NCBI GenBank assembly: GCA_020060545.1
Contig: JAGUZX010000134.1
Coordinates: forward strand, 45,025-109,024
Reading direction: 5' to 3'
Source: Desulfovibrio sp.
GTDB taxonomy: Bacteria; Bacillota; Dethiobacteria; DTU022
DNA: 64,000 bases
The notes below the pieces were generated by a model. It made no database searches. It saw only the letters and a list, made by a program, of their open reading frames with translations, and was not told the DNA's origin. This document shows, piece after piece, positions 1 to 64,000 of this stretch (the stretch's first letter is position 1; each line of letters starts with the position of its first letter). A program made the translations under genes and the position numbers.

Positions 1-862
1 CCGCTACCTTGTTTACCAGCGGGATCAGGTCGATCTCACAGCGGCCGCATGTGGGACAGGAAATCAGTTCGGGGCCAAATTCGCGCAAACGCAGCACCTG
101 CAGAATCTGGCGCGCCACACGCACTTCTTCGACGGGATCGGCGCTCAAAGAAACCCGCACGGTGTCCCCGATCCCCTCCGCCAGCAAAGTGCCGATCCCC
201 ACGGCCCCTTTAATCGTCCCGCTCTCCAGAGGGCCGGCTTCGGTAACCCCGACATGCAAAGGATAAGGGATCAGGTTGGCGATCATCCGGTATGCTTCAA
301 TCGTCGTCACCACATCCGACGCCTTTAAAGAAACGACGACATCGCTGAATCCGGCCTTTTCCAGCGTCTCCAGATAGCCCATGGCCGATTCCACCAGGGC
401 CGGGGCGGTAGCCCCGCCGTACTTCTTCAGCAGGGATTTTTCCAGTGAACCGGCGTTGACTCCGATGCGGAGCGCCGCTCCCGCCCCGGCGGCCCGGCGG
501 GCCAGTTCAACCAGTTTTTCTCTCCCTCCGATATTCCCGGGGTTAATCCTGATCTTCGCCGCTCCCCGCTCCAGGGAGAGGTAGGCCAGGCGGATGTCAA
601 AATGGATATCGGCGATCAGGGGCACACCGCTTTCCGCGGCCAGAAAAGCCAGTGCCGCAGCCGATTCTTCATCCGGCACGGCCACCCTGACCAGCTCGCA
701 GCCGGCTTCCACCAGCCGCCGGATCTGGGACAATGTTCCTGCCGCATCTGCGGTTTTGGTATTGGTCATTGATTGGATCGTTACCGGCGCCTCGCCGCCG
801 ATCACCACATGCCCCACTTTAACCGCCAGGGAACGCCTCCGCTGCATAAATTCACATCCCAT
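1..862 (-). CDS. ispG: 4-hydroxy-3-methylbut-2-enyl diphosphate synthase (partial, C-terminus off the left edge)
   Basis: This is the iron-sulfur enzyme of the MEP isoprenoid pathway that reduces methylerythritol cyclodiphosphate to HMBPP. Translation of the minus strand gives about 287 residues. The N-terminal TIM-barrel signature (VKVGHVVIGGEAPVTIQSM) is near the start. Near the left edge is SCPTCGRCEIDL, which carries the first cluster cysteines, so roughly 70 C-terminal residues lie outside the window. Two in-frame ATGs are possible, at 862 and 847; neither has a clear ribosome binding site at ideal spacing. It is last in a leftward run with dxr and rseP, so the window holds two MEP-pathway genes. 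Confidence 0.95.
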   Translation of the reverse strand, partial: MGCEFMQRRRSLAVKVGHVVIGGEAPVTIQSMTNTKTADAAGTLSQIRRLVEAGCELVRVAVPDEESAAALAFLAAESGVPLIADIHFDIRLAYLSLERGAAKIRINPGNIGGREKLVELARRAAGAGAALRIGVNAGSLEKSLLKKYGGATAPALVESAMGYLETLEKAGFSDVVVSLKASDVVTTIEAYRMIANLIPYPLHVGVTEAGPLESGTIKGAVGIGTLLAEGIGDTVRVSLSADPVEEVRVARQILQVLRLREFGPELISCPTCGRCEIDLIPLVNKVA

Positions 863-988
863 CTCGATCCTGAGAATTAAATCCCTCCTGCCCCCCCCTT
901 TAAATAAGGAAGGGGGTGACTTCCCGTCACATAAGAGCTCGGGTCGCATTTAAGCATTCAATTTTTGATCAACGCCAATCGGTATGGA

Positions 989-1023
989 ATCTCACTTTCA
1001 ACATCTCACTTCTCACTTCTCAC
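989..1023. repeat. TGA-rich low-complexity tail at the rseP 3' end
   Basis: Iterations of TCTCACTT/TCTCAC on the plus strand read as GTGAGA/AGTGAG on the minus strand. The tract starts just after the rseP stop codon. The same kind of tract lies at 14064-14095 and 32976-33000, each time at the 3' end of a minus-strand gene. Confidence 0.6.
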
Positions 1024-1024
1024 A

Positions 1025-2038
1025 TTACCGGCGGAGGATATCCCAGCGAATCAGGTCGTTGTAGGTTACCAGAAGGATCAGCAGGATCAACAGAGCAAAG
1101 CCGATAAAGTGGATGAACCCTTCTTTCTCCGGATCCACCGGACGGCCCCGGAGCCCTTCGATCGCCAGAAAAAGAAGCCTCCCCCCATCCAGGGCTGGAA
1201 CCGGCAGCAGGTTGATCAAACCCAGGCTGATGCTGATCAAAGCCGTCAGCGAGAGCAGGTTTACAAATCCCGTCTGGGCCACTTCCCCCACGACAATAAT
1301 GATCCCGACGGGTCCCGCGACATCCAGGGGAGCCCGGCCGGTAACAACCTGGTAGACCGAAAAAAGCACCATCCTGAATTGCCTCATACTCGATTGCAGA
1401 GATGCCGCAAACTTGTATTTCTGGACCATGGCGGTAATCCCGATCATTCCCCGCCCGGTTTCCGGAGACCTTGCGACAACAATATTGAACTGCTTGATCT
1501 CCCCGTTTCTTTTAACGGTCAGGCTGATCTCTTCACCGGGGCGCCCGGAGATTGCGCCCACCACCTCCGTCCACCGGGTTACGCTTTCACCGTTAATCGC
1601 GGTAATCTCGTCGCCCGCCTGCAGGCCTGCCGCCTCCGCCGGCGTTCCGGAGAGCACCGACCCCAGCCGGGAATCATCCTGCACAACCCCCACCATGAAG
1701 AAGAAAATAACGAAAAACACAATCAAGGCGAGAATGAGGTTCATCCCCGCTCCCGCAGCCAACACGGCGGCTCTTTGCAAAATCGGCTTTCGGGTGAAGC
1801 TGTCAGGCTGGTCTACTTCTTCGTGGCTTTCGCCGAGCATCCGGCAGAAGCCGCCCAGTGGAAACAGGCGCAGGGAATAATTGATTTCATTTTTCCGCCA
1901 CCCGATTATTTTTGGGCCGAAGCCGATCGCCAGCTCCAGGACCTTAATCCCGCTTAAGCGCGCCGCAAGGTAATGACCTAATTCATGGGCCAGAATTAAA
2001 AAGCCGAAAACAAAAATTGAGGCGATGAACGTCTGCAT
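1025..2038 (-). CDS. rseP: RIP metalloprotease RseP (site-2 protease)
   Basis: This is a membrane-embedded zinc protease that cleaves transmembrane anti-sigma factors or signal-peptide remnants. At 337 residues it has the normal length for Gram-positive members. The first helix carries the zinc motif HELGH (His18, Glu19, His22). A central PDZ domain follows (around GTPAEAAGLQAGDEITAING). The second metal-ligand motif, LLPVPALDGGRLL, lies in the C-terminal membrane region. It sits between dxr and ispG, the usual Firmicute order, only 18 nt after dxr, so it is probably co-transcribed. Confidence 0.95.
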   Translation of the reverse strand: MQTFIASIFVFGFLILAHELGHYLAARLSGIKVLELAIGFGPKIIGWRKNEINYSLRLFPLGGFCRMLGESHEEVDQPDSFTRKPILQRAAVLAAGAGMNLILALIVFFVIFFFMVGVVQDDSRLGSVLSGTPAEAAGLQAGDEITAINGESVTRWTEVVGAISGRPGEEISLTVKRNGEIKQFNIVVARSPETGRGMIGITAMVQKYKFAASLQSSMRQFRMVLFSVYQVVTGRAPLDVAGPVGIIIVVGEVAQTGFVNLLSLTALISISLGLINLLPVPALDGGRLLFLAIEGLRGRPVDPEKEGFIHFIGFALLILLILLVTYNDLIRWDILRR

Positions 2039-2056
2039 TAGCCTGCATCTCCCGTC

Positions 2057-3211
2057 TTACTGATCATTAATCAAGCAGAACGCTTTTGCGCGGGCCCACC
2101 GGTCGGCTTCCAGTATATCCGCCAGTTCCGGCTGATTGACTGCCTTATGTTCCGCCATAACCGCGCCGACAACCCTGGGGATACCGGTAAAAGAAAGGTT
2201 GCCTTTTAAAAACTGCTCCACCGCAACCTCGTTGGCCGCATTCAAACAGGCCGGCATCGTTCCACCGATCTCCCCGGCCTGGTAGGCATAATCCAGGCAG
2301 GGAAAGCGTTCCCTGTCGGGTTCGCCGAAACTCCAGCATTGCCCGTATAAATCGAACCCTGGAAGCACGCTTTCCCGGCGCTCAGGATAAGTCAAGGCAT
2401 ATTGGATCGGCAGGCGCATATCCGGCGGGCTTATTTGCGCGATCATGGCGCCGTCAATAAATTCAACCATTGAATGAACGGCGCTCTGGGGATGCACGAC
2501 CACTCTTATTTGATCCAGGTTTAAGCCGAACAGCCATCGTGCTTCCAGCGCCTCGAACCCTTTGTTCATCATGGTTGCGGAATCAACGGTTATTTTAGCC
2601 CCCATCCGCCAGTTCGGATGGGCCAGGGCCTGTTCCGGAGTAACCCCGGGCAGCTTTGCCGCCTCCCAGTCCCTGAAGGGACCTCCCGAAGCGGTAAGCC
2701 AGATCCGGCGGACTTGGCTTACTGGCGCTGCACCAATACACTGCCAGATGGCCGAATGTTCGCTGTCTACAGGGTAGATCCGCTCACGGTCCAGCAGCCC
2801 CTGCCTTTGCAGCAGCTCACCGCCCACCACCAGCGCCTCTTTATTGGCCAGGGCGACAGTTTTGCCGCACTGAAGCGCTTTAAGGACCGGAATAAAACCG
2901 CTAAAGCCTACCAGGGCCGCCACGACGATATCAACAGCGGGGTGGCAGGCGGCTGATACCTGTCCTGGCAAGCCGGCTTCAACACGGCAGGCCACTCCTT
3001 GCAGTGAACGCGCCAGGGCGTCCGCGGCGGTTAAATCGCTTAAAACCGCCAGCTCAGGCGCGTAGCGCCGGACTTGATCAGCCAACAGGCCGGCGTTGCC
3101 GCCTGCCGTCAGGGCTACAACCCGGTAACCGGCACCGAGGTTGTCAATTACCTGCAGGGTTTGCCGCCCGATCGAACCGGTTGATCCCAGGATTGCGATC
3201 TTCTTCTCCAC
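2057..3211 (-). CDS. dxr: 1-deoxy-D-xylulose 5-phosphate reductoisomerase
   Basis: It converts DXP to MEP with NADPH, the committed step of the MEP pathway. Visible motifs are the dinucleotide loop LGSTGSIGRQTL at the N-terminus, NKEALVVGG, the metal and substrate motif PVDSEHSAIWQ, LTASGGPFRDW, and KITVDSATMMNKGFEALEA. I chose the GTG at 3211 (384 residues, family length) because the conserved Rossmann strand follows at once. Upstream in-frame sequence overlaps cdsA and resembles nothing. A run of ten G (plus-strand C, 3216-3225) stands where the ribosome binding site should be. Confidence 0.95.
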   Translation of the reverse strand: MEKKIAILGSTGSIGRQTLQVIDNLGAGYRVVALTAGGNAGLLADQVRRYAPELAVLSDLTAADALARSLQGVACRVEAGLPGQVSAACHPAVDIVVAALVGFSGFIPVLKALQCGKTVALANKEALVVGGELLQRQGLLDRERIYPVDSEHSAIWQCIGAAPVSQVRRIWLTASGGPFRDWEAAKLPGVTPEQALAHPNWRMGAKITVDSATMMNKGFEALEARWLFGLNLDQIRVVVHPQSAVHSMVEFIDGAMIAQISPPDMRLPIQYALTYPERRESVLPGFDLYGQCWSFGEPDRERFPCLDYAYQAGEIGGTMPACLNAANEVAVEQFLKGNLSFTGIPRVVGAVMAEHKAVNQPELADILEADRWARAKAFCLINDQ

Positions 3212-3269
3212 ATTTCCCCCCCCCCGGCCGTGGCAGCAGCTTGCGTCAATTACTTTTGCAGCCTTATTT

Positions 3270-4064
3270 CTAGCGGACCAGCACAAAAAAAGCATACACA
3301 AACGGGGCCGCCAGCATCAGGCTGTCAAATCGATCCATGACGCCCCCGTGTCCGGGGATTAACTGTCCCGTATCTTTAACCTGAAACTGGCGCTTTAGCG
3401 CCGATTCCATCAGATCGCCCAGCTGGGCGAATACCGCCGTTCCGAATCCAAGCAGGACGGCCTTCCATGCCGGTAAAGGGATTAACCAGGGGATGAACCA
3501 GACGGCCAGAAGCGCCGCCAAAACTGTCCCGCTGATCCCCGCCAGCGCGCCTTCCACCGACTTCTGGGGGCTGATCCGGGGAGCCAGTTTGTGCCTTCCC
3601 CATTTAATCCCGACGAAATAGGCAAAAGTATCGTTTAGCCAAACCCCGATCAGGAGCATATAGGTGTAAACAGCGCCTTGCGGGAGCATGCGCAGAAGGA
3701 GCATAAACCCCAACAGCCCGCCCAGATAGATTATACCCCAGAAAATAACCGCTGATTCCCAGAAGTTTATCTTTTCAAAATAGATCAGCACGGCCATGAA
3801 AAGGAGAACCAGGATCAGCATGATCAGGTGAAAAAGCAACGCCGGTTGCTGCCAGAATAATAAAACGATGATGGCGCTGGCTCCAAAATAACCCGGCCAG
3901 GCCGGCAAACCGAAGCCGCGCGCCCTGAGCATGCGGGTATACTCGTAAATGCCGAGGTTTGCTACCAGCAGTAAAAACAGGCAGTACCAGGCCTCTCCCA
4001 GGTAGACTGCGCCCAGGATGAGCGGAATTCCGACCATGGCCGATAAAATGCGGAGATGCAGCAT
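3270..4064 (-). CDS. cdsA: Phosphatidate cytidylyltransferase (CDP-diacylglycerol synthase)
   Basis: It makes CDP-diacylglycerol from phosphatidate and CTP in the cytoplasmic membrane, for phospholipid synthesis. The 264 residues are almost wholly hydrophobic helices. The C-terminus has the family signature: QLGDLMESALKRQFQVKDTG, then IPGHGGVMDRFDS, containing the conserved Asp residues. It lies between uppS and dxr, the standard uppS-cdsA-dxr order. The short spacing to both implies one transcript. Confidence 0.95.
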   Translation of the reverse strand: MLHLRILSAMVGIPLILGAVYLGEAWYCLFLLLVANLGIYEYTRMLRARGFGLPAWPGYFGASAIIVLLFWQQPALLFHLIMLILVLLFMAVLIYFEKINFWESAVIFWGIIYLGGLLGFMLLLRMLPQGAVYTYMLLIGVWLNDTFAYFVGIKWGRHKLAPRISPQKSVEGALAGISGTVLAALLAVWFIPWLIPLPAWKAVLLGFGTAVFAQLGDLMESALKRQFQVKDTGQLIPGHGGVMDRFDSLMLAAPFVYAFFVLVR

Positions 4065-4088
4065 AGGCCACCACCTTCACAAACTTTT

Positions 4089-4826
4089 TTACACCTTGCC
4101 GAAACGGCGCTCCCTTTGCTGGAAGTCATAGACAGCCTGGAGCAGGTGGACAGGGTTAAAATCAGGCCAGTAAACATCCGTAAACCACAGTTCAGTATAA
4201 GCCAGCTGCCAGAGCAGGAAATTGCTGAGGCGGTATTCACCGCTGGTGCGAATGAGCAGGTCCGGGTCAGGCAGGCCGGCGGTGTAGAGATACGAAGTAA
4301 AAAGCGCCTCGTTGACGGGCCCTCTCAACTTTCCCTGCCGGTCCGCTTCCACCATGGCCTGGGCCGCCTGGACTATTTCCATCCGCGAGCCGTAATTAAG
4401 GGCAAAATTGAGAGTCATCCCTGTGTTTCCCCCGGTATCGCGCAAGCCCTTGTCGATCGCTCTTCGCACCGGCTCGGGCAGTCTGGCCGGATCGCCGATC
4501 AATTTAACCCGCACATTTTTCTTTACCAGCTCAGGCAGCTCCGAGTGCAGGTACTGTTCGGGAAGGCTCATCAAAAAATTAATCTCCCAGGCCGGACGGC
4601 GCCAGTTTTCCGTCGAAAAGGCGAACAGTGTCAACACCTTGATCCCCAGTTCACTGCTGAAGCGCACTATTTGCCTGACCGTCTCCACTCCCTGCCGGTG
4701 CCCGGCGGAGCGGGGCAGGCCTCTTTCCTTGGCCCAACGTCCGTTACCGTCCATGATCATCGCCACATGGCCGGGGATCCGGTCCGGGTCAATTTTTTGA
4801 CGCCATTCACTTTCGCTGGTACTCAC
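4089..4826 (-). CDS. uppS: Isoprenyl transferase / undecaprenyl diphosphate synthase
   Basis: It condenses isopentenyl diphosphate units in cis onto farnesyl diphosphate to give the C55 carrier lipid for cell-wall synthesis. It has 245 residues. The catalytic P-loop HVAMIMDGNGRWAKERG carries the essential Asp. The C-terminal signature is LIRTSGEYRLSNFLLWQLAY, followed by ELWFTDVYWPDF. It sits 24 nt before cdsA and downstream of frr. Pairing with ispG and dxr places precursor supply and its main consumer in one cluster. Confidence 0.95.
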   Translation of the reverse strand: MSTSESEWRQKIDPDRIPGHVAMIMDGNGRWAKERGLPRSAGHRQGVETVRQIVRFSSELGIKVLTLFAFSTENWRRPAWEINFLMSLPEQYLHSELPELVKKNVRVKLIGDPARLPEPVRRAIDKGLRDTGGNTGMTLNFALNYGSRMEIVQAAQAMVEADRQGKLRGPVNEALFTSYLYTAGLPDPDLLIRTSGEYRLSNFLLWQLAYTELWFTDVYWPDFNPVHLLQAVYDFQQRERRFGKV

Positions 4827-4937
4827 CGGCTACCCCACCGTTCAATAGTAGCGGCTCCCTCATTCATCTAAGAGAGCCGCTTCTGTATTCATCCAGCTGC
4901 CACCGGTCTCTCCCTCCGTCCCCGGAGCATCGGTGTG

Positions 4938-5495
4938 TCAAACTTCCATGATCTCTTTCTCTTTAGCCTGCAGGATACCGTCGATTTCCTTGATCTTCTC
5001 ATCGGTCAGTTCCTGGATCTCATCCTGGGCGCGCCTGCGCTCGTCCTCGGTGAGATCACCGTCTTTTTCCAGCAGCCTGATCGACTCATTGGCGTCACGG
5101 CGCACATTCCGGACCCCGACCTTGCATTCTTCCGCTTTCTTTTTTACATATTTAACCAGTTCCCGCCGGCGTTCTTCGGTCAGCTGGGGGATGGACAGCC
5201 TGATTACCGATCCGTCGTTGACCGGATTAAGGCCGAGGTCTGATTTGAGGATGGCTTTTTCAATGTCCTGAATTGACTTCTTGTCCCACGGCTGGATTAC
5301 CAAAAGCCGCGGCTCAGGCGCGGTTATTCCGGCCAACTGCTTTAACGGAGTCATCGTATCGTAGTAGTTTACCTCGATCCGGTCCAGAAGCGCCGGTGTC
5401 GCCCTGCCCGCCCGCAAAACGGCCAGCTCTTTCTGGAAAGCGGCAATCACTTTGTCCATCCGTTCTTCGGCCTCAAGATAAGTTTCCTCGAACAT
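4938..5495 (-). CDS. frr: Ribosome recycling factor
   Basis: With EF-G it splits post-termination ribosomes. It has 185 residues, exactly family length, with the typical three-helix-bundle sequence: the N-terminal helix with [16 protein letters not shown], the middle beta domain ([16 protein letters not shown]), and the C-terminal helices ([37 protein letters not shown]). It follows pyrH by 3 nt, the conserved tsf-pyrH-frr-uppS order. Confidence 0.97.
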
Positions 5496-5498
5496 AAA

Positions 5499-6221
<723 letters not shown>

Positions 6222-6272
6222 TCAAGACCTCCATCGTCTTATTCGACAATTTGCCGTAATTATCCTTTAGCG

Positions 6273-6305
6273 CAAAAAAAGAACACCTTTTCGAGTGTTC
6301 TTTTT
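6273..6305 (-). terminator. Intrinsic terminator or attenuator between tsf and pyrH
   Basis: Read on the minus strand, AAAAAGAACAC, a short loop and GTGTTCTTTTTTT form an 11-bp stem followed by a run of T. It starts 8 nt after the tsf stop. It would end rpsB-tsf transcripts, or partly attenuate readthrough into pyrH. The A-run on the other side makes it formally bidirectional. Confidence 0.8.
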
Positions 6306-6312
6306 GCAGTGC

Positions 6313-6939
6313 TCACGCTTCTTTTCCGGCTTGTTCGCCAGTAGCGACTTCGCCGACGGCAAAACGGCTGAACCTCCGGACCACGATATTTTCGCCGATC
6401 CTGGCAATCAGGTCCGCCAGGAGTGCATTAATCGTGATCTCTGGATCTCTGATAAAAGGCTGCTCCAGCAGGCAGTTTTCCCGGTAGAACTTCTCAATTT
6501 TGCCTTCGACAATTTGATCGACCACTTTTTCCGGTTTTTTTTCATTAAGCGCCTGGGCCCGCAGGATTTGTTTTTCTTTTTCCACTACCTCCGCCGGAAC
6601 GTCCGCCCTGGCGAGGTACTGCGGGTTCGCCGCGGCGACCTGTAGGCAGATATCACGGACAAAGGACCGGAATTGGTCGTTGCGGGCGACAAAATCAGTT
6701 TCGCAGTTCACCTCTACCAGAACACCGACCTTGCCCCCCAGATGGATATAGGAATCAACAATCCCCTGAGCGGCGACCCTCCCCGCGCGCCGCGCGGCCG
6801 CCGCGAGCCCCTTCTCCCGGAGAATGGTTACCGCTTTTGCTTCGTCGCCGCCAGCTTTCTGCAGCGCTTTTTTACAATCCATCATCCCCGCTCCGGTTTT
6901 CTCCCGCAGCGCCTTTACTAATTTCGCATCAATATCCAC
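6313..6939 (-). CDS. tsf: Elongation factor Ts
   Basis: It is the guanine nucleotide exchange factor for EF-Tu. The N-terminal UBA-like domain ([19 protein letters not shown]) and the core exchange motif [15 protein letters not shown] are clear. The GTG at 6939 is chosen because AGGAGGG lies 7 nt before it and the conserved domain begins at once. This gives 208 residues, the short form with one core subdomain trimmed, as in many Firmicutes. It follows rpsB by about 110 nt. Confidence 0.95.
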
Positions 6940-7050
6940 TTTGTTCCCTCCTGTATTCGTTACCACAGCCCTCACGGGGTTGGAGCTACGGCGCAAGTGC
7001 TTTTTTGCGGCGCGCCTTTCGAGCGGTAAGCAAAACTGCGGCTCCGCTTA

Positions 7051-7896
7051 TTATTCTGCTTCGTCTGTTTCTGACCGGACTTCCGTCGCCGGGACCGGGA
7101 ATTCAAAAAGCGATTCCTCTTCCGCCTCCGGTTTCAGTTCTGCGCTGTCTTCTTCAACTGCATGCCGGCGTCCGGATCCGCGGCTCTGATCTTGCTCGTC
7201 CCTTTCATCCGTCAGGCTTTGCTTCCCTTCGATCACGGCATCGGCTAGACAGGCGGTAATCAGCTTGACCGCCCTGATCGCATCATCGTTGCCCGGGATG
7301 ATGTAATCGACCTCGTCGGGGTCGCAGTTAGTGTCCACGATGGCAATGATTGGTATACCCAGTTTGCGCGCTTCGGCGATGGCGATCTTCTCTTTGCGCG
7401 GATCGACCACGTAAATGGCATCCGGGAGCATTTTCATGTAGCGGATTCCACCCAGGAATTTGAGTAGCTTCTCCTGTTCGTGCTTCAAGGTGAGAACTTC
7501 TTTTTTCGGCAGGCGATCAAAAGTACCGTCAGCTTCCATTTTCTCCAACTGATTTAAGCGGTCGATCCGCTGGCGGATGGTCTTGAAATTGGTAAGCATC
7601 CCCCCCAGCCAGCGCTGGTTAACGTAATGCATACCGCATCTTTCAGATTCGGCTTTAATCGATTCCTGCGCCTGCTTTTTCGTTCCTACAAAAATAACGC
7701 TGCCGCCTTGCGCAACGAGATCGCGCAGGTAATTGAAAGCAACCTCCATCAACCGGACCGTCTTTTGCAGGTCGATAATGTAAATCCCGTTCCGTTCGGT
7801 AAAGATATAGCTTTTCATTTTGGGGTTCCAGCGGCGGGTTTGGTGCCCGAAATGAACCCCCGCTTCCAGCAACTGCTTCATACTTACTACGGCCAC
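7051..7896 (-). CDS. rpsB: 30S ribosomal protein S2
   Basis: A structural protein of the small subunit. The N-terminus ([24 protein letters not shown]), the motif [16 protein letters not shown] and [20 protein letters not shown] are diagnostic. It has 281 residues, longer than the roughly 230-250 typical. The excess is an acidic, probably disordered tail after about residue 225 ([16 protein letters not shown] and a Glu-rich stretch). It is first in the leftward rpsB-tsf unit, with a promoter about 110 nt upstream. Confidence 0.96.
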
Positions 7897-8008
7897 ATTA
7901 ATTCCTCCTTAGCGGTTTTTGCCACCGCCCGTTTCTTTACCGCCCCCAAGCCTCGGCCAACCCGGGACAGGTTCCACGGACGTGTGTATTTGTAAATTAC
8001 CATGAGGT

Positions 8009-8037
8009 AGTATAGCACAGTTCCTTACAAATGGCAA
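8009..8037 (-). promoter_or_regulatory. Housekeeping sigma-70/sigma-A promoter for rpsB-tsf
   Basis: On the minus strand TTGCCA, a 17-nt spacer and TATACT give a near-consensus promoter. The -10 box (plus 8009-8014) is about 113 nt before the rpsB start. That leaves a leader long enough for S2 autoregulation, but I could not identify a defined S2-binding structure. Confidence 0.8.
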
Positions 8038-8040
8038 TTA

Positions 8041-8967
8041 GTTGACGGAGGGACGGGGTTGTTGTCAACTTTTCTAATCAGTGACAGGGGACAGTTGTTG
8101 ACGCCTTTACCGCTAATGAGAAACGGGGATATTGACAATGATTTTTATCTTACATAAAATGGTTTCGGGGTGTTATCATGCCCAGAACGGCCAGAAAAAA
8201 AAGTTCAAGCGGGATTTACCACATAATCATGCGAGGAATCAATCGGCAAAGTATCTTTGAAGACGAAGAAGATAATTGGAAATTTCTTCAAACCCTGAGG
8301 CGCTATAAAAAAATAAGCGGCTTTTGGATTTTTGCTTATTGTTTAATGGGTAATCATGTTCACTTGTTGTTGAAAGAAGGTCTGGAACCCTTAGAGCAAG
8401 TAATGCGCAGGTTATGTGGAAGCTACGTTTATTGGTATAACCGGAAATATGAAAGGATCGGAAATCTCTTTCAAGACCGTTTTAAAAGCGAGCCGGTAGA
8501 AGATGATCCCTTTTTTATAACAGTATTGAGGTATATTCACCAGAATCCGTGTCAAGCCGGCCTAGTCAAAGAGATCGGCCACTACCGCTGGAGCAGCTAT
8601 CATGAATATCTCCAGCCAACGTCGTTTGTCGATATAGATTTTGCGCTCAACCGATTTCATACTGACCGGGAAAAAGCGGTGGAAATCTATATTGCTCACC
8701 AGAGTGCGCCAAAAAATGATCGCTGTCTTGAACTGGAAGAAAAACATCATTTTTCGGACCAAGAAGCCAGAGCTATTATTAAGAAAGTATGTAACATCAT
8801 GAACGCACCTGATTTGCAAAGGCTGGAAAGACAAAGCAGAAACGACTGCTTGAAAAAGCTAAAAGAAGAATATAACCTTTCCGTCAGGCAAATCTCAAGA
8901 CTGACCGGAATCGGAAGAGGGGTTGTCTTTAAAGCATAAAGTTGACAACAACCCCGTCCCTCCGTCA
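8041..8967 (+). mobile_element. RAYT1 unit: REP-associated transposase gene between inverted repeats
   Basis: A 29-nt sequence at 8041-8069 (GTTGACGGAGGGACGGGG then TTGTTGTCAAC) returns inverted at 8941-8967 with 27 nt identical. Together they bracket one RAYT gene. A degenerate copy (GTGACAGGGGACAGTTGTTG) follows the left repeat at about 8082-8103. Related sequences lie at 34579-34607 and 52072-52104. The right end overlaps the 3' end of the activase gene on the other strand. Confidence 0.75.
8178..8939 (+). CDS. REP-associated tyrosine transposase (Y1/HUH family), RAYT1
   Basis: This is a single-strand DNA transposase of the IS200/IS605-related RAYT group, thought to move or maintain REP palindromes. 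It has 253 residues. The N-terminal fold is intact: SSSGIYHIIMRGINRQ, the HUH motif in YCLMGNHVHLLLKEG, and RYIHQNPCQAGLV in the catalytic-Tyr region. The C-terminus adds a helix-turn-helix-like part (LSVRQISRLTGIGRG). It reads against its neighbours, has lower GC than the flanking genes, and looks intact. The stop codon abuts the right inverted repeat. Confidence 0.9.
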   Translation: MPRTARKKSSSGIYHIIMRGINRQSIFEDEEDNWKFLQTLRRYKKISGFWIFAYCLMGNHVHLLLKEGLEPLEQVMRRLCGSYVYWYNRKYERIGNLFQDRFKSEPVEDDPFFITVLRYIHQNPCQAGLVKEIGHYRWSSYHEYLQPTSFVDIDFALNRFHTDREKAVEIYIAHQSAPKNDRCLELEEKHHFSDQEARAIIKKVCNIMNAPDLQRLERQSRNDCLKKLKEEYNLSVRQISRLTGIGRGVVFKA

Positions 8968-9926
8968 CCTACGTCACCCTCCGCATCCCATTTACCGCAG
9001 CGGCTGCCCCAACGGGAGGCCAGTTCTCCCTGGATATAGATTTCGCTTAACTCGCAGCTGTTGGCGCAGCCGGTACAGACAAAACCTCGCGGCCGGCAAT
9101 CCCCCGCGGCCACATTGGCCACGCCGCGGAAGGCGCTCCGCCCGATCTCGCCGCCCAAAAAATTTTGCCGCGCCAGCAGCGCCGCCCCCAGGGCGCCCAT
9201 CACTTTGAAATGCTCCGGGATCCGGAGTTCTACTTTCAGCAAACTTTCCAGAGCCCAGCGGATGCCGGCATTGGCCGCAACCCCTCCCTGGAACAGCACC
9301 ACCGGCTCGACTTTACGGTTTCGGGCCACATTGGTCAGGTAATTTTTGGCCAGGGCCATGCACAATCCGGCAATCAGGTCCTCTTTGCGATAGCCCATCT
9401 GCTGCTTGTGAATAAGATCCGACTCGGCAAAGACGCCGCACCGCCCGGCGATCGCCACCGGGTTCCTGGAGCGCAAGGCATAGTCGCCGAACTCTTCGAT
9501 CGGGATATTGAGGCGTCCGGCCTGGTGGTCCAGAAATGAGCCGGTCCCGGCCGCGCAAACGGTATTCATGTTGAAACCCACCGAAACGCCGTTTTGCAAG
9601 TAGATTATTTTTGAATCCTGGCCGCCGATATCGATTACCGTTTGGACCCGTGGTTCCACTGCCCTGGCGGCCAGGGCATGCGCGGTTATTTCATTGACTA
9701 CCACGTCGGCTCCGATAATCACCGCCGCCAGCCGCCTTCCCGAGCCGGTAGCCCCCGCCGCCGCGATCGGGTAGCGTTTGGCGCCGAGAGCCGCAAAGCT
9801 TTTTTGGATCGCCTCGATCGGCCCCCCGTCATTCCGGCGGTAGGCGGTAAAAACGATCTCCCGGTTTTGCTTGAGCAGTGCGATCTTGGTGGTCAGGCTT
9901 CCGACATCGACACCCAGGAAAAACAT
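8895..9926 (-). CDS. Acyl-CoA dehydratase activase (BadF/BcrA/HgdC family ATPase) with a repeat-encoded tail
   Basis: It belongs to the ASKHA-fold, [4Fe-4S] ATPases that transfer electrons to 2-hydroxyacyl-CoA dehydratases or benzoyl-CoA-type reductases. The N-terminus FLGVDVGSLTTKIALL is the phosphate-1 motif. Also visible are VIDIGGQDSKII, the cluster region VCAAGTGSFLDHQAGRL with GRCGVFAESDLIHKQQ, and a C-terminal cysteine pair (FVCTGCANSCELS). The family normally ends near RCGKWD. Here about 28 further residues are read through the RAYT1 right repeat and into RAYT1 antisense sequence. The start overlaps the next gene upstream, so the two are coupled. No dehydratase subunit is nearby. Confidence 0.85.
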   Translation of the reverse strand: MFFLGVDVGSLTTKIALLKQNREIVFTAYRRNDGGPIEAIQKSFAALGAKRYPIAAAGATGSGRRLAAVIIGADVVVNEITAHALAARAVEPRVQTVIDIGGQDSKIIYLQNGVSVGFNMNTVCAAGTGSFLDHQAGRLNIPIEEFGDYALRSRNPVAIAGRCGVFAESDLIHKQQMGYRKEDLIAGLCMALAKNYLTNVARNRKVEPVVLFQGGVAANAGIRWALESLLKVELRIPEHFKVMGALGAALLARQNFLGGEIGRSAFRGVANVAAGDCRPRGFVCTGCANSCELSEIYIQGELASRWGSRCGKWDAEGDVGDGGTGLLSTLCFKDNPSSDSGQS

Positions 9927-12127
9927 CTTTTCCGGACCTCCTTCTCTTCCCTTCGTTCCCGCAGGACGTGCGCAAAGGACTCCACACGCGTTTGCAACCC
10001 CGCTTCACCGGTCTGCTCGTTAATAATCACCGTCAACAAGGGAATTTCCAAGTCGCGCACTACACGGGTGAGAATGCTCTGGGCGATGATCTCCGGCATA
10101 CAGGTAAAGGGCCACAGGTGCACGACGCCGTCGATTCCTTCCCGCGGCGCCAGAGCGGTCAGCCCGACGCTTTCCAGACCGTGCCCTCCCACCATATCGT
10201 GCAGATACGGCCGCGCGGCCCGGGTAACCTGGCGGTACCGCCGCAGTGCGGCGGGGCTGTGCAGAATGTGGTGCCTGAACCAGTTGATCACGGTGATCTC
10301 CCGTTCCACTTCGATGCGTACATCTTTCAGCGTGCCGAGAGTACGCGCGATTTCATGGTTGACATAGTCCTCGAAGACGGCATAAATTTCGCCGATCAAC
10401 CTTACTTTGAACGGAGGCGGCCCGTTTTCACGGGGCAGCAAAGCACAAGACTGCTTGAAGCGGCGAAAAGCCGCCGTCAATGAACCGAGCGAAGCCGCCT
10501 CTTTTGCTTCCGCCAGGAACAGCCGGTAGGTCCGGTCCGCTTCGCCGCGCCGGCTCTCCCTGGCCCGCAGAACGTAGAGCGCCTCTTCCGCCTTCTCGGT
10601 AAGTGCGGCCTTGTAGAACGCCAGTAAAGCGCTCCAGGCGGCCCGCCGGCCCATGCGCATGCCGAATAACTGGCGCATCACCTTCACGAACGGCTGGTAA
10701 TTTTTATTTAAGGGGAGCGGTGAATTAATCACCAGCATTTCAAAATCATAACCGGCTCTTCTGAGCAGCGTTTCCTGCATTTCGGCATACCAGCCGAGGC
10801 GGCAACGGCCCTTCCCCCCGACCATGACCAGGGTATTCGCTCCCGCCTCCAGGCACTGGCGCATCTGACCAACCGTCACAGTAAGCGGGTAGCAGATAAA
10901 TTCGGGTGCCAGTGCGGCTCCAAGTTCCGTGGTTAGGCGGGTGATGGGGAGCGGCCCCACTGCTTTTACCAGCTCGCCGTTGAAGATCGTGGCCAGGGCG
11001 CCGCCGAGTTTGCCAAGGGTGGGGAAGCCAAGTACCCGGGTTTCAGGCACAGGCGGAGGGATAAACCTGGGCCCCGGGGAAGCGGCAGCCGGCAGGTCTG
11101 GTTTTTTCTCCAGTACCTTTTGCACCGTTTTCCCCGCCGCCGTAACGGTATCCAAAAAGGCTTCCAGCCGCGTCACCAAACCGGCCTCCCCGGTTTGCTC
11201 GTCTACCGTTAAGATCAGCAGTGGAACGCCGTGTTTTCGCGCTTCCTCTTCCAAAAAGACTTCAATTACCGCTTCGGGACCGCATTCAAAAGGACTGAGC
11301 AGGATCAGGCAGTCGATCATCTGCTGATGGAGCCAGTAGAGGGCGCTGCCGACAATAATCTGCTCGAAGCTCCAGAGTTCCTTGCCGTAGCTTGTGCCGG
11401 CCAGCACCCTGGCTGCCGCCCGGGGTGGAACCATCTCCGGGACGAATACCACGGCATGCTCTTTAAGGCGGTCAGCCAGGTTGTGCGCGATATAGTCGTA
11501 AAGGATGTAACTGTGCCCGGCAACTCCAACCCGCAGGGACCGGTTAAAACGGGCCCGCCGGTTGTAGGGATGGCTGCGCTTAAAACTTTTAATCCCGACC
11601 ACCTTTTCGAGGGCTTCGGGAAAAGTTAAACCTTGCTCTGCCGTAGCCGCGCTAAACCGGTTTTGACAGCGCCAGGCGTCACGCAGGGCAGCCCGGGTTT
11701 GCCTTTCGCCGGCGCCCAGCCTTCTGCCGGCGGCGGCGAGTGAATCGAGGCTGGCGCGGGGGTTGCAGCGCCAGTCGATTTGCGGGGTGAGGAAAAGATC
11801 TTCCGGCAGCGCCAGGCCGTTGCGCAGCATCGCCGGCGCCCCGATATGCTTGGGGCAGTAGTAGCTGTAACGATCCCGGCTGACCAGGGTTGGCATAAAC
11901 AAGAAGTCCACTTTCTTTTCAACTAGCTCCAGGGTATGCGGAAAAGCCAGCTTAACCGATATGCAAGGCTCATCGGTGGGGCATACCGTTAAGTTTTCCA
12001 GGGTCCTCGGTCCGGTAGGGCTGGAGAGGACCACCGCGGCGCCCAACCTCTCCAGGAACACCTTGTAAAACGGCAGATAATAGAAAAAAGATAATACCCG
12101 GGGAATCCCAACTTGCATTATCTTCAC
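9893..12127 (-). CDS. DUF2229-type acyl-CoA dehydratase activase-related protein
   Basis: A 744-residue protein of the large activase-partner family, related in fold to the subunits of 2-hydroxyglutaryl-CoA dehydratase. The N-terminus VGIPRVLSFFYYLPFYKVFL is the DUF2229 signature. Cysteine-containing segments likely to bind clusters include TVCPTDEPCISVKLAF, LLSPFECGPEAVIEVF and LWPFTCMPEIIAQSIL. The repeated ILTVDEQTGEAGL and TVIINEQTGEAGLQTRVESF suggest an internal duplication. It overlaps the ATPase gene by 34 nt. Substrate and partner are unknown. Confidence 0.8.
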   Translation of the reverse strand: MKIMQVGIPRVLSFFYYLPFYKVFLERLGAAVVLSSPTGPRTLENLTVCPTDEPCISVKLAFPHTLELVEKKVDFLFMPTLVSRDRYSYYCPKHIGAPAMLRNGLALPEDLFLTPQIDWRCNPRASLDSLAAAGRRLGAGERQTRAALRDAWRCQNRFSAATAEQGLTFPEALEKVVGIKSFKRSHPYNRRARFNRSLRVGVAGHSYILYDYIAHNLADRLKEHAVVFVPEMVPPRAAARVLAGTSYGKELWSFEQIIVGSALYWLHQQMIDCLILLSPFECGPEAVIEVFLEEEARKHGVPLLILTVDEQTGEAGLVTRLEAFLDTVTAAGKTVQKVLEKKPDLPAAASPGPRFIPPPVPETRVLGFPTLGKLGGALATIFNGELVKAVGPLPITRLTTELGAALAPEFICYPLTVTVGQMRQCLEAGANTLVMVGGKGRCRLGWYAEMQETLLRRAGYDFEMLVINSPLPLNKNYQPFVKVMRQLFGMRMGRRAAWSALLAFYKAALTEKAEEALYVLRARESRRGEADRTYRLFLAEAKEAASLGSLTAAFRRFKQSCALLPRENGPPPFKVRLIGEIYAVFEDYVNHEIARTLGTLKDVRIEVEREITVINWFRHHILHSPAALRRYRQVTRAARPYLHDMVGGHGLESVGLTALAPREGIDGVVHLWPFTCMPEIIAQSILTRVVRDLEIPLLTVIINEQTGEAGLQTRVESFAHVLRERREEKEVRKRCFSWVSMSEA

Positions 12128-12258
12128 CCCTGAAAGGTAATCTAGAAAAGCTTAAGCTATTTTAGCCCAATCTAGCTTTGCCTATTCTTTAGCCTGGCTT
12201 GAAAAGGAAATTACTGCTATCAGTTTCCTGAGCCGGGAGGAGGTGTGGGATTTCGAAG

Positions 12259-12573
12259 ATGCAGGATATTGAATATATCGTCCGGCAATCCCTTTTTGTC
12301 GTCATCCTGCTTTTAGAAATCTACGGCAGTTTTATCATCGTTTTTTCTTCGAACCGCATTTTCATGCTCTTTTTGCGCACCGCCAGGGATGGTACCGAAG
12401 CGCGGCTTAATCTGGCCAGCCACCTGGCCATGGGGCTCGAATTTCTGCTTGCCGCCGAAATAATTCGCACGATTGTCATCCGCAGCTGGACGGAGCTGCA
12501 GATTTTAGGCGCGGTACTGCTGCTCAGGGCGATCCTTTCGGTGTTGATCATCTGGGAAATCAAGCAAGGTTAG
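12259..12573 (+). CDS. DUF1622 small membrane protein
   Basis: A 104-residue integral membrane protein with about three hydrophobic helices (residues 8-30, 50-70, 75-100) separated by a basic loop (RTARDGTEARLNLASHLAMG). LEFLLAAEIIRTI matches DUF1622, whose function is unknown. AGGAGG ends about 15 nt before the ATG. It is divergent from the activase pair and upstream of the DUF1015 gene on the same strand. Confidence 0.75.
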   Translation: MQDIEYIVRQSLFVVILLLEIYGSFIIVFSSNRIFMLFLRTARDGTEARLNLASHLAMGLEFLLAAEIIRTIVIRSWTELQILGAVLLLRAILSVLIIWEIKQG

Positions 12574-12653
12574 CTCGAGGTAAAAACTGATATTGCGCAG
12601 GGTCTAAAATTATAATAAGATGACGGTAAATGTTAATTGAAAGGCGCGTAAAC

Positions 12654-13931
12654 ATGGCCGTCATCATCCCTTTTAAAGGAATCCGCTTCAACCTGGACCG
12701 GGTCGGAGACCTGGCGGCGGTAATTACCCCGCCCTACGACGTAATCGGTCCCGCTGAGCAGGAGCTCTATTACCGGCGCAGCCCTTATAATCTCATCCGC
12801 CTGGAATATGGCAAAACCGGACCCGAGGACAACGACTCGAACAACCGCTACACCCGCGCCGCCGCCACCCTGCAGGCATGGCTGGAAGAAGGGGTACTCC
12901 TGCGGGAGGAGGAGCGCCTTTTTTACCTTTTTGAGCAGGAATTTAATTACCATCATATGCTATTTCGCCGCACCGGGATCGTGGCCGCCCTGAAGCTGGA
13001 GCCTTACACCAACGGGGTTGTGATCCCCCACGAGAGAACAATGGCCCAACCAAAGTTTGACCGTCTGCAGCTGCTGCGGCACTGCCGCACCAACTTCAGC
13101 CCCATCTTCGGGCTTTTCGCCGACCAGGACGGCCGTTTGGCGGAGTTCAGCACCCCTGTGCGTAAAACGGTGCCATTGAGCGATTTTCGGGCAGACGACG
13201 GGCAGCGCTACCGCCTCTGGGCCGTGCGCGGTTCTTCCCGCCAGGAAGCGCTGGCGCGCCTCCTGGCCCCGCTTCCTGTATTTATCGCCGACGGGCACCA
13301 TCGTTATAAAACAGCGCTGCGCTTCGCCCGCGAGCTTAACGGCAATCAAGCGCTGCCGCCCGGTTCCGGCTATGTCCTTTCCGTACTGACCGGCCTGCAG
13401 GATCCCGGCTTGTTAATCCTCCCCACCCACCGCCTGCTGCACGGTCTTACCGCCGTGCAGCTGGAAGAGCTGCCCCGGATTATCGCGGAAAGCTTTGACA
13501 CCCGGGTCCTGGGCGATTTAACAAAACTCGAGATGCGTAAATTTACCGCGCTGTTGGAGCGGGAAGGCCGGAGCGCTCCGGTCATCGGGCTATTGCTAGC
13601 GGGGCGGGCCTGGCTGCTGACGGCAAAGCCGGGGGCAACCGGAAATAACCTGGATGTAATCACCCTGCAGGAGCGGATCCTGAGGCCAATCCTGCAGGAT
13701 ACAGACCCCGAGCTATATCTTACCTACACCAGGGACGAAACGGAAGCGCGACAAGCGGTCCTCTCCGGGGCGGTACAGGCCGCCTTTATCCTTAACCCGG
13801 CTCCAATCGAAAGGGTAACCGCACATGCCTTGCAGGGTGAAATATTGCCGCAAAAATCAACCTATTTCTACCCCAAACTGCCCAGTGGCCTGGTACTTTA
13901 CCACCACACCTTAAGTTATTCCGATCGCTGA
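12654..13931 (+). CDS. DUF1015 family protein
   Basis: A soluble protein of 425 residues from the ATG at 12654 (GAAAGGCG upstream; an in-frame ATG 24 nt earlier is less likely). The start IPFKGIRFN and VITPPYDVIGPAEQELYYRR, the segment VVIPHERTMAQPKFDRLQLL, and FIADGHHRYKTALRFARE are hallmarks of DUF1015. The biochemical role is not established. In other genomes it often lies near serine-biosynthesis genes, but no such gene is visible here. Confidence 0.85.
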   Translation: MAVIIPFKGIRFNLDRVGDLAAVITPPYDVIGPAEQELYYRRSPYNLIRLEYGKTGPEDNDSNNRYTRAAATLQAWLEEGVLLREEERLFYLFEQEFNYHHMLFRRTGIVAALKLEPYTNGVVIPHERTMAQPKFDRLQLLRHCRTNFSPIFGLFADQDGRLAEFSTPVRKTVPLSDFRADDGQRYRLWAVRGSSRQEALARLLAPLPVFIADGHHRYKTALRFARELNGNQALPPGSGYVLSVLTGLQDPGLLILPTHRLLHGLTAVQLEELPRIIAESFDTRVLGDLTKLEMRKFTALLEREGRSAPVIGLLLAGRAWLLTAKPGATGNNLDVITLQERILRPILQDTDPELYLTYTRDETEARQAVLSGAVQAAFILNPAPIERVTAHALQGEILPQKSTYFYPKLPSGLVLYHHTLSYSDR

Positions 13932-14063
13932 CCTGGCAAAACCAGGCTGTATTTTTATCTGGACGGGCTGCGACACGTCCGTATCTTCATTTCTGCAAAA
14001 ACAGCTGTACGTGAGCATTGAACATTACGTGCAGCTAGGCCGGGTCCTGCCGGGTTTCATAAC

Positions 14064-14095
14064 GTCTCACATCTCACTTCACTTCTCACCTCTCA
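14064..14095. repeat. TGA-rich low-complexity tail overlapping the deacetylase 3' end
   Basis: A TCTCAC/TTCTCACC tract on the plus strand. It encodes the last residues (about LRGEK) and the stop codon of the minus-strand deacetylase gene. Same family as 989-1023 and 32976-33000. The rest of the 13932-14063 spacer shows no gene. Confidence 0.6.
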
Positions 14096-15161
14096 AAGGC
14101 CAGTATTGCGACTGCACCTGCAGCACCTCTTCAAGGCGGCGCAAAGTCGCCGGGGCCGGTTCCCGGGGCGGGTTTTCTTCGGGAACGGGGAGCCCCCAGC
14201 GGCCGATGGCATTCAGGACCTGAAGCACCGCTCCCGCCTGCCCCTGGAGGTGGTAGCCGCCCTCGAGACAGAGAAGCATTCTCCCGCTGCAGCAGGCGGA
14301 GGCGGTTTTAGACAGCGCTTCCGCCATGCGGTAATAGCCTGAGTGCGTCAGTGACATCCCGGCCAGGGGATCGCGGTAATAGGCATCCTGCCCGGCCGAT
14401 ATGACCAGCAAATCCGGTTTAAACCGCTCCAAAACCGGTAAAATTACCCGTTCAAAAAAGAGAAGATAGTCCGCATCGCCGGATCCGGCGGGCAGGGGGA
14501 TATTGATGGTGTAACCTTCCCCTGCGCCGCAGCCCGTTTCCCGGAGCTGCCCGGTGCCCGGATAAGCCGGGCTCTGGTGCAGCGACAGGTAAAGGACATG
14601 CGGGTCTGCCTCAAAGATGTGCTGGGTCCCGTTGCCGTGGTGGACATCCCAGTCGATTACAGCCACCCGTTCCAGGCCGTAGTCCCGGCAGGCCGAGCGC
14701 GCCGCCACGGCCGCATGGTTAAAAATACAGAAGCCCATGGCCCGGTTTCTTTCGGCATGGTGCCCCGGCGGCCGGGTTAAAGCAAATACTTTCCGGCACT
14801 CTCCTTCCAGGACTTCTTTCAGCCCGGCCACTGCGCCACCGGCGGCCAGAAGAGCTACCTCGTAAGAGCGGCTGACAATGTATGTATCCATGTCCAGAAA
14901 ACGCCGGCCCTGGCGGCAGGCCTCATCGATCGATTCAATATACCCCGGATCGTGAACCAGGGCGACCGTCCCCAGCTCTGCCGGCAGCGGCGTAATTTTC
15001 TTGATTTTGTTCTCGAGAGGATGCGCCTCGAGCGTGGAAAGGATCTGCTCCAGCCGTTCCTTCCGCTCGGGGTGGTGTTCCTGATTGTGAACAAGGTAGT
15101 CAGGATGATAGACCAGTCCGATTCGCTCTCCGCTATTTGGCATCTGTTCCTTTCCCTTCAT
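14079..15161 (-). CDS. Histone-deacetylase-family protein (AcuC/acetylpolyamine amidohydrolase-like)
   Basis: A zinc deacetylase of the arginase/HDAC superfamily, about 360 residues. The catalytic elements are complete: RPPGHHAERNRAMGFCIFNH with the charge-relay histidines, VIDWDVHHGNGTQHIFEADP with zinc ligands, LSLHQSPAYPGTG, and the late LVISAGQDAYYRDPLAGMSL with the third ligand Asp. The substrate may be acetyl-lysine (as in AcuC) or an acetylated small molecule. It overlaps the thioesterase stop by ATGA. An ATG at 15143 is an alternative start. The C-terminal residues come from a TGA-rich repeat. Confidence 0.85.
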   Translation of the reverse strand: MKGKEQMPNSGERIGLVYHPDYLVHNQEHHPERKERLEQILSTLEAHPLENKIKKITPLPAELGTVALVHDPGYIESIDEACRQGRRFLDMDTYIVSRSYEVALLAAGGAVAGLKEVLEGECRKVFALTRPPGHHAERNRAMGFCIFNHAAVAARSACRDYGLERVAVIDWDVHHGNGTQHIFEADPHVLYLSLHQSPAYPGTGQLRETGCGAGEGYTINIPLPAGSGDADYLLFFERVILPVLERFKPDLLVISAGQDAYYRDPLAGMSLTHSGYYRMAEALSKTASACCSGRMLLCLEGGYHLQGQAGAVLQVLNAIGRWGLPVPEENPPREPAPATLRRLEEVLQVQSQYWPLRGEK

Positions 15162-15589
15162 TTTTTGTCGCCGTGAGCTTCATCCATGGCCTTGCACAGC
15201 CGCCCCCACAAAAAAGGGCTGTGCTTGCGCAGCACCACGGGGCGCCCGGTGGAATTGACAAAGGCGTGCTCCGTGCTTCCCCGGGCCAAAAGCTCTTCCT
15301 CCCGGCGCACTTCATAGCCAAAGACGACCCTCACTTCTTGAAGGCTCTCAATCCAGGTTAGAAGGGCGATTTCATCGTCGTAGCGCGCCGGCACCTTGTA
15401 ATCACAGGAAACCCTGATTACCGGCAAGTAGAGGTTATTTTTCTCAAACTCCCGGTAAGGCATCCCCAGCCTGCGCATCAGCTCTGTGCGCCCGATTTCA
15501 AACCAGACGAGATAATTGGCGTAATAGACTATCCCCATCTGGTCGGTGTCTTTGTAGCGCACCCTGATCCTGCTTTCATCGCGCATCAT
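15158..15589 (-). CDS. YbgC/4-hydroxybenzoyl-CoA-type acyl-CoA thioesterase
   Basis: A hotdog-fold thioesterase of 143 residues. RVRYKDTDQMGIVYYANYLV, then WFEIGRTELMRRLGM, is the YbgC-type active-site region, with the catalytic Asp in DTDQMG. The ATG at 15589 follows GGGAGGCG at good spacing. It hydrolyses a short or aromatic acyl-CoA; the substrate cannot be read from sequence. It is coupled to the downstream deacetylase gene. Confidence 0.85.
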   Translation of the reverse strand: MMRDESRIRVRYKDTDQMGIVYYANYLVWFEIGRTELMRRLGMPYREFEKNNLYLPVIRVSCDYKVPARYDDEIALLTWIESLQEVRVVFGYEVRREEELLARGSTEHAFVNSTGRPVVLRKHSPFLWGRLCKAMDEAHGDKK

Positions 15590-15646
15590 CCCAGTTTTCG
15601 CCTCCCGTATCAAAATAACCGGTAAAAGGAAGAATTTACCCGGCAG

Positions 15647-17395
15647 TTAGAGGACGTTCGCCCGGCCCCGGTAGATTAAGCCCCGGATTGGATCCACGGT
15701 GATCAGTTCACCGGGCCGGATCAGGCCGGTGGCCTTTTCCGCACCGACCACGGCCGGTTTCCCCAGGTTCAGGGCGATGATGGCGCCGTGGGAGGTAAGC
15801 CCCCCTTCCTCGGTGACCACGGCGGCCGCCTTTTCCAGGGCCGGCAGATAATCCCGGTTGGTGCCGCGAGTTACCAGGATCTGCCCTTCCCGGATGCCGG
15901 CCGGGATTTTACCACCGGCAACGACAAAGGCCGTCCCGCTGACCGCCTTCTGGCCCACCCCTGTTCCCTGGGCCAGAACCTCGCCGATCGTTTCCACCCG
16001 CAGCAGGTTGGTGGTACCGGTAACGCCCACCGGCACACCGGCGGTAATTACCACCAGGTCCCCCTCCTTGATCAGCCCCTCCTGCATCGCCGCCCGGGTC
16101 GCGGCGACAAACATTTCGTCCGTAGATTCCACCGGCGGGTAAAGGACCGGGTAGATTCCCCAGGTCAGCTTGAGCTGTGCGGCAACCTTGAGACGCGAAG
16201 TTACGGCGATTACGGGCGCTTTCGGCTTGTATTTGGACACCATCCGCGCCGTGTGCCCCGATTGGGTGGAAGTGATAATCGCGTCGGCGCCGAGTTCCTG
16301 GGCTGTGTGGCAGGTGGCGTAGCTGATCGCGTCGGTCACCGTTTTACTCATGGCCGCTTCCAGGCTTTCAAGGATCTTCTTATAATCGAGCGCTTCCTCG
16401 ACCCGCACGGCGATTCGGCTCATCGTCTGGACAGCTTCCACCGGAAAACGCCCCACGGCCGTTTCCCCGGAAAGCATCACCGCATCGGTGCCGTCAAAAA
16501 TGGCGTTGGCCACATCGCTGGCTTCGGCCCTGGTGGGGCGGGGATTGCGGATCATGCTGTCCAGCATCTGGGTGGCGGTAATTACCGGCTTTCCGGCCCG
16601 GTTGCAGCGGTAAATAATTTTTTTCTGCAGCAGCGGGACCTCTTCGGTGGGGATTTCGACCCCCAGATCGCCGCGGGCGACCATCATCCCGTCCGCTACA
16701 TCCAGGATGGAATCAAACTGCTGCATCCCTTCCCGGCTTTCAATCTTGGCGATCAGCATCGCCTCGCCGCGCAAATCCTCCATCAACTGCCTGATTTCCA
16801 GGATGTCTTCCCGGCTGCGGGTAAAAGAGGCGGCGATAAAATGGATCTCCTGCTCCAAAGCGGCCTTGATGTCAGCCCGGTCCTTGGGGCCGAGAGCGGG
16901 CAGGTTTATCCTTGTCCCGGGCAGGTTTAAGCCCTTGTAGCTTCTTAGCTCCCCGCCGTGAATCACCCGGCAAAAAATTTCCTCGCCCTGGATCTCAAGC
17001 ACCTGCAGGGTAATCATCCCGTCATCAATTAAAACAGTGCGCCCCGGGGCGAGATCTCCCGGCAGCCCCGGGTAGGTCACCGAAACCCGCCGGTTATCCC
17101 CCGGGACAGCCGCCGCGGTAAGGATGAAGCCCTGCCCGTCTTCTAAAGATACGCTCTCCTCCACCAGCGTACCGGTGCGCACTTCCGGGCCGCGGGTATC
17201 AACCAGCAACGCCACGGTCTGTTTCAGCTGCCGGCCCACTTCCCGGATCATCTCCACCCTCCGCCAATGCTCCTCGCTCCGGCCGTGGGAAAGGTTCAGG
17301 CGCGCCACATCCATCCCCGCTTCAATCAAGGCTGCGATCCGATCCGGTGTATCAGTACTGGGACCGATCGTGCACACAATCTTTGTCCTGCGCAT
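15647..17395 (-). CDS. pyk: Pyruvate kinase with C-terminal PEP-utilizer mobile domain
   Basis: It converts phosphoenolpyruvate and ADP to pyruvate and ATP. It has 582 residues from the ATG at 17395 (GGAGGAG upstream). RRTKIVCTIGPSTD begins the barrel; the active-site stretch MVARGDLGVEIP and the motif ATQMLDSMI with NPRPTRAEASDVANAI follow. After about residue 480 comes the extra swivelling domain of Bacillus-type enzymes, with the phosphohistidine-like motif GGLTSHGAIIALNLGKPAVV. It lies downstream of pfkA with a repeat between; the two commonly form an operon. Confidence 0.96.
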   Translation of the reverse strand: MRRTKIVCTIGPSTDTPDRIAALIEAGMDVARLNLSHGRSEEHWRRVEMIREVGRQLKQTVALLVDTRGPEVRTGTLVEESVSLEDGQGFILTAAAVPGDNRRVSVTYPGLPGDLAPGRTVLIDDGMITLQVLEIQGEEIFCRVIHGGELRSYKGLNLPGTRINLPALGPKDRADIKAALEQEIHFIAASFTRSREDILEIRQLMEDLRGEAMLIAKIESREGMQQFDSILDVADGMMVARGDLGVEIPTEEVPLLQKKIIYRCNRAGKPVITATQMLDSMIRNPRPTRAEASDVANAIFDGTDAVMLSGETAVGRFPVEAVQTMSRIAVRVEEALDYKKILESLEAAMSKTVTDAISYATCHTAQELGADAIITSTQSGHTARMVSKYKPKAPVIAVTSRLKVAAQLKLTWGIYPVLYPPVESTDEMFVAATRAAMQEGLIKEGDLVVITAGVPVGVTGTTNLLRVETIGEVLAQGTGVGQKAVSGTAFVVAGGKIPAGIREGQILVTRGTNRDYLPALEKAAAVVTEEGGLTSHGAIIALNLGKPAVVGAEKATGLIRPGELITVDPIRGLIYRGRANVL

Positions 17396-17408
17396 ATCTT
17401 CTCCTCCG

Positions 17409-17465
17409 AAAAAGTTCATTTGGTGCCTGGCACCGAATGAACTTTTTCGGCGCCAGGCACCTGAG
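17409..17465. repeat. GGTGCC-type REP palindrome (one full unit plus a partial) between pfkA and pyk
   Basis: The core GGTGCCTGGCACC is flanked by the inverted arms AAAAAGTTCATT and AATGAACTTTTT. A second, degenerate core (CGGCGCCAGGCACC) follows. It fills the spacer between the pfkA stop and the pyk ribosome binding site. It is one of seven loci of this family in the window. Confidence 0.85.
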
Positions 17466-17470
17466 TTTTT

Positions 17471-18433
17471 TTACATGGAGAGGATGAGGGCCAGTTCGTA
17501 GAGATCTGCCGGGAAGGCACGGCCTGCCGTTAACGCTTCCAGCAGCGGCACCGGGTGGATTGCGCCGCCCTTGGCGGCGGTGATCATGCCGCCCCGCCCC
17601 TCCCGCAGCAGGTCTACCGCCGCGGCACCCATCCGGCTGGCCAAAAGGCGGTCCGCCGCGGAAGGGCTTCCGCCGCGCTGGATATGGCCGAGCACGGTGA
17701 CCCGGGTCTCCAGGCCGGTCTTCTGTTCAATCTGCGCGCCGACACAAAAGGCGCTGGCCGCCCCTTCCGCCACCAGGATAATGCTGTGCGTCTTTTGGCG
17801 GCGGACCCCCTTTACCAACCGCCGGCAGATCTGATCCAGGTCGAACTCTATCTCCGGCACCAGGATTACCTCGGCCCCTCCGGCCAACCCCGCCGCCAAG
17901 GCGATAAACCCGTTGTGCCGCCCCATCACTTCCACCACAAAAACCCGGCCGTGGGAGGTGGCCGTATCCCTGAGCCGGTTCAATGCATCCAAAACAGTAT
18001 TCACCGCCGTGTCGAAGCCGATGGTGCTGTCTGTGCCGTAAATATCGTTGTCGATCGTGCCGGGTATGCCGACCGCCTTAATCCCCAGCACGTCCAGGGC
18101 CTGAGCGCCCCGGAATGAACCGTCGCCGCCGATTACCACGATCCCTTCGATGCCCCGCTCCCGAAGGCGGGCGGCGGCCTTTTCCTGAACTGCTTTTTCC
18201 ATAAATTCGGGCGCCCGGGCCGTGTGCAGGATCGTCCCGCCACGGTGGATAATCCCGGCCACCGAACTGAGCTCCATCTTTCGCCAGGGCGACGGGTTTA
18301 TCAGCCCGGCAAAACCCCTTTCAATACCGTAGATTTCCATCCCGCAGTAAATCGCTTTGCGCACCGCCGCCCTGATCGCGGCATTCATCCCGGGGGCGTC
18401 GCCGCCGCTGGTTAAGATCGCTATTTTACGCAT
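17471..18433 (-). CDS. pfkA: 6-phosphofructokinase
   Basis: ATP-dependent phosphorylation of fructose 6-phosphate in glycolysis. From the ATG at 18433 it has 320 residues, the bacterial PfkA length. Motifs: ILTSGGDAPGMNAAIRAAVR, the ATP loop VVIGGDGSFRGAQAL, the catalytic GTIDNDIYGTDSTIGFDTA, VEVMGRHNGFIAL, and GHIQRGGSPSAADRLLASRMG. The start lies within a few bases of the dnaE stop, so it is translationally coupled to dnaE. dnaE-pfkA-pyk is a common Firmicute arrangement. Confidence 0.96.
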   Translation of the reverse strand: MRKIAILTSGGDAPGMNAAIRAAVRKAIYCGMEIYGIERGFAGLINPSPWRKMELSSVAGIIHRGGTILHTARAPEFMEKAVQEKAAARLRERGIEGIVVIGGDGSFRGAQALDVLGIKAVGIPGTIDNDIYGTDSTIGFDTAVNTVLDALNRLRDTATSHGRVFVVEVMGRHNGFIALAAGLAGGAEVILVPEIEFDLDQICRRLVKGVRRQKTHSIILVAEGAASAFCVGAQIEQKTGLETRVTVLGHIQRGGSPSAADRLLASRMGAAAVDLLREGRGGMITAAKGGAIHPVPLLEALTAGRAFPADLYELALILSM

Positions 18434-21400
18434 TTTTTTGTTCACTCTTTGATAGCATACTCCATAAATTAGATTTTATATCCTCCACCTTCGCCGCGCC
18501 CCGGCCCAGCAGCCTTTCCAGGCGCTGCCGGCAGCTCTGGAGATCGGAAACCCAGTATTCTTCCGGCAGAAAAATGACCTTCTTCTCCCGGACGAAGTAC
18601 AAGGAGACCGGGATCTCTCCTTCGCCGGAACTTAAAATCCTTTTCAGCTCGGCCAAGGTGTCGGGGCCGTGCGCGGGTTTAATCAAGAGGCAGAGCTGCC
18701 TCGGCTCCCGGGGCAGGGGAGTGACCGATTCGGCAATGATTTTGGCCTCTTCTTCCTCTTTGAGGTCGGTCTTTCCCCTGATCAGAACGAGGCTGTCTTC
18801 TTTGAAGAGGCCGGATTCACGCTCGTAAAGATCGCTGAAAACCACCACCTCGACACTTCCCGTCAGGTCCTCCAGTTTTACGAAGGCCATCGGCTTTCCT
18901 TTCTTGGTATAAATTGAGCGGACGGCGGCGACGATACCGCCCACCGTTACCTGGCGCCCGTCTCCCGCCTCCGGCAACTCCGCGCAAGCTGTCACCCGCT
19001 GCATCCGCTCCAGGAACGGGCGGTACTGCTCCAAGGGATGGCCGGAAATATAGAGCCCGAGCATCTCTTTTTCCAGGGTTAGCCTCTCCTTGACGGAGAA
19101 ATCTTCAATTTCCGGCAGGCGGTCCCGGAGCAGGTCGTCCTGGCTCGCCTCGTCCATCAGCGAAAACATGGAAATCTGGCCGTTTTCCCTTTCCCGCTGG
19201 GCTGACTGGCCCCGGGCCAGGATCTCATCCAGGCAGGCCAGGTATTGGGCCCTGCTGCCGCCCAGTGAGTCGCAGGCGCCGCATTTGATCAGGCTTTCCA
19301 CCACTTTGCGGTTGCAGAGGCGGGAATCCACCCGGGCCGTGAAATCACTTAAAGAGAGAAACGGTTTCTCGCGGCGCGCCGCCAGGATCGACTCGATCGC
19401 GCCAAGGCCCACATTTTTTACCGCCGCCAGCCCAAAACGAATCCGCTTTTCACCCACAACCGTGAAGTTTGTTTCACTCTCGTTGAGATCCGGCGGCAAG
19501 ACCTCGATCCCCTGGCGCTTGCAGTCGGCGATATAGAGGGCCACCTTGTCGCTGTTCGCATAATAGCCGGTCATAAGGGCGGCCATGAATTCCACCGGGT
19601 AGTTCGCTTTCAGGTATGCCGTCTGGTAGGCGATCAGGGCGTACGCCGCCGCGTGGGATTTGTTGAAACCGTAAGAGGCAAATTTTAAGATCAGGTCATA
19701 AACCTCCTGCGCCAGCTCCCGCGAATAGCCTTTAGCCAGGCTGCCCTCGATAAAGCGGCTCTGCTGTTCGTCCAGGATCTCCTTTTTCTTTTTGCCGATC
19801 GCCCGCCGCAGCAGGTCCGCCTGTCCCAGGGTGAAGCCGGCCATGCGGGCGGCAATCTCCATGATCTGCTCCTGGTAGACGATCACGCCGTAGGTTTCAT
19901 TTAAAACCGGCTCCAGGACCGGGTGCAGGTATTGGAACGGCTCCTTCCCATGTTTGCTGTTGATAAAGACGGGGATCTGCTCCATCGGTCCCGGGCGGTA
20001 AAGCGCCACCACGGCGACGATATCCTCAAACTTGTTCGGCTGCAGTTCGCGCAGCGCGCCGCGCATCCCGCTGCTTTCCAACTGAAAAGTACCGGTGGTT
20101 TCGCCCTGTGACAAGAGGCGGTAAGTCCGGGCATCGTCAAGAGGGATGCCTTCGGCGGTAAGCGTCAGGCCGCGCCGCCGCCGGATATTGAGCAGGGTCT
20201 CGTTGATAATGGTCAATGTTTTCAGCCCGAGAAAGTCCATCTTCAGCAGGCCCAGCTCCTCCAGGGTGCCCATCGGGAACTGGGTGACCACAGTGCCGTC
20301 GGATGTCTTCAATAAAGGCACATGGTTCACCAGCGGTTCGCGGGCGATTACCACCCCTGCCGCATGGATCGAGGCATGCCTGGGCATCCCCTCGACCGCG
20401 ATAGACGTGTCGAGGAGCAGGCGGTAACGTTCTTCTTCCCGGTAAAGCGACTGCAATTCCTTGCCCTGTTCCAGCGCTTTCGGGATCGTCATCCCGGCTT
20501 CGACGGGGATCAACTTGGCGATCCGGTCTACCTCTCCATACGGAAAAGCCAGCGCCCTCCCGACATCGCGCACCGCCGCCCGCGCGGCCATGGTGCCGAA
20601 AGTAATGATCTGGGCCACCCTTTCCTGCCCGTATTTCGCAAAGACATACTGCAGCACCCGGTCCCGCTTGTCGTCGCAGAAATCGATGTCGATATCCGGC
20701 ATCGAGATCCGCTCCGGATTGAGGAAGCGTTCAAAGAGCAGCCCGTGCCGGAGGGGATCGATGTTGGTAATGCCGAGGGTATAGGCCACCAGGCTGCCGG
20801 CGGCGGAGCCTCTCCCCGGCCCGACCATAATTCCCTCCTGGCGGGCGAAGCGCACCAGGTCCCAGACAATAAGGAAATAACTGGAGTAGCCCATTTGCCG
20901 GATAATGCCCAGCTCGTACTCCAGGCGCCGCTCAATCGCTTCGCCTCCATCGGGATAGCGTTCCTTCAACCCTTCCCGGCACAGGCCGGCCAGGTATTCG
21001 GCGGCGTCAACCCCTGCGGGGAGGGCGTACTCGGGCAGGTGCAGGCGGTCGAACTGAAAATCGAACCGGCAGCGCGCCGCAATTTGCAGCGTGTTCGCCA
21101 GCGCTTCGGGACAGTCCTTGAACAACTCCGCCATCTCCAGGGCTGTCTTAAAATAGAGCTCCTGCGATTCGAATTTCAGGCGTCCCGGCTCATTGATCGT
21201 TTTGCCGGTTTGGATGCACAACAGCACGTCATGGACAGCGGCGTCCTCCCGGGAAAGGTAATGCACGTCGTTACTGGCTACGAGTGGAATCCCTTCTTCC
21301 CGGGCGAGCCGGTACAGGTGCCTGTTGACCGCTGCCTGTTCGGAGAGGCCGTGATCGTGCAGCTCCAGGTAAAAGTTTTCCCGGCCGAAAAGGTCGCGCA

Positions 21401-21914
21401 AGTCAAGCGCCACTTCACGGGCTTTGGCGAACTCGTCCCGGGCGAGGAGCGACGGCACCTCGCCGGCCAGGCAGCCGCTCAAAGCGATCAGGCCGCTTGT
21501 GCTCTCCTCCAGCAGGGCGCGGTCGATCCTGGGCTTATAATAGAAACCCTCCAAAAAACCGGCCGATACCAGGCGCATCAGGTTACGGTAGCCCGCTTCG
21601 TTTTCGGCCAGCAAGACCAGGTGGTACTGGAAGTCGTCCAGGCGGGGTTCCTTTTGCCGGCGGGAGCGCGGCGCCACGTAGACCTCGCAGCCGATAACCG
21701 GGTTAATCCCGGCTTTATGCGCTTCCCGGTAAAAATCGACGACCCCGAACATGGTGCCGTGGTCGGTTACCGCCAGGGCGGGCATGCCCAACGCGGCGGT
21801 TTTTTCCACCAGTTGCTTAATCCGCGCCGCCCCATCCAGCAGGCTGTACTCGGTATGACAATGCAGGTGGACAAAGTTTGGTTCAGTCAAATCGGCAAAC
21901 CCCGTTTCATTCAA
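18426..21914 (-). CDS. dnaE: DNA polymerase III subunit alpha (DnaE)
   Basis: A replicative polymerase of 1162 residues. The N-terminal PHP domain has its metal ligands (FVHLHCHTEYSLLDGAARI, VTDHGTMFGVVDFY, ASNDVHYLSR). The C-family catalytic core has GPGRGSAAGSLVAY and MPDIDIDFCDDKRD with the catalytic aspartates. The tandem helix-hairpin-helix region and an OB fold (VTVGGIVAAVRSIYTKKG) follow. The start is the TTG at 21914, with no strong ribosome binding site, so the true start is uncertain by a few codons. It is divergent from ytrH. Confidence 0.96.
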   Translation of the reverse strand: MNETGFADLTEPNFVHLHCHTEYSLLDGAARIKQLVEKTAALGMPALAVTDHGTMFGVVDFYREAHKAGINPVIGCEVYVAPRSRRQKEPRLDDFQYHLVLLAENEAGYRNLMRLVSAGFLEGFYYKPRIDRALLEESTSGLIALSGCLAGEVPSLLARDEFAKAREVALDLRDLFGRENFYLELHDHGLSEQAAVNRHLYRLAREEGIPLVASNDVHYLSREDAAVHDVLLCIQTGKTINEPGRLKFESQELYFKTALEMAELFKDCPEALANTLQIAARCRFDFQFDRLHLPEYALPAGVDAAEYLAGLCREGLKERYPDGGEAIERRLEYELGIIRQMGYSSYFLIVWDLVRFARQEGIMVGPGRGSAAGSLVAYTLGITNIDPLRHGLLFERFLNPERISMPDIDIDFCDDKRDRVLQYVFAKYGQERVAQIITFGTMAARAAVRDVGRALAFPYGEVDRIAKLIPVEAGMTIPKALEQGKELQSLYREEERYRLLLDTSIAVEGMPRHASIHAAGVVIAREPLVNHVPLLKTSDGTVVTQFPMGTLEELGLLKMDFLGLKTLTIINETLLNIRRRRGLTLTAEGIPLDDARTYRLLSQGETTGTFQLESSGMRGALRELQPNKFEDIVAVVALYRPGPMEQIPVFINSKHGKEPFQYLHPVLEPVLNETYGVIVYQEQIMEIAARMAGFTLGQADLLRRAIGKKKKEILDEQQSRFIEGSLAKGYSRELAQEVYDLILKFASYGFNKSHAAAYALIAYQTAYLKANYPVEFMAALMTGYYANSDKVALYIADCKRQGIEVLPPDLNESETNFTVVGEKRIRFGLAAVKNVGLGAIESILAARREKPFLSLSDFTARVDSRLCNRKVVESLIKCGACDSLGGSRAQYLACLDEILARGQSAQRERENGQISMFSLMDEASQDDLLRDRLPEIEDFSVKERLTLEKEMLGLYISGHPLEQYRPFLERMQRVTACAELPEAGDGRQVTVGGIVAAVRSIYTKKGKPMAFVKLEDLTGSVEVVVFSDLYERESGLFKEDSLVLIRGKTDLKEEEEAKIIAESVTPLPREPRQLCLLIKPAHGPDTLAELKRILSSGEGEIPVSLYFVREKKVIFLPEEYWVSDLQSCRQRLERLLGRGAAKVEDIKSNLWSMLSKSEQKNA

Positions 21915-22002
21915 GTATTCAGAATTCAGACTGTTTATTTCTCCTTCCCGGCAAGTATTTCCTTTATCACCGCGGCATAATTATGCATTAAAAGGAGCGC
22001 GG

Positions 22003-22296
22003 ATGATGGATAAATTTCTGCCGGGCTTAATCCTTACTTTTTGCGTGGCCCTGGGGGTCAACCTGGGCGGCAGCCTTATGGGCACCCTGGGCGCAATATT
22101 CACCCATCGCCCGCCCCTGAAAACAATGCTGGAACTGGCGGTCGAACTGAAAATATGGGCGTTGGTGGCTGCCCCGGGAGAGACTTTTGGGGTAATCAAA
22201 ACTTTTGAAGCGGGTGTCTTTGGCAAGCAGTTTACCGGCTTAGTCAAACAGCTTTTTATGATCGGCGGCGCTTTCCGGGTGAAATTGCCGCGGTAA
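22003..22296 (+). CDS. ytrH: YtrH family sporulation membrane protein, probably with a truncated C-terminus
   Basis: A 97-residue protein. FCVALGVNLGGSLMGTLGAI, then HRPPLKTMLELAVELKIWAL and the late KQLLFMIGGAF region match YtrH, a small membrane protein needed for normal spores in Bacillus. The gene lies beside dnaE, as ytrH does in Bacillus. AAGGAG precedes the ATG. The last transmembrane segment should continue after IGGAF with more hydrophobic residues. Instead it ends in RVKLPR, while an unrelated start-less reading frame continues on the same strand. A deletion joining two genes is likely. Confidence 0.8.
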   Translation: MMDKFLPGLILTFCVALGVNLGGSLMGTLGAIFTHRPPLKTMLELAVELKIWALVAAPGETFGVIKTFEAGVFGKQFTGLVKQLFMIGGAFRVKLPR

Positions 22297-22538
22297 AGGT
22301 TGAACTCGAAGGGCCTGTTGGCGCCTTCGCCAAGCTCGAACTGCAGCGCCTGATTGGCGAAATTACCACCGAGCTGGTCGGTGAAAAAATTGAAAACCTT
22401 AACCCCGCCTTGATCCTGGCGCTGCTGCACCGGCGCAAGCTGACCGTTGAGGAGAAAGACTACCTGCTCAGCGTGAACTGGATCATTTTCAGCCGTGAGA
22501 CTATTTTCAATCTAACCGCCTCTCCCGCTCCGCCATAA
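22209..22538 (+). pseudogene. Start-less reading frame fused behind ytrH (3' part of an unidentified gene)
   Basis: In the -1 frame relative to ytrH, an open frame runs from the TGA at 22206 to a TAA at 22536-22538 with no ATG, GTG or TTG before about 22280. Its translation looks like real protein: GEIAAVKVELEGPVGAF, LELQRLIGEITTELVGEKIE, then VEEKDYLLSVNWIIFSRETI. The N-terminus appears to be missing. The simplest reading is a deletion that removed the ytrH 3' end and the 5' end of the following gene. I do not recognise the family. A sequencing or assembly error is possible. Confidence 0.5.
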
Positions 22539-22818
22539 GGGTAAACCGGGCCTGCCCGGTAAGCGCCCGCCGCCGTGATCCGGTTTTCCAAACGCCGCGC
22601 CTTTTGCCGGAGCGCCAATGTTTCCGGTATGCTTTCAGCTTTTCCCGCCGCCACAGTTCCTTCCCGAACGCCAGGGCGGAAGCCAGCGCCACCAGCAGCC
22701 AGAGCGCGGTGAAAACAGCCGGGACTGAACCGAATCCCGGTTCCGGCAGCAAAAGCAAACCCAAAGCAACCAGCGTCAGCGCCAGGGTTAACCCGGCGAT
22801 TGTGAAAAAACCGCGCAT
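22507..22818 (-). CDS. Small two-helix membrane protein, unknown
   Basis: A 103-residue reading frame with two hydrophobic segments (GFFTIAGLTLALTLVALGLL and PAVFTALWLLVALASALAFG) followed by a strongly basic tail rich in Arg and Lys. TGAGGG lies just before the ATG. It is convergent with the damaged frame, overlapping it by about 30 nt, and divergent from the AI-2E transporter gene. I do not recognise it. The clean membrane topology makes chance less likely. Confidence 0.45.
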   Translation of the reverse strand: MRGFFTIAGLTLALTLVALGLLLLPEPGFGSVPAVFTALWLLVALASALAFGKELWRREKLKAYRKHWRSGKRRGVWKTGSRRRALTGQARFTLMAERERRLD

Positions 22819-23047
22819 CCCTCACCACCTCTTACTATCTATTAATAAGCTTCAAGTCTGGCATTGATGACAGCCGGCGAAAAAAACGATCACCGGTTGC
22901 TTCAGAAACACAAGCGCCGGAAACGCCACGGGAGGAAGGGGGCCGGAAGAGCGCAGAGCGCCGGAGCCCCGCCAGCGCTCTTTTTTTAAACCCGGCGTTA
23001 TGTTAGAATATTTCCAGACCGTTAACAGATGATGAAGGAGTGCCGCC

Positions 23048-24088
23048 ATGCTCGAAGACAAAGAGCTGCGCCTGGCTTTAAAAATTGTCCTGACGGCCAC
23101 CGCGGTAGCCATCCTGCTGTTGGTTTTGCTAAAGTTGGCCCCAATTATTGCTATTTTCGTGATCGCCCTTTTTATCGTTTACTGTATCGCGCCCCTGGTA
23201 AATTTCCTGATCAGGCAAAAATTGCAGCCGCTGCTGGCCGCGATCTGCGCCGTCCTGATTATCCTGCTGGCGATGTTTTTCTTTTTCTCCCTCCTGGTGC
23301 CGGGGCTGATCGTTGAATTCCAGAGGCTGGCGACTTTCCTCACCACCGAAGCGGCTGACCACATTGGCAAGCTGATCGAATGGCTGGACGAGCTCGACGC
23401 GCGGTTTGAACTGCATTTATCCGAAAGTTTTACCGAATACTACACTCAATTCATGCGGCAGCTCCCCAGCCACGTCGAGCAGCTCCTCAAACAGCTGACC
23501 GCCCTTTTCTCCAGGGTCTGGGTTGTCCTGGCCCTGGCGTTCCTGGTGTTTTACCTGGTCCAGGACCTGGAAAAGGCCAAAGATAATTTGACCAGGCTCT
23601 TCCCGCAGATTTACCGCAAGAACATCACCCGCATCCTCGGGATCGTCGACCAGAAAGTGGGGGCTTATATCCGCGGCACCCTGCTGAAAAGTGTTTTTGT
23701 CGGGGCGCTGACCTGGTTGGGGCTGACGCTCCTGGGTATGCCTTTCGCCCTGCTCCTGGGCATCCTGGCCGGGGGGTTGAATATCATCCTTTATATCGGC
23801 CCGATCCTGGCCGCCGTCCCGGCGGTCCTGATGAGCATCGTCCCCGGCACGCCAAGTATCTTCCTGGTAATTGCGGTTTATATCGTGGTGCAGACTCTCG
23901 ACGCCTTCGTTTTTACCCCGGTCCTGCTGGGCAAGGCCGTGGACTTAAGCCCTCTTACCGTCGTGGTAGTGGTTTTAATCGGGGGGCAGCTGATGGGGAT
24001 AACCGGGATTATCCTGGCCATACCGATTACCGCGATCTTGAAAGTGCTTCTGGCGCACTACTACCTGGACAAAGGAAAAGCACCTTAA
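23048..24088 (+). CDS. AI-2E family transporter (YtvI/PerM-like permease)
   Basis: A 346-residue membrane protein with about eight hydrophobic segments. The family signature lies in the C-terminal third: IRGTLLKSVFVGALTWLGLT, then LLGILAGGLNIILYIGPILA and the last part with GQLMGITGIILAIPITAIL. Members export small molecules or antiport Na+/H+; being in this family does not prove AI-2 export. AAGGAG precedes the ATG. It stands alone on the plus strand and converges with trmL. Confidence 0.88.
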   Translation: MLEDKELRLALKIVLTATAVAILLLVLLKLAPIIAIFVIALFIVYCIAPLVNFLIRQKLQPLLAAICAVLIILLAMFFFFSLLVPGLIVEFQRLATFLTTEAADHIGKLIEWLDELDARFELHLSESFTEYYTQFMRQLPSHVEQLLKQLTALFSRVWVVLALAFLVFYLVQDLEKAKDNLTRLFPQIYRKNITRILGIVDQKVGAYIRGTLLKSVFVGALTWLGLTLLGMPFALLLGILAGGLNIILYIGPILAAVPAVLMSIVPGTPSIFLVIAVYIVVQTLDAFVFTPVLLGKAVDLSPLTVVVVVLIGGQLMGITGIILAIPITAILKVLLAHYYLDKGKAP

Positions 24089-24099
24089 TCGGCAAGCCG

Positions 24100-24558
24100 T
24101 CAGCACAGGCCGGGGAAGCCCTGCTGGCGTAAGGCTTCAAAAAGCACGATGGCCGCGGCGTTGGCCAGGTTCAGGGAACGCGGGATCCCCCCGACCATGG
24201 GGATGCGCAGGACAAATTCCGCATCGATCAGCAGTTCTGCGGGAAGGCCGCGGGTTTCGCTGCCAAACACCAGGCAATCCCCGGGCCGGTACGCCACTTC
24301 CGTATACAAAATTTTGCCCCGGGTGGAATAAAAGAAAAAACGCCTTCCCGGGTAAGTTTCACGAAAAGCGCCGAAATCGGGGTGGATCCGCAGCTGGAGA
24401 TACTGCCAGTAGTCAAGCCCGGCGCGGCGGACCTCTTTCTCCGCGATCGAGAACCCGAGCGGCTCTACCAGGTCCAGAAACGTTCCGGTCATCACACAGG
24501 TGCGGGCAATATTGCCGGTGTTTTGGGGGATTTCCGGCTCAACCAGGACCAGGTGCAT
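24100..24558 (-). CDS. trmL: tRNA (cytidine/uridine-2'-O)-methyltransferase, TrmL family
   Basis: A SPOUT methyltransferase for the wobble base of tRNA-Leu. From the ATG at 24558 it has 152 residues, the TrmL length. The sequence starts MHLVLVEPEIPQNTGNIAR, and the knot motifs are LVFGSETRGLPAELL and RIPMVGGIPRSLNLANAAAI. It is convergent with the AI-2E gene, with an 11-nt gap. Confidence 0.92.
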   Translation of the reverse strand: MHLVLVEPEIPQNTGNIARTCVMTGTFLDLVEPLGFSIAEKEVRRAGLDYWQYLQLRIHPDFGAFRETYPGRRFFFYSTRGKILYTEVAYRPGDCLVFGSETRGLPAELLIDAEFVLRIPMVGGIPRSLNLANAAAIVLFEALRQQGFPGLC

Positions 24559-24669
24559 CTGCTTCACCCCAAGCTTAGGCTTTTAAGCGCTACAGCGCGC
24601 AATTTACCATTTATTTATTAAGCCATTGATACATTATGCTTTTTAATACACAGCACTACCTTAAGTATG

Positions 24670-24698
24670 TCATTGCGAGCGAAGCGCAGCAATCTGAC
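24670..24698. repeat. Dispersed repeat containing CATTGCGAGCGAAGCGCAGC
   Basis: The sequence CATTGCGAGCGAAGCGCAGC followed by AATCTGAC matches a short dispersed element I know from many bacterial genomes. It lies in the 24568-24762 spacer between trmL and the Lon-like gene. No second copy is in the window. Confidence 0.5.
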
Positions 24699-24762
24699 AG
24701 ACGGTGTGTGCACATTTGTTCACTATTCCGTTGCAGTGATGCGGCAAAGGCATTGTTTAGGT

Positions 24763-27213
24763 TTACTCCCCCGACCCGCAGCAGCCGTGTTTTTCTTCCC
24801 GCTCCCGGCCGGGCAAATCCCCGTCGTCTTTATCCCCGCGCAGGGTTTCGTTAAAACGCTGCAGCTGCGCCAGCACCGCGGCGTTGAAAGTGCCGGGCGG
24901 GAAACCGCCCTCCTCCTGTTCGGTCCCCGCCTCCACGCCGCTCAAAAGCTCCAACCCCTCGTCGACGGTGGAGATACAATAGAGATGGAAACGGCCCTGT
25001 TTCACCGCTTCAATCACCTCTTCATTGAGCATGAGGTGCTTGCTGTTCTGGATCGGGATCACTACGCCCTGGTCGCCCGAAAGGCCCCTGGTCTTGCAAG
25101 CGGCGAAGAAACCCTCGATCTTGCTGTTAATCCCGCCCACCGGCTGGATCTCCCCTTTCTGGTTGACCGAACCGGTAACCGCCAGGTTTTGCTTCAGCGG
25201 GAGGCCGGCGAGGCAGGAAAGCAGGCAGAAAAGCTCCGCCGCCGAAGCGCTGTCCCCATCCACGCCCGCGTAGGACTGCTCAAAACAGAGGCTGGCGGAG
25301 AGGTTCAGGGGGACCTGGCGCCCGTAGCGCAGCCCCAGGTAGCCGCTTAAGATCAGCACTCCCTTGTCGTGGAGGCGCCCGCTGAGCTGGCTCTCGCGCT
25401 CGATATTGACAATCCCCCGGCGGCCCAGGTAAGCCGTGGCGGTAATCCGGGAGGGACGGCCGAACTGGTAATCCCCCAGGTCGATCACCGAAAGCGCATT
25501 GACCTGTCCGGCTTTTGCCCCTTCCAGGTCGAGTAAAATCTGCCCTTTCTCCACGGCCTCCTGGATCTTCTGCTCATACTTGTTGGAGCGGTATATTTTT
25601 TCCGCCAGCGCTTTTTTGACCTGCTCCGCCCCGACAACCCCGCTGCCGTCCAGTTCGGCCCAGGCGTCCGCCTCGAAGAGAAGCTCCACGATTTCGTTGA
25701 AGCGCGTGCTCAGCTTCTCCTGATGCTCGGCCAGCCTGGCGCTGTATTCGACGACACCGGCCACGGCGCGGCGATCAAAGTGGCGCAGCCCCTCCCGCTC
25801 GCAGTGGTAGGCGATGAAACCGGCCATCTTGGCCATGTTTTCATCATGCAGCTCCATCTCCATGTCGAAATCGGCCTTGATCTTAAACAGCTTCCGGAAG
25901 TCCTCATCGTAGTGATAGAGCAGCTGGTAGAGCTGCGGGCTGCCGATCATGACCACCTTCAGATTTAAAGGTATCGGCTGCGGGCGCAGGGTCGACATCG
26001 CCATCAAGCCGTAGTGTTCGCCCATATTCTCAATACGGATCTCCCTTGTTTTCAGAACCCGTTTCAGGACCTCCCACGACTGCATCCCGGTCAGGACGTC
26101 CCTGGCCTGGACGATCAGGTAACCGCCGTTGGCCCGGTGCAAGGCGCCGGCCTTGATCATCGTAAAATCGGTCACTACCATCCCGAAACGGTTCTCATAC
26201 TCCACCCGGCCCAGCAGATTATAGTAGGACGGGTTGGTTTCATAGATCATCGGCGCCCCCCCGGTCTCCCGGTTGTCCACCAGCAAGTTTACCTTGTAGC
26301 GCTTCTCCGCTTGTTCCTGGCTCTGGCGGCGCATCCACACCAGCGGTAGCTGCTGCTCCTCTTCCTCGCCCCTGAATTCCCCCATGCTGGAGAGGACGTC
26401 GGCCTGGAAAGCCTGCAGGTACTTCTGCACCGCGGGAAACGAGGCGTATTCTTCAAGCAGTTCGCTGAAAAGGTGGCCGGTAGCCGCCATCCCGATGCGC
26501 TGGTCCAGCCGCTTGAATTTATCCTTGAGCTCCCTTTCGGCAATTTGGATGCGGCGCATGATTTCCACTGCCTTAAGCTGGACATCGGTGGACTTTTTCT
26601 CCAGCTCTTCCTTAACCGACTGGTCCAGCTTGGCGTATTCCTCTTCGCCGATCTGCTCGCCGTTCATCACCGGCACCGTGAGAAAACCGGAACTGGTCCT
26701 TTTCAGGGCGAAACCCTGTTCCAGGGCGGCCTTGTTCAGCTCTTCAAACAGCACGGAGCGGGCCTCCTGAAACTCCTTGACAAAGATCGCTTTCTGGCGC
26801 TCGTAATCCTCCCCGTCGAAAGCCTTGGGGATAGCCTGTTTCAAATCATCGAGCAGCTCTTCAACCTGGCGGCAGAAAACGGCGCCCATCCCCGCCGGAA
26901 GGGGCATGGCGATCGGTTCTCCGGGGTTGTCGAAATTATAAACATACAACCAGTCATCCGGAACCGCCTCCGCGGCGGCTATTTTTTCGACGACGGACCT
27001 GGCGTAGCTGGATTTGCCGGTGCCCGTCAGGCCGGTCATAAAGATATTGTAACCGGGGCGCTTGATGCGCAGTCCAAATTCCATCGCCTTTACCGCCCGG
27101 GCTTGGCCGATCATCCCCTCCAGCAGAGGGACCTCCGCCGTGGTCTCAAAGGGCATCCGGTGCGGATCACAGGTAAACCTCATTTCTTTCGCCGACAGCT
27201 CTTTCCAGGGCAT
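24763..27213 (-). CDS. Lon-family (S16) ATP-dependent protease, LonB/AAA_32 type
   Basis: A cytosolic AAA+ protease of 816 residues. The Walker A loop FMTGLTGTGKSSYARSV is at about residues 60-75. A long coiled-coil insertion follows (residues 190-260). The second half of the ATPase includes RANGGYLIVQARDVL. The C-terminal peptidase has the Ser of GVDGDSASAAELFCLL and the Lys of GEIQPVGGINSKIEGFF, the Ser-Lys dyad. It lacks the N-terminal LAN domain of LonA. The end is a short Cys-containing tail (KHGCCGSG). It lies one base after nth on the same strand. Confidence 0.9.
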   Translation of the reverse strand: MPWKELSAKEMRFTCDPHRMPFETTAEVPLLEGMIGQARAVKAMEFGLRIKRPGYNIFMTGLTGTGKSSYARSVVEKIAAAEAVPDDWLYVYNFDNPGEPIAMPLPAGMGAVFCRQVEELLDDLKQAIPKAFDGEDYERQKAIFVKEFQEARSVLFEELNKAALEQGFALKRTSSGFLTVPVMNGEQIGEEEYAKLDQSVKEELEKKSTDVQLKAVEIMRRIQIAERELKDKFKRLDQRIGMAATGHLFSELLEEYASFPAVQKYLQAFQADVLSSMGEFRGEEEEQQLPLVWMRRQSQEQAEKRYKVNLLVDNRETGGAPMIYETNPSYYNLLGRVEYENRFGMVVTDFTMIKAGALHRANGGYLIVQARDVLTGMQSWEVLKRVLKTREIRIENMGEHYGLMAMSTLRPQPIPLNLKVVMIGSPQLYQLLYHYDEDFRKLFKIKADFDMEMELHDENMAKMAGFIAYHCEREGLRHFDRRAVAGVVEYSARLAEHQEKLSTRFNEIVELLFEADAWAELDGSGVVGAEQVKKALAEKIYRSNKYEQKIQEAVEKGQILLDLEGAKAGQVNALSVIDLGDYQFGRPSRITATAYLGRRGIVNIERESQLSGRLHDKGVLILSGYLGLRYGRQVPLNLSASLCFEQSYAGVDGDSASAAELFCLLSCLAGLPLKQNLAVTGSVNQKGEIQPVGGINSKIEGFFAACKTRGLSGDQGVVIPIQNSKHLMLNEEVIEAVKQGRFHLYCISTVDEGLELLSGVEAGTEQEEGGFPPGTFNAAVLAQLQRFNETLRGDKDDGDLPGREREEKHGCCGSGE

Positions 27214-27214
27214 A

Positions 27215-27889
27215 CTACCCCTCCCCCATAAACTTTTTAATCGATCGCCTTTGCGGACATAGCTCTCCCAAGAAACAGGCGCCGCATTTGGGGCGGCGGG
27301 CCAGGCAGACCTGCCGCCCGTGGGTGATCAGGCGGTGGTGGGCCGCCGCCCACTCCGCCGGCGGCAGCTTGCTCATCAGTTCGCGCTCCACCTGCTCCAC
27401 GCCCGGCCCCGCCGCCAAGCCCAGGCGTTTTGAAACACGGTAAACATGGGTGTCCACGGCCAGGGCCGGGATTCCGAAAGCGCTGCTCAAGACCACGTTT
27501 GCCGTCTTGCGCCCCGCTCCCGGCAGTGCCGTCAAATCTTCAAAACGGGCCGGGAGCCTTCCCCCGTGCTCATGAACGATTTTGCGGCTTGCTTCCACAA
27601 GATAACGGCTCTTCTGGCGGTAAAGGCCGCATCCTCTTAAAAACGGTTCGAGCTGATTGGGCTCCATCTGCGCCATCCGGTGCGGTGTCGGCGCCGCCTT
27701 GAAAAGCTCTCCCGTGACCTGGTTGACCTGCTCATCGGTAGTCTGCGCGGAAAGAACGGCGGCCACAAAAAGCTGAAAAGGGCTGTCGAAATGAAGCCTC
27801 GTTTCAGCCCGGGGATAGTTTTCTCGCAGCAGCGCGAAAATCCGCCGGATTCGCATCTGATCCGGACCATCAATTTTTTCTTGGCACAT
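27215..27889 (-). CDS. nth: Endonuclease III
   Basis: A base-excision repair DNA glycosylase/AP lyase for oxidised pyrimidines. Visible: LSAQTTDEQVNQVTG, the helix-hairpin-helix LPGAGRKTANVVLSSAF with the catalytic Lys, the catalytic Asp in VDTHVYRVSKRLGL, and a [4Fe-4S] motif C-x6-C-x2-C-x5-C (CLARRPKCGACFLGELC). I take the ATG at 27889; the ATG at 27856 (MRIRRIF) also fits family alignments. It lies upstream of the Lon-like gene and is probably co-transcribed. Confidence 0.93.
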   Translation of the reverse strand: MCQEKIDGPDQMRIRRIFALLRENYPRAETRLHFDSPFQLFVAAVLSAQTTDEQVNQVTGELFKAAPTPHRMAQMEPNQLEPFLRGCGLYRQKSRYLVEASRKIVHEHGGRLPARFEDLTALPGAGRKTANVVLSSAFGIPALAVDTHVYRVSKRLGLAAGPGVEQVERELMSKLPPAEWAAAHHRLITHGRQVCLARRPKCGACFLGELCPQRRSIKKFMGEG

Positions 27890-27982
27890 AACCTTATTAT
27901 AAATCGTCCGCTCAATCCGGTAAAGCCCCCGGTGCCGCAAACATTTGGCCAGATTCAGTGTGGGGTTTGCGCGGCAAACTGG

Positions 27983-28025
27983 AATAACTTAATAAACGGT
28001 GCCTGGCACCATTTATTAAGTTATT
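27983..28025. repeat. GGTGCC-type REP palindrome with an AT-rich arm variant
   Basis: A 43-nt almost perfect palindrome: AATAACTTAATAAA, a core GGTGCCTGGCACC, and TTTATTAAGTTATT. It keeps the core of the RAYT2 family but has different arms. The stop codon of the CoA-transferase gene (28016-28018) lies inside it. Confidence 0.85.
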
Positions 28026-29209
28026 ATGCCATTCATTCGGAGGGAATCGATTTCCGGGCTGGTGTAGCCCAGCGACTGCAATATTTCGGCGGTGTGTTCG
28101 CCGAGGCGGGGAGGCGGCAGGCGCACCGCGCCGCTGGCACCGGAGAAAAGCAGCGGAAAACCGGGCTGCTTGGCGGACTCGGCCCCTTCCCCGGCCGCGT
28201 CGATCCAGAAGCGGCGCGCCAGGCTGACCGGGTGCTCAGCGGCTTCCGGCAGCTCCAGGACCGGTTCGCAGCAGGCGTCAACGGAGGCGAAAATTTGGGT
28301 CCACTCCGACCTGGTCTTGCTTTTAAACAGTGCTCCCACCGCTTCGATCAGCTCTTCCCGCCCCGTCTGGTCGAACTGCAGCGTCACCCACTCCGGCTTT
28401 GCAACGGCCACGCAAAAGTTCTGCCAGAAGGCCGGTTCCAAGGCGCCGAGGCTCATGTGCCCGCCGTCGGCGGTTTCGTAAAGGTTGTAGCAGGCGAAAG
28501 CCCCGGTAAGGTGCCCCCGGTTGCGCCTGGGCAGGGCTTCGCCGCCGGAGCGGTGGGCGGCGGCATAGGACAAAAACGGCAGCAGCCCCTGGGTCATGGA
28601 TACATCCACGTGCGCCCCCCTCCCGTTTTGCGCCCGGGCAAAGAGGGCGAACATAATCCCGGCGAGCGCCATCAGCGACCCCCCCGCGATATCGGCGATC
28701 TGCACCGCCGGCATCACCGGACCCTCCCCGGGAGCGGCGCTCAAGTCCAGCAGCCCGGCCACGGCGGCATAATTGATGTCGTGGCCGGCCCGCTCCCGGT
28801 ACGGACCGTCCTGTCCGTAGCCGGAGATGGAGGCGTAAACGAGCCCGGGATTAAGCCTGGCCGCCTCGCCGTAACCGAGGCCCAGCCGCTCCATCACCCC
28901 CGGCCGGAACCCTTCCACCAGGACGTCGCTCCGGGCGGCCAAAGCTTTGAGGATCTCCCTGCCGGCCGGTTCTTTTAAGTTCAGGGCGACGCTCTTCTTA
29001 TTGCGGTTCCACTGCCGGAAAAAGGCGCCGCTCCCGTCGATGATCTGCCCCGCCGCCCGGGTGGGATCCCCCAAAACGGGGTCTTCCACTTTGATCACCT
29101 CGGCCCCGTAATCGCCCATGATCATGGTACAAAGGGGCCCCGGCAGCAGCCTGGTCAGGTCCACCACCTTGAGCCCCTTCAAGATTGCGCCGCCGGTCTC
29201 CCGGCTCAT
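28016..29209 (-). CDS. Family III CoA transferase (CaiB/BaiF)
   Basis: It transfers CoA between carboxylic acids. It has 397 residues. The N-terminus LKGLKVVDLTRLLPGPLCTM and the following DYGAEVIKVEDPVLGDPTR carry the family's catalytic Asp region; FFRQWNRNKKSVALNLKEP and LVEGFRPGVMERLGLGY are typical. Its start overlaps the flavoprotein stop (ATGA), so it belongs to the C4-acid module. Possible substrates are succinate, malate, fumarate or a monocarboxylic acid activated for oxidation; sequence alone does not decide. Confidence 0.88.
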   Translation of the reverse strand: MSRETGGAILKGLKVVDLTRLLPGPLCTMIMGDYGAEVIKVEDPVLGDPTRAAGQIIDGSGAFFRQWNRNKKSVALNLKEPAGREILKALAARSDVLVEGFRPGVMERLGLGYGEAARLNPGLVYASISGYGQDGPYRERAGHDINYAAVAGLLDLSAAPGEGPVMPAVQIADIAGGSLMALAGIMFALFARAQNGRGAHVDVSMTQGLLPFLSYAAAHRSGGEALPRRNRGHLTGAFACYNLYETADGGHMSLGALEPAFWQNFCVAVAKPEWVTLQFDQTGREELIEAVGALFKSKTRSEWTQIFASVDACCEPVLELPEAAEHPVSLARRFWIDAAGEGAESAKQPGFPLLFSGASGAVRLPPPRLGEHTAEILQSLGYTSPEIDSLRMNGIIT

Positions 29210-30804
29210 CGGTGTGTATACCGCGGCAGCAGGATAGGCGCCACCCTGCCGCCGGCGGATCCGGTGCTTTCGAGTTCTTTCTCATAGTTCCAGACATGTT
29301 CCAGGCTGAAACCGTCTGGCCGGACTTCCCCGCTCCGGGCGGCGGCGTGACGCCCGGCGCGCCGCCCGAAGACGACGATATCAAGCAGCGAGTTGCCCAT
29401 GAGGCGGTTGCGGCCGTGGATCCCGCCGGCCGTTTCGCCGGCCACGTAGAGGTTCTCCACGGTGCTGCGCCCGTGCTCGTCGATTAATAGTCCGCCGTTC
29501 TGGTAATGAAGTGTGGGGTAGATCAGCATCGGCTCCTTGCGGATATCCACCCCGAACCGGGCAAACTGCCGCAGCATCGCCGGCAGCTGCCTTTCGATCG
29601 TCCCCTCGCCGTGGGTCAGCTCGATCAGGGGCGAATCAAGCCAGACGGCGGTGCTGCCGGTCGGGAGGGGCACGCCCAGGCCCCGTTCCTTGCACTCGCG
29701 GATGATCGCGGAGGACTCCACATCGCGGGTCTCCAGGTGATAGACGAACTGTGCGCCGTTGATATTGAGGGGGGTCCCCCCCAGGCCCCTGGTTTTCTCC
29801 GTGACCAGCAGCCCCAGCAGCTGCGGCGGATAGGCGCCGCCCGTGGGGTGATACTGGATCGAATCGGCAAAGATGGTTTTGGCCCCGGCGCGGTAGCCGA
29901 GCACCAGGCCGTCGCCGGTGGCGCCGTAGTGGTTGCTGGTGGGAAACCCCTGGTAGTGCAGCCGCCCCGATCCCCCGGTGGCGATAATTACCGTCTTCGC
30001 CCGGGCGATGAGGTACTCTTCCGTTTCCAGGTTGAACAGGACCGCCCCGGCGGCCCTGCCGCTTGAGTCCAGGAGCAGCTCCACCGCCGGGCAGAATTCG
30101 ACGACCTTAATCCCGCGGTTATAAACTTCGTCCCTGAGGGTGCGCATGATTTCGGCCCCGGTGTAGTCGCGGGCCGCGTGCATCCGCTTGCGGGAAGTCC
30201 CCCCGCCGTGGATGGTGTTCATGGTCCCGTCTTCTTTTTTGTCGAACATGGCCCCCAGGCTTTCGAGCCATTCAATGACCAGCGGGGCGTCCATGACCAG
30301 AGCGCGGGCCAGCTCCGGGACGTTGTAGAACCCGCCGCCGCCGACCACGTCCAGGTAGTGGATACACGGCGTATCGTTCGGTTTATCCGCGGCCTGGATG
30401 CCGCCCTGGGCCATCATGGTGTTGGCGTCGCCGAAGCGAAGCTTGGTCGCCACCATCACCGAGACGCCGGCGGCACAGGCTTCCAGCGCCGCCGAGGCCC
30501 CGGCGCCGCCCCCGCCGATCACCAGCACGTCGACATCGTAAGCGCAACGGTTCAGATCAAGCGCCGCCCCGCGCAGGCGGCTGCCGGCCTCAAGGATATC
30601 GGCCATCTCCAGGGGTACGCGGCTCCCCTTGTCTACCCCTACTTGAAGCTGCCGGAAGCCGGCCTCGATAAAATCAGGGTGAAACCGCCGCAGCACCTCC
30701 TGGCGTTCCGCGGCGGTCATGCGGGGATAATGCACGCCGACCCGGGAGGGCCTGGTTTCCTCAACCTTCTTCATCAATTCCTGCAAGTGCGGCGTGTAAA
30801 CCAC
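29206..30804 (-). CDS. Fumarate reductase/succinate dehydrogenase-type flavoprotein, likely non-covalent FAD
   Basis: The FAD-binding catalytic subunit that interconverts succinate and fumarate. It has 532 residues with DVLVIGGGGAGASAALEACA, the active-site stretch SIQYHPTGGAYPPQLLG, TEKTRGLGG, the late HYQNGGLLIDEHG, and GETAGGIHGRNRLMGNSLLD. In membrane SdhA/FrdA the FAD is bound to the His of HTVAA(Q/E)GG. Here the stretch is ANTMMAQGG, so that His is absent and FAD is probably free, as in NadB. NadB itself is less likely because an iron-sulfur subunit gene is adjacent. It starts with GTG after GAGAGGAGG. Confidence 0.85.
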   Translation of the reverse strand: MVYTPHLQELMKKVEETRPSRVGVHYPRMTAAERQEVLRRFHPDFIEAGFRQLQVGVDKGSRVPLEMADILEAGSRLRGAALDLNRCAYDVDVLVIGGGGAGASAALEACAAGVSVMVATKLRFGDANTMMAQGGIQAADKPNDTPCIHYLDVVGGGGFYNVPELARALVMDAPLVIEWLESLGAMFDKKEDGTMNTIHGGGTSRKRMHAARDYTGAEIMRTLRDEVYNRGIKVVEFCPAVELLLDSSGRAAGAVLFNLETEEYLIARAKTVIIATGGSGRLHYQGFPTSNHYGATGDGLVLGYRAGAKTIFADSIQYHPTGGAYPPQLLGLLVTEKTRGLGGTPLNINGAQFVYHLETRDVESSAIIRECKERGLGVPLPTGSTAVWLDSPLIELTHGEGTIERQLPAMLRQFARFGVDIRKEPMLIYPTLHYQNGGLLIDEHGRSTVENLYVAGETAGGIHGRNRLMGNSLLDIVVFGRRAGRHAAARSGEVRPDGFSLEHVWNYEKELESTGSAGGRVAPILLPRYTHR

Positions 30805-30825
30805 AGCTTTTCCTCCTCTCGGCCT

Positions 30826-31506
30826 CTACTCAATGTCGCGGTTGTTGTAGAGCTCCTGCAGCCGCGTCTTGTCCGCATCGATTAACTGCTGCAGCTCGTG
30901 ATCAAATGCACCGGCTTCGATCGCCCGGACCCTTTCCTTCAGGAAGGCGTCCGGCGGCGCGAGGTAGCGGCTGTAAAGGCGCCGCGCGGTCAAGGCGGCG
31001 TTGTAATGGACGATGTGCGCCGGGCAGCGCGAGACGCAAAGGCCGCACATGACGCAGTCAAAGGAGAGATCCGCCGCTCTGGCGAAGTCGCCGCGCTGGA
31101 GATAGGCGATATACTGCATTACATCGATGTCCTGCGGGCAAACCTTGGTGCACGAACTGCACCCCAGGCAGCGGAATACTTCGGGATAGAGCCGGGCGAA
31201 GTCGGCCACCGAGGGACGGATCCGCTCCAGGTCGAAGAGCGCTTTGCGGCCCGGGAAGAACGGGATCTGGGCCAGGTACATCCCCGGCTCCACCTTGGTC
31301 TGGCAGGCGAGGCCCACTTTCAGCTCAAAATCGCCGGCGATGCGGTAGACGGTGGCGCAGGCGCCGCAGAAACCGGCCCGGCAGCCGCAGCCCCGCTTGA
31401 TCTGGTACCCGGCATACTCCAAGGCCTCGATGATGGTCAGCGTTTCGGGGACCGTGTACTGCTTGCCCATGACGTATAGATCGATCATCCGGATTGCGTC
31501 AGCCAT
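30826..31506 (-). CDS. Iron-sulfur subunit of the fumarate reductase/succinate dehydrogenase-type complex
   Basis: A 226-residue electron-transfer protein. The N-terminal ferredoxin fold carries a [2Fe-2S] motif (RGCGCRAGFCGAC). The C-terminal part has CLGCSSCTKVCP and CVMCGLCVSRCP, i.e. the spacing of two [4Fe-4S] clusters, unlike SdhB, which has one 4Fe and one 3Fe cluster. AGGAGG precedes the ATG. The flavoprotein gene follows by 21 nt. No membrane-anchor subunit is nearby, so the complex may be soluble or dock to another partner. Confidence 0.85.
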   Translation of the reverse strand: MADAIRMIDLYVMGKQYTVPETLTIIEALEYAGYQIKRGCGCRAGFCGACATVYRIAGDFELKVGLACQTKVEPGMYLAQIPFFPGRKALFDLERIRPSVADFARLYPEVFRCLGCSSCTKVCPQDIDVMQYIAYLQRGDFARAADLSFDCVMCGLCVSRCPAHIVHYNAALTARRLYSRYLAPPDAFLKERVRAIEAGAFDHELQQLIDADKTRLQELYNNRDIE

Positions 31507-31524
31507 TTGAAGGTCCTCCTGTGC

Positions 31525-32862
31525 TTACTCTACGGGCGGGGCCGGGATGAAGCCGTGTTCCATGGCCGCCCTGGTCTGCTCCTGGGCCCGGCGGATGGTT
31601 TCCTCCGCCTTCCGGTAGATCTCTTCCCGGCCAAGCTTCAGCCGCGCCACCCCTTCGGCGATCGCCTTAAGCGCGGTGGCGGTGGCCACCCGGGGGAACA
31701 CTGCCCACATATCCATGGTCGGCAGGATCTTCTCCGGGTTCATCCCGCCATCCGGCGCGCAGGCCGCCAGTTCTTCCGCCGCGGCGATGCACATGGCATC
31801 GGTAATGGTGGTCGCCTGGACATCCAGGACGCCGCGGAAGATGGCCGGGAAACCGAGGGAGTTATTGACCTGGTTGGGAAAGTCGGAACGCCCGGTGGAT
31901 ACGATTTTCGCTCCCGCCTCGATCGCCTCCCAGGGCCAGATTTCAGGAATCGGGTTGGCGCAGGCGAAAACGATGGCGTCTTTCCCCATGCCGGCCACCC
32001 ACTCTTTTTTGATCGTGTCGGGACCGGGCGTGGAAAGACCGATCGCCACATCGGCCCCTTTGAAGGCCTCCGCCGGGCCGCCGGTCAGCCCCTGCCGGTT
32101 GGTCGTGCGGCAGAGCTCCCACTTGACCGGGTTTTCCGTGGCCAGCTCGGTGCGCCCCCCGTGCAGGATCCCCTTGCTGTCGCACATGATCACCTTCCCC
32201 GGATCGGCGCCGGCGGCGATGAGCAGGCGGATCGTGCAGATATTCGCCGCTCCGGCGCCGAGCATCACGATTTTTGCTTCGCTCATCTTTTTCCCGACAA
32301 TTTTCAGCGCGTTGATCAGGCCGGCCAGGGTTACCAGCGCGGTCCCCTGCTGGTCGTCGTGCCAGATGGGAATATGGCATTCCTGGCGCAGCCGGTCGAG
32401 GACAGCGAAGCATTTCGGGCTCGCGATGTCCTCCAGGTTTACCCCGCCGAAACAGGGCTGCATCATTTTTACGAATTTGATCAGTTCATCGGCATCCTTG
32501 GTATCCACGCAGATCGGAAAGGCGTCCACCCCGCCGAGGTATTTAAACAGCAGCGCCTTGCCTTCCATCACGGGCATGCTCGCTTCAGGGCCGATGTCAC
32601 CCAGGCCGAGCACCCGGGTCCCGTCGGAGACGACCGCCACGAAGTTGCCTTTATTGGTGTACTTGTAGACGTCTTCTTTATTTTTGGCGATCGCTTTACA
32701 GGGTTCCGCCACCCCCGGGGTATACCAGATCGCAAAGTCCCCGATACCGCGCACGCAGCTTTTCAAATTGACTTCGATCTTTCCCCGGTAAAAGGGGTGC
32801 AGCCGCATCGCGTCCTGGGCCGGTTTCTTCGCCTTCGCCAGGAGCTCTTCTTTGGTCGTCAT
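31525..32862 (-). CDS. NAD(P)-dependent malic enzyme
   Basis: It decarboxylates malate to pyruvate. From the ATG at 32862 (GGGGAG upstream) it has 445 residues, the short bacterial form without a phosphotransacetylase domain. Motifs: IGDFAIWYTPGVAEPCKAIA with the catalytic Tyr, ALLFKYLGGVDAFPICVDTK with the catalytic Lys region, IPIWHDDQQGTALVTLAGL, and the cofactor loop IVMLGAGAANICTIRLL. It lies between fumarase and the fumarate reductase-like pair, joining fumarate/malate to pyruvate. Confidence 0.95.
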   Translation of the reverse strand: MTTKEELLAKAKKPAQDAMRLHPFYRGKIEVNLKSCVRGIGDFAIWYTPGVAEPCKAIAKNKEDVYKYTNKGNFVAVVSDGTRVLGLGDIGPEASMPVMEGKALLFKYLGGVDAFPICVDTKDADELIKFVKMMQPCFGGVNLEDIASPKCFAVLDRLRQECHIPIWHDDQQGTALVTLAGLINALKIVGKKMSEAKIVMLGAGAANICTIRLLIAAGADPGKVIMCDSKGILHGGRTELATENPVKWELCRTTNRQGLTGGPAEAFKGADVAIGLSTPGPDTIKKEWVAGMGKDAIVFACANPIPEIWPWEAIEAGAKIVSTGRSDFPNQVNNSLGFPAIFRGVLDVQATTITDAMCIAAAEELAACAPDGGMNPEKILPTMDMWAVFPRVATATALKAIAEGVARLKLGREEIYRKAEETIRRAQEQTRAAMEHGFIPAPPVE

Positions 32863-32975
32863 TCTTCTCCCCACTTTCCTGTTTTAAGTATAAACTTATC
32901 CCCATTGATCCCCTCTAATCATCGGCCACAACACGCGCGCCGGGTCAATTAACTTGATCGGCACCGGCCGCTGCC

Positions 32976-33000
32976 CTCACTTTCACTTCTCATCTCTCAC
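32976..33000. repeat. TGA-rich low-complexity tail at the fumB 3' end
   Basis: A CTCACTTTCACTTCTCAT tract followed by CTCTCAC. Read on the minus strand, its first TGA is the stop codon of the fumarase beta gene. Third member of the family at 989-1023 and 14064-14095. Confidence 0.6.
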
Positions 33001-33548
33001 CGCGCATACGCTTTTGCTCCTGTTACGTAGAGATCGTTGCCGTAGGCATCGTTAATGACAGTGGCCGGGAAGTCTTCCACCTCGAGGCGGTGGATCGCTT
33101 CGGCGCCCAGCTCGGGGTAAGCCACCACTTCACATTTCTTGACCCGCTTGGAGAGTAATGCCCCCGCGCCGCCGACAGCGGCCAGGTACAGGCCCTTGTA
33201 TTTTTGCAGCGCCTCGATTACGGCCGGTTTGCGGAAGCCCTTGCCGATACACCCCTTCATGCCCTGCTCCAGCAAACGCGGCGTGTAGGCGTCCATGCGC
33301 CCGCTGGTGGTCGGTCCGGCGGAGCCGATGGTCTGGCCGGGCCGGGCCGGAGTCGGCCCCACATAATAGATCAACTGCCCCTGCAGGTTTATGGGCAGCG
33401 GCTCGCCCCGATCCAGCAGCTCGACCAGCTTTTTATGGGCCGCGTCCCGCGCGGTATAGATCACGCCGCTGATCAGCACATTATCGCCGGCCTTGAGCGC
33501 CAAAACATCCGCGTCGCTCAACGGTGCCTTTAAACGCTTCACTTCCAC
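32997..33548 (-). CDS. Fumarate hydratase class I, beta subunit (C-terminal half)
   Basis: The swivelling C-terminal domain of the two-subunit iron-sulfur fumarase that hydrates fumarate to malate. It has 183 residues. YYVGPTPARPGQTIGSAGPT, TSGRMDAYTPRLLEQGMKG and CIGKGFRKPAVIEALQKYKG are typical. The start is a GTG at 33548 behind AAGGAGGG. It follows the alpha subunit by 33 nt. The related L(+)-tartrate dehydratase beta subunit cannot be fully excluded, but the malic enzyme next door favours fumarase. Confidence 0.92.
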   Translation of the reverse strand: MEVKRLKAPLSDADVLALKAGDNVLISGVIYTARDAAHKKLVELLDRGEPLPINLQGQLIYYVGPTPARPGQTIGSAGPTTSGRMDAYTPRLLEQGMKGCIGKGFRKPAVIEALQKYKGLYLAAVGGAGALLSKRVKKCEVVAYPELGAEAIHRLEVEDFPATVINDAYGNDLYVTGAKAYAR

Positions 33549-33581
33549 ACATGTGCCCTCCTTTCATTAATTGCTCGAGGT

Positions 33582-34427
33582 TTAAATCACTCTTTCCACG
33601 TGGCGGCAGGCATGACAGTTCAGGTTGACCGCCGCCGCCATGCTGGCGATATGGGAGGGAAAGGTCTCGATGTGCACCGCCAGGGCGGTGATCCGCCCGC
33701 CGAAACCCTGCGGGCCGATGCCCAGATCGTTGATCTTTGCCAGTACCTGTTGCTCCAAAGCGGCAAAGAAAGGATCCGGGTGAGGCTGCCCGAGCGGGCG
33801 GAAGAGCGCTTTTTTGGCCAGGACGGCGACCATGTCAAAAGTGCCCCCGATGCCCACACCCACCACGATCGGGGGGCAGGGATTGGGTCCCGCCTCCCGG
33901 ACATGGCTGACGACAAAATTAATCACCCCGTCCACCCCGTCGGAGGGGTTGAGCATCTTGACGGCGCTCATATTCTCACTGCCGCCGCCCTTGGGGGCGA
34001 AAGCGATCTTCACCTTGTCCCCGGCAACCAGGCGCAGGTGGATCACCGCGGGAGTATTGTCGCCGGTGTTCACTCTTTTCCGCAAAGGGTCGTCCACGAT
34101 CGATTTGCGCAGGAAACCTTCTTCGTAACCCCGGCGCACCCCTTCGTGAATAGCTTCCTCCAGGGTCCCCCCGGTGAGATGAACCTCCTGGCCCCACTCC
34201 ACAAAAAAAACGGCAAAACCCGTATCCTGGCAGATCGGAATTTGCTCGCCCCGGGCGATCGCCACGTTTTCGATCAGCTGGCGCAGGACTTCTTTCCCGG
34301 TCGGCGACTCTTCCCGTTCAACCGCCTGCTGAAGGGCCCGATAAACGTCTTCGCCCAGGTAGATGTTCGCTTCCCGGCACATTTGCGCTACCTGGGCGGA
34401 AATTTCAGCCCCTGCCAATTCCCGCAT
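33582..34427 (-). CDS. Fumarate hydratase class I, alpha subunit (N-terminal half)
   Basis: The [4Fe-4S]-binding catalytic domain of fumarase. From the ATG at 34427 (AGGAGGCGAGCG upstream) it has 281 residues. The cluster cysteines sit in IPICQDTGFAVFF, GPNPCPPIVVGVGIGGTFD and the late NLNCHACRH. FAPKGGGSENMSAVKML is the conserved substrate region. It leads the module fumarase alpha-beta, malic enzyme, iron-sulfur subunit, flavoprotein, CoA transferase. It is oxygen-sensitive by family. Confidence 0.92.
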   Translation of the reverse strand: MRELAGAEISAQVAQMCREANIYLGEDVYRALQQAVEREESPTGKEVLRQLIENVAIARGEQIPICQDTGFAVFFVEWGQEVHLTGGTLEEAIHEGVRRGYEEGFLRKSIVDDPLRKRVNTGDNTPAVIHLRLVAGDKVKIAFAPKGGGSENMSAVKMLNPSDGVDGVINFVVSHVREAGPNPCPPIVVGVGIGGTFDMVAVLAKKALFRPLGQPHPDPFFAALEQQVLAKINDLGIGPQGFGGRITALAVHIETFPSHIASMAAAVNLNCHACRHVERVI

Positions 34428-34578
34428 CACCGCTCGCCTCCTGTGCATTTTATTTATGGCATTTCTTCCTTTTGTTCATAAATTCCTGCACCGCCTTATA
34501 ATTTCTATGATCATTCTAAAATTTATGATCGCCCAGGGGGCGTTTCCCCATCCCGGCGCTGGAAAGGCATTCAAAATA

Positions 34579-34607
34579 GGGACGGGGGACCGCCGGTCCC
34601 CCGTCCC
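34579..34607. repeat. Perfect 13-bp GC-rich palindrome
   Basis: GGGACGGGGGACC, a GCC loop and GGTCCCCCGTCCC pair perfectly. The GGGACGGGG core matches the RAYT1-type repeats. It lies in the 34428-34631 spacer between the ferredoxin oxidoreductase operon end and the fumarase start. There is no T-run, so it is not a typical intrinsic terminator. Confidence 0.7.
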
Positions 34608-34631
34608 TTAATACGCTGCGCCACGCAAGGC

Positions 34632-35528
34632 TTAAAAAGGAGCCGCACCCTCGCCCTGCTGCAGCAGCCTTTCCCAATCGCGGTCCACGCTGTGCTGCAG
34701 CGCTTCCACCTGCCAGCGTTCGAGGCCGCTGAAGCGCCGTTGCAGGGCCAGGTATTCTTCGAGAGGAGCTTTTTGGGGCGGGCGGTAGGTCAGCTCAACC
34801 GTAATACCGTCCCTTATTTCATATAAAGGAAACAGGCAGCTTTCCACCGCCAGGCGGGACAAACGGATCGTTTCGTCGGACTCGGCGCCCCATCCCGGGG
34901 GGCAGGGGATCAACAGGTGGAAAAAGCGGAATCCCTTGATGCCGCGGGCCTTTACAAATTTCTGCGCCAGGTCGTCCGGAAAGGCGACCGTGGCCGTGGC
35001 CGCATACGGGATCCCGTGCGCGGCCATGATCCGCATGATCTCCTTTTTCTGCCTCTCTTTGGTGCGGGGCAGCGGGAGGGTATTGGTATGACAGCCATAC
35101 GGCGTGGCGGAGCTGGTCTGCATGCCCGTGTTCATATAAGCCTCGTTGTCGTAGCAGACAAAGATAAAATCTTCGTTGCGCTGCGCCGCGCCGGAAAGCG
35201 CCTGCAGCCCGATATCAAACGTGCCTCCGTCACCGGCCAGGACCACGACGGTGGTATCACGGTTTCCTTTCTGTTCGAGACCCCGCTTTACACCGCTCCC
35301 CACCGACGCCGCGCTGGGGAAAGGGCAGTGCAGGATCGGGCACTTCAAGGTGGTCAGGGGCGGCCCCCCGGCGATGATACTCCAGCAGCAAGCGGTGATC
35401 ACCATAACGATGTCCGGCCCGAGGGCCCGGCTAAAATACCGCACCGCGAGAGCCGCGCCGCAACCCGGGCAGGCCGAGTGACCGGAGTAAAGTATCTCCG
35501 CGCCGGAATCGGTTTCGCGCAAATTCAT
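34632..35528 (-). CDS. 2-oxoacid:ferredoxin oxidoreductase, beta subunit (thiamine pyrophosphate binding)
   Basis: The TPP-binding subunit that oxidatively decarboxylates a 2-oxoacid to acyl-CoA with reduction of ferredoxin. From the ATG at 35528, which overlaps the alpha stop, it has 298 residues. YSGHSACPGCGAALAVRYF carries two cluster cysteines. AGDGGTFDIGLQALSG is the TPP motif, and CYDNEAYMNTGMQTSSATP is typical of POR/VOR beta subunits. Context (branched-chain amino acid dehydrogenase) favours 2-oxoisovalerate; pyruvate is also possible. Confidence 0.9.
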   Translation of the reverse strand: MNLRETDSGAEILYSGHSACPGCGAALAVRYFSRALGPDIVMVITACCWSIIAGGPPLTTLKCPILHCPFPSAASVGSGVKRGLEQKGNRDTTVVVLAGDGGTFDIGLQALSGAAQRNEDFIFVCYDNEAYMNTGMQTSSATPYGCHTNTLPLPRTKERQKKEIMRIMAAHGIPYAATATVAFPDDLAQKFVKARGIKGFRFFHLLIPCPPGWGAESDETIRLSRLAVESCLFPLYEIRDGITVELTYRPPQKAPLEEYLALQRRFSGLERWQVEALQHSVDRDWERLLQQGEGAAPF

Positions 35529-36676
35529 GCGAGATCCACCCCCCATACTTCTCGATCTGGCCCTCCCCCGCCGGTGAAAAGGCTCCCGTCCAGGATGCGC
35601 TTCAGCATCCACGGGGTTAAGTCGACTCCCCCGGCAAGGATCAGGTTCTGCACGGGCGGCGCGGCGGCGGCGCCGTAAAGGGCCGCCTTTACTTCCTGGG
35701 CCAGGATGCCGCCCAGCCCGGGCGAGCAGTTGCGGTCAACCACGATCACCGTTTCGGCCCCCGACGCTTCGACCCGGGTCCTCAGCTCCCGGGCCGGAAA
35801 GGGGCGCACCGCTTTCAGGCGCAGCAGCCCGGTCCCGTCCAGGGCAGGTAAGACGCTCTTAATCGTTTCGGCGCAGCTTCCTGCCGTGACTAATAGCGTC
35901 TTGGCCCCTTCGCAAGCAACCCCCTCCACGGCAGGGTAACTGCGGCCAAAAAGGGCCGCAAAGCGGTCGTTTATCTCCCGCAGCGTTTCCCAGACCCGTT
36001 CCATCGCCCGGTGGCGCGACAGCACCAGCCGCGACTGCGCCTCGGCGCCGATCAGCCCGTGAAGGTTGGCCGGGCGGCCGGGATCCACCTGGGCCGCAAA
36101 ACAGGACGGCCCCAGAAAGCGGGCCACCGTATCACGGGGCGGTATATCGACAGCCTCGTAGGTGTGGGAAACGTAAAAACCGTCAAAAACAACCATGCAA
36201 GGCAGAAGCACGCTCTCCGCCAGGGCAAAAGCCTGCAGGATTGTATCAAATACCTCCTGGGCATTTGCGCAGTAGAGCTGGATCCAGCCGGTATCGCGCT
36301 GCGAAAGGCTGTCGATCTGATCCGGTTCCAGGCACCAGGGGGCCCCCATGGCCCGGTTCACGTTGGCCAGCACTATCGGGTGGCGGGCCCCGGCGCACCA
36401 GTGGATCATTTCGTGCATGTAGGCGAGGCCATGGGAAGATGTGGCGGTAAAGGTACGGGCTCCGGCGGACGCCGCCCCGCTGCAGTAGGCCAGGGAGGCA
36501 TATTCCGATTCCGCGTTGACGTATTCGCCACCCAGTTCACCCCGGGCCCAGTACTCGGCCAGGGTTTCCACGATCGCCGTCTGGGGGGTGATCGGGTAAG
36601 CGACCACCAGGTCGACGCCGGCCCGTTGCACCGCCGTGGCCGCAGCCTGGCTCCCGGTAATCATTTCAACCGGCAT
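35525..36676 (-). CDS. 2-oxoacid:ferredoxin oxidoreductase, alpha subunit
   Basis: The pyrimidine-binding and core subunit, 383 residues. EMITGSQAAATAVQRAGVDL and VVAYPITPQTAIVETLAEYW are the conserved N-terminal active-site region. FTATSSHGLAYMHEMIHWCA and the C-terminal ETVIVVDRNCSPGLGGILAQ follow. GGAGG lies before the ATG. The gene overlaps the upstream oxidoreductase by 11 nt and the beta gene by 4 nt, so the operon is tightly coupled. Confidence 0.9.
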   Translation of the reverse strand: MPVEMITGSQAAATAVQRAGVDLVVAYPITPQTAIVETLAEYWARGELGGEYVNAESEYASLAYCSGAASAGARTFTATSSHGLAYMHEMIHWCAGARHPIVLANVNRAMGAPWCLEPDQIDSLSQRDTGWIQLYCANAQEVFDTILQAFALAESVLLPCMVVFDGFYVSHTYEAVDIPPRDTVARFLGPSCFAAQVDPGRPANLHGLIGAEAQSRLVLSRHRAMERVWETLREINDRFAALFGRSYPAVEGVACEGAKTLLVTAGSCAETIKSVLPALDGTGLLRLKAVRPFPARELRTRVEASGAETVIVVDRNCSPGLGGILAQEVKAALYGAAAAPPVQNLILAGGVDLTPWMLKRILDGSLFTGGGGPDREVWGVDLA

Positions 36677-38228
36677 AAACCGCGCCTCCTTCCATCACCA
36701 GCACCCGTGCCGGGCATTCCCGCGCGCAGATGCCGCAGCCCTTGCAGTAATCAAGGTTGAAAGAGTACTGTTCATCATCCCACAGCACCGCCACATCGGG
36801 GCAAAACAGGGCGCAGGCGCCGCAGGAATTGCATGTGCCGCACCCCAGGCAGCGGCCGGCCTCTTCCACCGGTTCCCCCTGGCGCCGGTTCAGTTGTTTA
36901 GCGGGCAGCGACGCCAGGTGCAGATCGGCAAAGGTAACCAGCCGCGGCGCGGCGGCCGGGGCTGCACTGTCAATCCCGGCGCTCCCGTTTAAGCGTGCGG
37001 TGATGGCCGCCGCCGCGATCCGGCCTGCCCGGATCGCTTCCGTGACGGTGGCCGGCCCGCTCACCAGATCTCCCCCGGCAAAGACAGGATAGTGCCGCTC
37101 CAAGCGGCCGAATACGCTGAAATCCGGTTCCTGCCCGACGGCAAAGATCAGGCTCCCGCACGGAATTTCAAGAGGAGCCCCGCTTAAAACGTTTACTTTT
37201 CCGGCGGCGGTGGCAGTCCGATCGAGGAGCACCGCCTCCGGCTTGCCGCACTCGCCCTGAACGGCCCGGGGGACGACGTTGAAGAGAAACCGGACCCCTT
37301 CCGCCTCCGCCGCCTTAACTTCGTCACGCGAGGCGGGCATCTCCTCCCGGCTGCGGCGGTAAGCCACACTGACCCTCCGGACCCCTTCCTGCCGCAGCGC
37401 CATCCTGGCGGCGTCGACCGCGGCGTTGCCGCCCCCCACCACAACCACCGGTCCGGCAAGGTCGACCCGCTGCCCCCGGTTGACGCGGCTCAGGAATTCC
37501 AGGGCGCTCCATACCCCGGGCAGTTCCGCTCCGGGTAACACCGGGGTACGGGCCTGCGCGGCGCCCGTGGCCAGGAACACCGCATCGTTCTCTTCCAGCA
37601 GCTGCTCCAACCCGACGTCTAAGCCCAGGGCGCACCCGGTCACAAACTCAATCCCTTCGTCCGCCAGGATCTGCAGTTCACGGGAGAGGATCGCCCGGGG
37701 CAGCCGGTAATCCGGTATGCCCAGGGCCAAAAGCCCGCCGGCTGCGGCGGCCCGCTCGATGACGGTGACGCGGAATCCTTCCCGGTTAAGATAATAGGCG
37801 CAGCTCATCCCGGCCGGCCCGGACCCGGCGACAGCTACATGGCCGCGCTGCGGCCGGGGCGCGGGCGGCTTCCGGTAATGTTCCAAACGCCAAAGCCCGA
37901 CGGCCCTTTCCACGGCCTGGATCTCGATGCCCTCATCCAGGTATTGACGGTTGCAGCTTTCCATGCAGGGATGGAAACAGACATAGCCGGTGATCGCCGG
38001 GAAGGGGTTCTTCCGCCGTGTAATCCGCCATGCTTCGTCCCAGCGCCCGCGCTTCACCGCTTCCAGCCACTCCGGGATGTCGCTTTCCAGGAAACAGGCT
38101 TCAAAACAAGGCGATCGCCCTTTCACCCTGGCCGGGGCCAGAAACCGCCAGTCTCCGGTTTTATTGGCCAGGGACGGTTTTTCACCGCGCGCGTATTCTA
38201 CTTCCGCCTGCCCTACATTAGCGGACAA
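36666..38228 (-). CDS. FAD-dependent oxidoreductase (GltD/NfnB-like) fused to a 2[4Fe-4S] PorD-type ferredoxin domain
   Basis: A 520-residue fusion. The N-terminal cysteine-rich helical domain (SPCFEACFLESDIPEWLEAV; YVCFHPCMESCNRQYLD) and two Rossmann folds (VAVAGSGPAGMSCAYYLNRE and VVVVGGGNAAVDAARMA) match the glutamate synthase small subunit/NfnB family. The last 90 residues are a dicluster ferredoxin (CLGCGTCNSCGACALFCP, then CKGCGICARECP) like the delta subunit of pyruvate or 2-oxoisovalerate oxidoreductase. It lies between gamma and alpha, where a separate delta gene would be. A TTG start at 38228 is supported by AAGGAGGTG 7 nt upstream. Confidence 0.88.
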   Translation of the reverse strand: MSANVGQAEVEYARGEKPSLANKTGDWRFLAPARVKGRSPCFEACFLESDIPEWLEAVKRGRWDEAWRITRRKNPFPAITGYVCFHPCMESCNRQYLDEGIEIQAVERAVGLWRLEHYRKPPAPRPQRGHVAVAGSGPAGMSCAYYLNREGFRVTVIERAAAAGGLLALGIPDYRLPRAILSRELQILADEGIEFVTGCALGLDVGLEQLLEENDAVFLATGAAQARTPVLPGAELPGVWSALEFLSRVNRGQRVDLAGPVVVVGGGNAAVDAARMALRQEGVRRVSVAYRRSREEMPASRDEVKAAEAEGVRFLFNVVPRAVQGECGKPEAVLLDRTATAAGKVNVLSGAPLEIPCGSLIFAVGQEPDFSVFGRLERHYPVFAGGDLVSGPATVTEAIRAGRIAAAAITARLNGSAGIDSAAPAAAPRLVTFADLHLASLPAKQLNRRQGEPVEEAGRCLGCGTCNSCGACALFCPDVAVLWDDEQYSFNLDYCKGCGICARECPARVLVMEGGAVYAG

Positions 38229-38802
38229 CCCCCGACACCTCCTTTACCTTCCGGTAACCTTCAGCTACGGCTTTACTGTTCTGATCCCTGCGGGTGGAGA
38301 TCCTCTTTTCCACCGCCGCCAGGACGCTGTCGAGAGAGGCCAGCCCCGTGATCCGGGCCAGGGCGCCGACCATTACCGTATTGACGACCGGGAAAGCGCC
38401 GATGGTAAGGTTATGCTGGTCGGCTATCGCCGAAGCATCTACCCGGAAAATCCGGAAAGCCGTTGCGGAATCAAAATCGTTTAAGTAAGAGAGCTCTCGA
38501 TCCGGGGCGTTGACCAAAAGCAGCCCCGCTGTTTTCAGCCCGGCCAGGACCGTATCGCCGCTGATCGTGACATCCAGCGCCGCCACGCAGTCCGGTTCGT
38601 AGATCCGGCAGCGCGGCATCAAGGCGGCGCTGCTGACACGCACAAATGCCGTTACCGGGGCGCCGCGGCGTTCGGCCCCGAAGAGCGAAAAAGCCCGGGC
38701 GTAAAAACCTTCGCGAAAGACGGCTTCGGCAAAGACAGCCGCCGCTACGACGATCCCCTGTCCGCCCCGGCCGTGGAGCCGGAACTCTGTGATCTTCTCC
38801 AT
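38218..38802 (-). CDS. 2-oxoacid:ferredoxin oxidoreductase, gamma subunit
   Basis: A 194-residue subunit. The N-terminus EFRLHGRGGQGIVVAAAVFA is the family signature, with SLFGAERRGAPVTAFVRVS next. The ATG at 38802 follows AAGGAGG. It is first of the four oxidoreductase genes and overlaps the next by 11 nt. The gene order gamma, GltD-delta fusion, alpha, beta agrees with a four-domain POR/VOR-type complex. Confidence 0.92.
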   Translation of the reverse strand: MEKITEFRLHGRGGQGIVVAAAVFAEAVFREGFYARAFSLFGAERRGAPVTAFVRVSSAALMPRCRIYEPDCVAALDVTISGDTVLAGLKTAGLLLVNAPDRELSYLNDFDSATAFRIFRVDASAIADQHNLTIGAFPVVNTVMVGALARITGLASLDSVLAAVEKRISTRRDQNSKAVAEGYRKVKEVSGVVR

Positions 38803-38868
38803 ATCAGCGCCTCCTTGCAATTTTCTGCAATTTGCATGGAAATGCGTGCAGATATATGCATGCCTAAA

Positions 38869-39930
38869 TCAAACCCTGGCGGATTGCGTCAGGGCGCCGT
38901 CATGACGGATCCGCTCTTCGGCCATTAAATCGGCCGCCGCTGCAGGGGTGATCCGCTCTTCCCTGGCCCGTTTGAACAGCGCCTGCAGCCTGCCCTCGAT
39001 CCGGGCCACAGCCTGCCGGATCCCCGCCGCATCCGTAACGCCCCGCCGGATCGAATCGACAAAAACCAATCCGCCGGCGTTGATGACAAAGTCCGGCGCG
39101 TAAAGGATGCCCAGCTGCTGCAGCGCCGCGGCACAGTCTTCCGTCAGAAGGACATTATTGGCCGCCCCTGCCACGATCCGGCACTTCAGCAGCGGGATTG
39201 TTTGAGGGTTGATTACCGCACCGCCTCCGCAGGGGGCAAAAATGTCGCACTCCTGCGCGTAAATCTGATCCGGGGAAACCGCCCGGGAGCCCCAGAGTTC
39301 GACCACGGTTTTTACCCTGGCCGGATCCAGGTCGGTGACAATCAATTTGGCCCCTTCGTTGGAGAGATACTGGCAGAGGCATCCGCCAACCCCCCCCAAA
39401 CCCTGCACCGCAACGGTCATGCCTTTCAGGGAAGGGCTGCCGTACACCTCGGCCGCGCAGGCCTTGATCCCCTGCAGCACCCCGTAAGCGGTAAATGGTG
39501 AAGGGCTGCCGGAAACGGAACCGCCGATCGCGTATGCGGTTTCCAGACGCATCCAGTCAAGGTCCTTTTCATCAATGCCCATATCCTCGCCGGTAAAAAA
39601 ACGGCCCTGCAGCTTTTGCACGCAGCGGCCGTAGGCCCTGAACAGCCCTTCGCTCTTGTCGCGGCGAGGGTCGCCCATGATCAACCCTTTGCCTCCCCCT
39701 AAAGAAAGTTCCGCCGCCGCCGCTTTATAGGTCATCCCCCGGGCCAGCCGCATGACATCCTCGATGGCTGCTTCTTCAGAAGGGTATGACCACATGCGGG
39801 TGCCTCCCAGGGCCGGCCCCAGTGCCGTGCTGTGAATGGCGATGGCCGCCTTCAGGCCTGTCCCGGGGTCGTAAAACAGCAGCAGCTCCTCAAACCGGCG
39901 GCTCTCCATCTTCAAGAAGTAACCGGTCAT
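38869..39930 (-). CDS. Glu/Leu/Phe/Val dehydrogenase, probably leucine/valine type
   Basis: An NAD-dependent amino acid dehydrogenase giving a 2-oxoacid and ammonia. From the ATG at 39930 (AGGAGG upstream) it has 353 residues, near the leucine dehydrogenase length of about 364 and well short of glutamate dehydrogenases. MTYKAAAAELSLGGGKGLIM with the catalytic Lys, GALGGTRMWSYPSEEAAIE, and the NAD loop VAVQGLGGVGGCLCQYL are clear. A sigma-54 promoter sits 50 nt upstream. It leads the ferredoxin oxidoreductase operon, which suggests valine, isoleucine or leucine as substrate. Phenylalanine is an alternative. Confidence 0.88.
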   Translation of the reverse strand: MTGYFLKMESRRFEELLLFYDPGTGLKAAIAIHSTALGPALGGTRMWSYPSEEAAIEDVMRLARGMTYKAAAAELSLGGGKGLIMGDPRRDKSEGLFRAYGRCVQKLQGRFFTGEDMGIDEKDLDWMRLETAYAIGGSVSGSPSPFTAYGVLQGIKACAAEVYGSPSLKGMTVAVQGLGGVGGCLCQYLSNEGAKLIVTDLDPARVKTVVELWGSRAVSPDQIYAQECDIFAPCGGGAVINPQTIPLLKCRIVAGAANNVLLTEDCAAALQQLGILYAPDFVINAGGLVFVDSIRRGVTDAAGIRQAVARIEGRLQALFKRAREERITPAAAADLMAEERIRHDGALTQSARV

Positions 39931-39980
39931 GTTTATACTCTTCCTCCTCTGGTCAAACTTTTTCTCTAGTTTCTTTAATT

Positions 39981-39996
39981 TGCAATTGGCGTACCA
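39981..39996 (-). promoter_or_regulatory. Sigma-54 (RpoN/SigL) -24/-12 promoter for the amino acid dehydrogenase-oxidoreductase operon
   Basis: On the minus strand the sequence reads TGGTACG, CCAA, TTGCA. This matches TGGYACR-N4-TTGCW at every fixed position, with the GG and GC doublets at the required spacing. Transcription would start about 40 nt before the dehydrogenase start. An enhancer-binding activator gene lies immediately upstream on the same strand. Confidence 0.85.
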
Positions 39997-40035
39997 CAAG
40001 CGAGCCCCAGACCGTTTGACACGGGAATTTTCGGA

Positions 40036-40071
40036 AAATAAAAACGCCGCCCGCCCATTGAGGGGGCGGCG
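40036..40071 (-). terminator. Intrinsic terminator after the sigma-54 activator gene
   Basis: On the minus strand CGCCGCCC, an 11-nt loop and GGGCGGCG form an 8-bp GC stem followed by TTTTTATTTT. It lies about 40 nt after the activator stop. It separates that gene from the sigma-54-driven operon. Confidence 0.85.
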
Positions 40072-40108
40072 CGGTCTTGAACGTGATCGTTGAAAAGCGG
40101 GGTGCCGG

Positions 40109-41788
40109 TCAGTTTTCCCGGGCGGAGCCGGCGGGAGGATAAATCCGGTAGCGTTCAATCTTGTTATAGAGGCCGCGGATCGATATCTTCAGCCGGCGGG
40201 CGGCTTCGCTTTTATTCCAACCGGCTTCGGCAAGCGCTTGCCGGATCATCTCCCGTTCCCAGTTCCGGTGCATCTCCGCCAGCGATCCGCCCCCATATAC
40301 CGCGCCGGGCTCCTTTTTTTCAGGCACCGTGGCGAAAGGAATCATCAGGTGCTGCTCGTCAATCCTCACCTCATCGCGCCCCAGGTTAATCAGCGCCCGC
40401 GAGATTACATTCTGCAGTTCGCGCATATTGCCGGGCCAATCGTATTCCTGCAGCCGCCGGTAGACCCGGGGTGATATTTCCACGGCCAAGCGCCCGTATT
40501 CCTGGCCGTAACGGTTAACATAATAGTCGGCCAGCAGCGGGATATCCTCCTTAATCTCCCTTAAAGGGGGCATCAAGATCGGAAACACATTCAGGCGGTA
40601 GTAAAGGTCCTTGCGGAAAGAGCCTTTCTGCACCATTTCCTCCAGGTCGGCATTGGTGGCGGCGATAACCCTGACATCGATGGCGCGGGTGCGGGATTCT
40701 CCGACGCGGATAATCTCCCCTTCCTGGAGTACCCGCAGCAGCCTGGCCTGGGCTTCCTGGCTCATGGCCCCGATTTCGTCCAGGAAGAGGGTGCCGCCGT
40801 GGGCTTCTTCGAAGTAGCCCTTTCGCCCCCCCTTCCGCGCCCCGGTAAAAGCCCCGTCGGCGTAGCCGAAGAGCTCGCTTTCCAGGAGGGTGTCCGTAAG
40901 CGAAGCGCAGTTGACCCGGATAAACGGCCGCTCGGCCCTCTCGCTGGCATGATGGATGGCGTGGGCGAACAGCTCTTTCCCCGTGCCGCACTCGCCCCGC
41001 AGCAGCACGCTGGCCGGGGTTCTGGCCGCCTGACCGGCCCGTTCCACCGTTTCCAGCAGCCTCTTGCTGCGCCCGATAATATCTTCAAATGTATAGCGGG
41101 ACTCCAGGCGGCGCACCAGGCGGCGCGTCCGCTCCAGCTCCTCCATCAGGCGCCTGATCTCGGAAATATCGTGGATTACCCCGACACTGCCCTTCATTCT
41201 TCCGTTGATCTGCAAAGGGGCGCAGCTCACGACGACGTCACGGCGGTAAGGACCGACCTTCATGCGGACCCCTTTGATCGGCTTGCCGGTCTTCAGGACC
41301 TGGAAATGCACGCTTTCGCCTTCGGCGATATCCACCGTAGCCGGCTGGCGCAGCACCTGCTCCGCGGTCATCCCGGTCAGGCGGGTATAGGCCCGGTTGA
41401 TCATCAGCCCCATCCCTTTTTCATCCACCACGGAAACGGCGTCGGAGAGGGAATCGATAATCGCCTGCAGCAACAGCTGCCCTTCCGCACCGGTTGGCAC
41501 GTCGGAACACAGCTCGCTCAAGACGATCCAGTATCCGCCGGACGAAATTTCAATTTTAGAAACGGTAAATTTTTGCCCGCCGCAATCAAAAAGAGCCGGA
41601 AAAGAGCCCTTCTGCAGCAGCCCGAGCAGCTGATCCCTTCCCGGGGGAAAAAGTTTTTCATCGCAAAACCGGGCGGCCTGCCGGTTGTAATATTGAACGC
41701 GATGATCGCTATCGCAAAGAACCAGCCCTTCCTCCAGGCTGTTCAGGAGATCGAAGCAGGCGGCGCCGGGCGGGAACTGAGAATTCAT
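40109..41788 (-). CDS. Sigma-54-dependent transcriptional activator with PAS domains
   Basis: An enhancer-binding protein of 559 residues from the ATG at 41788 (GAGGAGGGATGAG upstream). The N-terminal 230 residues hold one or two PAS folds ([36 protein letters not shown] ends the second). The AAA+ domain has Walker [17 protein letters not shown] with Cys in place of the usual Ser, and the sigma-54 loop [13 protein letters not shown]. The C-terminal Fis-type helix-turn-helix is [20 protein letters not shown]. It probably activates the adjacent promoter, like BkdR on bkd in Bacillus. The PAS ligand is unknown. Confidence 0.9.
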
Positions 41789-41883
41789 CTCATCCCTCCT
41801 CGCGATCATGATCTCAGAATTCAGAATATTTAAGGAAGATGTTTCCGGCAATTGCTGGCTTCTGTTCGGGAAAATACAGTACT

Positions 41884-43941
<2,058 letters not shown>

Positions 43942-44116
43942 TCACCCCCAACGGTTGTTGCACAGGCCTGTTTACCGCTGTTTTGGTTGGATTGAAAATA
44001 TCTCCTGGCAGTATTATTGCCTGATCCGTCCCCAAAAACGCCTTTCGCCGCACCCCTAACCATAGCGCGGCCACAGGCGGCGCGCCTGTTTATTTACCGC
44101 ATCGCATGTGCCTTAT

Positions 44117-44171
44117 CCGGCAGCAGTCATATATTTACATTCGCCGCCCGGCGCCTATTTCCTGCTGCCGG
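44117..44171. repeat. 10-bp perfect inverted repeat with a 35-nt loop in the ligA upstream region
   Basis: CCGGCAGCAG at 44117-44126 pairs with CTGCTGCCGG at 44162-44171. It lies in the 43936-44257 stretch before ligA, which holds no gene I can support. It could form an RNA stem or be part of a repeat. I recognise no riboswitch class. Confidence 0.4.
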
Positions 44172-44257
44172 CTCCTTTCTGCGCCAGTAAAAAAACATAT
44201 ACCGGGTCGCTGCCGTTTGGGGTGGTTGAAAATGGCCGGTTTGCCCGGCGTAAAATT

Positions 44258-44283
44258 TAAACGGCCGCTATCCGGGCCGTTTG
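44258..44283 (-). terminator. Intrinsic terminator after the mutase small-subunit gene
   Basis: On the minus strand AAACGGCC, a short loop and GGCCGTTT form a stem followed by AAATTTTAC. It begins about 24 nt past the small-subunit stop and would end the mutase operon. The T-run is weak. Confidence 0.6.
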
Positions 44284-44306
44284 CAGCACAGACTGTTGCG
44301 CCCCGT

Positions 44307-44720
44307 CTAAATGCAGCGGTCCCTGATGTAGCTGACGATACTTTCCAGGGGATCGCCGGGTGTAAATACCCGGTCGGCGCAGCCGCTTTGTTTGAGCGCC
44401 AGGGCGTCCTCTTCCGGAATGATCCCGCCCACCAGCAGCGGCACCGCCCCGAGCTGCCTCTCGTTCAACAGCTCCTTGATCCGCGGCACGAGGGTCATGT
44501 GCGCCCCGGAGAGGATGCTCAACCCCACCACATCCACGTCTTCCTGCAGCGCGGCTTCGGCCACCTGTTCGGGAGTCTGGTGCAGCCCCGTGTAGATCAC
44601 TTCCATCCCCGCGTCGCGCAGCGCCCTGGCGACCACCTTGGCCCCCCGGTCGTGCCCGTCCAGGCCCGGTTTCGCCACCAGAACCCTGATCTTCCTCTTG
44701 CTGGACATATCCAACAACAC
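44307..44720 (-). CDS. icmB: Isobutyryl-CoA mutase small (cobalamin-binding) subunit
   Basis: The separate B12-binding subunit of an acyl-CoA mutase, about 134-138 residues. [20 protein letters not shown] contains the D-x-H-x-x-G base-off cobalamin motif (His19 from the ATG at 44708). [13 protein letters not shown] and [20 protein letters not shown] complete the Rossmann-like fold. The start may be the GTG at 44720 or the ATG at 44708. Its substrate class follows from the large subunit, whose residues indicate isobutyryl-CoA. A remnant gene separates the two subunits. Confidence 0.88.
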
Positions 44721-44808
44721 CCCTACTTTCCCTTGCTCGTTTACTCAACCCACTTCCGAGAAATCGCTTGACTTAATACTGGCTCCACTCATTTACAGCC
44801 ATACGCGT

Positions 44809-45075
44809 TCAATTATCTATGCCGGCCCATTGCCGGTATTGCATGGCTTTCTCCTGACCGATCAAAGATTCCAGGAGCAGGGCGGTAAAGTGGAAGACCC
44901 GCGTGCCAAACCCGGTAATGATATGGCCGTCCCGGACCGCAGGTCCCGGCGTCCGGATAGCCCCGGCAAACAAAGGGTGATTTTGCACTTCGGAGCAAAA
45001 GTATTTGCCATCCAGTATCCCCGCTGCGCCCTCAAAACTCTCATGCAAATTCGCCTCCAAGCGCTTACCTCTCAA
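44809..45075 (-). pseudogene. Probable C-terminal remnant of a DJ-1/PfpI-family gene
   Basis: An 88-residue frame starting at a TTG that overlaps the mutase stop codon. The central part (GAAGILDGKYFCSE) and TPGPAVRDGHIITGFGTRVF followed by a C-terminal helix resemble the last third of DJ-1/PfpI proteins. The nucleophile-elbow Cys region that comes earlier in the family is missing. It lies between the large and small mutase genes. It may be a decayed insertion or a short gene of unknown role; the family match is tentative. Confidence 0.4.
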
Positions 45076-46745
45076 AACAGCGGCTGCTCCCGGTACTCGC
45101 CGAAGACCTCTTTCAGGGCGGCGACGATCTCCCCCTCGGTGGCATAGGCCTTGACCGCCTCCAGGATATACGGGATCACATTTTCAGTTCCGGCGGCGGC
45201 CGACTTCAGCCGCTGCAGGCAATTGCCGACGGACACCCCGTCGCGCCGGCTTTTTAGCTCCCGCAGCCGCTCGACCTGTTTCCGCTCCACCGCCGGGTCG
45301 ATTCGAAGCAGCTCAATGCTCAGCGGTTCACCGGAGGCAAAACGGTTCACCCCGACCGCCACCCGCTCCCCTTTCTCCACCGCCTGCTGGTAGGCGTAGG
45401 CGGCGTCGGCGATCTCCTGCTGGAAGAAACCGCGCTCGATGGCGGCCAGCACCCCGCCCAGCGCCTCGATGCGCCGGAAATACTCTTCCGCCGCCACCTC
45501 CATTTCGTTGGTCAGCGCTTCGACAAAATAAGACCCGGCCAGCGGGTCAATCGTATTTGCGGCACCGCTTTCAAAAGCCAGGATCTGCTGGGTGCGCAGG
45601 GCGATCTTCGCCGCTTTCTCCGTGGGCAGCGCCAGCACCTCGTCCATGGAGTTGGTGTGCAGTGACTGCGTCCCGCCCAGGACCGCCGCCAGCGCTTCCA
45701 GGGTGGTGCGGACAATGTTGTTTTCGGGCTCCTGCGCCGTCAGCGAACAGCCCGCCGTCTGGGTGTGGAAGCGCAGCATCCAGGAGCGGGGGTCTTTCGC
45801 CCCGTAGCGCTCCTTCATCCGCCTGGCCCAGATCCGGCGGGCGGCGCGGTACTTGCAGATCTCCTCGAAAAAATCGAGGTGGGCGTTGAAAAAGAAAGAA
45901 AGCCGCGGCGCGAAATCGTCCACCTCCAGGCCGGCCTTGATCCCCGCCTCGACATAGGCGAAGCCGTCGGCAAGGGTGAAGGCGAGCTCCTGCACCGCCG
46001 TCGAGCCGGCTTCCCGGATGTGGTAGCCGCTGATGCTGACCGTATTCCAGCGGGGGACGAAGCGGGAGGCGAAGGCGAAGATATCGGTAATCAGCCTGAG
46101 CGACGGCTCCGGCGGGAAGATCCACGATTTCTGGGCGATGTATTCCTTCAGGATGTCGTTCTGAATCGTGCCGCCGACCCGGTCCAGCGGCACCCCCTGC
46201 TTCTCGGCGTTGGCCAGGTACATGCACCAGATCACGGCCGCCGGGCCGTTGATTGTCATCGAAGTGGTAATCCGGCCCACGGGGATCCCGGCGAAGAGCA
46301 CTTCCATATCCTCCAGCGAATCGACGGCCACGCCGCAGCGTCCCACCTCCCCCAGGGAGCGGCAATGATCGGAATCGTAGCCCATGATCGTGGGCATATC
46401 GAAGGCCACGCTTAGCCCGGTCTGCCCCTGCTCCAAAAGGTAGCGGTAGCGCCGGTTGGAGTCGAAGGCGTCGCCGAAGCCGGAGAACTGGCGCATCGTC
46501 CAGAGCCGCCCCCGGTACATGTCGCCCTGCACGCCCCTGGTGTAGGGGTATTGCCCGGGAAAACCGAGATCCCGCAGGTAATCAAGGCCCGCGACATCCA
46601 GCGGCGTGCAAAGGTCCTTGACCGGCGCGCCGGAAACGGTTAAAAAAGACCTTCCGGCTTCTACCGTCTCTCCCTGCTCTTTCCGCCAGCGGTTTTCCGC
46701 CTCCTTGATCTTTTTAAGCGAGTCCGGCTTTTCGTATGCGGCCAT
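45072..46745 (-). CDS. icmA: Isobutyryl-CoA mutase large (catalytic) subunit
   Basis: An AdoCbl-dependent isomerase of isobutyryl-CoA and n-butyryl-CoA. It has 557 residues from the ATG at 46745, with AAGGAGG upstream. The barrel is typical of acyl-CoA mutases ([63 protein letters not shown]). Two substrate-determining positions differ from methylmalonyl-CoA mutase. Tyr89 of MutB is Phe87 (in RQFSGFG) and Arg207 is Gln205 (in KEYIAQKSW), with identical 118-residue spacing. Phe/Gln is the isobutyryl-CoA mutase pair; the missing Arg means no carboxylate grip. It follows the meaB gene by 20 nt. Confidence 0.88.
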
Positions 46746-46765
46746 TTTCTTTGCCTCCTTGGAGT

Positions 46766-47710
46766 TTACGGGACGGGAAATTCGATCTGCGCGAGCAGCT
46801 CCCGGGCCGCGCTGTAAGGATCCCGCCGGCGCAGGGCGATCTCCTCCACCAGGCTGCCTAGGGTCATCCGTACTTTGATTTTTTCCCAAACCATCGTTTT
46901 AACCAGGTGCTCCACCTGCTCCGTCAACTCGCGGCTGATCCTCTCTTTGCGGATTTCCAGCAGGCGACCGCTTTTTTCCAGGTACTCCCGGTGCTCCTGC
47001 ACCGACTGCCAGAGCGCCCCGATCCCTTCACCGCGGGTTGAGACGGCAGGAACAACCGGCGGGCGCCAGTCACAGCAACTTTTCAAATCGAGCATCGCGC
47101 TCACTTCGGCGGCGGCCCTTTCCGTACCGGGAAGGTCGGCCTTGTTAATCACGAAAATATCGGCAATCTCCATGATCCCCGCTTTCAGCGTCTGGACGCT
47201 GTCCCCGCCCGCCGGGGTCAGCACGACCACGGTAGTGTCGGCCGTTTTCACGATATCCACTTCCGACTGGCCCACCCCCACCGTTTCCACCAAAATCAGA
47301 TCTTTTCCGAAAGCGTCCAGGAGCTGGATGGTCTCACGGGTGGCCCGGGAAAGCCCGCCCAGGCTGCCGCGCGTCCCCATGCTGCGGATGAACACGCCCC
47401 GGTCCAGGGCATGATCCTGCATCCGGATCCGGTCACCCAGGATCGCTCCCCCGGTAAAAGGGCTGTTGGGGTCGACGGCGACTACCCCCACCGTCAGGCC
47501 CGCCCCGCGCATCTCCTGCAGCAACCGGTCCACCAGGGAGCTCTTGCCCGACCCCGGGGCGCCGGTGATCCCGATCACGTACGCTTTTCCCGTATGCGGG
47601 TAGAGGCTCTGCAGGATCTCATTTTTGAGGGGGTCGCCGTTTTCCACCAGCGTAATCAGGCGGGCCAGGGCGCGGCGGTTGCCTCCCAGTAACTCCGTCA
47701 CAAGCTGCAT
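46766..47710 (-). CDS. meaB: MeaB-family GTPase chaperone of the acyl-CoA mutase
   Basis: A G3E-family P-loop GTPase that guards AdoCbl loading and protects B12 mutases from inactivation. It has 314 residues from the ATG at 47710. Motifs: [20 protein letters not shown] (Walker A), [51 protein letters not shown], and the NKAD guanine motif. An earlier in-frame ATG at 47731 would take the N-terminus into a REP unit and is less likely. It lies directly upstream of the large subunit, the order expected for a dedicated chaperone. Confidence 0.95.
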
Positions 47711-47726
47711 CTGCACACCACCCAAT

Positions 47727-47797
47727 AAGTTCATTTCGGTGCCAGGCACCAGATGAACTTTTCAGTTCATTTAGTGCCAGGCACCTAGTTCATTTTT
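47727..47797. repeat. Tandem pair of GGTGCC-type REP palindromes between cobO and meaB
   Basis: The first unit has an intact core, GGTGCCAGGCACC, between AAGTTCATT and GATGAACTT arms. The second has AGTGCCAGGCACC with the AGTTCATT arm repeated. The pair fills the gap between the cobO stop and meaB and touches the stop codon. Confidence 0.85.
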
Positions 47798-48324
47798 TAG
47801 TATTCGATACCCTTGCGGGCCTGGACGCCGGCGGCGTGATGATGCTTGATCGCGAGGATCTCGCTGACCATGTCGGCCCGCTTCACCAGCTCCGGGGAAG
47901 CGCCCCTTCCGGTGAGCACCAGATCGACCAGGGGCGGCTTTTCGTCCAGCAGCGCAAACAGCTCCGCCTCGGCAATTAAGCCGAAATCGACGGCGACATT
48001 AATTTCGTCCAGTACGACCAGGTCGTAGGCGCCGCCGATCGCCTTGCGCGCTGTTTCCAGCCCTTCTTTGGCCAGGGCAACGTCAACCGGTGCGGGATTG
48101 CGCCGGTCGACGAATTCATCCCGCCCGGCCCGGATCACCGTCAGGTCCGGCAGCCGGGCGGCGGCCAGGAACTCGCCGTATTCACGCCCCTTCATGAAAT
48201 GAATCATGCAGACGCGGTAACCGTGGCCCAAGGCCCGGATCGCCTGCCCTACCGCGGCGGTGGTTTTTCCCTTGCCGTCGCCGGTATAAACCATCACCAA
48301 GCCGCGCCTTTTGTTTGCCTCCAT
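47797..48324 (-). CDS. cobO: Cob(I)yrinic acid a,c-diamide adenosyltransferase (CobO/BtuR type)
   Basis: It transfers the adenosyl group of ATP to cob(I)alamin, making the AdoCbl that the neighbouring mutase needs. From the ATG at 48324 it has 175 residues. The P-loop VMVYTGDGKGKTTAAVGQAI is at residues 11-30. MIHFMKGREYGEF and LVVLDEINVAVDFGLI follow, and LVLTGRGASPELVKRADMVS closes the family signature. A REP pair separates it from meaB, but the genes read together. Confidence 0.93.
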   Translation of the reverse strand: MEANKRRGLVMVYTGDGKGKTTAAVGQAIRALGHGYRVCMIHFMKGREYGEFLAAARLPDLTVIRAGRDEFVDRRNPAPVDVALAKEGLETARKAIGGAYDLVVLDEINVAVDFGLIAEAELFALLDEKPPLVDLVLTGRGASPELVKRADMVSEILAIKHHHAAGVQARKGIEY

Positions 48325-48518
48325 CTTTATGGTATGCCCCTTTCGCCGCCCCGGCAAAGTCGCTTAATTTCGATCTGAAAAATAGTGCTTTTCTACCCCC
48401 ACTCCCGGTCCTCCCCCGCCAGGGAGAGAGAGCGGTTGGGTGCCGGCCAGTACGGCTGTTCGATTATAAATTTCCAACATCCAGCCTCTTATTTCCAACT
48501 TCCAGGAAGCCCGGCTAA

Positions 48519-49661
48519 TTACTCCTGCAGCAGGTAACGGGAGATGACCAGGCGCTGCACTTCGCTGGTCCCTTCGTAGATCTGGGTGATCTTGGCGTCG
48601 CGCATGAACCGTTCCACGGGATAATCCCTGGTATAGCCGTAACCGCCAAAAATCTGGACCGCGTTGGTGGTAACCGCCATCGCCGTTTCCGAGGCGAAGA
48701 GCTTGGCCATGGCTGACGCCTGGCCGTAGGGAAATCCCCGGCTTTCGAGGAAAGCGGCCTGGTAGGTCAGCAGGCGGGCCGCCTCGATCTGTGTCGCCAT
48801 GTCCGCCAGCATGAACGAGATCGCCTGGAAATTGGCGATCGGCTGCCCGAACTGCTCCCGGCTCTTGGCGTAGCGGGCGGCCTCTTCCATGGCCCCCTGG
48901 GCGATCCCCACCGCCTGGGCGGCGATACCGTTCCGCCCCCCGTCCAGGGTACCCAGGGCAATTTTGAACCCTTCCCCCTCGCGGCCGAGGAGGTTTTCAC
49001 CGGGCACGCGGCAGTTTTCGAAAACCAGCTCCACTGTCGGCGAGGCGCGCAGCCCCATCTTCCGCTCTTTTTTTCCGAAGGAAAAACCGGGGGTTCCCTT
49101 CTCCACGATAAAGGCGCTGATGCCGCGCGCCTTTTTCTCCCTGTCGGTTACGGCAAAGACAATATAGATCTCGGCCTCGCCGGCGTTGGTGATAAAAATC
49201 TTGCTCCCGTTCAGGATAAAGCCGCCCCCGTCCGCGACCGCGGTGGTGCGCATCGCCGCGGCGTCGGTGCCGGCGGTCGCTTCGGTGAGGCCGAACGCCC
49301 CCAGCTTTTCGCCCAGGGCCATCGGCTCGAGATACTTTTTCTTCTGCGCCTCGCTGCCGTACTTGAAGAGCGGCCAGCCGGCCAGGGAAATGTGGGCGGA
49401 AAGGGTCGTCCCGGCGGAAGCTTCAACCCGGGAGAGCTCTTCCACCGCGATGACATAGCTGACATAATCCAGCCCGCCGCCGCCGTACTCCTCGGGCCAC
49501 GGGATCCCGGCCAGCCCCAGCCGCCCCATTTTTTCAAAGAGGGCGCGGGAAAATTGCTCCTGATCGTCCCTTTCGTCCGCGCCGGGCCTTAACTCTTTCT
49601 CGGCAAAATCACGGACCATTTTCCGAATCATTTCCTGCTCTTCCGTTAAAAGAAAATTCAC
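48519..49661 (-). CDS. Acyl-CoA dehydrogenase (short/branched-chain type), copy 1
   Basis: An FAD enzyme oxidising a short acyl-CoA to the 2-enoyl-CoA, with electrons to Etf. It has 380 residues. [60 protein letters not shown] and the catalytic Glu in [18 protein letters not shown] are typical of butyryl- or 2-methylbutanoyl-CoA dehydrogenases. With the mutase downstream, butyryl-CoA is the likely substrate. It follows copy 2 by 3 nt; no etfAB is in the window. Confidence 0.92.
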
Positions 49662-49664
49662 CGT

Positions 49665-50804
49665 TTAAACCTCCTCCCAGGGGTGCATATTTTTCAGCAG
49701 ATCCCGTGCGATGACAATGCGCTGGATCTGGCTGCTCCCTTCGTAGATCTGCGTCACCTTGGCGTCACGGAAATAGCGGGCCACCGGGTTGGTTTCGCGG
49801 GCGCCTTCCAGGCCCCAGAGATCCAGGCAGCGCGCCGCCGCCGCCATGGCCAGGTCAGTGGCGTAAAGCTTCGCCATCGACGCCTCCCTGGCGCAGGGGT
49901 ACCCGCCCCCTTTCAGCCAGGCGGCGCGGTAAACCAGCAACCGGGCCGCTTCCAGGCGGGTGTAGAGATCGGCCAGGGCGAAGCGGACGCCCTGCTTCAC
50001 CGGGCCGCCGGCAATCGCCCCGGATATCAGGGCGGCCGCCGTTTCCTCCAGGGCGGCCCGGGCCAGGCCCAGACCCTGGGCGGCAATCCCGATTCGCCCC
50101 CCGTCCAGGAGCGAGAGGGCAATCCGGAAACCCTCGCCTTCGCCGCCGAGGCGGTTTTCCGCGGGCAGCCACAGATCGGAAAACCGGAGCGAGGCGGTGG
50201 CGGAGCCGTGCAGACCCATTTTCCGCTCCGGCCGGCCGATTTCCAGCCCCGGCGTCCCTTTCTCCACCAGGAAAGCGCAGATCCCCCCGCTGCCCCGGGA
50301 CGGGTCCAGCGTGGCGAAGACCGTGTAGAGGCCGGCTTCGCCGCCGCTGGTGATAAACATTTTACCGCCATTGAGAATGTAGCCCCGCTCTGCCGGCCTG
50401 GCGGTTGTGCGCAGCGCCGCGGCGTCGGATCCGGCGCCTTCCTCGGTCAGGGCAAACGCGCCCAGCAGCTCGCCCCGGGCCAGCCCGGGGAGGTAACGCC
50501 GCTTCTGCCGCTCGCCGCCGAAATAGAGCAGCGGGAAGGTGCCCACCGAGGTGTGCACCGCGATGATCACCCCCGTGGAGCCGCAAACCCGGGAGATCTC
50601 CTCGACCAGCAGGATATAGGTCAAAAAATCTTCGCCCTGCCCGCCCCATTCCCTGGGCAGCGGCAAGCCCAGATAGCCGCGGGCGGCCGCTTTTTGGATG
50701 TTGTCCCGGGCGAATCCTTCAACGGCCGGGGTGATCTCGGCGGCGGCAAAACTTCTGAACTCTTCCTGTTTGGCCAGGTGTGCGGGTGACAGGCGAAAAT
50801 CCAT
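49665..50804 (-). CDS. Acyl-CoA dehydrogenase, copy 2
   Basis: A second acyl-CoA dehydrogenase of 379 residues. It is more divergent, with FSDLWLPAENRLGGEGEGF, LSLLDGGRIGIAAQGLGLAR and the catalytic Glu region IYEGSSQIQRIVIARDLL. LGAFALTEEGAGSDAAALRT is the FAD motif. Two different enzymes side by side suggest different chain lengths or branched versus straight substrates (isobutyryl-, 2-methylbutyryl- or butyryl-CoA). It lies between the thiolase and copy 1 in the same direction. Confidence 0.9.
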   Translation of the reverse strand: MDFRLSPAHLAKQEEFRSFAAAEITPAVEGFARDNIQKAAARGYLGLPLPREWGGQGEDFLTYILLVEEISRVCGSTGVIIAVHTSVGTFPLLYFGGERQKRRYLPGLARGELLGAFALTEEGAGSDAAALRTTARPAERGYILNGGKMFITSGGEAGLYTVFATLDPSRGSGGICAFLVEKGTPGLEIGRPERKMGLHGSATASLRFSDLWLPAENRLGGEGEGFRIALSLLDGGRIGIAAQGLGLARAALEETAAALISGAIAGGPVKQGVRFALADLYTRLEAARLLVYRAAWLKGGGYPCAREASMAKLYATDLAMAAAARCLDLWGLEGARETNPVARYFRDAKVTQIYEGSSQIQRIVIARDLLKNMHPWEEV

Positions 50805-50872
50805 GCTTCTCTCCTGAAATGATGGCGCCGCAATCGCCGCCCAAAGGCTGGCGCCGGCGATCGGCCCGCCGT

Positions 50873-52054
50873 TTATACTTTAATGACCGTGGCTTCGCCC
50901 TGGGCGGCCCCACTGCAGATCGTGGCCAGGCCGTAGCCGCCGCCGCGCCGCCTCAGCTCGGCCACCAGCGTCATCAGGATCCTGGCGCCGCTGGCGCCGA
51001 TCGGGTGCCCCAGCGCGACGGCCCCCCCGTTTACGTTGACTATATCTTCATCCCAATGGCCGAGCTTGATGCAGGTGAGCGCCACCGCAGCGAAGGCCTC
51101 GTTCACTTCGATCAGATCCATCCGGTCCGCCGTCAGCCCGGCCCCGGCGAGGGCTTTTTGCGCGGCGGCGTACGGGACCGTGGCGATATACGGCGGCGCC
51201 AGGGAGACCGCACCCTGCGAGATAATCGTCGCCAGCGGCTCCAACCCCCATTCTTTCGCCCGCGCCGCGGAAGCGAGGACCAGCGCCGCCGCCCCGTCGC
51301 TGATCCCGGGGGCATTCCCCGCGGTGATCAGCCCGCCGGGTTCAAAAGCGGGCGGCAGCTGGGCCAGCTTTTCCAGCGAGGTGTCGCGGCGCGGCAGCTC
51401 GTCCTGATCGATCAGCAGCGGCTCCCCTTTACGCTGCGGCACCGCCACCGGCACGATCTCCTCGGCTGGGAGCCCGGCGTCCATGGCGGCCGCGGCACGC
51501 TCGTGGCTGCGCAGCGCCCAGCGGTCCATCATCTCCCGGGTGATGCCGTACTCGGCGGTGGGGATCCGACCGCCGTGCACCCCCATATGCACCTGGTGGA
51601 AGGGGCACCACAACCCGTCCCTGATCATGCCGTCCACCAGGGGAGCGTCGCCCATACGCAAGCCGGTGCGGCCACCGGGGAACAGATAGGGGACGGAGCT
51701 CATATTTTCCATCCCTCCCGCCACCACCACCGCCGCCGCGCCGGCCCGGATCAAGGCGTCAGCCAGATTGACCGCCCGCAGACCGGAGGCGCAGACCTTG
51801 TTGATCGTTTCAGAGGGCACCGTCGGCGGCAGACCGGCCTTAACCGTGGCCTGCCGGGAAGGGATCTGCCCCGCCCCCGCCTGGAGTACCATCCCCAGGA
51901 AGACATTGTCCACCGCCTCCCCGGGTACTCCCGCCCGGGAAAGCGCCTCCCGCACCGCCAGGGCGCCCAGTTCGACTGCCGGCACGTCCTGGAGCGAACC
52001 CAAAAAACGGCCGAAGGGGGTCCGCGCATAACCGACGATTACTGTTTCGCCCAT
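50873..52054 (-). CDS. Acetyl-CoA acetyltransferase / 3-ketoacyl-CoA thiolase
   Basis: It cleaves acetoacetyl-CoA (or a 3-ketoacyl-CoA) to acetyl-CoA, or condenses two acetyl-CoA. It has 393 residues. The nucleophile Cys is in ETINKVCASGLRAVNLADAL, the His in VALGHPIGASGARILMTLV, and the second Cys in ATICSGAAQGEATVIKV. The last motif reads CSGAAQG in place of the common CxGGGQG, a mild variant. It is first in the run thiolase, two acyl-CoA dehydrogenases, cobO, meaB, mutase. Confidence 0.93.
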   Translation of the reverse strand: MGETVIVGYARTPFGRFLGSLQDVPAVELGALAVREALSRAGVPGEAVDNVFLGMVLQAGAGQIPSRQATVKAGLPPTVPSETINKVCASGLRAVNLADALIRAGAAAVVVAGGMENMSSVPYLFPGGRTGLRMGDAPLVDGMIRDGLWCPFHQVHMGVHGGRIPTAEYGITREMMDRWALRSHERAAAAMDAGLPAEEIVPVAVPQRKGEPLLIDQDELPRRDTSLEKLAQLPPAFEPGGLITAGNAPGISDGAAALVLASAARAKEWGLEPLATIISQGAVSLAPPYIATVPYAAAQKALAGAGLTADRMDLIEVNEAFAAVALTCIKLGHWDEDIVNVNGGAVALGHPIGASGARILMTLVAELRRRGGGYGLATICSGAAQGEATVIKV

Positions 52055-52071
52055 GCTCCACCTCTTAAATA

Positions 52072-52104
52072 GTGTGACATTTGGGGACGGGGCAATTTTG
52101 TCAC
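52072..52104. repeat. RAYT1-type repeat upstream of the thiolase
   Basis: GTGACA, a centre with GGGGACGGGG and TGTCAC form an imperfect palindrome. The GGGACGGGG centre and TGACA/TGTCA ends match the inverted repeats around RAYT1 at 8 kb. It starts 18 nt upstream of the thiolase start. Confidence 0.6.
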
Positions 52105-52482
52105 AAAACGTCTACCCATCTGGAAAATGATCTTTGGGATGATTTGGCAACGTTTAAGGTTTGCTCGCCGGCGGTGCTTACGGCTCGGCTGCGGCCTTCC
52201 GCCCGGGCTTCCCTCGACATTCGCCATCCCCGGCTAAAGGTCCCGGCGGCCCGCATCCTGCGGGCAGGCCCGCTCCAGACCTTGCCTCGCCTGCTTATGC
52301 TGGGGACGAACCTATTTCGATGAGGACGGTCGCCCCGGTGCCGGTCGCGCCCGCGGCTGCCTCTTTCCTGCCTCCAGTCCGTTTTGATGCGAAACCGCAA
52401 GCCCATAATCTTGCGCTACGGATACAAAGGCACGGCCTTTGGTTCCCCCGTTGATGGAATTGCGGGAAGCCTCCGTTCGCCC
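52105..52482. other. Spacer between purD and the thiolase without a supported gene
   Basis: About 380 nt between the purD stop and the RAYT1-type repeat. It is GC-rich (CTCGCCGGCGGTGC and CCCGCATCCTGCGGG elements). Only short, unconvincing open frames are present. A promoter for the thiolase-mutase run is expected here on the minus strand, but I found no clear -35/-10 or -24/-12 pair. Confidence 0.4.
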
Positions 52483-53787
52483 TTAACTTTCCTCTTTCCT
52501 CCCCAGGGCCCGGTGCGCGATGTCCCGGCGGAAGTAGCATCCCGGAAAGCTGATTTGATCCGCGGCCCGGTAAGCCGTGGCCAGGGCGGCCGGGAGCTCT
52601 TTCGCCCAGGCGGTTACCCCCAGCACCCTCCCGCCAGCGGTAACGATCGCGCCGTTTTGCACTGCCGTGCCGGCGTGAAACACGGCCAGCCCTTCGTCCG
52701 CACCCGCAAATTCTTCAATGCGGTCCAGCCCGCTGATCGCCTGCCCGGTCGGGTAAGGTCCGGGGTAGCCGGGGGAGGCGATCACCACGCAGGCGGCGGC
52801 GGCAGCGCTTGCCCGCAGCTCCAGCCCGGACCCGGCCAGCCGGCCTTCCGCCGCGGCCAGAAGCGGTGGCAGCAGGTCCGCCTCCAGGCGGGGCAGGATG
52901 GCCTGGGTTTCCGGGTCGCCGAAACGGACATTGAACTCGAGGACACTGATCCGGTTTCCGCTGACCATCAAACCGGCGTAGATCACGCCCCGGTAGTCGA
53001 CGCCCTGGGCATTGAGTCCCGCCAGCAGCGGGCGGAAAACCGTTTCTACGGCCGCGTGCGAAAGCCGCGCCGTTAGGGCAGGGGCGGGCGAGTAGGCGCC
53101 CATCCCGCCGGTATTCGGCCCGGTGTCGCCCTCGCCGATCGCCTTGTGATCTTGGGCCGACGGCAACACCAGCAGCTCCTTGCCGTCGGTCACCGCCAAA
53201 ACGGAAACCTCTTCGCCGGTGAGGCAGTCCTCGATAACCACCCGGCCGCCCGCCGCCCCGAAAACGCCTTCCACCATGATCTTCCGCAGCGCCTCCTCGG
53301 CTTCGCCGCGGGTGCGGGCCACGGTGACCCCCTTGCCGGCCGCCAGGCCGTCCGCTTTTACCACCACCGGCCCTTCCGGCAGAGTGTCAATATGGCGCCG
53401 GGCCGGTTCATACCGGTCGAAGACGGCAAAGCCGGCCGTGGGGATGCCCCAGCGCGACATCTGCTCCTTGGCCCAAGCCTTGCTTCCTTCCAGGCGCGCC
53501 CCCGCGCTCCCCGGCCCAAAAACCTTCAAGCCGGCCGCGCGGAAATGATCGGCCAGCCCGGCGGCCAGGGGCGCCTCGGGCCCGACCACGGTGAGGTCGA
53601 TTTTGTGCGCCAGGGCCCATTCCTTAAGGTCCGCCGCGTCCTCCGCTTGAAGCGGCACGCACTCCGCCACCGTGGCGATCCCGGCGTTGCCGGGAGCGCA
53701 GTAAATCCCGGTCAGCAGGGGACTTTGGGCCAGCTTCCAGGCCAGGGCGTGTTCCCGGCCGCCTCCACCGACTATTAAAACCCGCAC
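52483..53787 (-). CDS. purD: Phosphoribosylamine--glycine ligase
   Basis: An ATP-grasp ligase making GAR in purine synthesis. It has 434 residues from the GTG at 53787. VLIVGGGGREHALAWKLAQS, GPGSAGARLEGSKAWAKEQM, the ATP-grasp stretch VVVKADGLAAGKGVTVARTR, and LEFNVRFGDPETQAILPRLE are diagnostic. It is the last gene of the purine run, about 80 nt after purH. Confidence 0.96.
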   Translation of the reverse strand: MRVLIVGGGGREHALAWKLAQSPLLTGIYCAPGNAGIATVAECVPLQAEDAADLKEWALAHKIDLTVVGPEAPLAAGLADHFRAAGLKVFGPGSAGARLEGSKAWAKEQMSRWGIPTAGFAVFDRYEPARRHIDTLPEGPVVVKADGLAAGKGVTVARTRGEAEEALRKIMVEGVFGAAGGRVVIEDCLTGEEVSVLAVTDGKELLVLPSAQDHKAIGEGDTGPNTGGMGAYSPAPALTARLSHAAVETVFRPLLAGLNAQGVDYRGVIYAGLMVSGNRISVLEFNVRFGDPETQAILPRLEADLLPPLLAAAEGRLAGSGLELRASAAAAACVVIASPGYPGPYPTGQAISGLDRIEEFAGADEGLAVFHAGTAVQNGAIVTAGGRVLGVTAWAKELPAALATAYRAADQISFPGCYFRRDIAHRALGRKEES

Positions 53788-53868
53788 CTTCTTCTCCCCT
53801 TCCTCAGGAAGCAGGCGGCGGTTCTTTTGCTTCCCGCTTCCTTGTCCTATCGCCTTCCCGGCAGGCCT

Positions 53869-55440
53869 TTAGTGTTTGAAATAGCGCCGACCGGTAAAAA
53901 CCATGGCCAGGCCTAAGCGGTTGCAGGCCTCGATCGACTCGCGATCCTTCAGCGAGCCGCCGGGCTGGATGATGGCCGTGATCCCGGCGGCGGCGGCCGC
54001 TTCCACGGTGTCGGGGAAGGGAAAGAAGGCATCCGAACCCATCACCGCTCCCGCCGCTTTCTCGCCTGCCTGCCCCAGGGCGATCCGGGCCGCCGCGATC
54101 CGGCTCATCTGGCCTGCGCCCACGCCGAGGGTTTGCCCCTGCCGGGCGATGACAATGGCGTTGGACTTGACATGCTTGACCACCTTCTGGGCAAAGGCCA
54201 GGTCGCTCCATTCGGCGGCAGTGGGAACCCTTTTCGTCACCACTTCACCCTGCGACGGGTCCACCGGTACGCGGTCCACCGTCTGCAGCAGCAACCCGCC
54301 GGCCACCTTTTTCAAGTCGTAGCGTTCCGCCGCTCCCGTTCCCGCTTCACCCTGCGGGTCGAGCTCCAGGAGACGGATCTCTTTCTTCTGCGCAAAAATG
54401 GGCAGCGCTTCGGTCTCAAAAGCCGGCGCCGCCACCACTTCCAGGAAAATCTCCACCATGCGGCGGGCCGCCGCATGGTCCACGGGGCGGTTTACGGCCA
54501 GGACGCCGCCGAAGATGGAAATCGGATCGGCGGCGTAGGCGAGCTCAAAGGCGGCGGAGACACTCGGCGCCGAACCGACGCCGCACGGATTGGTATGCTT
54601 TACCACCACCACCGTCGGCTCCGCAAACTCCCGCACCAGCTCCCAGGCCGCGTTCACGTCGTGCAAATTGTTAAAGGAAAGCTCCTTCCCCTGCAGCTGG
54701 CGCGCCGCCGCAAGGCCCCGGCTTCCGCCGGCGAAAGCGTAAAAGGCGGCCGCCTGCTGCGGGTTTTCCCCGTAGCGCAGCTCCTGCACCTTCTCCAAGG
54801 GCAGGCAGAGGTCGGGCGGGAAAAGGCCCATACCCGACTCGGGCAGGCCGGCGAAATAGCCGGCGATCAGGGCGTCATACCGGGCCGTGTGGGCGAAAGC
54901 TTCCGCGGCCAGGCGGAAGCGGGTCTCAAGGGTGACACAGCCGTGCTCGGTGAGCTCGGCGATGACCTGCGCGTAGCGGGCCGGGTGGACCACGACGGCC
55001 ACGTGGGCGAAATTCTTCGCCGCCGCCCGAACCATGGTCGGCCCGCCGATGTCGATATTTTCGACCGCTTCTTCCAGCGTTACCCCGGGGCGGGCAATCG
55101 TTTGGGCAAAGGGGTACAGGTTGACCACGACCAGCTCGATCGGCCCGATCCCCTGCTCTGCCAGCTGGCGCCGGTGCTCCGCCCGGTCCAGGCGGGCCAG
55201 GATCCCCCCGTGGATGAGAGGGTTGAGCGTCTTCACCCGCCCGTCGAGGATTTCGGGAAAACCGGTAATCTCCTGCACCCCTTTCACGGAGCAGCCCGCT
55301 TCGCGCAGGGCGCGGGACGTCCCCCCCGTGGAAATAATCTCCCAACCCAGCCGCTTAAGCGCCGCGGCAAACTCGATGATCCCCGTCTTATCCGAAACGC
55401 TGATCAGTGCCCGCTTCTGACTTGGCCCTCTTTCACTCAA
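53869..55440 (-). CDS. purH: Bifunctional AICAR transformylase / IMP cyclohydrolase
   Basis: It catalyses the last two steps to IMP. It has 523 residues. The N-terminal MGS-like cyclohydrolase (KRALISVSDKTGIIEFAAAL; GFPEILDGRVKTLNPLIHGG) is joined to the transformylase (FVKHTNPCGVG-like VVKHTNPCGVGSAPSVSAAF; VKSNAIVIARQGQTLGVGAG; MGSDAFFPFPDTVE). The start is a TTG at 55440 that overlaps the purN stop, with AGAAGGTG upstream, so it is coupled to purN. Confidence 0.96.
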   Translation of the reverse strand: MSERGPSQKRALISVSDKTGIIEFAAALKRLGWEIISTGGTSRALREAGCSVKGVQEITGFPEILDGRVKTLNPLIHGGILARLDRAEHRRQLAEQGIGPIELVVVNLYPFAQTIARPGVTLEEAVENIDIGGPTMVRAAAKNFAHVAVVVHPARYAQVIAELTEHGCVTLETRFRLAAEAFAHTARYDALIAGYFAGLPESGMGLFPPDLCLPLEKVQELRYGENPQQAAAFYAFAGGSRGLAAARQLQGKELSFNNLHDVNAAWELVREFAEPTVVVVKHTNPCGVGSAPSVSAAFELAYAADPISIFGGVLAVNRPVDHAAARRMVEIFLEVVAAPAFETEALPIFAQKKEIRLLELDPQGEAGTGAAERYDLKKVAGGLLLQTVDRVPVDPSQGEVVTKRVPTAAEWSDLAFAQKVVKHVKSNAIVIARQGQTLGVGAGQMSRIAAARIALGQAGEKAAGAVMGSDAFFPFPDTVEAAAAAGITAIIQPGGSLKDRESIEACNRLGLAMVFTGRRYFKH

Positions 55441-56038
55441 CGATATAGCACCTTCTTCCTTCGACTTTTAGTTTATCCCGGCAGAACAGATCAACCGCAC
55501 GGGGGTAGAGCCGGTACTCGGCGGCGTGCACGCGCTGGTGCAGCGTTTCCGCCGTATCGTCCTGGATCACCGGCACCGCCTCCTGCAGGATCACCGGTCC
55601 GGTGTCCAAACCTTCGTCCACGAAATGCACCGTGCATCCCGTCACCTTGACCCCGTAGGCCAGCGCGTCCTCAATCCCGGATGTGCCGGGAAATGACGGC
55701 AGCAGGGCGGGGTGGATGTTCATGACCCGCATCGGGAACTCCCGGATGAATAACGGGGAAAGCAAGCGCATGAACCCGGCCAGCACCACGAGCTCGACCC
55801 GTTCTTCTTTCAGTTCCCCGATAACGGCCGCGTCATACTCTTCCCGGCTCCGGTACAAACCGGGATCGACAAACATCGCCCGGATACCGCGGCGGCGGGC
55901 GCGCTCCAGGGCCGGCGCCCGCTCCCGGTCGCTGATCACCAGCACCACCCGGGCCGCCACCTTTCCCTGGGCAATCTCCTCTAAAATCGCTTCCAGGTTT
56001 GTCCCCTGCCCCGACGCCAGGACGGCCACCCGCTTCAC
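55433..56038 (-). CDS. purN: Phosphoribosylglycinamide formyltransferase
   Basis: It formylates GAR using 10-formyltetrahydrofolate. It has 201 residues from the GTG at 56038. RVAVLASGQGTNLEAILEEI begins the fold; FMRLLSPLFIREFPMRVMNI with HPALLPSFPG carries the catalytic Asn and His, and VHFVDEGLDTGPVILQEA the catalytic Asp. In an unbroken operon purM would precede it. Here a RAYT and an acetyltransferase gene intervene. Confidence 0.95.
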   Translation of the reverse strand: MKRVAVLASGQGTNLEAILEEIAQGKVAARVVLVISDRERAPALERARRRGIRAMFVDPGLYRSREEYDAAVIGELKEERVELVVLAGFMRLLSPLFIREFPMRVMNIHPALLPSFPGTSGIEDALAYGVKVTGCTVHFVDEGLDTGPVILQEAVPVIQDDTAETLHQRVHAAEYRLYPRAVDLFCRDKLKVEGRRCYIVE

Positions 56039-56108
56039 CGGCCCACCCCCTAATACACCGATTCCTTTTTCATATTCTACTTATTGCTTTATATTTCCTT
56101 TAAATCGC

Positions 56109-56179
56109 AAAGTTCATTTGGTGCCAGGCACCGGATGAACTTTTCAGTTCATATGGTGCCAGGTGCATAAGTTCATTTC
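56109..56179. repeat. Tandem pair of GGTGCC-type REP palindromes, left flank of RAYT2
   Basis: The first unit is an intact GGTGCCAGGCACC core with AAGTTCATT and GATGAACTT arms. The second is degenerate (GGTGCCAGGTGCA with AAGTTCATT). It lies between the purN start and RAYT2. Confidence 0.85.
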
Positions 56180-56245
56180 TTGTTGACTGCTCAAATAAAT
56201 TATGTTAATATTCAAAAAAGGTTTATTATGGAAAGAGGTGATCTC

Positions 56246-57061
56246 GTGCCGCGGAAGCCGCGGGTGCATTTTCCGGGCGCGGTGTACCATGTCGTGGTCA
56301 GAGGCAACAACCAGGAAAAGATCTTCGCCAACGATAAAGACAAGCAGTATTACCTGCAGAAAATGAAATATTACAAAAAAAGGTTCTTTTTTGAAATCCT
56401 CTGCTATGCGATCATGGACAACCATGCCCACATGGCAGTGAAGGTCGGATCAGTTTCGCTTGCAAAGATTATGCAAGGTCTCCAACAGTCTTATGCCGGA
56501 TACTTCAACCGGGAATACGAACGCTGCGGTCATGTTTTTGAAGCAAGGTACAAATCTTACCTCTGTGATAATGATCGTTACCTGCTGGCCCTGCTCAGGT
56601 ATATCCACCGCAACCCGATGGAGGCGGGCTTGTCGGCTGGACTGGAATACGAGTGGAGCAGCCACGGTTATTACACAGGCGCAAAGAAAGGAGACATGGT
56701 CGAGACAGGATTGATCTTCGGCCTGCTTTCCCAGTTTTCGCCCGGCGATCCCGCCAATACATACCATAGCTTTATGCAAGCGGCGGCCGAACAAACTGAG
56801 CTGAAAAAAATCACTAATTTTGTACGCGGTGCGCAGGGGAAAATAGCCACCGATGACCAGGTAGCAAGCCTGATTAAACAAGTTGCGGCGGCTTTTGCGG
56901 TCAATCAAAACAGTCTTTTAAAAAGGAGCAGAAATTATCATATCTCAGCAGCCAGAAAGGAACTGATTCGCCGGCTCGCCGCTGATTTAGACTGGCCGCA
57001 CAACCAAATAGCCCAGTTTTTGAGTGTGACGCCAACCTATGTCTGCAGGGTGGTCAAGTAG
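56246..57061 (+). CDS. REP-associated tyrosine transposase (Y1/HUH family), RAYT2
   Basis: A RAYT of 271 residues from the GTG at 56246, chosen because AGAGGTGA lies before it and PRKPRVHFPGAVYHVVVRGN is the family N-terminus. The HUH motif is in CYAIMDNHAHMAVKVG; the catalytic-Tyr region is LLRYIHRNPMEAGL. The C-terminal 90 residues form a separate helical DNA-binding-like domain (SAARKELIRRLAADLDWPHN, then QIAQFLSVTPTYVCRVVK) longer than that of RAYT1. It appears intact. The stop codon TAG is also the first base pairs of the right REP. Confidence 0.9.
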   Translation: MPRKPRVHFPGAVYHVVVRGNNQEKIFANDKDKQYYLQKMKYYKKRFFFEILCYAIMDNHAHMAVKVGSVSLAKIMQGLQQSYAGYFNREYERCGHVFEARYKSYLCDNDRYLLALLRYIHRNPMEAGLSAGLEYEWSSHGYYTGAKKGDMVETGLIFGLLSQFSPGDPANTYHSFMQAAAEQTELKKITNFVRGAQGKIATDDQVASLIKQVAAAFAVNQNSLLKRSRNYHISAARKELIRRLAADLDWPHNQIAQFLSVTPTYVCRVVK

Positions 57062-57125
57062 TTCATGCGGTGCCTGGCACCCGATGAACTTTTCAGTTCA
57101 GTTGGTGCCTGGCACCCGATGAACT
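57060..57125. repeat. Tandem pair of GGTGCC-type REP palindromes, right flank of RAYT2
   Basis: Two intact GGTGCCTGGCACC cores, each followed by CGATGAACT, with GTTCA arms. The pair runs from the RAYT2 stop codon to the stop codon of the convergent acetyltransferase gene, so both genes end inside it. Confidence 0.88.
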
Positions 57126-58008
57126 ATTCCTTGAAGGGCTTGCACATCAGGCTCAATCCTTCGACATCTTTAATCGTTTGATAGTCTCTTTTACGATAGA
57201 GCGAGACAGGCTGCCAGCATTGCCGGTCGGGAAAGGCCAATACTTGGACCACTCCGCGTCCCCGCCTTAAAACTCCTGCTTCAAGGGCGTCCAATAGCTG
57301 TCCAGCGACCCGCTGCCCTTTGAATTCGGACCTGACTGAGAGGCAGGTAATCATGATGCCGTCAACACCGCACACGGGATAACCAAATTTTTGAGAAAGC
57401 GGCAGAGGAATTCCCTCAATAAAACCGGCTTCCTCCGCCCCGGCGAAAGCGATTACCCCGATTATATCCCCGCTATTGAGTAACCGCTGCACGAATGATT
57501 TGCGCCGCTCTTCATACGGGCGCCATTCTTCTTCCCGGTAATTCTCCGCCGCCAGGTAAGGGTGGTGCTTGGTGCAAAGCTTGACCAGGTAGTCCAGGTT
57601 GTCAGTACGGTAGAGTTCCAGGCGCAACTCCCCGCCGGTATTGGAGATGCGCGCCGGCTGGGCCCCATAAGAAAAGGGGTAGCTGCTTGCGTCATAAGGC
57701 AACCCTGGGTCCGCCAGCCGCCGCTTCAGCAGCTCCGGCGCGGGCGGAAACCCGGCTACCTCATCCCCATTTAGGTAAAGCTTGCCGTATAACAACGGCG
57801 TCCCTTCACCTCTTTCCAGCACTGCCAGAAGCTTCTTTTCATCTGCCGAAAAGGGATTAGCAGAGGTTAACTCGTCTTCCAGGACATTATATCTCTCGAA
57901 AATTACCGGCAGGCCATGAAAAAAGTGTACCAATTTATCCAGGGTGGCAAAACTTTCCGGGCAGCCCGGGCTGAAAAAATAGCGCGCGACCGGAACGGTT
58001 CCAATCAT
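57124..58008 (-). CDS. Thioredoxin-like domain fused to a GNAT acetyltransferase
   Basis: A 294-residue protein from the ATG at 58008 (GGGAGAG upstream; an ATG at 58014 is closer to it). Residues 1-100 look like a thioredoxin fold: ARYFFSPGCPESFATLDKL with one Cys at the usual position, and TPLLYGKLYLNGDEVAGFPP with the cis-Pro segment. Residues 130-290 are a GNAT domain (VDGIMITCLSVRSEFKGQRV, then AGQLLDALEAG). The substrate is unknown. It reads with the purine genes but has no evident purine role. REP units lie at both ends. Confidence 0.65.
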   Translation of the reverse strand: MIGTVPVARYFFSPGCPESFATLDKLVHFFHGLPVIFERYNVLEDELTSANPFSADEKKLLAVLERGEGTPLLYGKLYLNGDEVAGFPPAPELLKRRLADPGLPYDASSYPFSYGAQPARISNTGGELRLELYRTDNLDYLVKLCTKHHPYLAAENYREEEWRPYEERRKSFVQRLLNSGDIIGVIAFAGAEEAGFIEGIPLPLSQKFGYPVCGVDGIMITCLSVRSEFKGQRVAGQLLDALEAGVLRRGRGVVQVLAFPDRQCWQPVSLYRKRDYQTIKDVEGLSLMCKPFKE

Positions 58009-58040
58009 ATCCATCTCTCCCGGTCAAACAGTGCGTGCAA

Positions 58041-58085
58041 AAAGTTCATTAAGTTCATTTGGTGCCTGGCACCAAATGAACTTTA
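58041..58085. repeat. GGTGCC-type REP palindrome at the purM 3' end
   Basis: An intact GGTGCCTGGCACC core with AAGTTCATTT and AAATGAACTT arms, plus a 10-nt partial duplication of the arm. The last residues of PurM (about KVHLVPGTK) and its stop codon are encoded in it. Confidence 0.88.
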
Positions 58086-59101
58086 TTGCCGCCGGTGGTT
58101 ACTGAACCAATGTGCCACGCGGTTGTGCCGGTGCGGCTAAGTGCGTCGATCACTTCCGCCGCCTGCTCCGGCGGGACGGCGAGGACAAAGCCGACCCCCA
58201 TGTTGAAAGTGCGGTACATCTCTTCCCGGCGGACCGGCCCCGCCGACTCGATCAGCTTGAAGACGGGCGGCAGCTCCCAGCTTCCCTCTCTGAGTTCCGC
58301 TTGCAGCCCCGTCGGCAGGATGCGGGGCAGGTTGCCGGGCAGGCCGCCCCCCGTAATATGGGCCATTCCTTTGATTGTAAACCGCTCCAGCAGGGGCAGG
58401 ACGGCGGGCACGTAGATCCGGGTGGGGCGCAGCAGTTCTTCCGCCAGGGGCACGGCAAGCCCCGGCGGTATGTCGTTCAGCGGCAGGCCGGCATGCTCAA
58501 GCAGGACTTTTCGGGCCAGGGAGTAACCGTTGCTGTGCAGCCCGGTGGAGGCCAGGCCAACCAGCGCGTCCCCGGCGGCAATGCCCGAACCGTCAATCAT
58601 CCGTTCCCGTTCCACCACGCCCACGGCAAAACCGGCCAGGTCGTATTCCCCGGGCGGGTAGAATCCGGGCATTTCCGCCGTCTCCCCGCCCAGCAGGGCG
58701 CATCCGGCCAGGCGGCAGCCCCGGGCCACCCCCGCAACCACCTGTTCGACCTGCTCCGGCACGAGCCTCCCTACGGCCAGGTAATCCAGGAAGAAGAGCG
58801 GCTCCGCCCCGTGGGTCAGGATATCATTGACGCACATGGCCACGCAGTCTTCTCCGACGCTGTCATGCTTTCCGGCGGCAAAAGCCACTTTGAGCTTTGT
58901 CCCCACGCCGTCAGAACCGGCCACCAGGACCGGGGCGCGGCGGTCTTTCAGCTCCAGGGCGAACAGCCCGCCAAAACCGCCCAGCTCCTGCAGCACTTCC
59001 GGCCGGTAAGTGGAGCGGGCCAAACTCTTGATCCGTTCCACCGCCACCTCGCCGGCTTCTATGTCAACCCCCGCCTGTTGATAATCCAGCTCCCCGCTCA
59101 A
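58055..59101 (-). CDS. purM: Phosphoribosylformylglycinamidine cyclo-ligase, with a repeat-encoded C-terminus
   Basis: It closes the imidazole ring to AIR. It has 348 residues from a TTG at 59101, with AGGAGGG 6 nt upstream. [60 protein letters not shown] and [20 protein letters not shown] are diagnostic. The natural end is near [10 protein letters not shown]; the following eight or nine residues are REP sequence. A strong promoter lies 51 nt upstream. The usual neighbours purF and purN are displaced by hppA and by the acetyltransferase-RAYT2 block. Confidence 0.95.
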
Positions 59102-59151
59102 AGGATCCCTCCTGGGCCGTAAAGTGAAAATGAACCTCCGCTGCCAAGAAG

Positions 59152-59180
59152 AGTATATGCCACCGCTCCGGCTGTGTCAA
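59152..59180 (-). promoter_or_regulatory. Consensus sigma-70/sigma-A promoter for purM
   Basis: On the minus strand TTGACA, a 17-nt spacer and TATACT: a full -35 match and a one-base departure in the -10. The -10 box ends 51 nt before the purM start. No purine riboswitch fold is evident between. Confidence 0.85.
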
Positions 59181-59335
59181 TTTCCCTTTGCCCCCCGCAT
59201 AATAGCGCCAGATGGGGACACGCTTGGCTTGAAAAACATTTGCCGTAATATCCAGCCAAATGCCGGCCTTGCGCCGATGGTCGGCGGCGCATGGCCGGCC
59301 ACTCATATTCAGCCATGACTTCGACGGGCCAAGCG

Positions 59336-59367
59336 ACGGGCGCCCGGATTCTCGCGGGCGCCCGTTT
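59336..59367 (+). terminator. Strong GC hairpin with a T-run
   Basis: ACGGGCGCCCG and CGGGCGCCCGT pair perfectly over 11 bp and are followed by TTTTG on the plus strand. No plus-strand gene ends here. The 59181-59335 stretch before it holds no gene I can support. On the minus strand, between hppA and the purM promoter, the stem lacks a T-run. Confidence 0.6.
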
Positions 59368-59382
59368 TTGCACAACGTAATC

Positions 59383-59435
59383 CGGCACTTTATGAACTTT
59401 TCAGTTCATTCGGTGCCTGGCACCAAATGAACTTT
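59383..59435. repeat. GGTGCC-type REP palindrome (half unit plus full unit) at the hppA 3' end
   Basis: A half unit (ATGAACTTTT) is followed by a full unit: AGTTCATTC, core GGTGCCTGGCACC, AAATGAACTTTT. It ends at the hppA stop codon. Confidence 0.86.
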
Positions 59436-61432
59436 TAGAAGAAGAGGGGGGCGAAGACGAGGGCGACGATGCTCATGAGCTTGATCAGGATGTTCATCGA
59501 GGGGCCAGCGGTGTCCTTGAAGGGGTCGCCGACGGTGTCGCCCACCACCGCCGCCTTGTGCGGTTCGCCGCCTTTGCCGCCGTACTCGCCCGATTCGATG
59601 AATTTCTTCGCATTGTCCCAGGCCCCGCCGGCGTTAGCCATGTTGATCGCCTGGAGCACTCCGGTGATCAGGGCGCCGGCCAGGAGGCCGCCCAGCGCCG
59701 CCCGGCCGAGGAAAGGAGTAAGCCCCACCGCCAGGGGCACCACGACCGCCATCAGCCCGGGCACAATCATCTCTTTCAGGGCGGCCCGGGTACTGATATC
59801 AACGCAGCGGGCGTACTCGGGGCGCGCTTTCCCCTCCATTAACCCGGGGATCTCCTTGAACTGGCGCCGGATCTCCTCAATCAAGTGGAAGGCGGCGTTG
59901 CCCACAGCTTCCATGGTCCGCGAGGTAAAGAAGAAAGTGAGCATCCCGCCGATCAGCAGGCCGGCGATGACCCTGGGATCGGCGATGTCGATTACTTCCA
60001 ATTTTGCGACCTGGGCATACGCGGTAAAGAGCGCCAGCGCCGTCAGCGCCGCCGAACCGATGGCGAAGCCCTTGCCAATCGCGGCGGTGGTATTGCCCAG
60101 TGAATCCAGTTCGTCGGTTATTTTACGAACGCCCTTCTCCAGCCCCGCCATCTCAGCGATGCCGCCGGCGTTGTCGGCCACGGGGCCGTAAGCGTCGACG
60201 GCCACGGTCATCCCCACGGTCGAGAGCATCCCCACGGCGGCAAGGGCGATCCCGTAGATGCCCCCGCCGTAGAAATAGGAAACCATAATCGCGGCCACGA
60301 TGGCCAGGATCGGCAAAACGGTGCTCTTCATCCCCACGGCGATACCGGCGATAATATTGGTCGCCGGCCCGGTCAGTGAAGCTTTGGCGATCCCCTGCAC
60401 AGGCTTAAAGTGCGCCGAAGTATAGTATTCCGTGATCCGCCCGATCGCCACTCCGGCCAGCAGCCCCGCCACCACCGCGTAGAAGGGGGCTATTTCTCCG
60501 AGCACATAACGCGTCACAAAATAAGAGGCGACCAGCACGACCAGGGCGCTGATCCAGATCCCCCGCTCCAGGACGGCGCCGAGGCGCACCTCTCCTTTCG
60601 CCCGGACAAAAAAGAAGGCGAAAATGGAAGCCAGGATCCCCACCGAAGCCACCAGCAGCGGCAGGATCACTGCTCCGAGCACCAGCCCTCTCGCGCTGTA
60701 AAGCACGACACCCACGGTCATGGCCGCGATCATCGACCCGACGTAAGATTCAAACAGGTCCGCCCCCATGCCGGCCACGTCGCCGACATTGTCGCCCACG
60801 TTGTCGGCGATGACACCGGCGTTGCGCGGGTCGTCTTCGGGGATGCCCGCCTCCACCTTGCCGACCAGGTCGGCCCCCACGTCGGCGGCCTTGGTATAAA
60901 TTCCGCCGCCGACGCGGGCGAAGAGGGCAATCGAGCTGGCCCCGAGAGCGTAACCGTTAATCACCTGGGGGTCAGTGATGAGAATGTATAAAATCCCCAA
61001 ACCCAGCAGCCCCAATCCCGCCACCATCATCCCCATGATCGTCCCGCTGGAAAAGGCCAGCGTCAGGGCCGGGTTGACCCCGGACCGGGCGGCGTTGGCG
61101 GTACGCACATTGGCCCTTGTCGCCACCTTCATCCCCACGTAACCAGCCGTGGCCGAGAAGACCGCCCCCACCACGAAACAGGCCGCGGTAAGGTAGCCGA
61201 TCTTGGGGATCACCGCCAGCACCACGGCCAGCACCACTACGAATACCGCCAGGTAGGTGTACTCGCGGCGCAGGAAGGCCATCGCGCCCTCGTGGATCGC
61301 CGCGGCGATCTCTTTCATCCGGTCGGTGCCCGCGTCGGCCCTGCTCACCCTGCTCCACAGCATCAGGGCAAAAAACAGGCCGAGCAGCGCGGCCAGCGGT
61401 ACCGCATACCTTAACATCTCCAGTGTCACCAT
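59435..61432 (-). CDS. hppA: Membrane-bound ion-pumping pyrophosphatase, K+-dependent type
   Basis: It hydrolyses pyrophosphate to pump H+ or Na+ across the membrane. It has 665 residues, about 16 helices. The substrate site is [20 protein letters not shown] followed by [38 protein letters not shown] has Ala where K+-independent enzymes have Lys, so K+ is needed. Whether it pumps H+ or Na+ cannot be settled here. AAGGAGGAG precedes the ATG. It sits inside the purine operon; PPi from acyl-CoA activation could feed it. Confidence 0.94.
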
Positions 61433-61529
61433 AGCCGTTCACTCCTCCTTCATCAACAGAAAAAATTACATGAATATTTACTGGATTGGGCTGTCAAATC
61501 CCTTCCCGGCCGAAAAAAATTTTAGATTA

Positions 61530-61755
61530 GGGGGACAGTATCCTTAATTCCTAACAAAAATACATTCAGAAAGCATTTTCTTAAATTCGGGAGCAGTATC
61601 CTTAATGCCCAACACAAAAACCCGCAGTGCGGCGCTATAATCACATTTGTTTGTATTCCCGAATTAAGTATACTGTCCCCTGCATTGAAGTTACCTGAAT
61701 CCCGGAATTAAGTATACTGTCCCCCGAATTAGTAAAATTAAGCATGGTGTCCCCC
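61530..61755. repeat. Cluster of GGGGACAGTATCCTTAATTC repeats, two direct and three inverted copies
   Basis: Direct copies lie at about 61530-61551 and 61588-61610 (GGGGACAGTATCCTTAATTC and a variant). Inverted copies lie at 61658-61681 and 61701-61725 (GAATTAAGTATACTGTCCCC), with a degenerate one at 61726-61755 (AATTAAGCATGGTGTCCCCC). They fill the gap between purF and hppA. The last copy encodes the end of PurF. No transposase of this family is in the window. Confidence 0.8.
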
Positions 61756-63153
61756 GCATGCCACGGGATAGCGCCCTGTAAAACAGGCCCGGCAAAGCTG
61801 CGCCTCGGGCAGCCCCACCGCCTTGATCGTCCCGGCCAGGCTGAGATAGCCGATCGAATCGGCATGGAGAAACCCGGCGATTTCAGCCGGAGTCCGGCTG
61901 GAGGCCAAAAGTTCGCGGCTGTCCGGGGTGTCGATCCCGTAATAACAGGAAGCGATCACCGGCGGTGAACTGATGCGCAGGTGCACCTCGCGGGCCCCGG
62001 CCCGGCGCATCATCCGGACCAGTTTCAGGCTGGTGGTCCCCCTGACGATGGAGTCGTCCACGATCACCACCCGTTTTCCCTCGACGATTTTCTGCACCGC
62101 GTTAAGCTTCAGGTCCACCCCCTCCTCGCGCATCCGCCGGGTGGGTTGAATGAAGGTCCGGCCGATATAGCGGTTCTTTACCAGCGCCATCTCGTAAGGA
62201 AGCCCCGCCTGCTCGGCAAATCCCGATGCCGCGGCGATGCTGGAGTCGGGCACACCGGTGACAATATCGGCGTCGGCGGGGTGCTCCCGGGCCAGCCGGC
62301 GGCCCAGTTCCCGGCGGGCCAGGTGGACGTTGCGCCCCTGCAGGTTGCTGTCCGGCCGGGCAAAATAAATATACTCGAAGAGGCACAGCGACGTCCCGGC
62401 CCGTTCCAGCACCTGGCGGGAGCGCAGGCCCGCATCGTCTAAAATCACCATCTCCCCGGGAACGACCTCCCGGATAAACCCGGCCCCGATGGCGTCAAAG
62501 GCGCAGGTTTCCGAAGCGAGATAAAAACCGCTGTCCCCCAAGGCGGCCAGCGACAGCGGCCGGAAGCCGTGCCTGTCCCGCAGGCCGACTACCTTGCGCC
62601 CGTCGGTGAGGATAAAAGCGAAGGCACCTTGCAGGCGGGGCGCCACCGCCGCCAGGGCTTCCTCCACCGCCGCGTCGCCCTGCCGGGCGATCAGGTGGGC
62701 CAATAGTTCGCTGTCGGTGCCGGTCTGAAAGATAGCCCCCTGCTCCTCCAGCTCTTCGCGCAGCGCGGCGCCGTTAAGCAGGTGCCCGTTGTGCGCCACC
62801 GCCAGCTCCCCGTGGCGGTAGCGCAGCAGCAGCGGCTGCGCATTCTCCGGATCTTTTCCTTCGCGGCCGTAACCATAGCGGACATGCCCGACCGCCAGGG
62901 AACCGGGCCGGTTGCGCAGCTCCCCCAAATCGGGGAAAACCTCGGCCACCAGCCCGCTGTCCCGCCTCAGCCAGATCCCGCTTCCCGTCTCCCCGCCGCG
63001 GGCGACGGCGATGCCGGCGCTCTCCTGGCCGCGGTGCTGCAGGGCATAGAGGGCGAAGCAGGTCAGGTAGGCGATCGGCGATCCTTCAGCCCAACCGCCG
63101 CAGACACCGCAGGCTTCTTTAATTTCCGCGGGGCGGGCTACTCCATGATGCAA
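61738..63153 (-). CDS. purF: Amidophosphoribosyltransferase, [4Fe-4S] type with propeptide
   Basis: The first committed purine enzyme. It has 471 residues from a TTG at 63153, supported by GAGGAGG 7 nt upstream. A 14-residue propeptide precedes the glutaminase nucleophile Cys15 (KEACGVCGG), then FALYALQHRGQESAGIAV. Cluster cysteines occur in SETCAFDAIG, IASCYYGIDTPD and LCRACFTGRYP. VVIVDDSIVRGTTS is the PRPP loop. The start overlaps purL. The last residues (GGHHA) and stop come from a repeat. A longer upstream reading lies inside purL and is rejected. Confidence 0.94.
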   Translation of the reverse strand: MHHGVARPAEIKEACGVCGGWAEGSPIAYLTCFALYALQHRGQESAGIAVARGGETGSGIWLRRDSGLVAEVFPDLGELRNRPGSLAVGHVRYGYGREGKDPENAQPLLLRYRHGELAVAHNGHLLNGAALREELEEQGAIFQTGTDSELLAHLIARQGDAAVEEALAAVAPRLQGAFAFILTDGRKVVGLRDRHGFRPLSLAALGDSGFYLASETCAFDAIGAGFIREVVPGEMVILDDAGLRSRQVLERAGTSLCLFEYIYFARPDSNLQGRNVHLARRELGRRLAREHPADADIVTGVPDSSIAAASGFAEQAGLPYEMALVKNRYIGRTFIQPTRRMREEGVDLKLNAVQKIVEGKRVVIVDDSIVRGTTSLKLVRMMRRAGAREVHLRISSPPVIASCYYGIDTPDSRELLASSRTPAEIAGFLHADSIGYLSLAGTIKAVGLPEAQLCRACFTGRYPVACGGHHA

Positions 63154-64000
63154 GGGATGGCCTCCTCGTAAACTTTTTTCAGCTCCGCCACCGGCAGATC
63201 GATCAGCACGGCGCCGCCGGCCGCGATCTCCAGCCTCTCCCCGTGCACCCGTCCCACCTCCGCCACCGGAACAGCGAACTCGCCAGCCAGCGCGGCCAGC
63301 TCCTCCCGGTGCGCCGGGTCCAGGGAAACCAGAACCCGGGACGGCCCTTCCCCGAACAGCGGCAGCTCCGGGCGCAGGTGCGCCAGCAGCGATACTTTGG
63401 CGCCCAGGCGGCCGGCGATGCAGCTTTCCGCCAGCGCCGCCGCCAGTCCCCCCTCGGAAAGATCGTGGGCCGAGGCCAAAATTCCCGCGCGGATGGCGCG
63501 GCGCAGCAGCCCGTGCAGCCTCTTTTCGAGCGCCAGGTCGATCTCCGCCGGCGCACCGGCTACCCTGCCGCAGCAGGCTTTTAAATACTGGCTCCCGCCC
63601 AGGGAAACTTCGTCCGTCCCCAAAAGCAGCAGCAGGTCCCCCGCCCGGCGAAAAGCGATCGTACATTGCCGCTGCGCCTCTTCCAGCAGGCCCACCGCTC
63701 CCACCACCGGGGTGGGGTAGATCGCCTCCCCCTCGACCTCGTTGTAGAAACTGACATTGCCGCCTACCACCGGCACCTCCAGCGCCCGGCAGGCTTCGGC
63801 CATCCCCTCCACAGCCCTCCGGAACTGCCAGAAGATTTCCGGTCTTTCGGGGTTGCCGAAATTCAGGCAGTCGGTGATCCCAAGCGGCTCCGCTCCCACG
63901 CAGGCCAGGTTGCGCAGCGCCTCGGCCACCGCCAGCATCCCGCCGCGGTAAGGATCGAGGTAGACCTGGCGCCCGTTGCCGTCCACCGTCACCGCCAGCG
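63138..64000 (-). CDS. purL: Phosphoribosylformylglycinamidine synthase subunit PurL (partial, N-terminus off the right edge)
   Basis: The synthetase that makes FGAM from FGAR, ATP and glutamine-derived ammonia. About 287 C-terminal residues are visible. AEALRNLACVGAEPLGITDC, LNFGNPERPEIFWQF and the late VPVVGGNVSFYNE are diagnostic for the second half of the small PurL. SAHDLSEGGLAAALAESCIA is the conserved C-terminal active-site motif. The gene overlaps purF by 16 nt and starts beyond the window. Confidence 0.95.
   Translation of the reverse strand, partial: LAVTVDGNGRQVYLDPYRGGMLAVAEALRNLACVGAEPLGITDCLNFGNPERPEIFWQFRRAVEGMAEACRALEVPVVGGNVSFYNEVEGEAIYPTPVVGAVGLLEEAQRQCTIAFRRAGDLLLLLGTDEVSLGGSQYLKACCGRVAGAPAEIDLALEKRLHGLLRRAIRAGILASAHDLSEGGLAAALAESCIAGRLGAKVSLLAHLRPELPLFGEGPSRVLVSLDPAHREELAALAGEFAVPVAEVGRVHGERLEIAAGGAVLIDLPVAELKKVYEEAIPCIME

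Follow-up and report, generated by a model that had tools for sequence, protein, structure and literature searches.

Cytosolic FrdAB proteins of the kind considered here have already been reported in anaerobic bacteria, and the family is widespread. In Pseudoclostridium thermosuccinogenes, a 'succinate operon' (CDQ83_RS03365-03315) encodes a fumarase, Flx-Hdr, a fumarate reductase and a putative succinate transporter, according to PMC7282089, which cites a preprint as its source (Koendjbiharie and van Kranenburg 2019). For this organism, a bifurcating fumarate reductase linked to NADH and ferredoxin has already been proposed. In Pelotomaculum thermopropionicum, SDH2/FrdAB is encoded by PTH_1490-1492, NADH:fumarate activity is found mainly in the soluble fraction, and succinate is oxidised by the membrane SDH (PMC10308238). 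Bifurcation is without biochemical proof for any family member in the literature compared here.

We identified an frdBA pair in the window, which is the whole 64,000-nucleotide stretch analysed (Table 1). As originally predicted, a two-subunit complex is encoded at 29206-31506: both open reading frames are present on the - strand, frdB with an ATG start and an upstream GGAGG, frdA with a GTG start and AGGAGG just 5' of it. Domain matches also bear out the predicted position between malic enzyme and CoA transferase genes, and add a two-subunit fumarase to give the run fumA-fumB-malE-frdB-frdA-CoA-transferase. Malic enzyme adjoins frdB in relatives too. The start of the CoA transferase gene and the stop of frdA share four bases (ATGA), and this linkage is kept in most of the window organism's taxonomic family. 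The transferase falls below every NCBIfam equivalog cut-off; we predict that it interconverts succinate and succinyl-CoA.

Table 1. Features of the frd locus and its surroundings in the window
Feature	Position	Strand	Basis
Family III (CaiB-type) CoA transferase	28016..29209	-	CoA_transf_3, 370 bits
frdA, flavoprotein subunit, 532 aa	29206..30804	-	ORF, FAD_binding_2
frdB, iron-sulfur subunit, 226 aa	30826..31506	-	ORF, Fer2 + Fer4 domains
Malic enzyme (malE)	31525..32874	-	malic + Malic_M domains
Fumarase class I, beta subunit (fumB)	32997..33548	-	Fumerase_C; NF005310 above cut-off
Fumarase class I, alpha subunit (fumA)	33582..34448	-	Fumerase; NF004885 above cut-off
Terminator-like hairpin with a stem of 14 pairs (11 of them G-C) and a short T tail	34578..34608	-	Pattern match
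Four-gene 2-oxoacid oxidoreductase with GltD-like NAD(P)H subunit	34632..38820	-	POR_N, POR, TPP_enzyme_C, Pyr_redox_2
Methylmalonyl-CoA mutase large subunit family	45072..46889	-	PF01642, 737 bits; TIGR00641 above cut-off

We propose fumA as the first gene of the frd transcription unit. The terminator-like hairpin that separates fumA from the 2-oxoacid oxidoreductase genes upstream of it marks a probable operon boundary; such patterns number 22 in the region, where chance would give 15.8. The oxidoreductase genes would then form a separate upstream unit and serve only as context for frd. A single operon leading from glutamate through 2-oxoglutarate to pyruvate was considered and dropped because VOR/POR/PadGI-type models fit the Por genes more closely than those for 2-oxoglutarate synthase, the dehydrogenase fits a Leu/Trp-type model, and the hairpin parts the units. 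A sigma-54 promoter search returned 3 near matches against 1.9 expected, giving no evidence of such a promoter. The methylmalonyl-CoA mutase gene provides context that joins succinyl-CoA to propionyl-CoA; its product could alternatively be an isobutyryl-CoA mutase.

FrdA consists of a conserved N-terminal extension of ~88 aa, an FAD/catalytic domain (residues 89-490) and a short tail, and lacks the SdhA-type C-terminal domain. Its nearest solved fold is E. coli FrdA (1kf6). Five catalytic residues (H319, E336, R360, H433 and R467) align with E. coli H233, E246, R288, H356 and R391, and the 24 relatives compared keep all five. The motif ANTMMAQGG (residues 127-135) does replace the His-containing FAD-attachment motif: Asn128 occupies the column of the covalent-FAD His45 of E. 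coli FrdA (Met = 1), and Asn is found there in 24/24 relatives. FAD is thus likely held non-covalently.

FrdB contains a [2Fe-2S] motif, Cx4CxxC...C (C42/C47/C50/C68), and two complete [4Fe-4S] motifs, CxxCxxCxxxCP (C113-C123 and C151-C161). This cluster set had been singled out beforehand as unlike that of SdhB/FrdB, and its cysteines are invariant in 25 aligned sequences; both CxxCxxCxxxCP motifs have all four Cys, and a [3Fe-4S]-type motif was not found in FrdB. A fold search with the FrdB model returned ferredoxin-domain matches only and no convincing whole-chain match.

Phylogenetic analysis against SdhA, FrdA and NadB, suggested with the original prediction, places FrdA in a 100%-supported clade apart from E. 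coli SdhA and FrdA, the canonical SdhAs of relatives and NadB. E. coli SdhA and FrdA form their own clade with the SdhAs of two relatives. The original prediction that no SdhC/D gene is nearby also stands: no sdhC/D-type anchor gene was found near frdBA, and Sdh_cyt (PF01127), which matched 7 of 14 control genomes, had no match in the window genome; this anchor search covered PF01127, and FrdC/FrdD-type anchors belong to other Pfam families. Neither clustering with membrane SDHs nor an sdhC elsewhere was therefore found. The genome assembly consists of 135 contigs with a completeness of 95.5%, and genes were sought family by family.

Complex II membership is rejected on the missing covalent His, the missing [3Fe-4S] motif, the lack of a detected anchor and the separate clade. 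NadB identity is also rejected (256.8 bits against an NCBIfam nadB cut-off of 452.75); the genome's own NadB, encoded beside nadA and nadC, is the only other strong full-domain FAD_binding_2 match, and the same search found no second SdhA. Membership of TfrAB fails in the same way (TfrA 339.8 bits against 718, TfrB 48.6 against 385). Taken from the sequences, the fold, catalytic residues, absent covalent His, cluster motifs, clade and gene linkage support the prediction that FrdAB is a soluble fumarate reductase of two subunits that does not belong to complex II.

Several observations connect this family to Flx-Hdr. First, all seven hdrBCA-flxDCBA genes occur in the same stretch as frd in 40 of 80 named loci, and genomes of the same taxonomic order contain the run fumA-fumB-malE-frdB-frdA-hdrB-hdrC-hdrA-flxDCB(A), in which both sets are joined. 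In Clostridium lacusfryxellense, too, flx-hdr adjoins frdBA. Second, the window FrdA shares one clade with FrdAs encoded beside hdrBCA-flxDCBA; a Peptococcaceae relative, Desulfofundulus, has an hdrC-hdrB-frdB-frdA run of this clade. Third, among 59 relatives, the HdrB type is present in 25 of 39 genomes with Frd and 2 of 20 without, in a count that ignores shared ancestry; the 14 Frd-bearing relatives with no HdrB match include some fragmented assemblies.

Flx-Hdr genes are absent from the window and are not adjacent to frdBA in the window organism's taxonomic family. The window genome encodes hdrA-flxD-flxC-flxB-flxA on another contig (C89), with HdrA cut by the contig start. Its hdrBC are missing from the assembly, probably reflecting a contig gap at that end of C89. 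In the HdrA tree, the clade of HdrAs encoded next to Frd (support 100/100) includes the C89 protein; an EtfAB-linked HdrA on C24 lies apart from it.

These observations suggest that FrdAB is probably a soluble fumarate reductase to which a trans-encoded Flx-Hdr delivers electrons from NADH. Malic enzyme and fumarase would convert pyruvate and CO2 to fumarate, which would be reduced to succinate at the non-covalently held FAD of FrdA. The neighbouring CoA transferase would then form succinyl-CoA, which could enter the methylmalonyl-CoA route. Electrons would pass from NADH through FlxA and FlxBCD to HdrA, whose FAD would bifurcate them. From there, one branch would lead through HdrC/HdrB to FrdB, by a presumed HdrBC-FrdB contact, with the three FrdB clusters carrying electrons to FrdA and fumarate; the other would reduce ferredoxin (2 NADH + Fdox + fumarate -> 2 NAD+ + Fdred + succinate). 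Of the predicted NADH- or ferredoxin-linked soluble enzyme, the soluble class is thus retained and NADH is the likely donor by way of Flx-Hdr, whereas ferredoxin is likely a product. More tentatively, HdrBC may hand HdrA electrons directly to FrdB, making fumarate rather than heterodisulfide the high-potential acceptor. Such a bifurcating enzyme, encoded here at two unlinked loci and connected with the methylmalonyl-CoA route, might allow succinate/propionate formation to save energy through ferredoxin without quinones. Counting against the Flx-Hdr reading, these genes are not in cis in the window lineage, and the nearby methylmalonyl-CoA and branched-chain genes fit an oxidative direction too.

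The original prediction left fumarate reductase and succinate oxidoreductase side by side; the first is favoured, and a soluble succinate dehydrogenase working with a confurcating Flx-Hdr (ferredoxin oxidised, NADH made) appears unlikely. Branched-chain amino acids would in that case yield propionyl-CoA, succinyl-CoA and succinate, with fumarase and malic enzyme leading on to pyruvate. Such a route draws support from a single 23-kb stretch that includes frdBA and genes for a Leu/Glu-type dehydrogenase, 2-oxoacid oxidoreductase, acyl-CoA dehydrogenases, methylmalonyl-CoA mutase, MeaB and CobA, and from a search that found no PF00285-type citrate synthase; the hairpin, however, parts the amino-acid genes from the frd run. 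The lack of the covalent-FAD His also argues for reduction. His44 variants of E. coli FrdA still reduce fumarate but no longer oxidise succinate. Electron transfer from NADH to fumarate is strongly downhill and the reverse uphill, and P. thermopropionicum uses its membrane SDH for succinate oxidation, with its NADH:fumarate activity mainly soluble (PMC10308238).

It is rather improbable that FrdAB in the window lineage works without Flx-Hdr, drawing on reduced ferredoxin or on NADPH through the GltD-like flavoprotein. The lack of adjacent Flx-Hdr genes, the Frd-bearing relatives lacking an HdrB match, the ferredoxin-like FrdB clusters and the GltD-like gene just upstream in most of the taxonomic family are consistent with a simple donor. 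However, the family retains a full hdrBCA-flxDCBA set with HdrA orthologous to the Frd-adjacent ones, and the GltD-like protein belongs to the 2-oxoacid oxidoreductase unit and is absent beside frd in the order's other families.

Several relatives also encode a paralogue (~50%) beside MmgE/PrpD-like, CitE-like and CaiB-like genes, company which suggests that the FrdAB family may have diversified. Another unsaturated dicarboxylate, such as mesaconate or itaconate, is nevertheless a very improbable substrate for the window copy, which lies between fumarase/malic enzyme and CoA transferase throughout its taxonomic family and matches fumarate reductase at every catalytic residue.

Were Flx-Hdr to feed FrdAB, reducing fumarate would save energy, by way of reduced ferredoxin, in anaerobes that have no quinone-linked fumarate reductase. 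A claim that the window cell is quinone-free was dropped, as three UbiA-family genes are present; the futalosine family PF02621 had no match in a search of the genome. The FrdAB family is not rare, occurring in 30 of 300 genomes sampled from the phylum (~1 in 10). It is also found in many gut Clostridia. This distribution makes the family relevant to how succinate arises in guts and digesters. With joined and split layouts both present in one taxonomic order, the FrdAB/Flx-Hdr partnership can be tested directly.

The window pair resembles several known systems in part. Complex II (SdhABCD/FrdABCD) has the FrdA fold and dicarboxylate-binding/catalytic residues in common with it, but differs in its covalent His, [3Fe-4S]-type motif, anchor, C-terminal domain and clade. 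Thiol:fumarate reductase (TfrAB) of methanogens provides the nearest NCBIfam model for both subunits and is likewise soluble and without the covalent His, in a comparison made through these models. The TfrB model has 488 positions, whereas the 226-aa FrdB lacks its long C-terminal half, and this bacterium is not expected to have the TfrAB electron donors CoM-SH/CoB-SH. P. thermopropionicum SDH2/FrdAB, likened here by description, is also cytoplasmic and without SdhC, but its partner next door is described as an FrhB-domain protein, unlike the window pair. The P. thermosuccinogenes operon, compared by gene content and order, likewise combines a two-gene fumarate reductase with fumarase. There, seven Flx-Hdr genes directly precede frdBA and a permease follows, an order that recurs in relatives of the window pair; the window instead has Flx-Hdr in trans, malic enzyme and CoA transferase flanking frdBA, and no permease.

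The original prediction of a two-gene fumarate reductase-like complex was sound at the gene level: frdA and frdB are both real and complete (see table). Minus-strand gaps of 18 bases (malE-frdB) and 21 bases (frdB-frdA), and a 4-base overlap (ATGA) between frdA and a CoA transferase gene, point to one transcription unit. Genes for fumarase alpha and beta lie upstream of malE, and a terminator-like hairpin stands between the fumA-to-CoA-transferase unit and upstream 2-oxoacid oxidoreductase genes. The order fumA-fumB-malE-frdB-frdA-CoA transferase is kept in the window's family. The upstream oxidoreductase, which has a GltD-like subunit, and a Leu/Trp-type dehydrogenase of amino acids are encoded beside a PAS/sigma-54 activator (nearest model PrdR, score under cut-off); a -24/-12-like site in this stretch is not above chance expectation.

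Coordinates of features in the window and of related loci elsewhere
Feature	Location	Strand	Remark
FrdA (532 aa)	30804-29206	-	
FrdA residues 1-88	30804-30541	-	N-terminal extension
FrdB (226 aa)	31506-30826	-	
Terminator-like hairpin	34608-34578	-	14 pairs, 11 G-C; pattern match only
Dehydrogenase/oxidoreductase/activator genes	38218-41851		
-24/-12-like site	39996-39981	-	
FrdBA paralogues, relatives	L049:5030-9596; L052:371-4894		~50% identical
FrdBA copies, relatives	L044:763-10407; L046:9653-19365		68-69% identical
Chloroflexota FrdBs	L079:9308-9991; L116:1876-2559		RGVGCR
Intact second Flx-Hdr set, relative	G007:C22:32000-44000 (L171)		
Third HdrA, window's genome	G000:C76:13389-16915 (L167)		in-frame TGA

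FAD_binding_2 spans FrdA residues 92-473. In an alignment with E. coli FrdA, SdhA and NadB, residues H319, E336, R360, H433 and R467 correspond to E. coli FrdA H233, E246, R288, H356 and R391 (Met = 1), and all five catalytic residues are also kept in 24 relatives. Asn128, conserved across the whole clade, occupies the position of the covalent-FAD His45. Only ~40 residues follow position 490, the counterpart of E. coli FrdA 414 of 602, so FrdA lacks the SdhA-type C-terminal domain. The conserved N-terminal extension (invariant Y3, R18, R21, R28 and H42-P43-D44), for which a Pfam domain search returned no match, possibly substitutes for this domain in contacting FrdB. The closest solved fold to the AlphaFold2 model of FrdA (mean pLDDT 77) is E. 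coli FrdA (1kf6).

Of the three cluster motifs in FrdB, one is of the [2Fe-2S] type and two are of the complete [4Fe-4S] type; their cysteines do not vary across 25 sequences. In place of a full [4Fe-4S] motif, complex II carries a [3Fe-4S] motif. Chloroflexota FrdBs read RGVGCR versus RGCGCR in others, suggesting that the first Cys of this motif is not a cluster ligand. A profile search of the window's genome (2.5 Mb, 95.5% complete) found zero Sdh_cyt anchor matches. The original observations on the covalent His, the clusters and the anchor thus all held. FAD_binding_2 has one further strong full-length match in the genome, NadB, whose gene adjoins nadA and nadC. In some relatives (L200, L201) a separate gene encodes a canonical SdhA, which contains RSHSVAAQGG.

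The nearest named model for FrdA is TfrA of thiol:fumarate reductase, although the score is far under the TfrA cut-off. In a quick-method tree, FrdA falls in a clade (100% support, by SH-aLRT only) separate from E. coli SdhA/FrdA and NadB, with members from Clostridiaceae, Lachnospiraceae, Oscillospiraceae, Peptococcaceae, Chloroflexota, Synergistota and Fibrobacterota. We identified at least 590 stretches encoding FrdA relatives in a named-genome scan, the best 80 each at least 59% identical, and matches at E <= 1e-120 in 30 of 300 genomes sampled evenly across the phylum. Among the matches listed, close named relatives come from MAGs labelled Syntrophomonadaceae, Dethiobacter and Bacillota, which suggests that the host belongs to the Bacillota, probably close to Dethiobacteria.

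Several relatives also encode more distant FrdBA paralogues beside MmgE/PrpD-like and CitE-like genes, with a CaiB-like gene too at L049 (names assigned by eye from sequence); these neighbours suggest action on another unsaturated dicarboxylate. The closer copies at L044 and L046 neighbour genes named by eye as UbiD-like, two CaiB-type CoA transferases and SucCD-like subunits, plus a UbiX-like gene in L044.

Gene neighbourhoods connect FrdAB to Flx-Hdr, the hdrBCA-flxDCBA products. By our own count over 80 loci from named genomes, 40 contain all seven hdr/flx genes and 59 contain at least one, several of the remainder being short contigs or members of the window's own family. Gut Clostridia have the order hdrB-hdrC-hdrA-flxD-flxC-flxB-flxA-frdB-frdA, often with an Asp-Al_Ex permease gene after it; genomes of the window's own taxonomic order (L036-L039) have frdA then hdrB-hdrC-hdrA-flxD-flxC-flxB-(flxA), and Desulfofundulus thermobenzoicus has hdrC-hdrB-frdB-frdA.

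In the window's genome, contig C89 starts within hdrA and continues flxD-flxC-flxB-flxA. Relative G002 has an hdrA 80% identical to this one; there, and in relative G007, hdrB and hdrC lie immediately upstream of the gene. A CCG search of the window's genome found no matching HdrB, as expected if hdrB lies within the contig gap before C89. A tree of HdrAs puts the C89 type inside the clade of Frd-adjacent HdrAs (support 100/100). This HdrB type (E < 1e-60) occurs in 25 of 39 Frd-bearing versus 2 of 20 Frd-lacking genomes among 59 relatives (Fisher p = 8e-5, a value that still includes shared ancestry).

A second HdrA (C24) falls outside that clade, and in relatives a CCG protein and EtfBA precede its gene. 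The corresponding hdrA-flxD-flxC-flxB-flxA set lies on contigs C14 (L168) and C24 (L166) without HdrBC; where intact, in L171, genes for a ~400-aa Fer4/CCG protein and EtfB-EtfA stand ahead of it. The set may serve acyl-CoA dehydrogenases as an Etf-linked bifurcating complex. A third HdrA has an HdrB-like gene nearby and an adjoining FlpD gene with an in-frame TGA, a feature of FlpD in many relatives; judged from the reading frames, both proteins look selenocysteine-containing.

The best reading is that NADH feeds FrdAB through Flx-Hdr, with a ferredoxin branch. Electrons would pass from NADH through FlxABCD to HdrA and split there, one branch running through HdrCB, FrdB and FrdA to fumarate and the other to ferredoxin. 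The absent covalent His, whose loss bears on direction in E. coli FrdA variants, and energetics argue for fumarate reduction. FrdAB could instead oxidize succinate during branched-chain amino acid breakdown, with which the methylmalonyl-CoA mutase, MeaB, CobA and acyl-CoA dehydrogenase genes within ~20 kb are compatible; they are also compatible with propionate formation via succinate, and since they suit both directions we still consider oxidation unlikely rather than negligible. A whole-genome search for PF00285-type citrate synthase found none, against matches in 13 of 14 control genomes; 2-oxoglutarate would then have to be made through a Re-citrate synthase or the reductive C4 branch.

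The original interpretation, a soluble NADH- or ferredoxin-linked fumarate reductase or succinate oxidoreductase, is broadly right, but FrdAB belongs to an already proposed, widespread kind. The NADH/Flx-Hdr/ferredoxin scheme was proposed for Pseudoclostridium thermosuccinogenes, whose succinate operon rises ~4-fold under CO2 limitation (PMC7282089). In Pelotomaculum thermopropionicum, NADH:fumarate activity was 35.7 mU/mg in the soluble fraction versus 5.7 in membranes, and its authors renamed SDH2 as FrdAB (PMC10308238); bifurcation was demonstrated in neither study. New here are a split arrangement in which Flx-Hdr is encoded in trans to frdBA; the gene unit fumAB-malE-frdBA-CoA transferase; the case from HdrA orthology for tying the C89 Flx-Hdr to Frd; and the explicit architecture of an N-terminal extension, no C-terminal domain and two [4Fe-4S] motifs.
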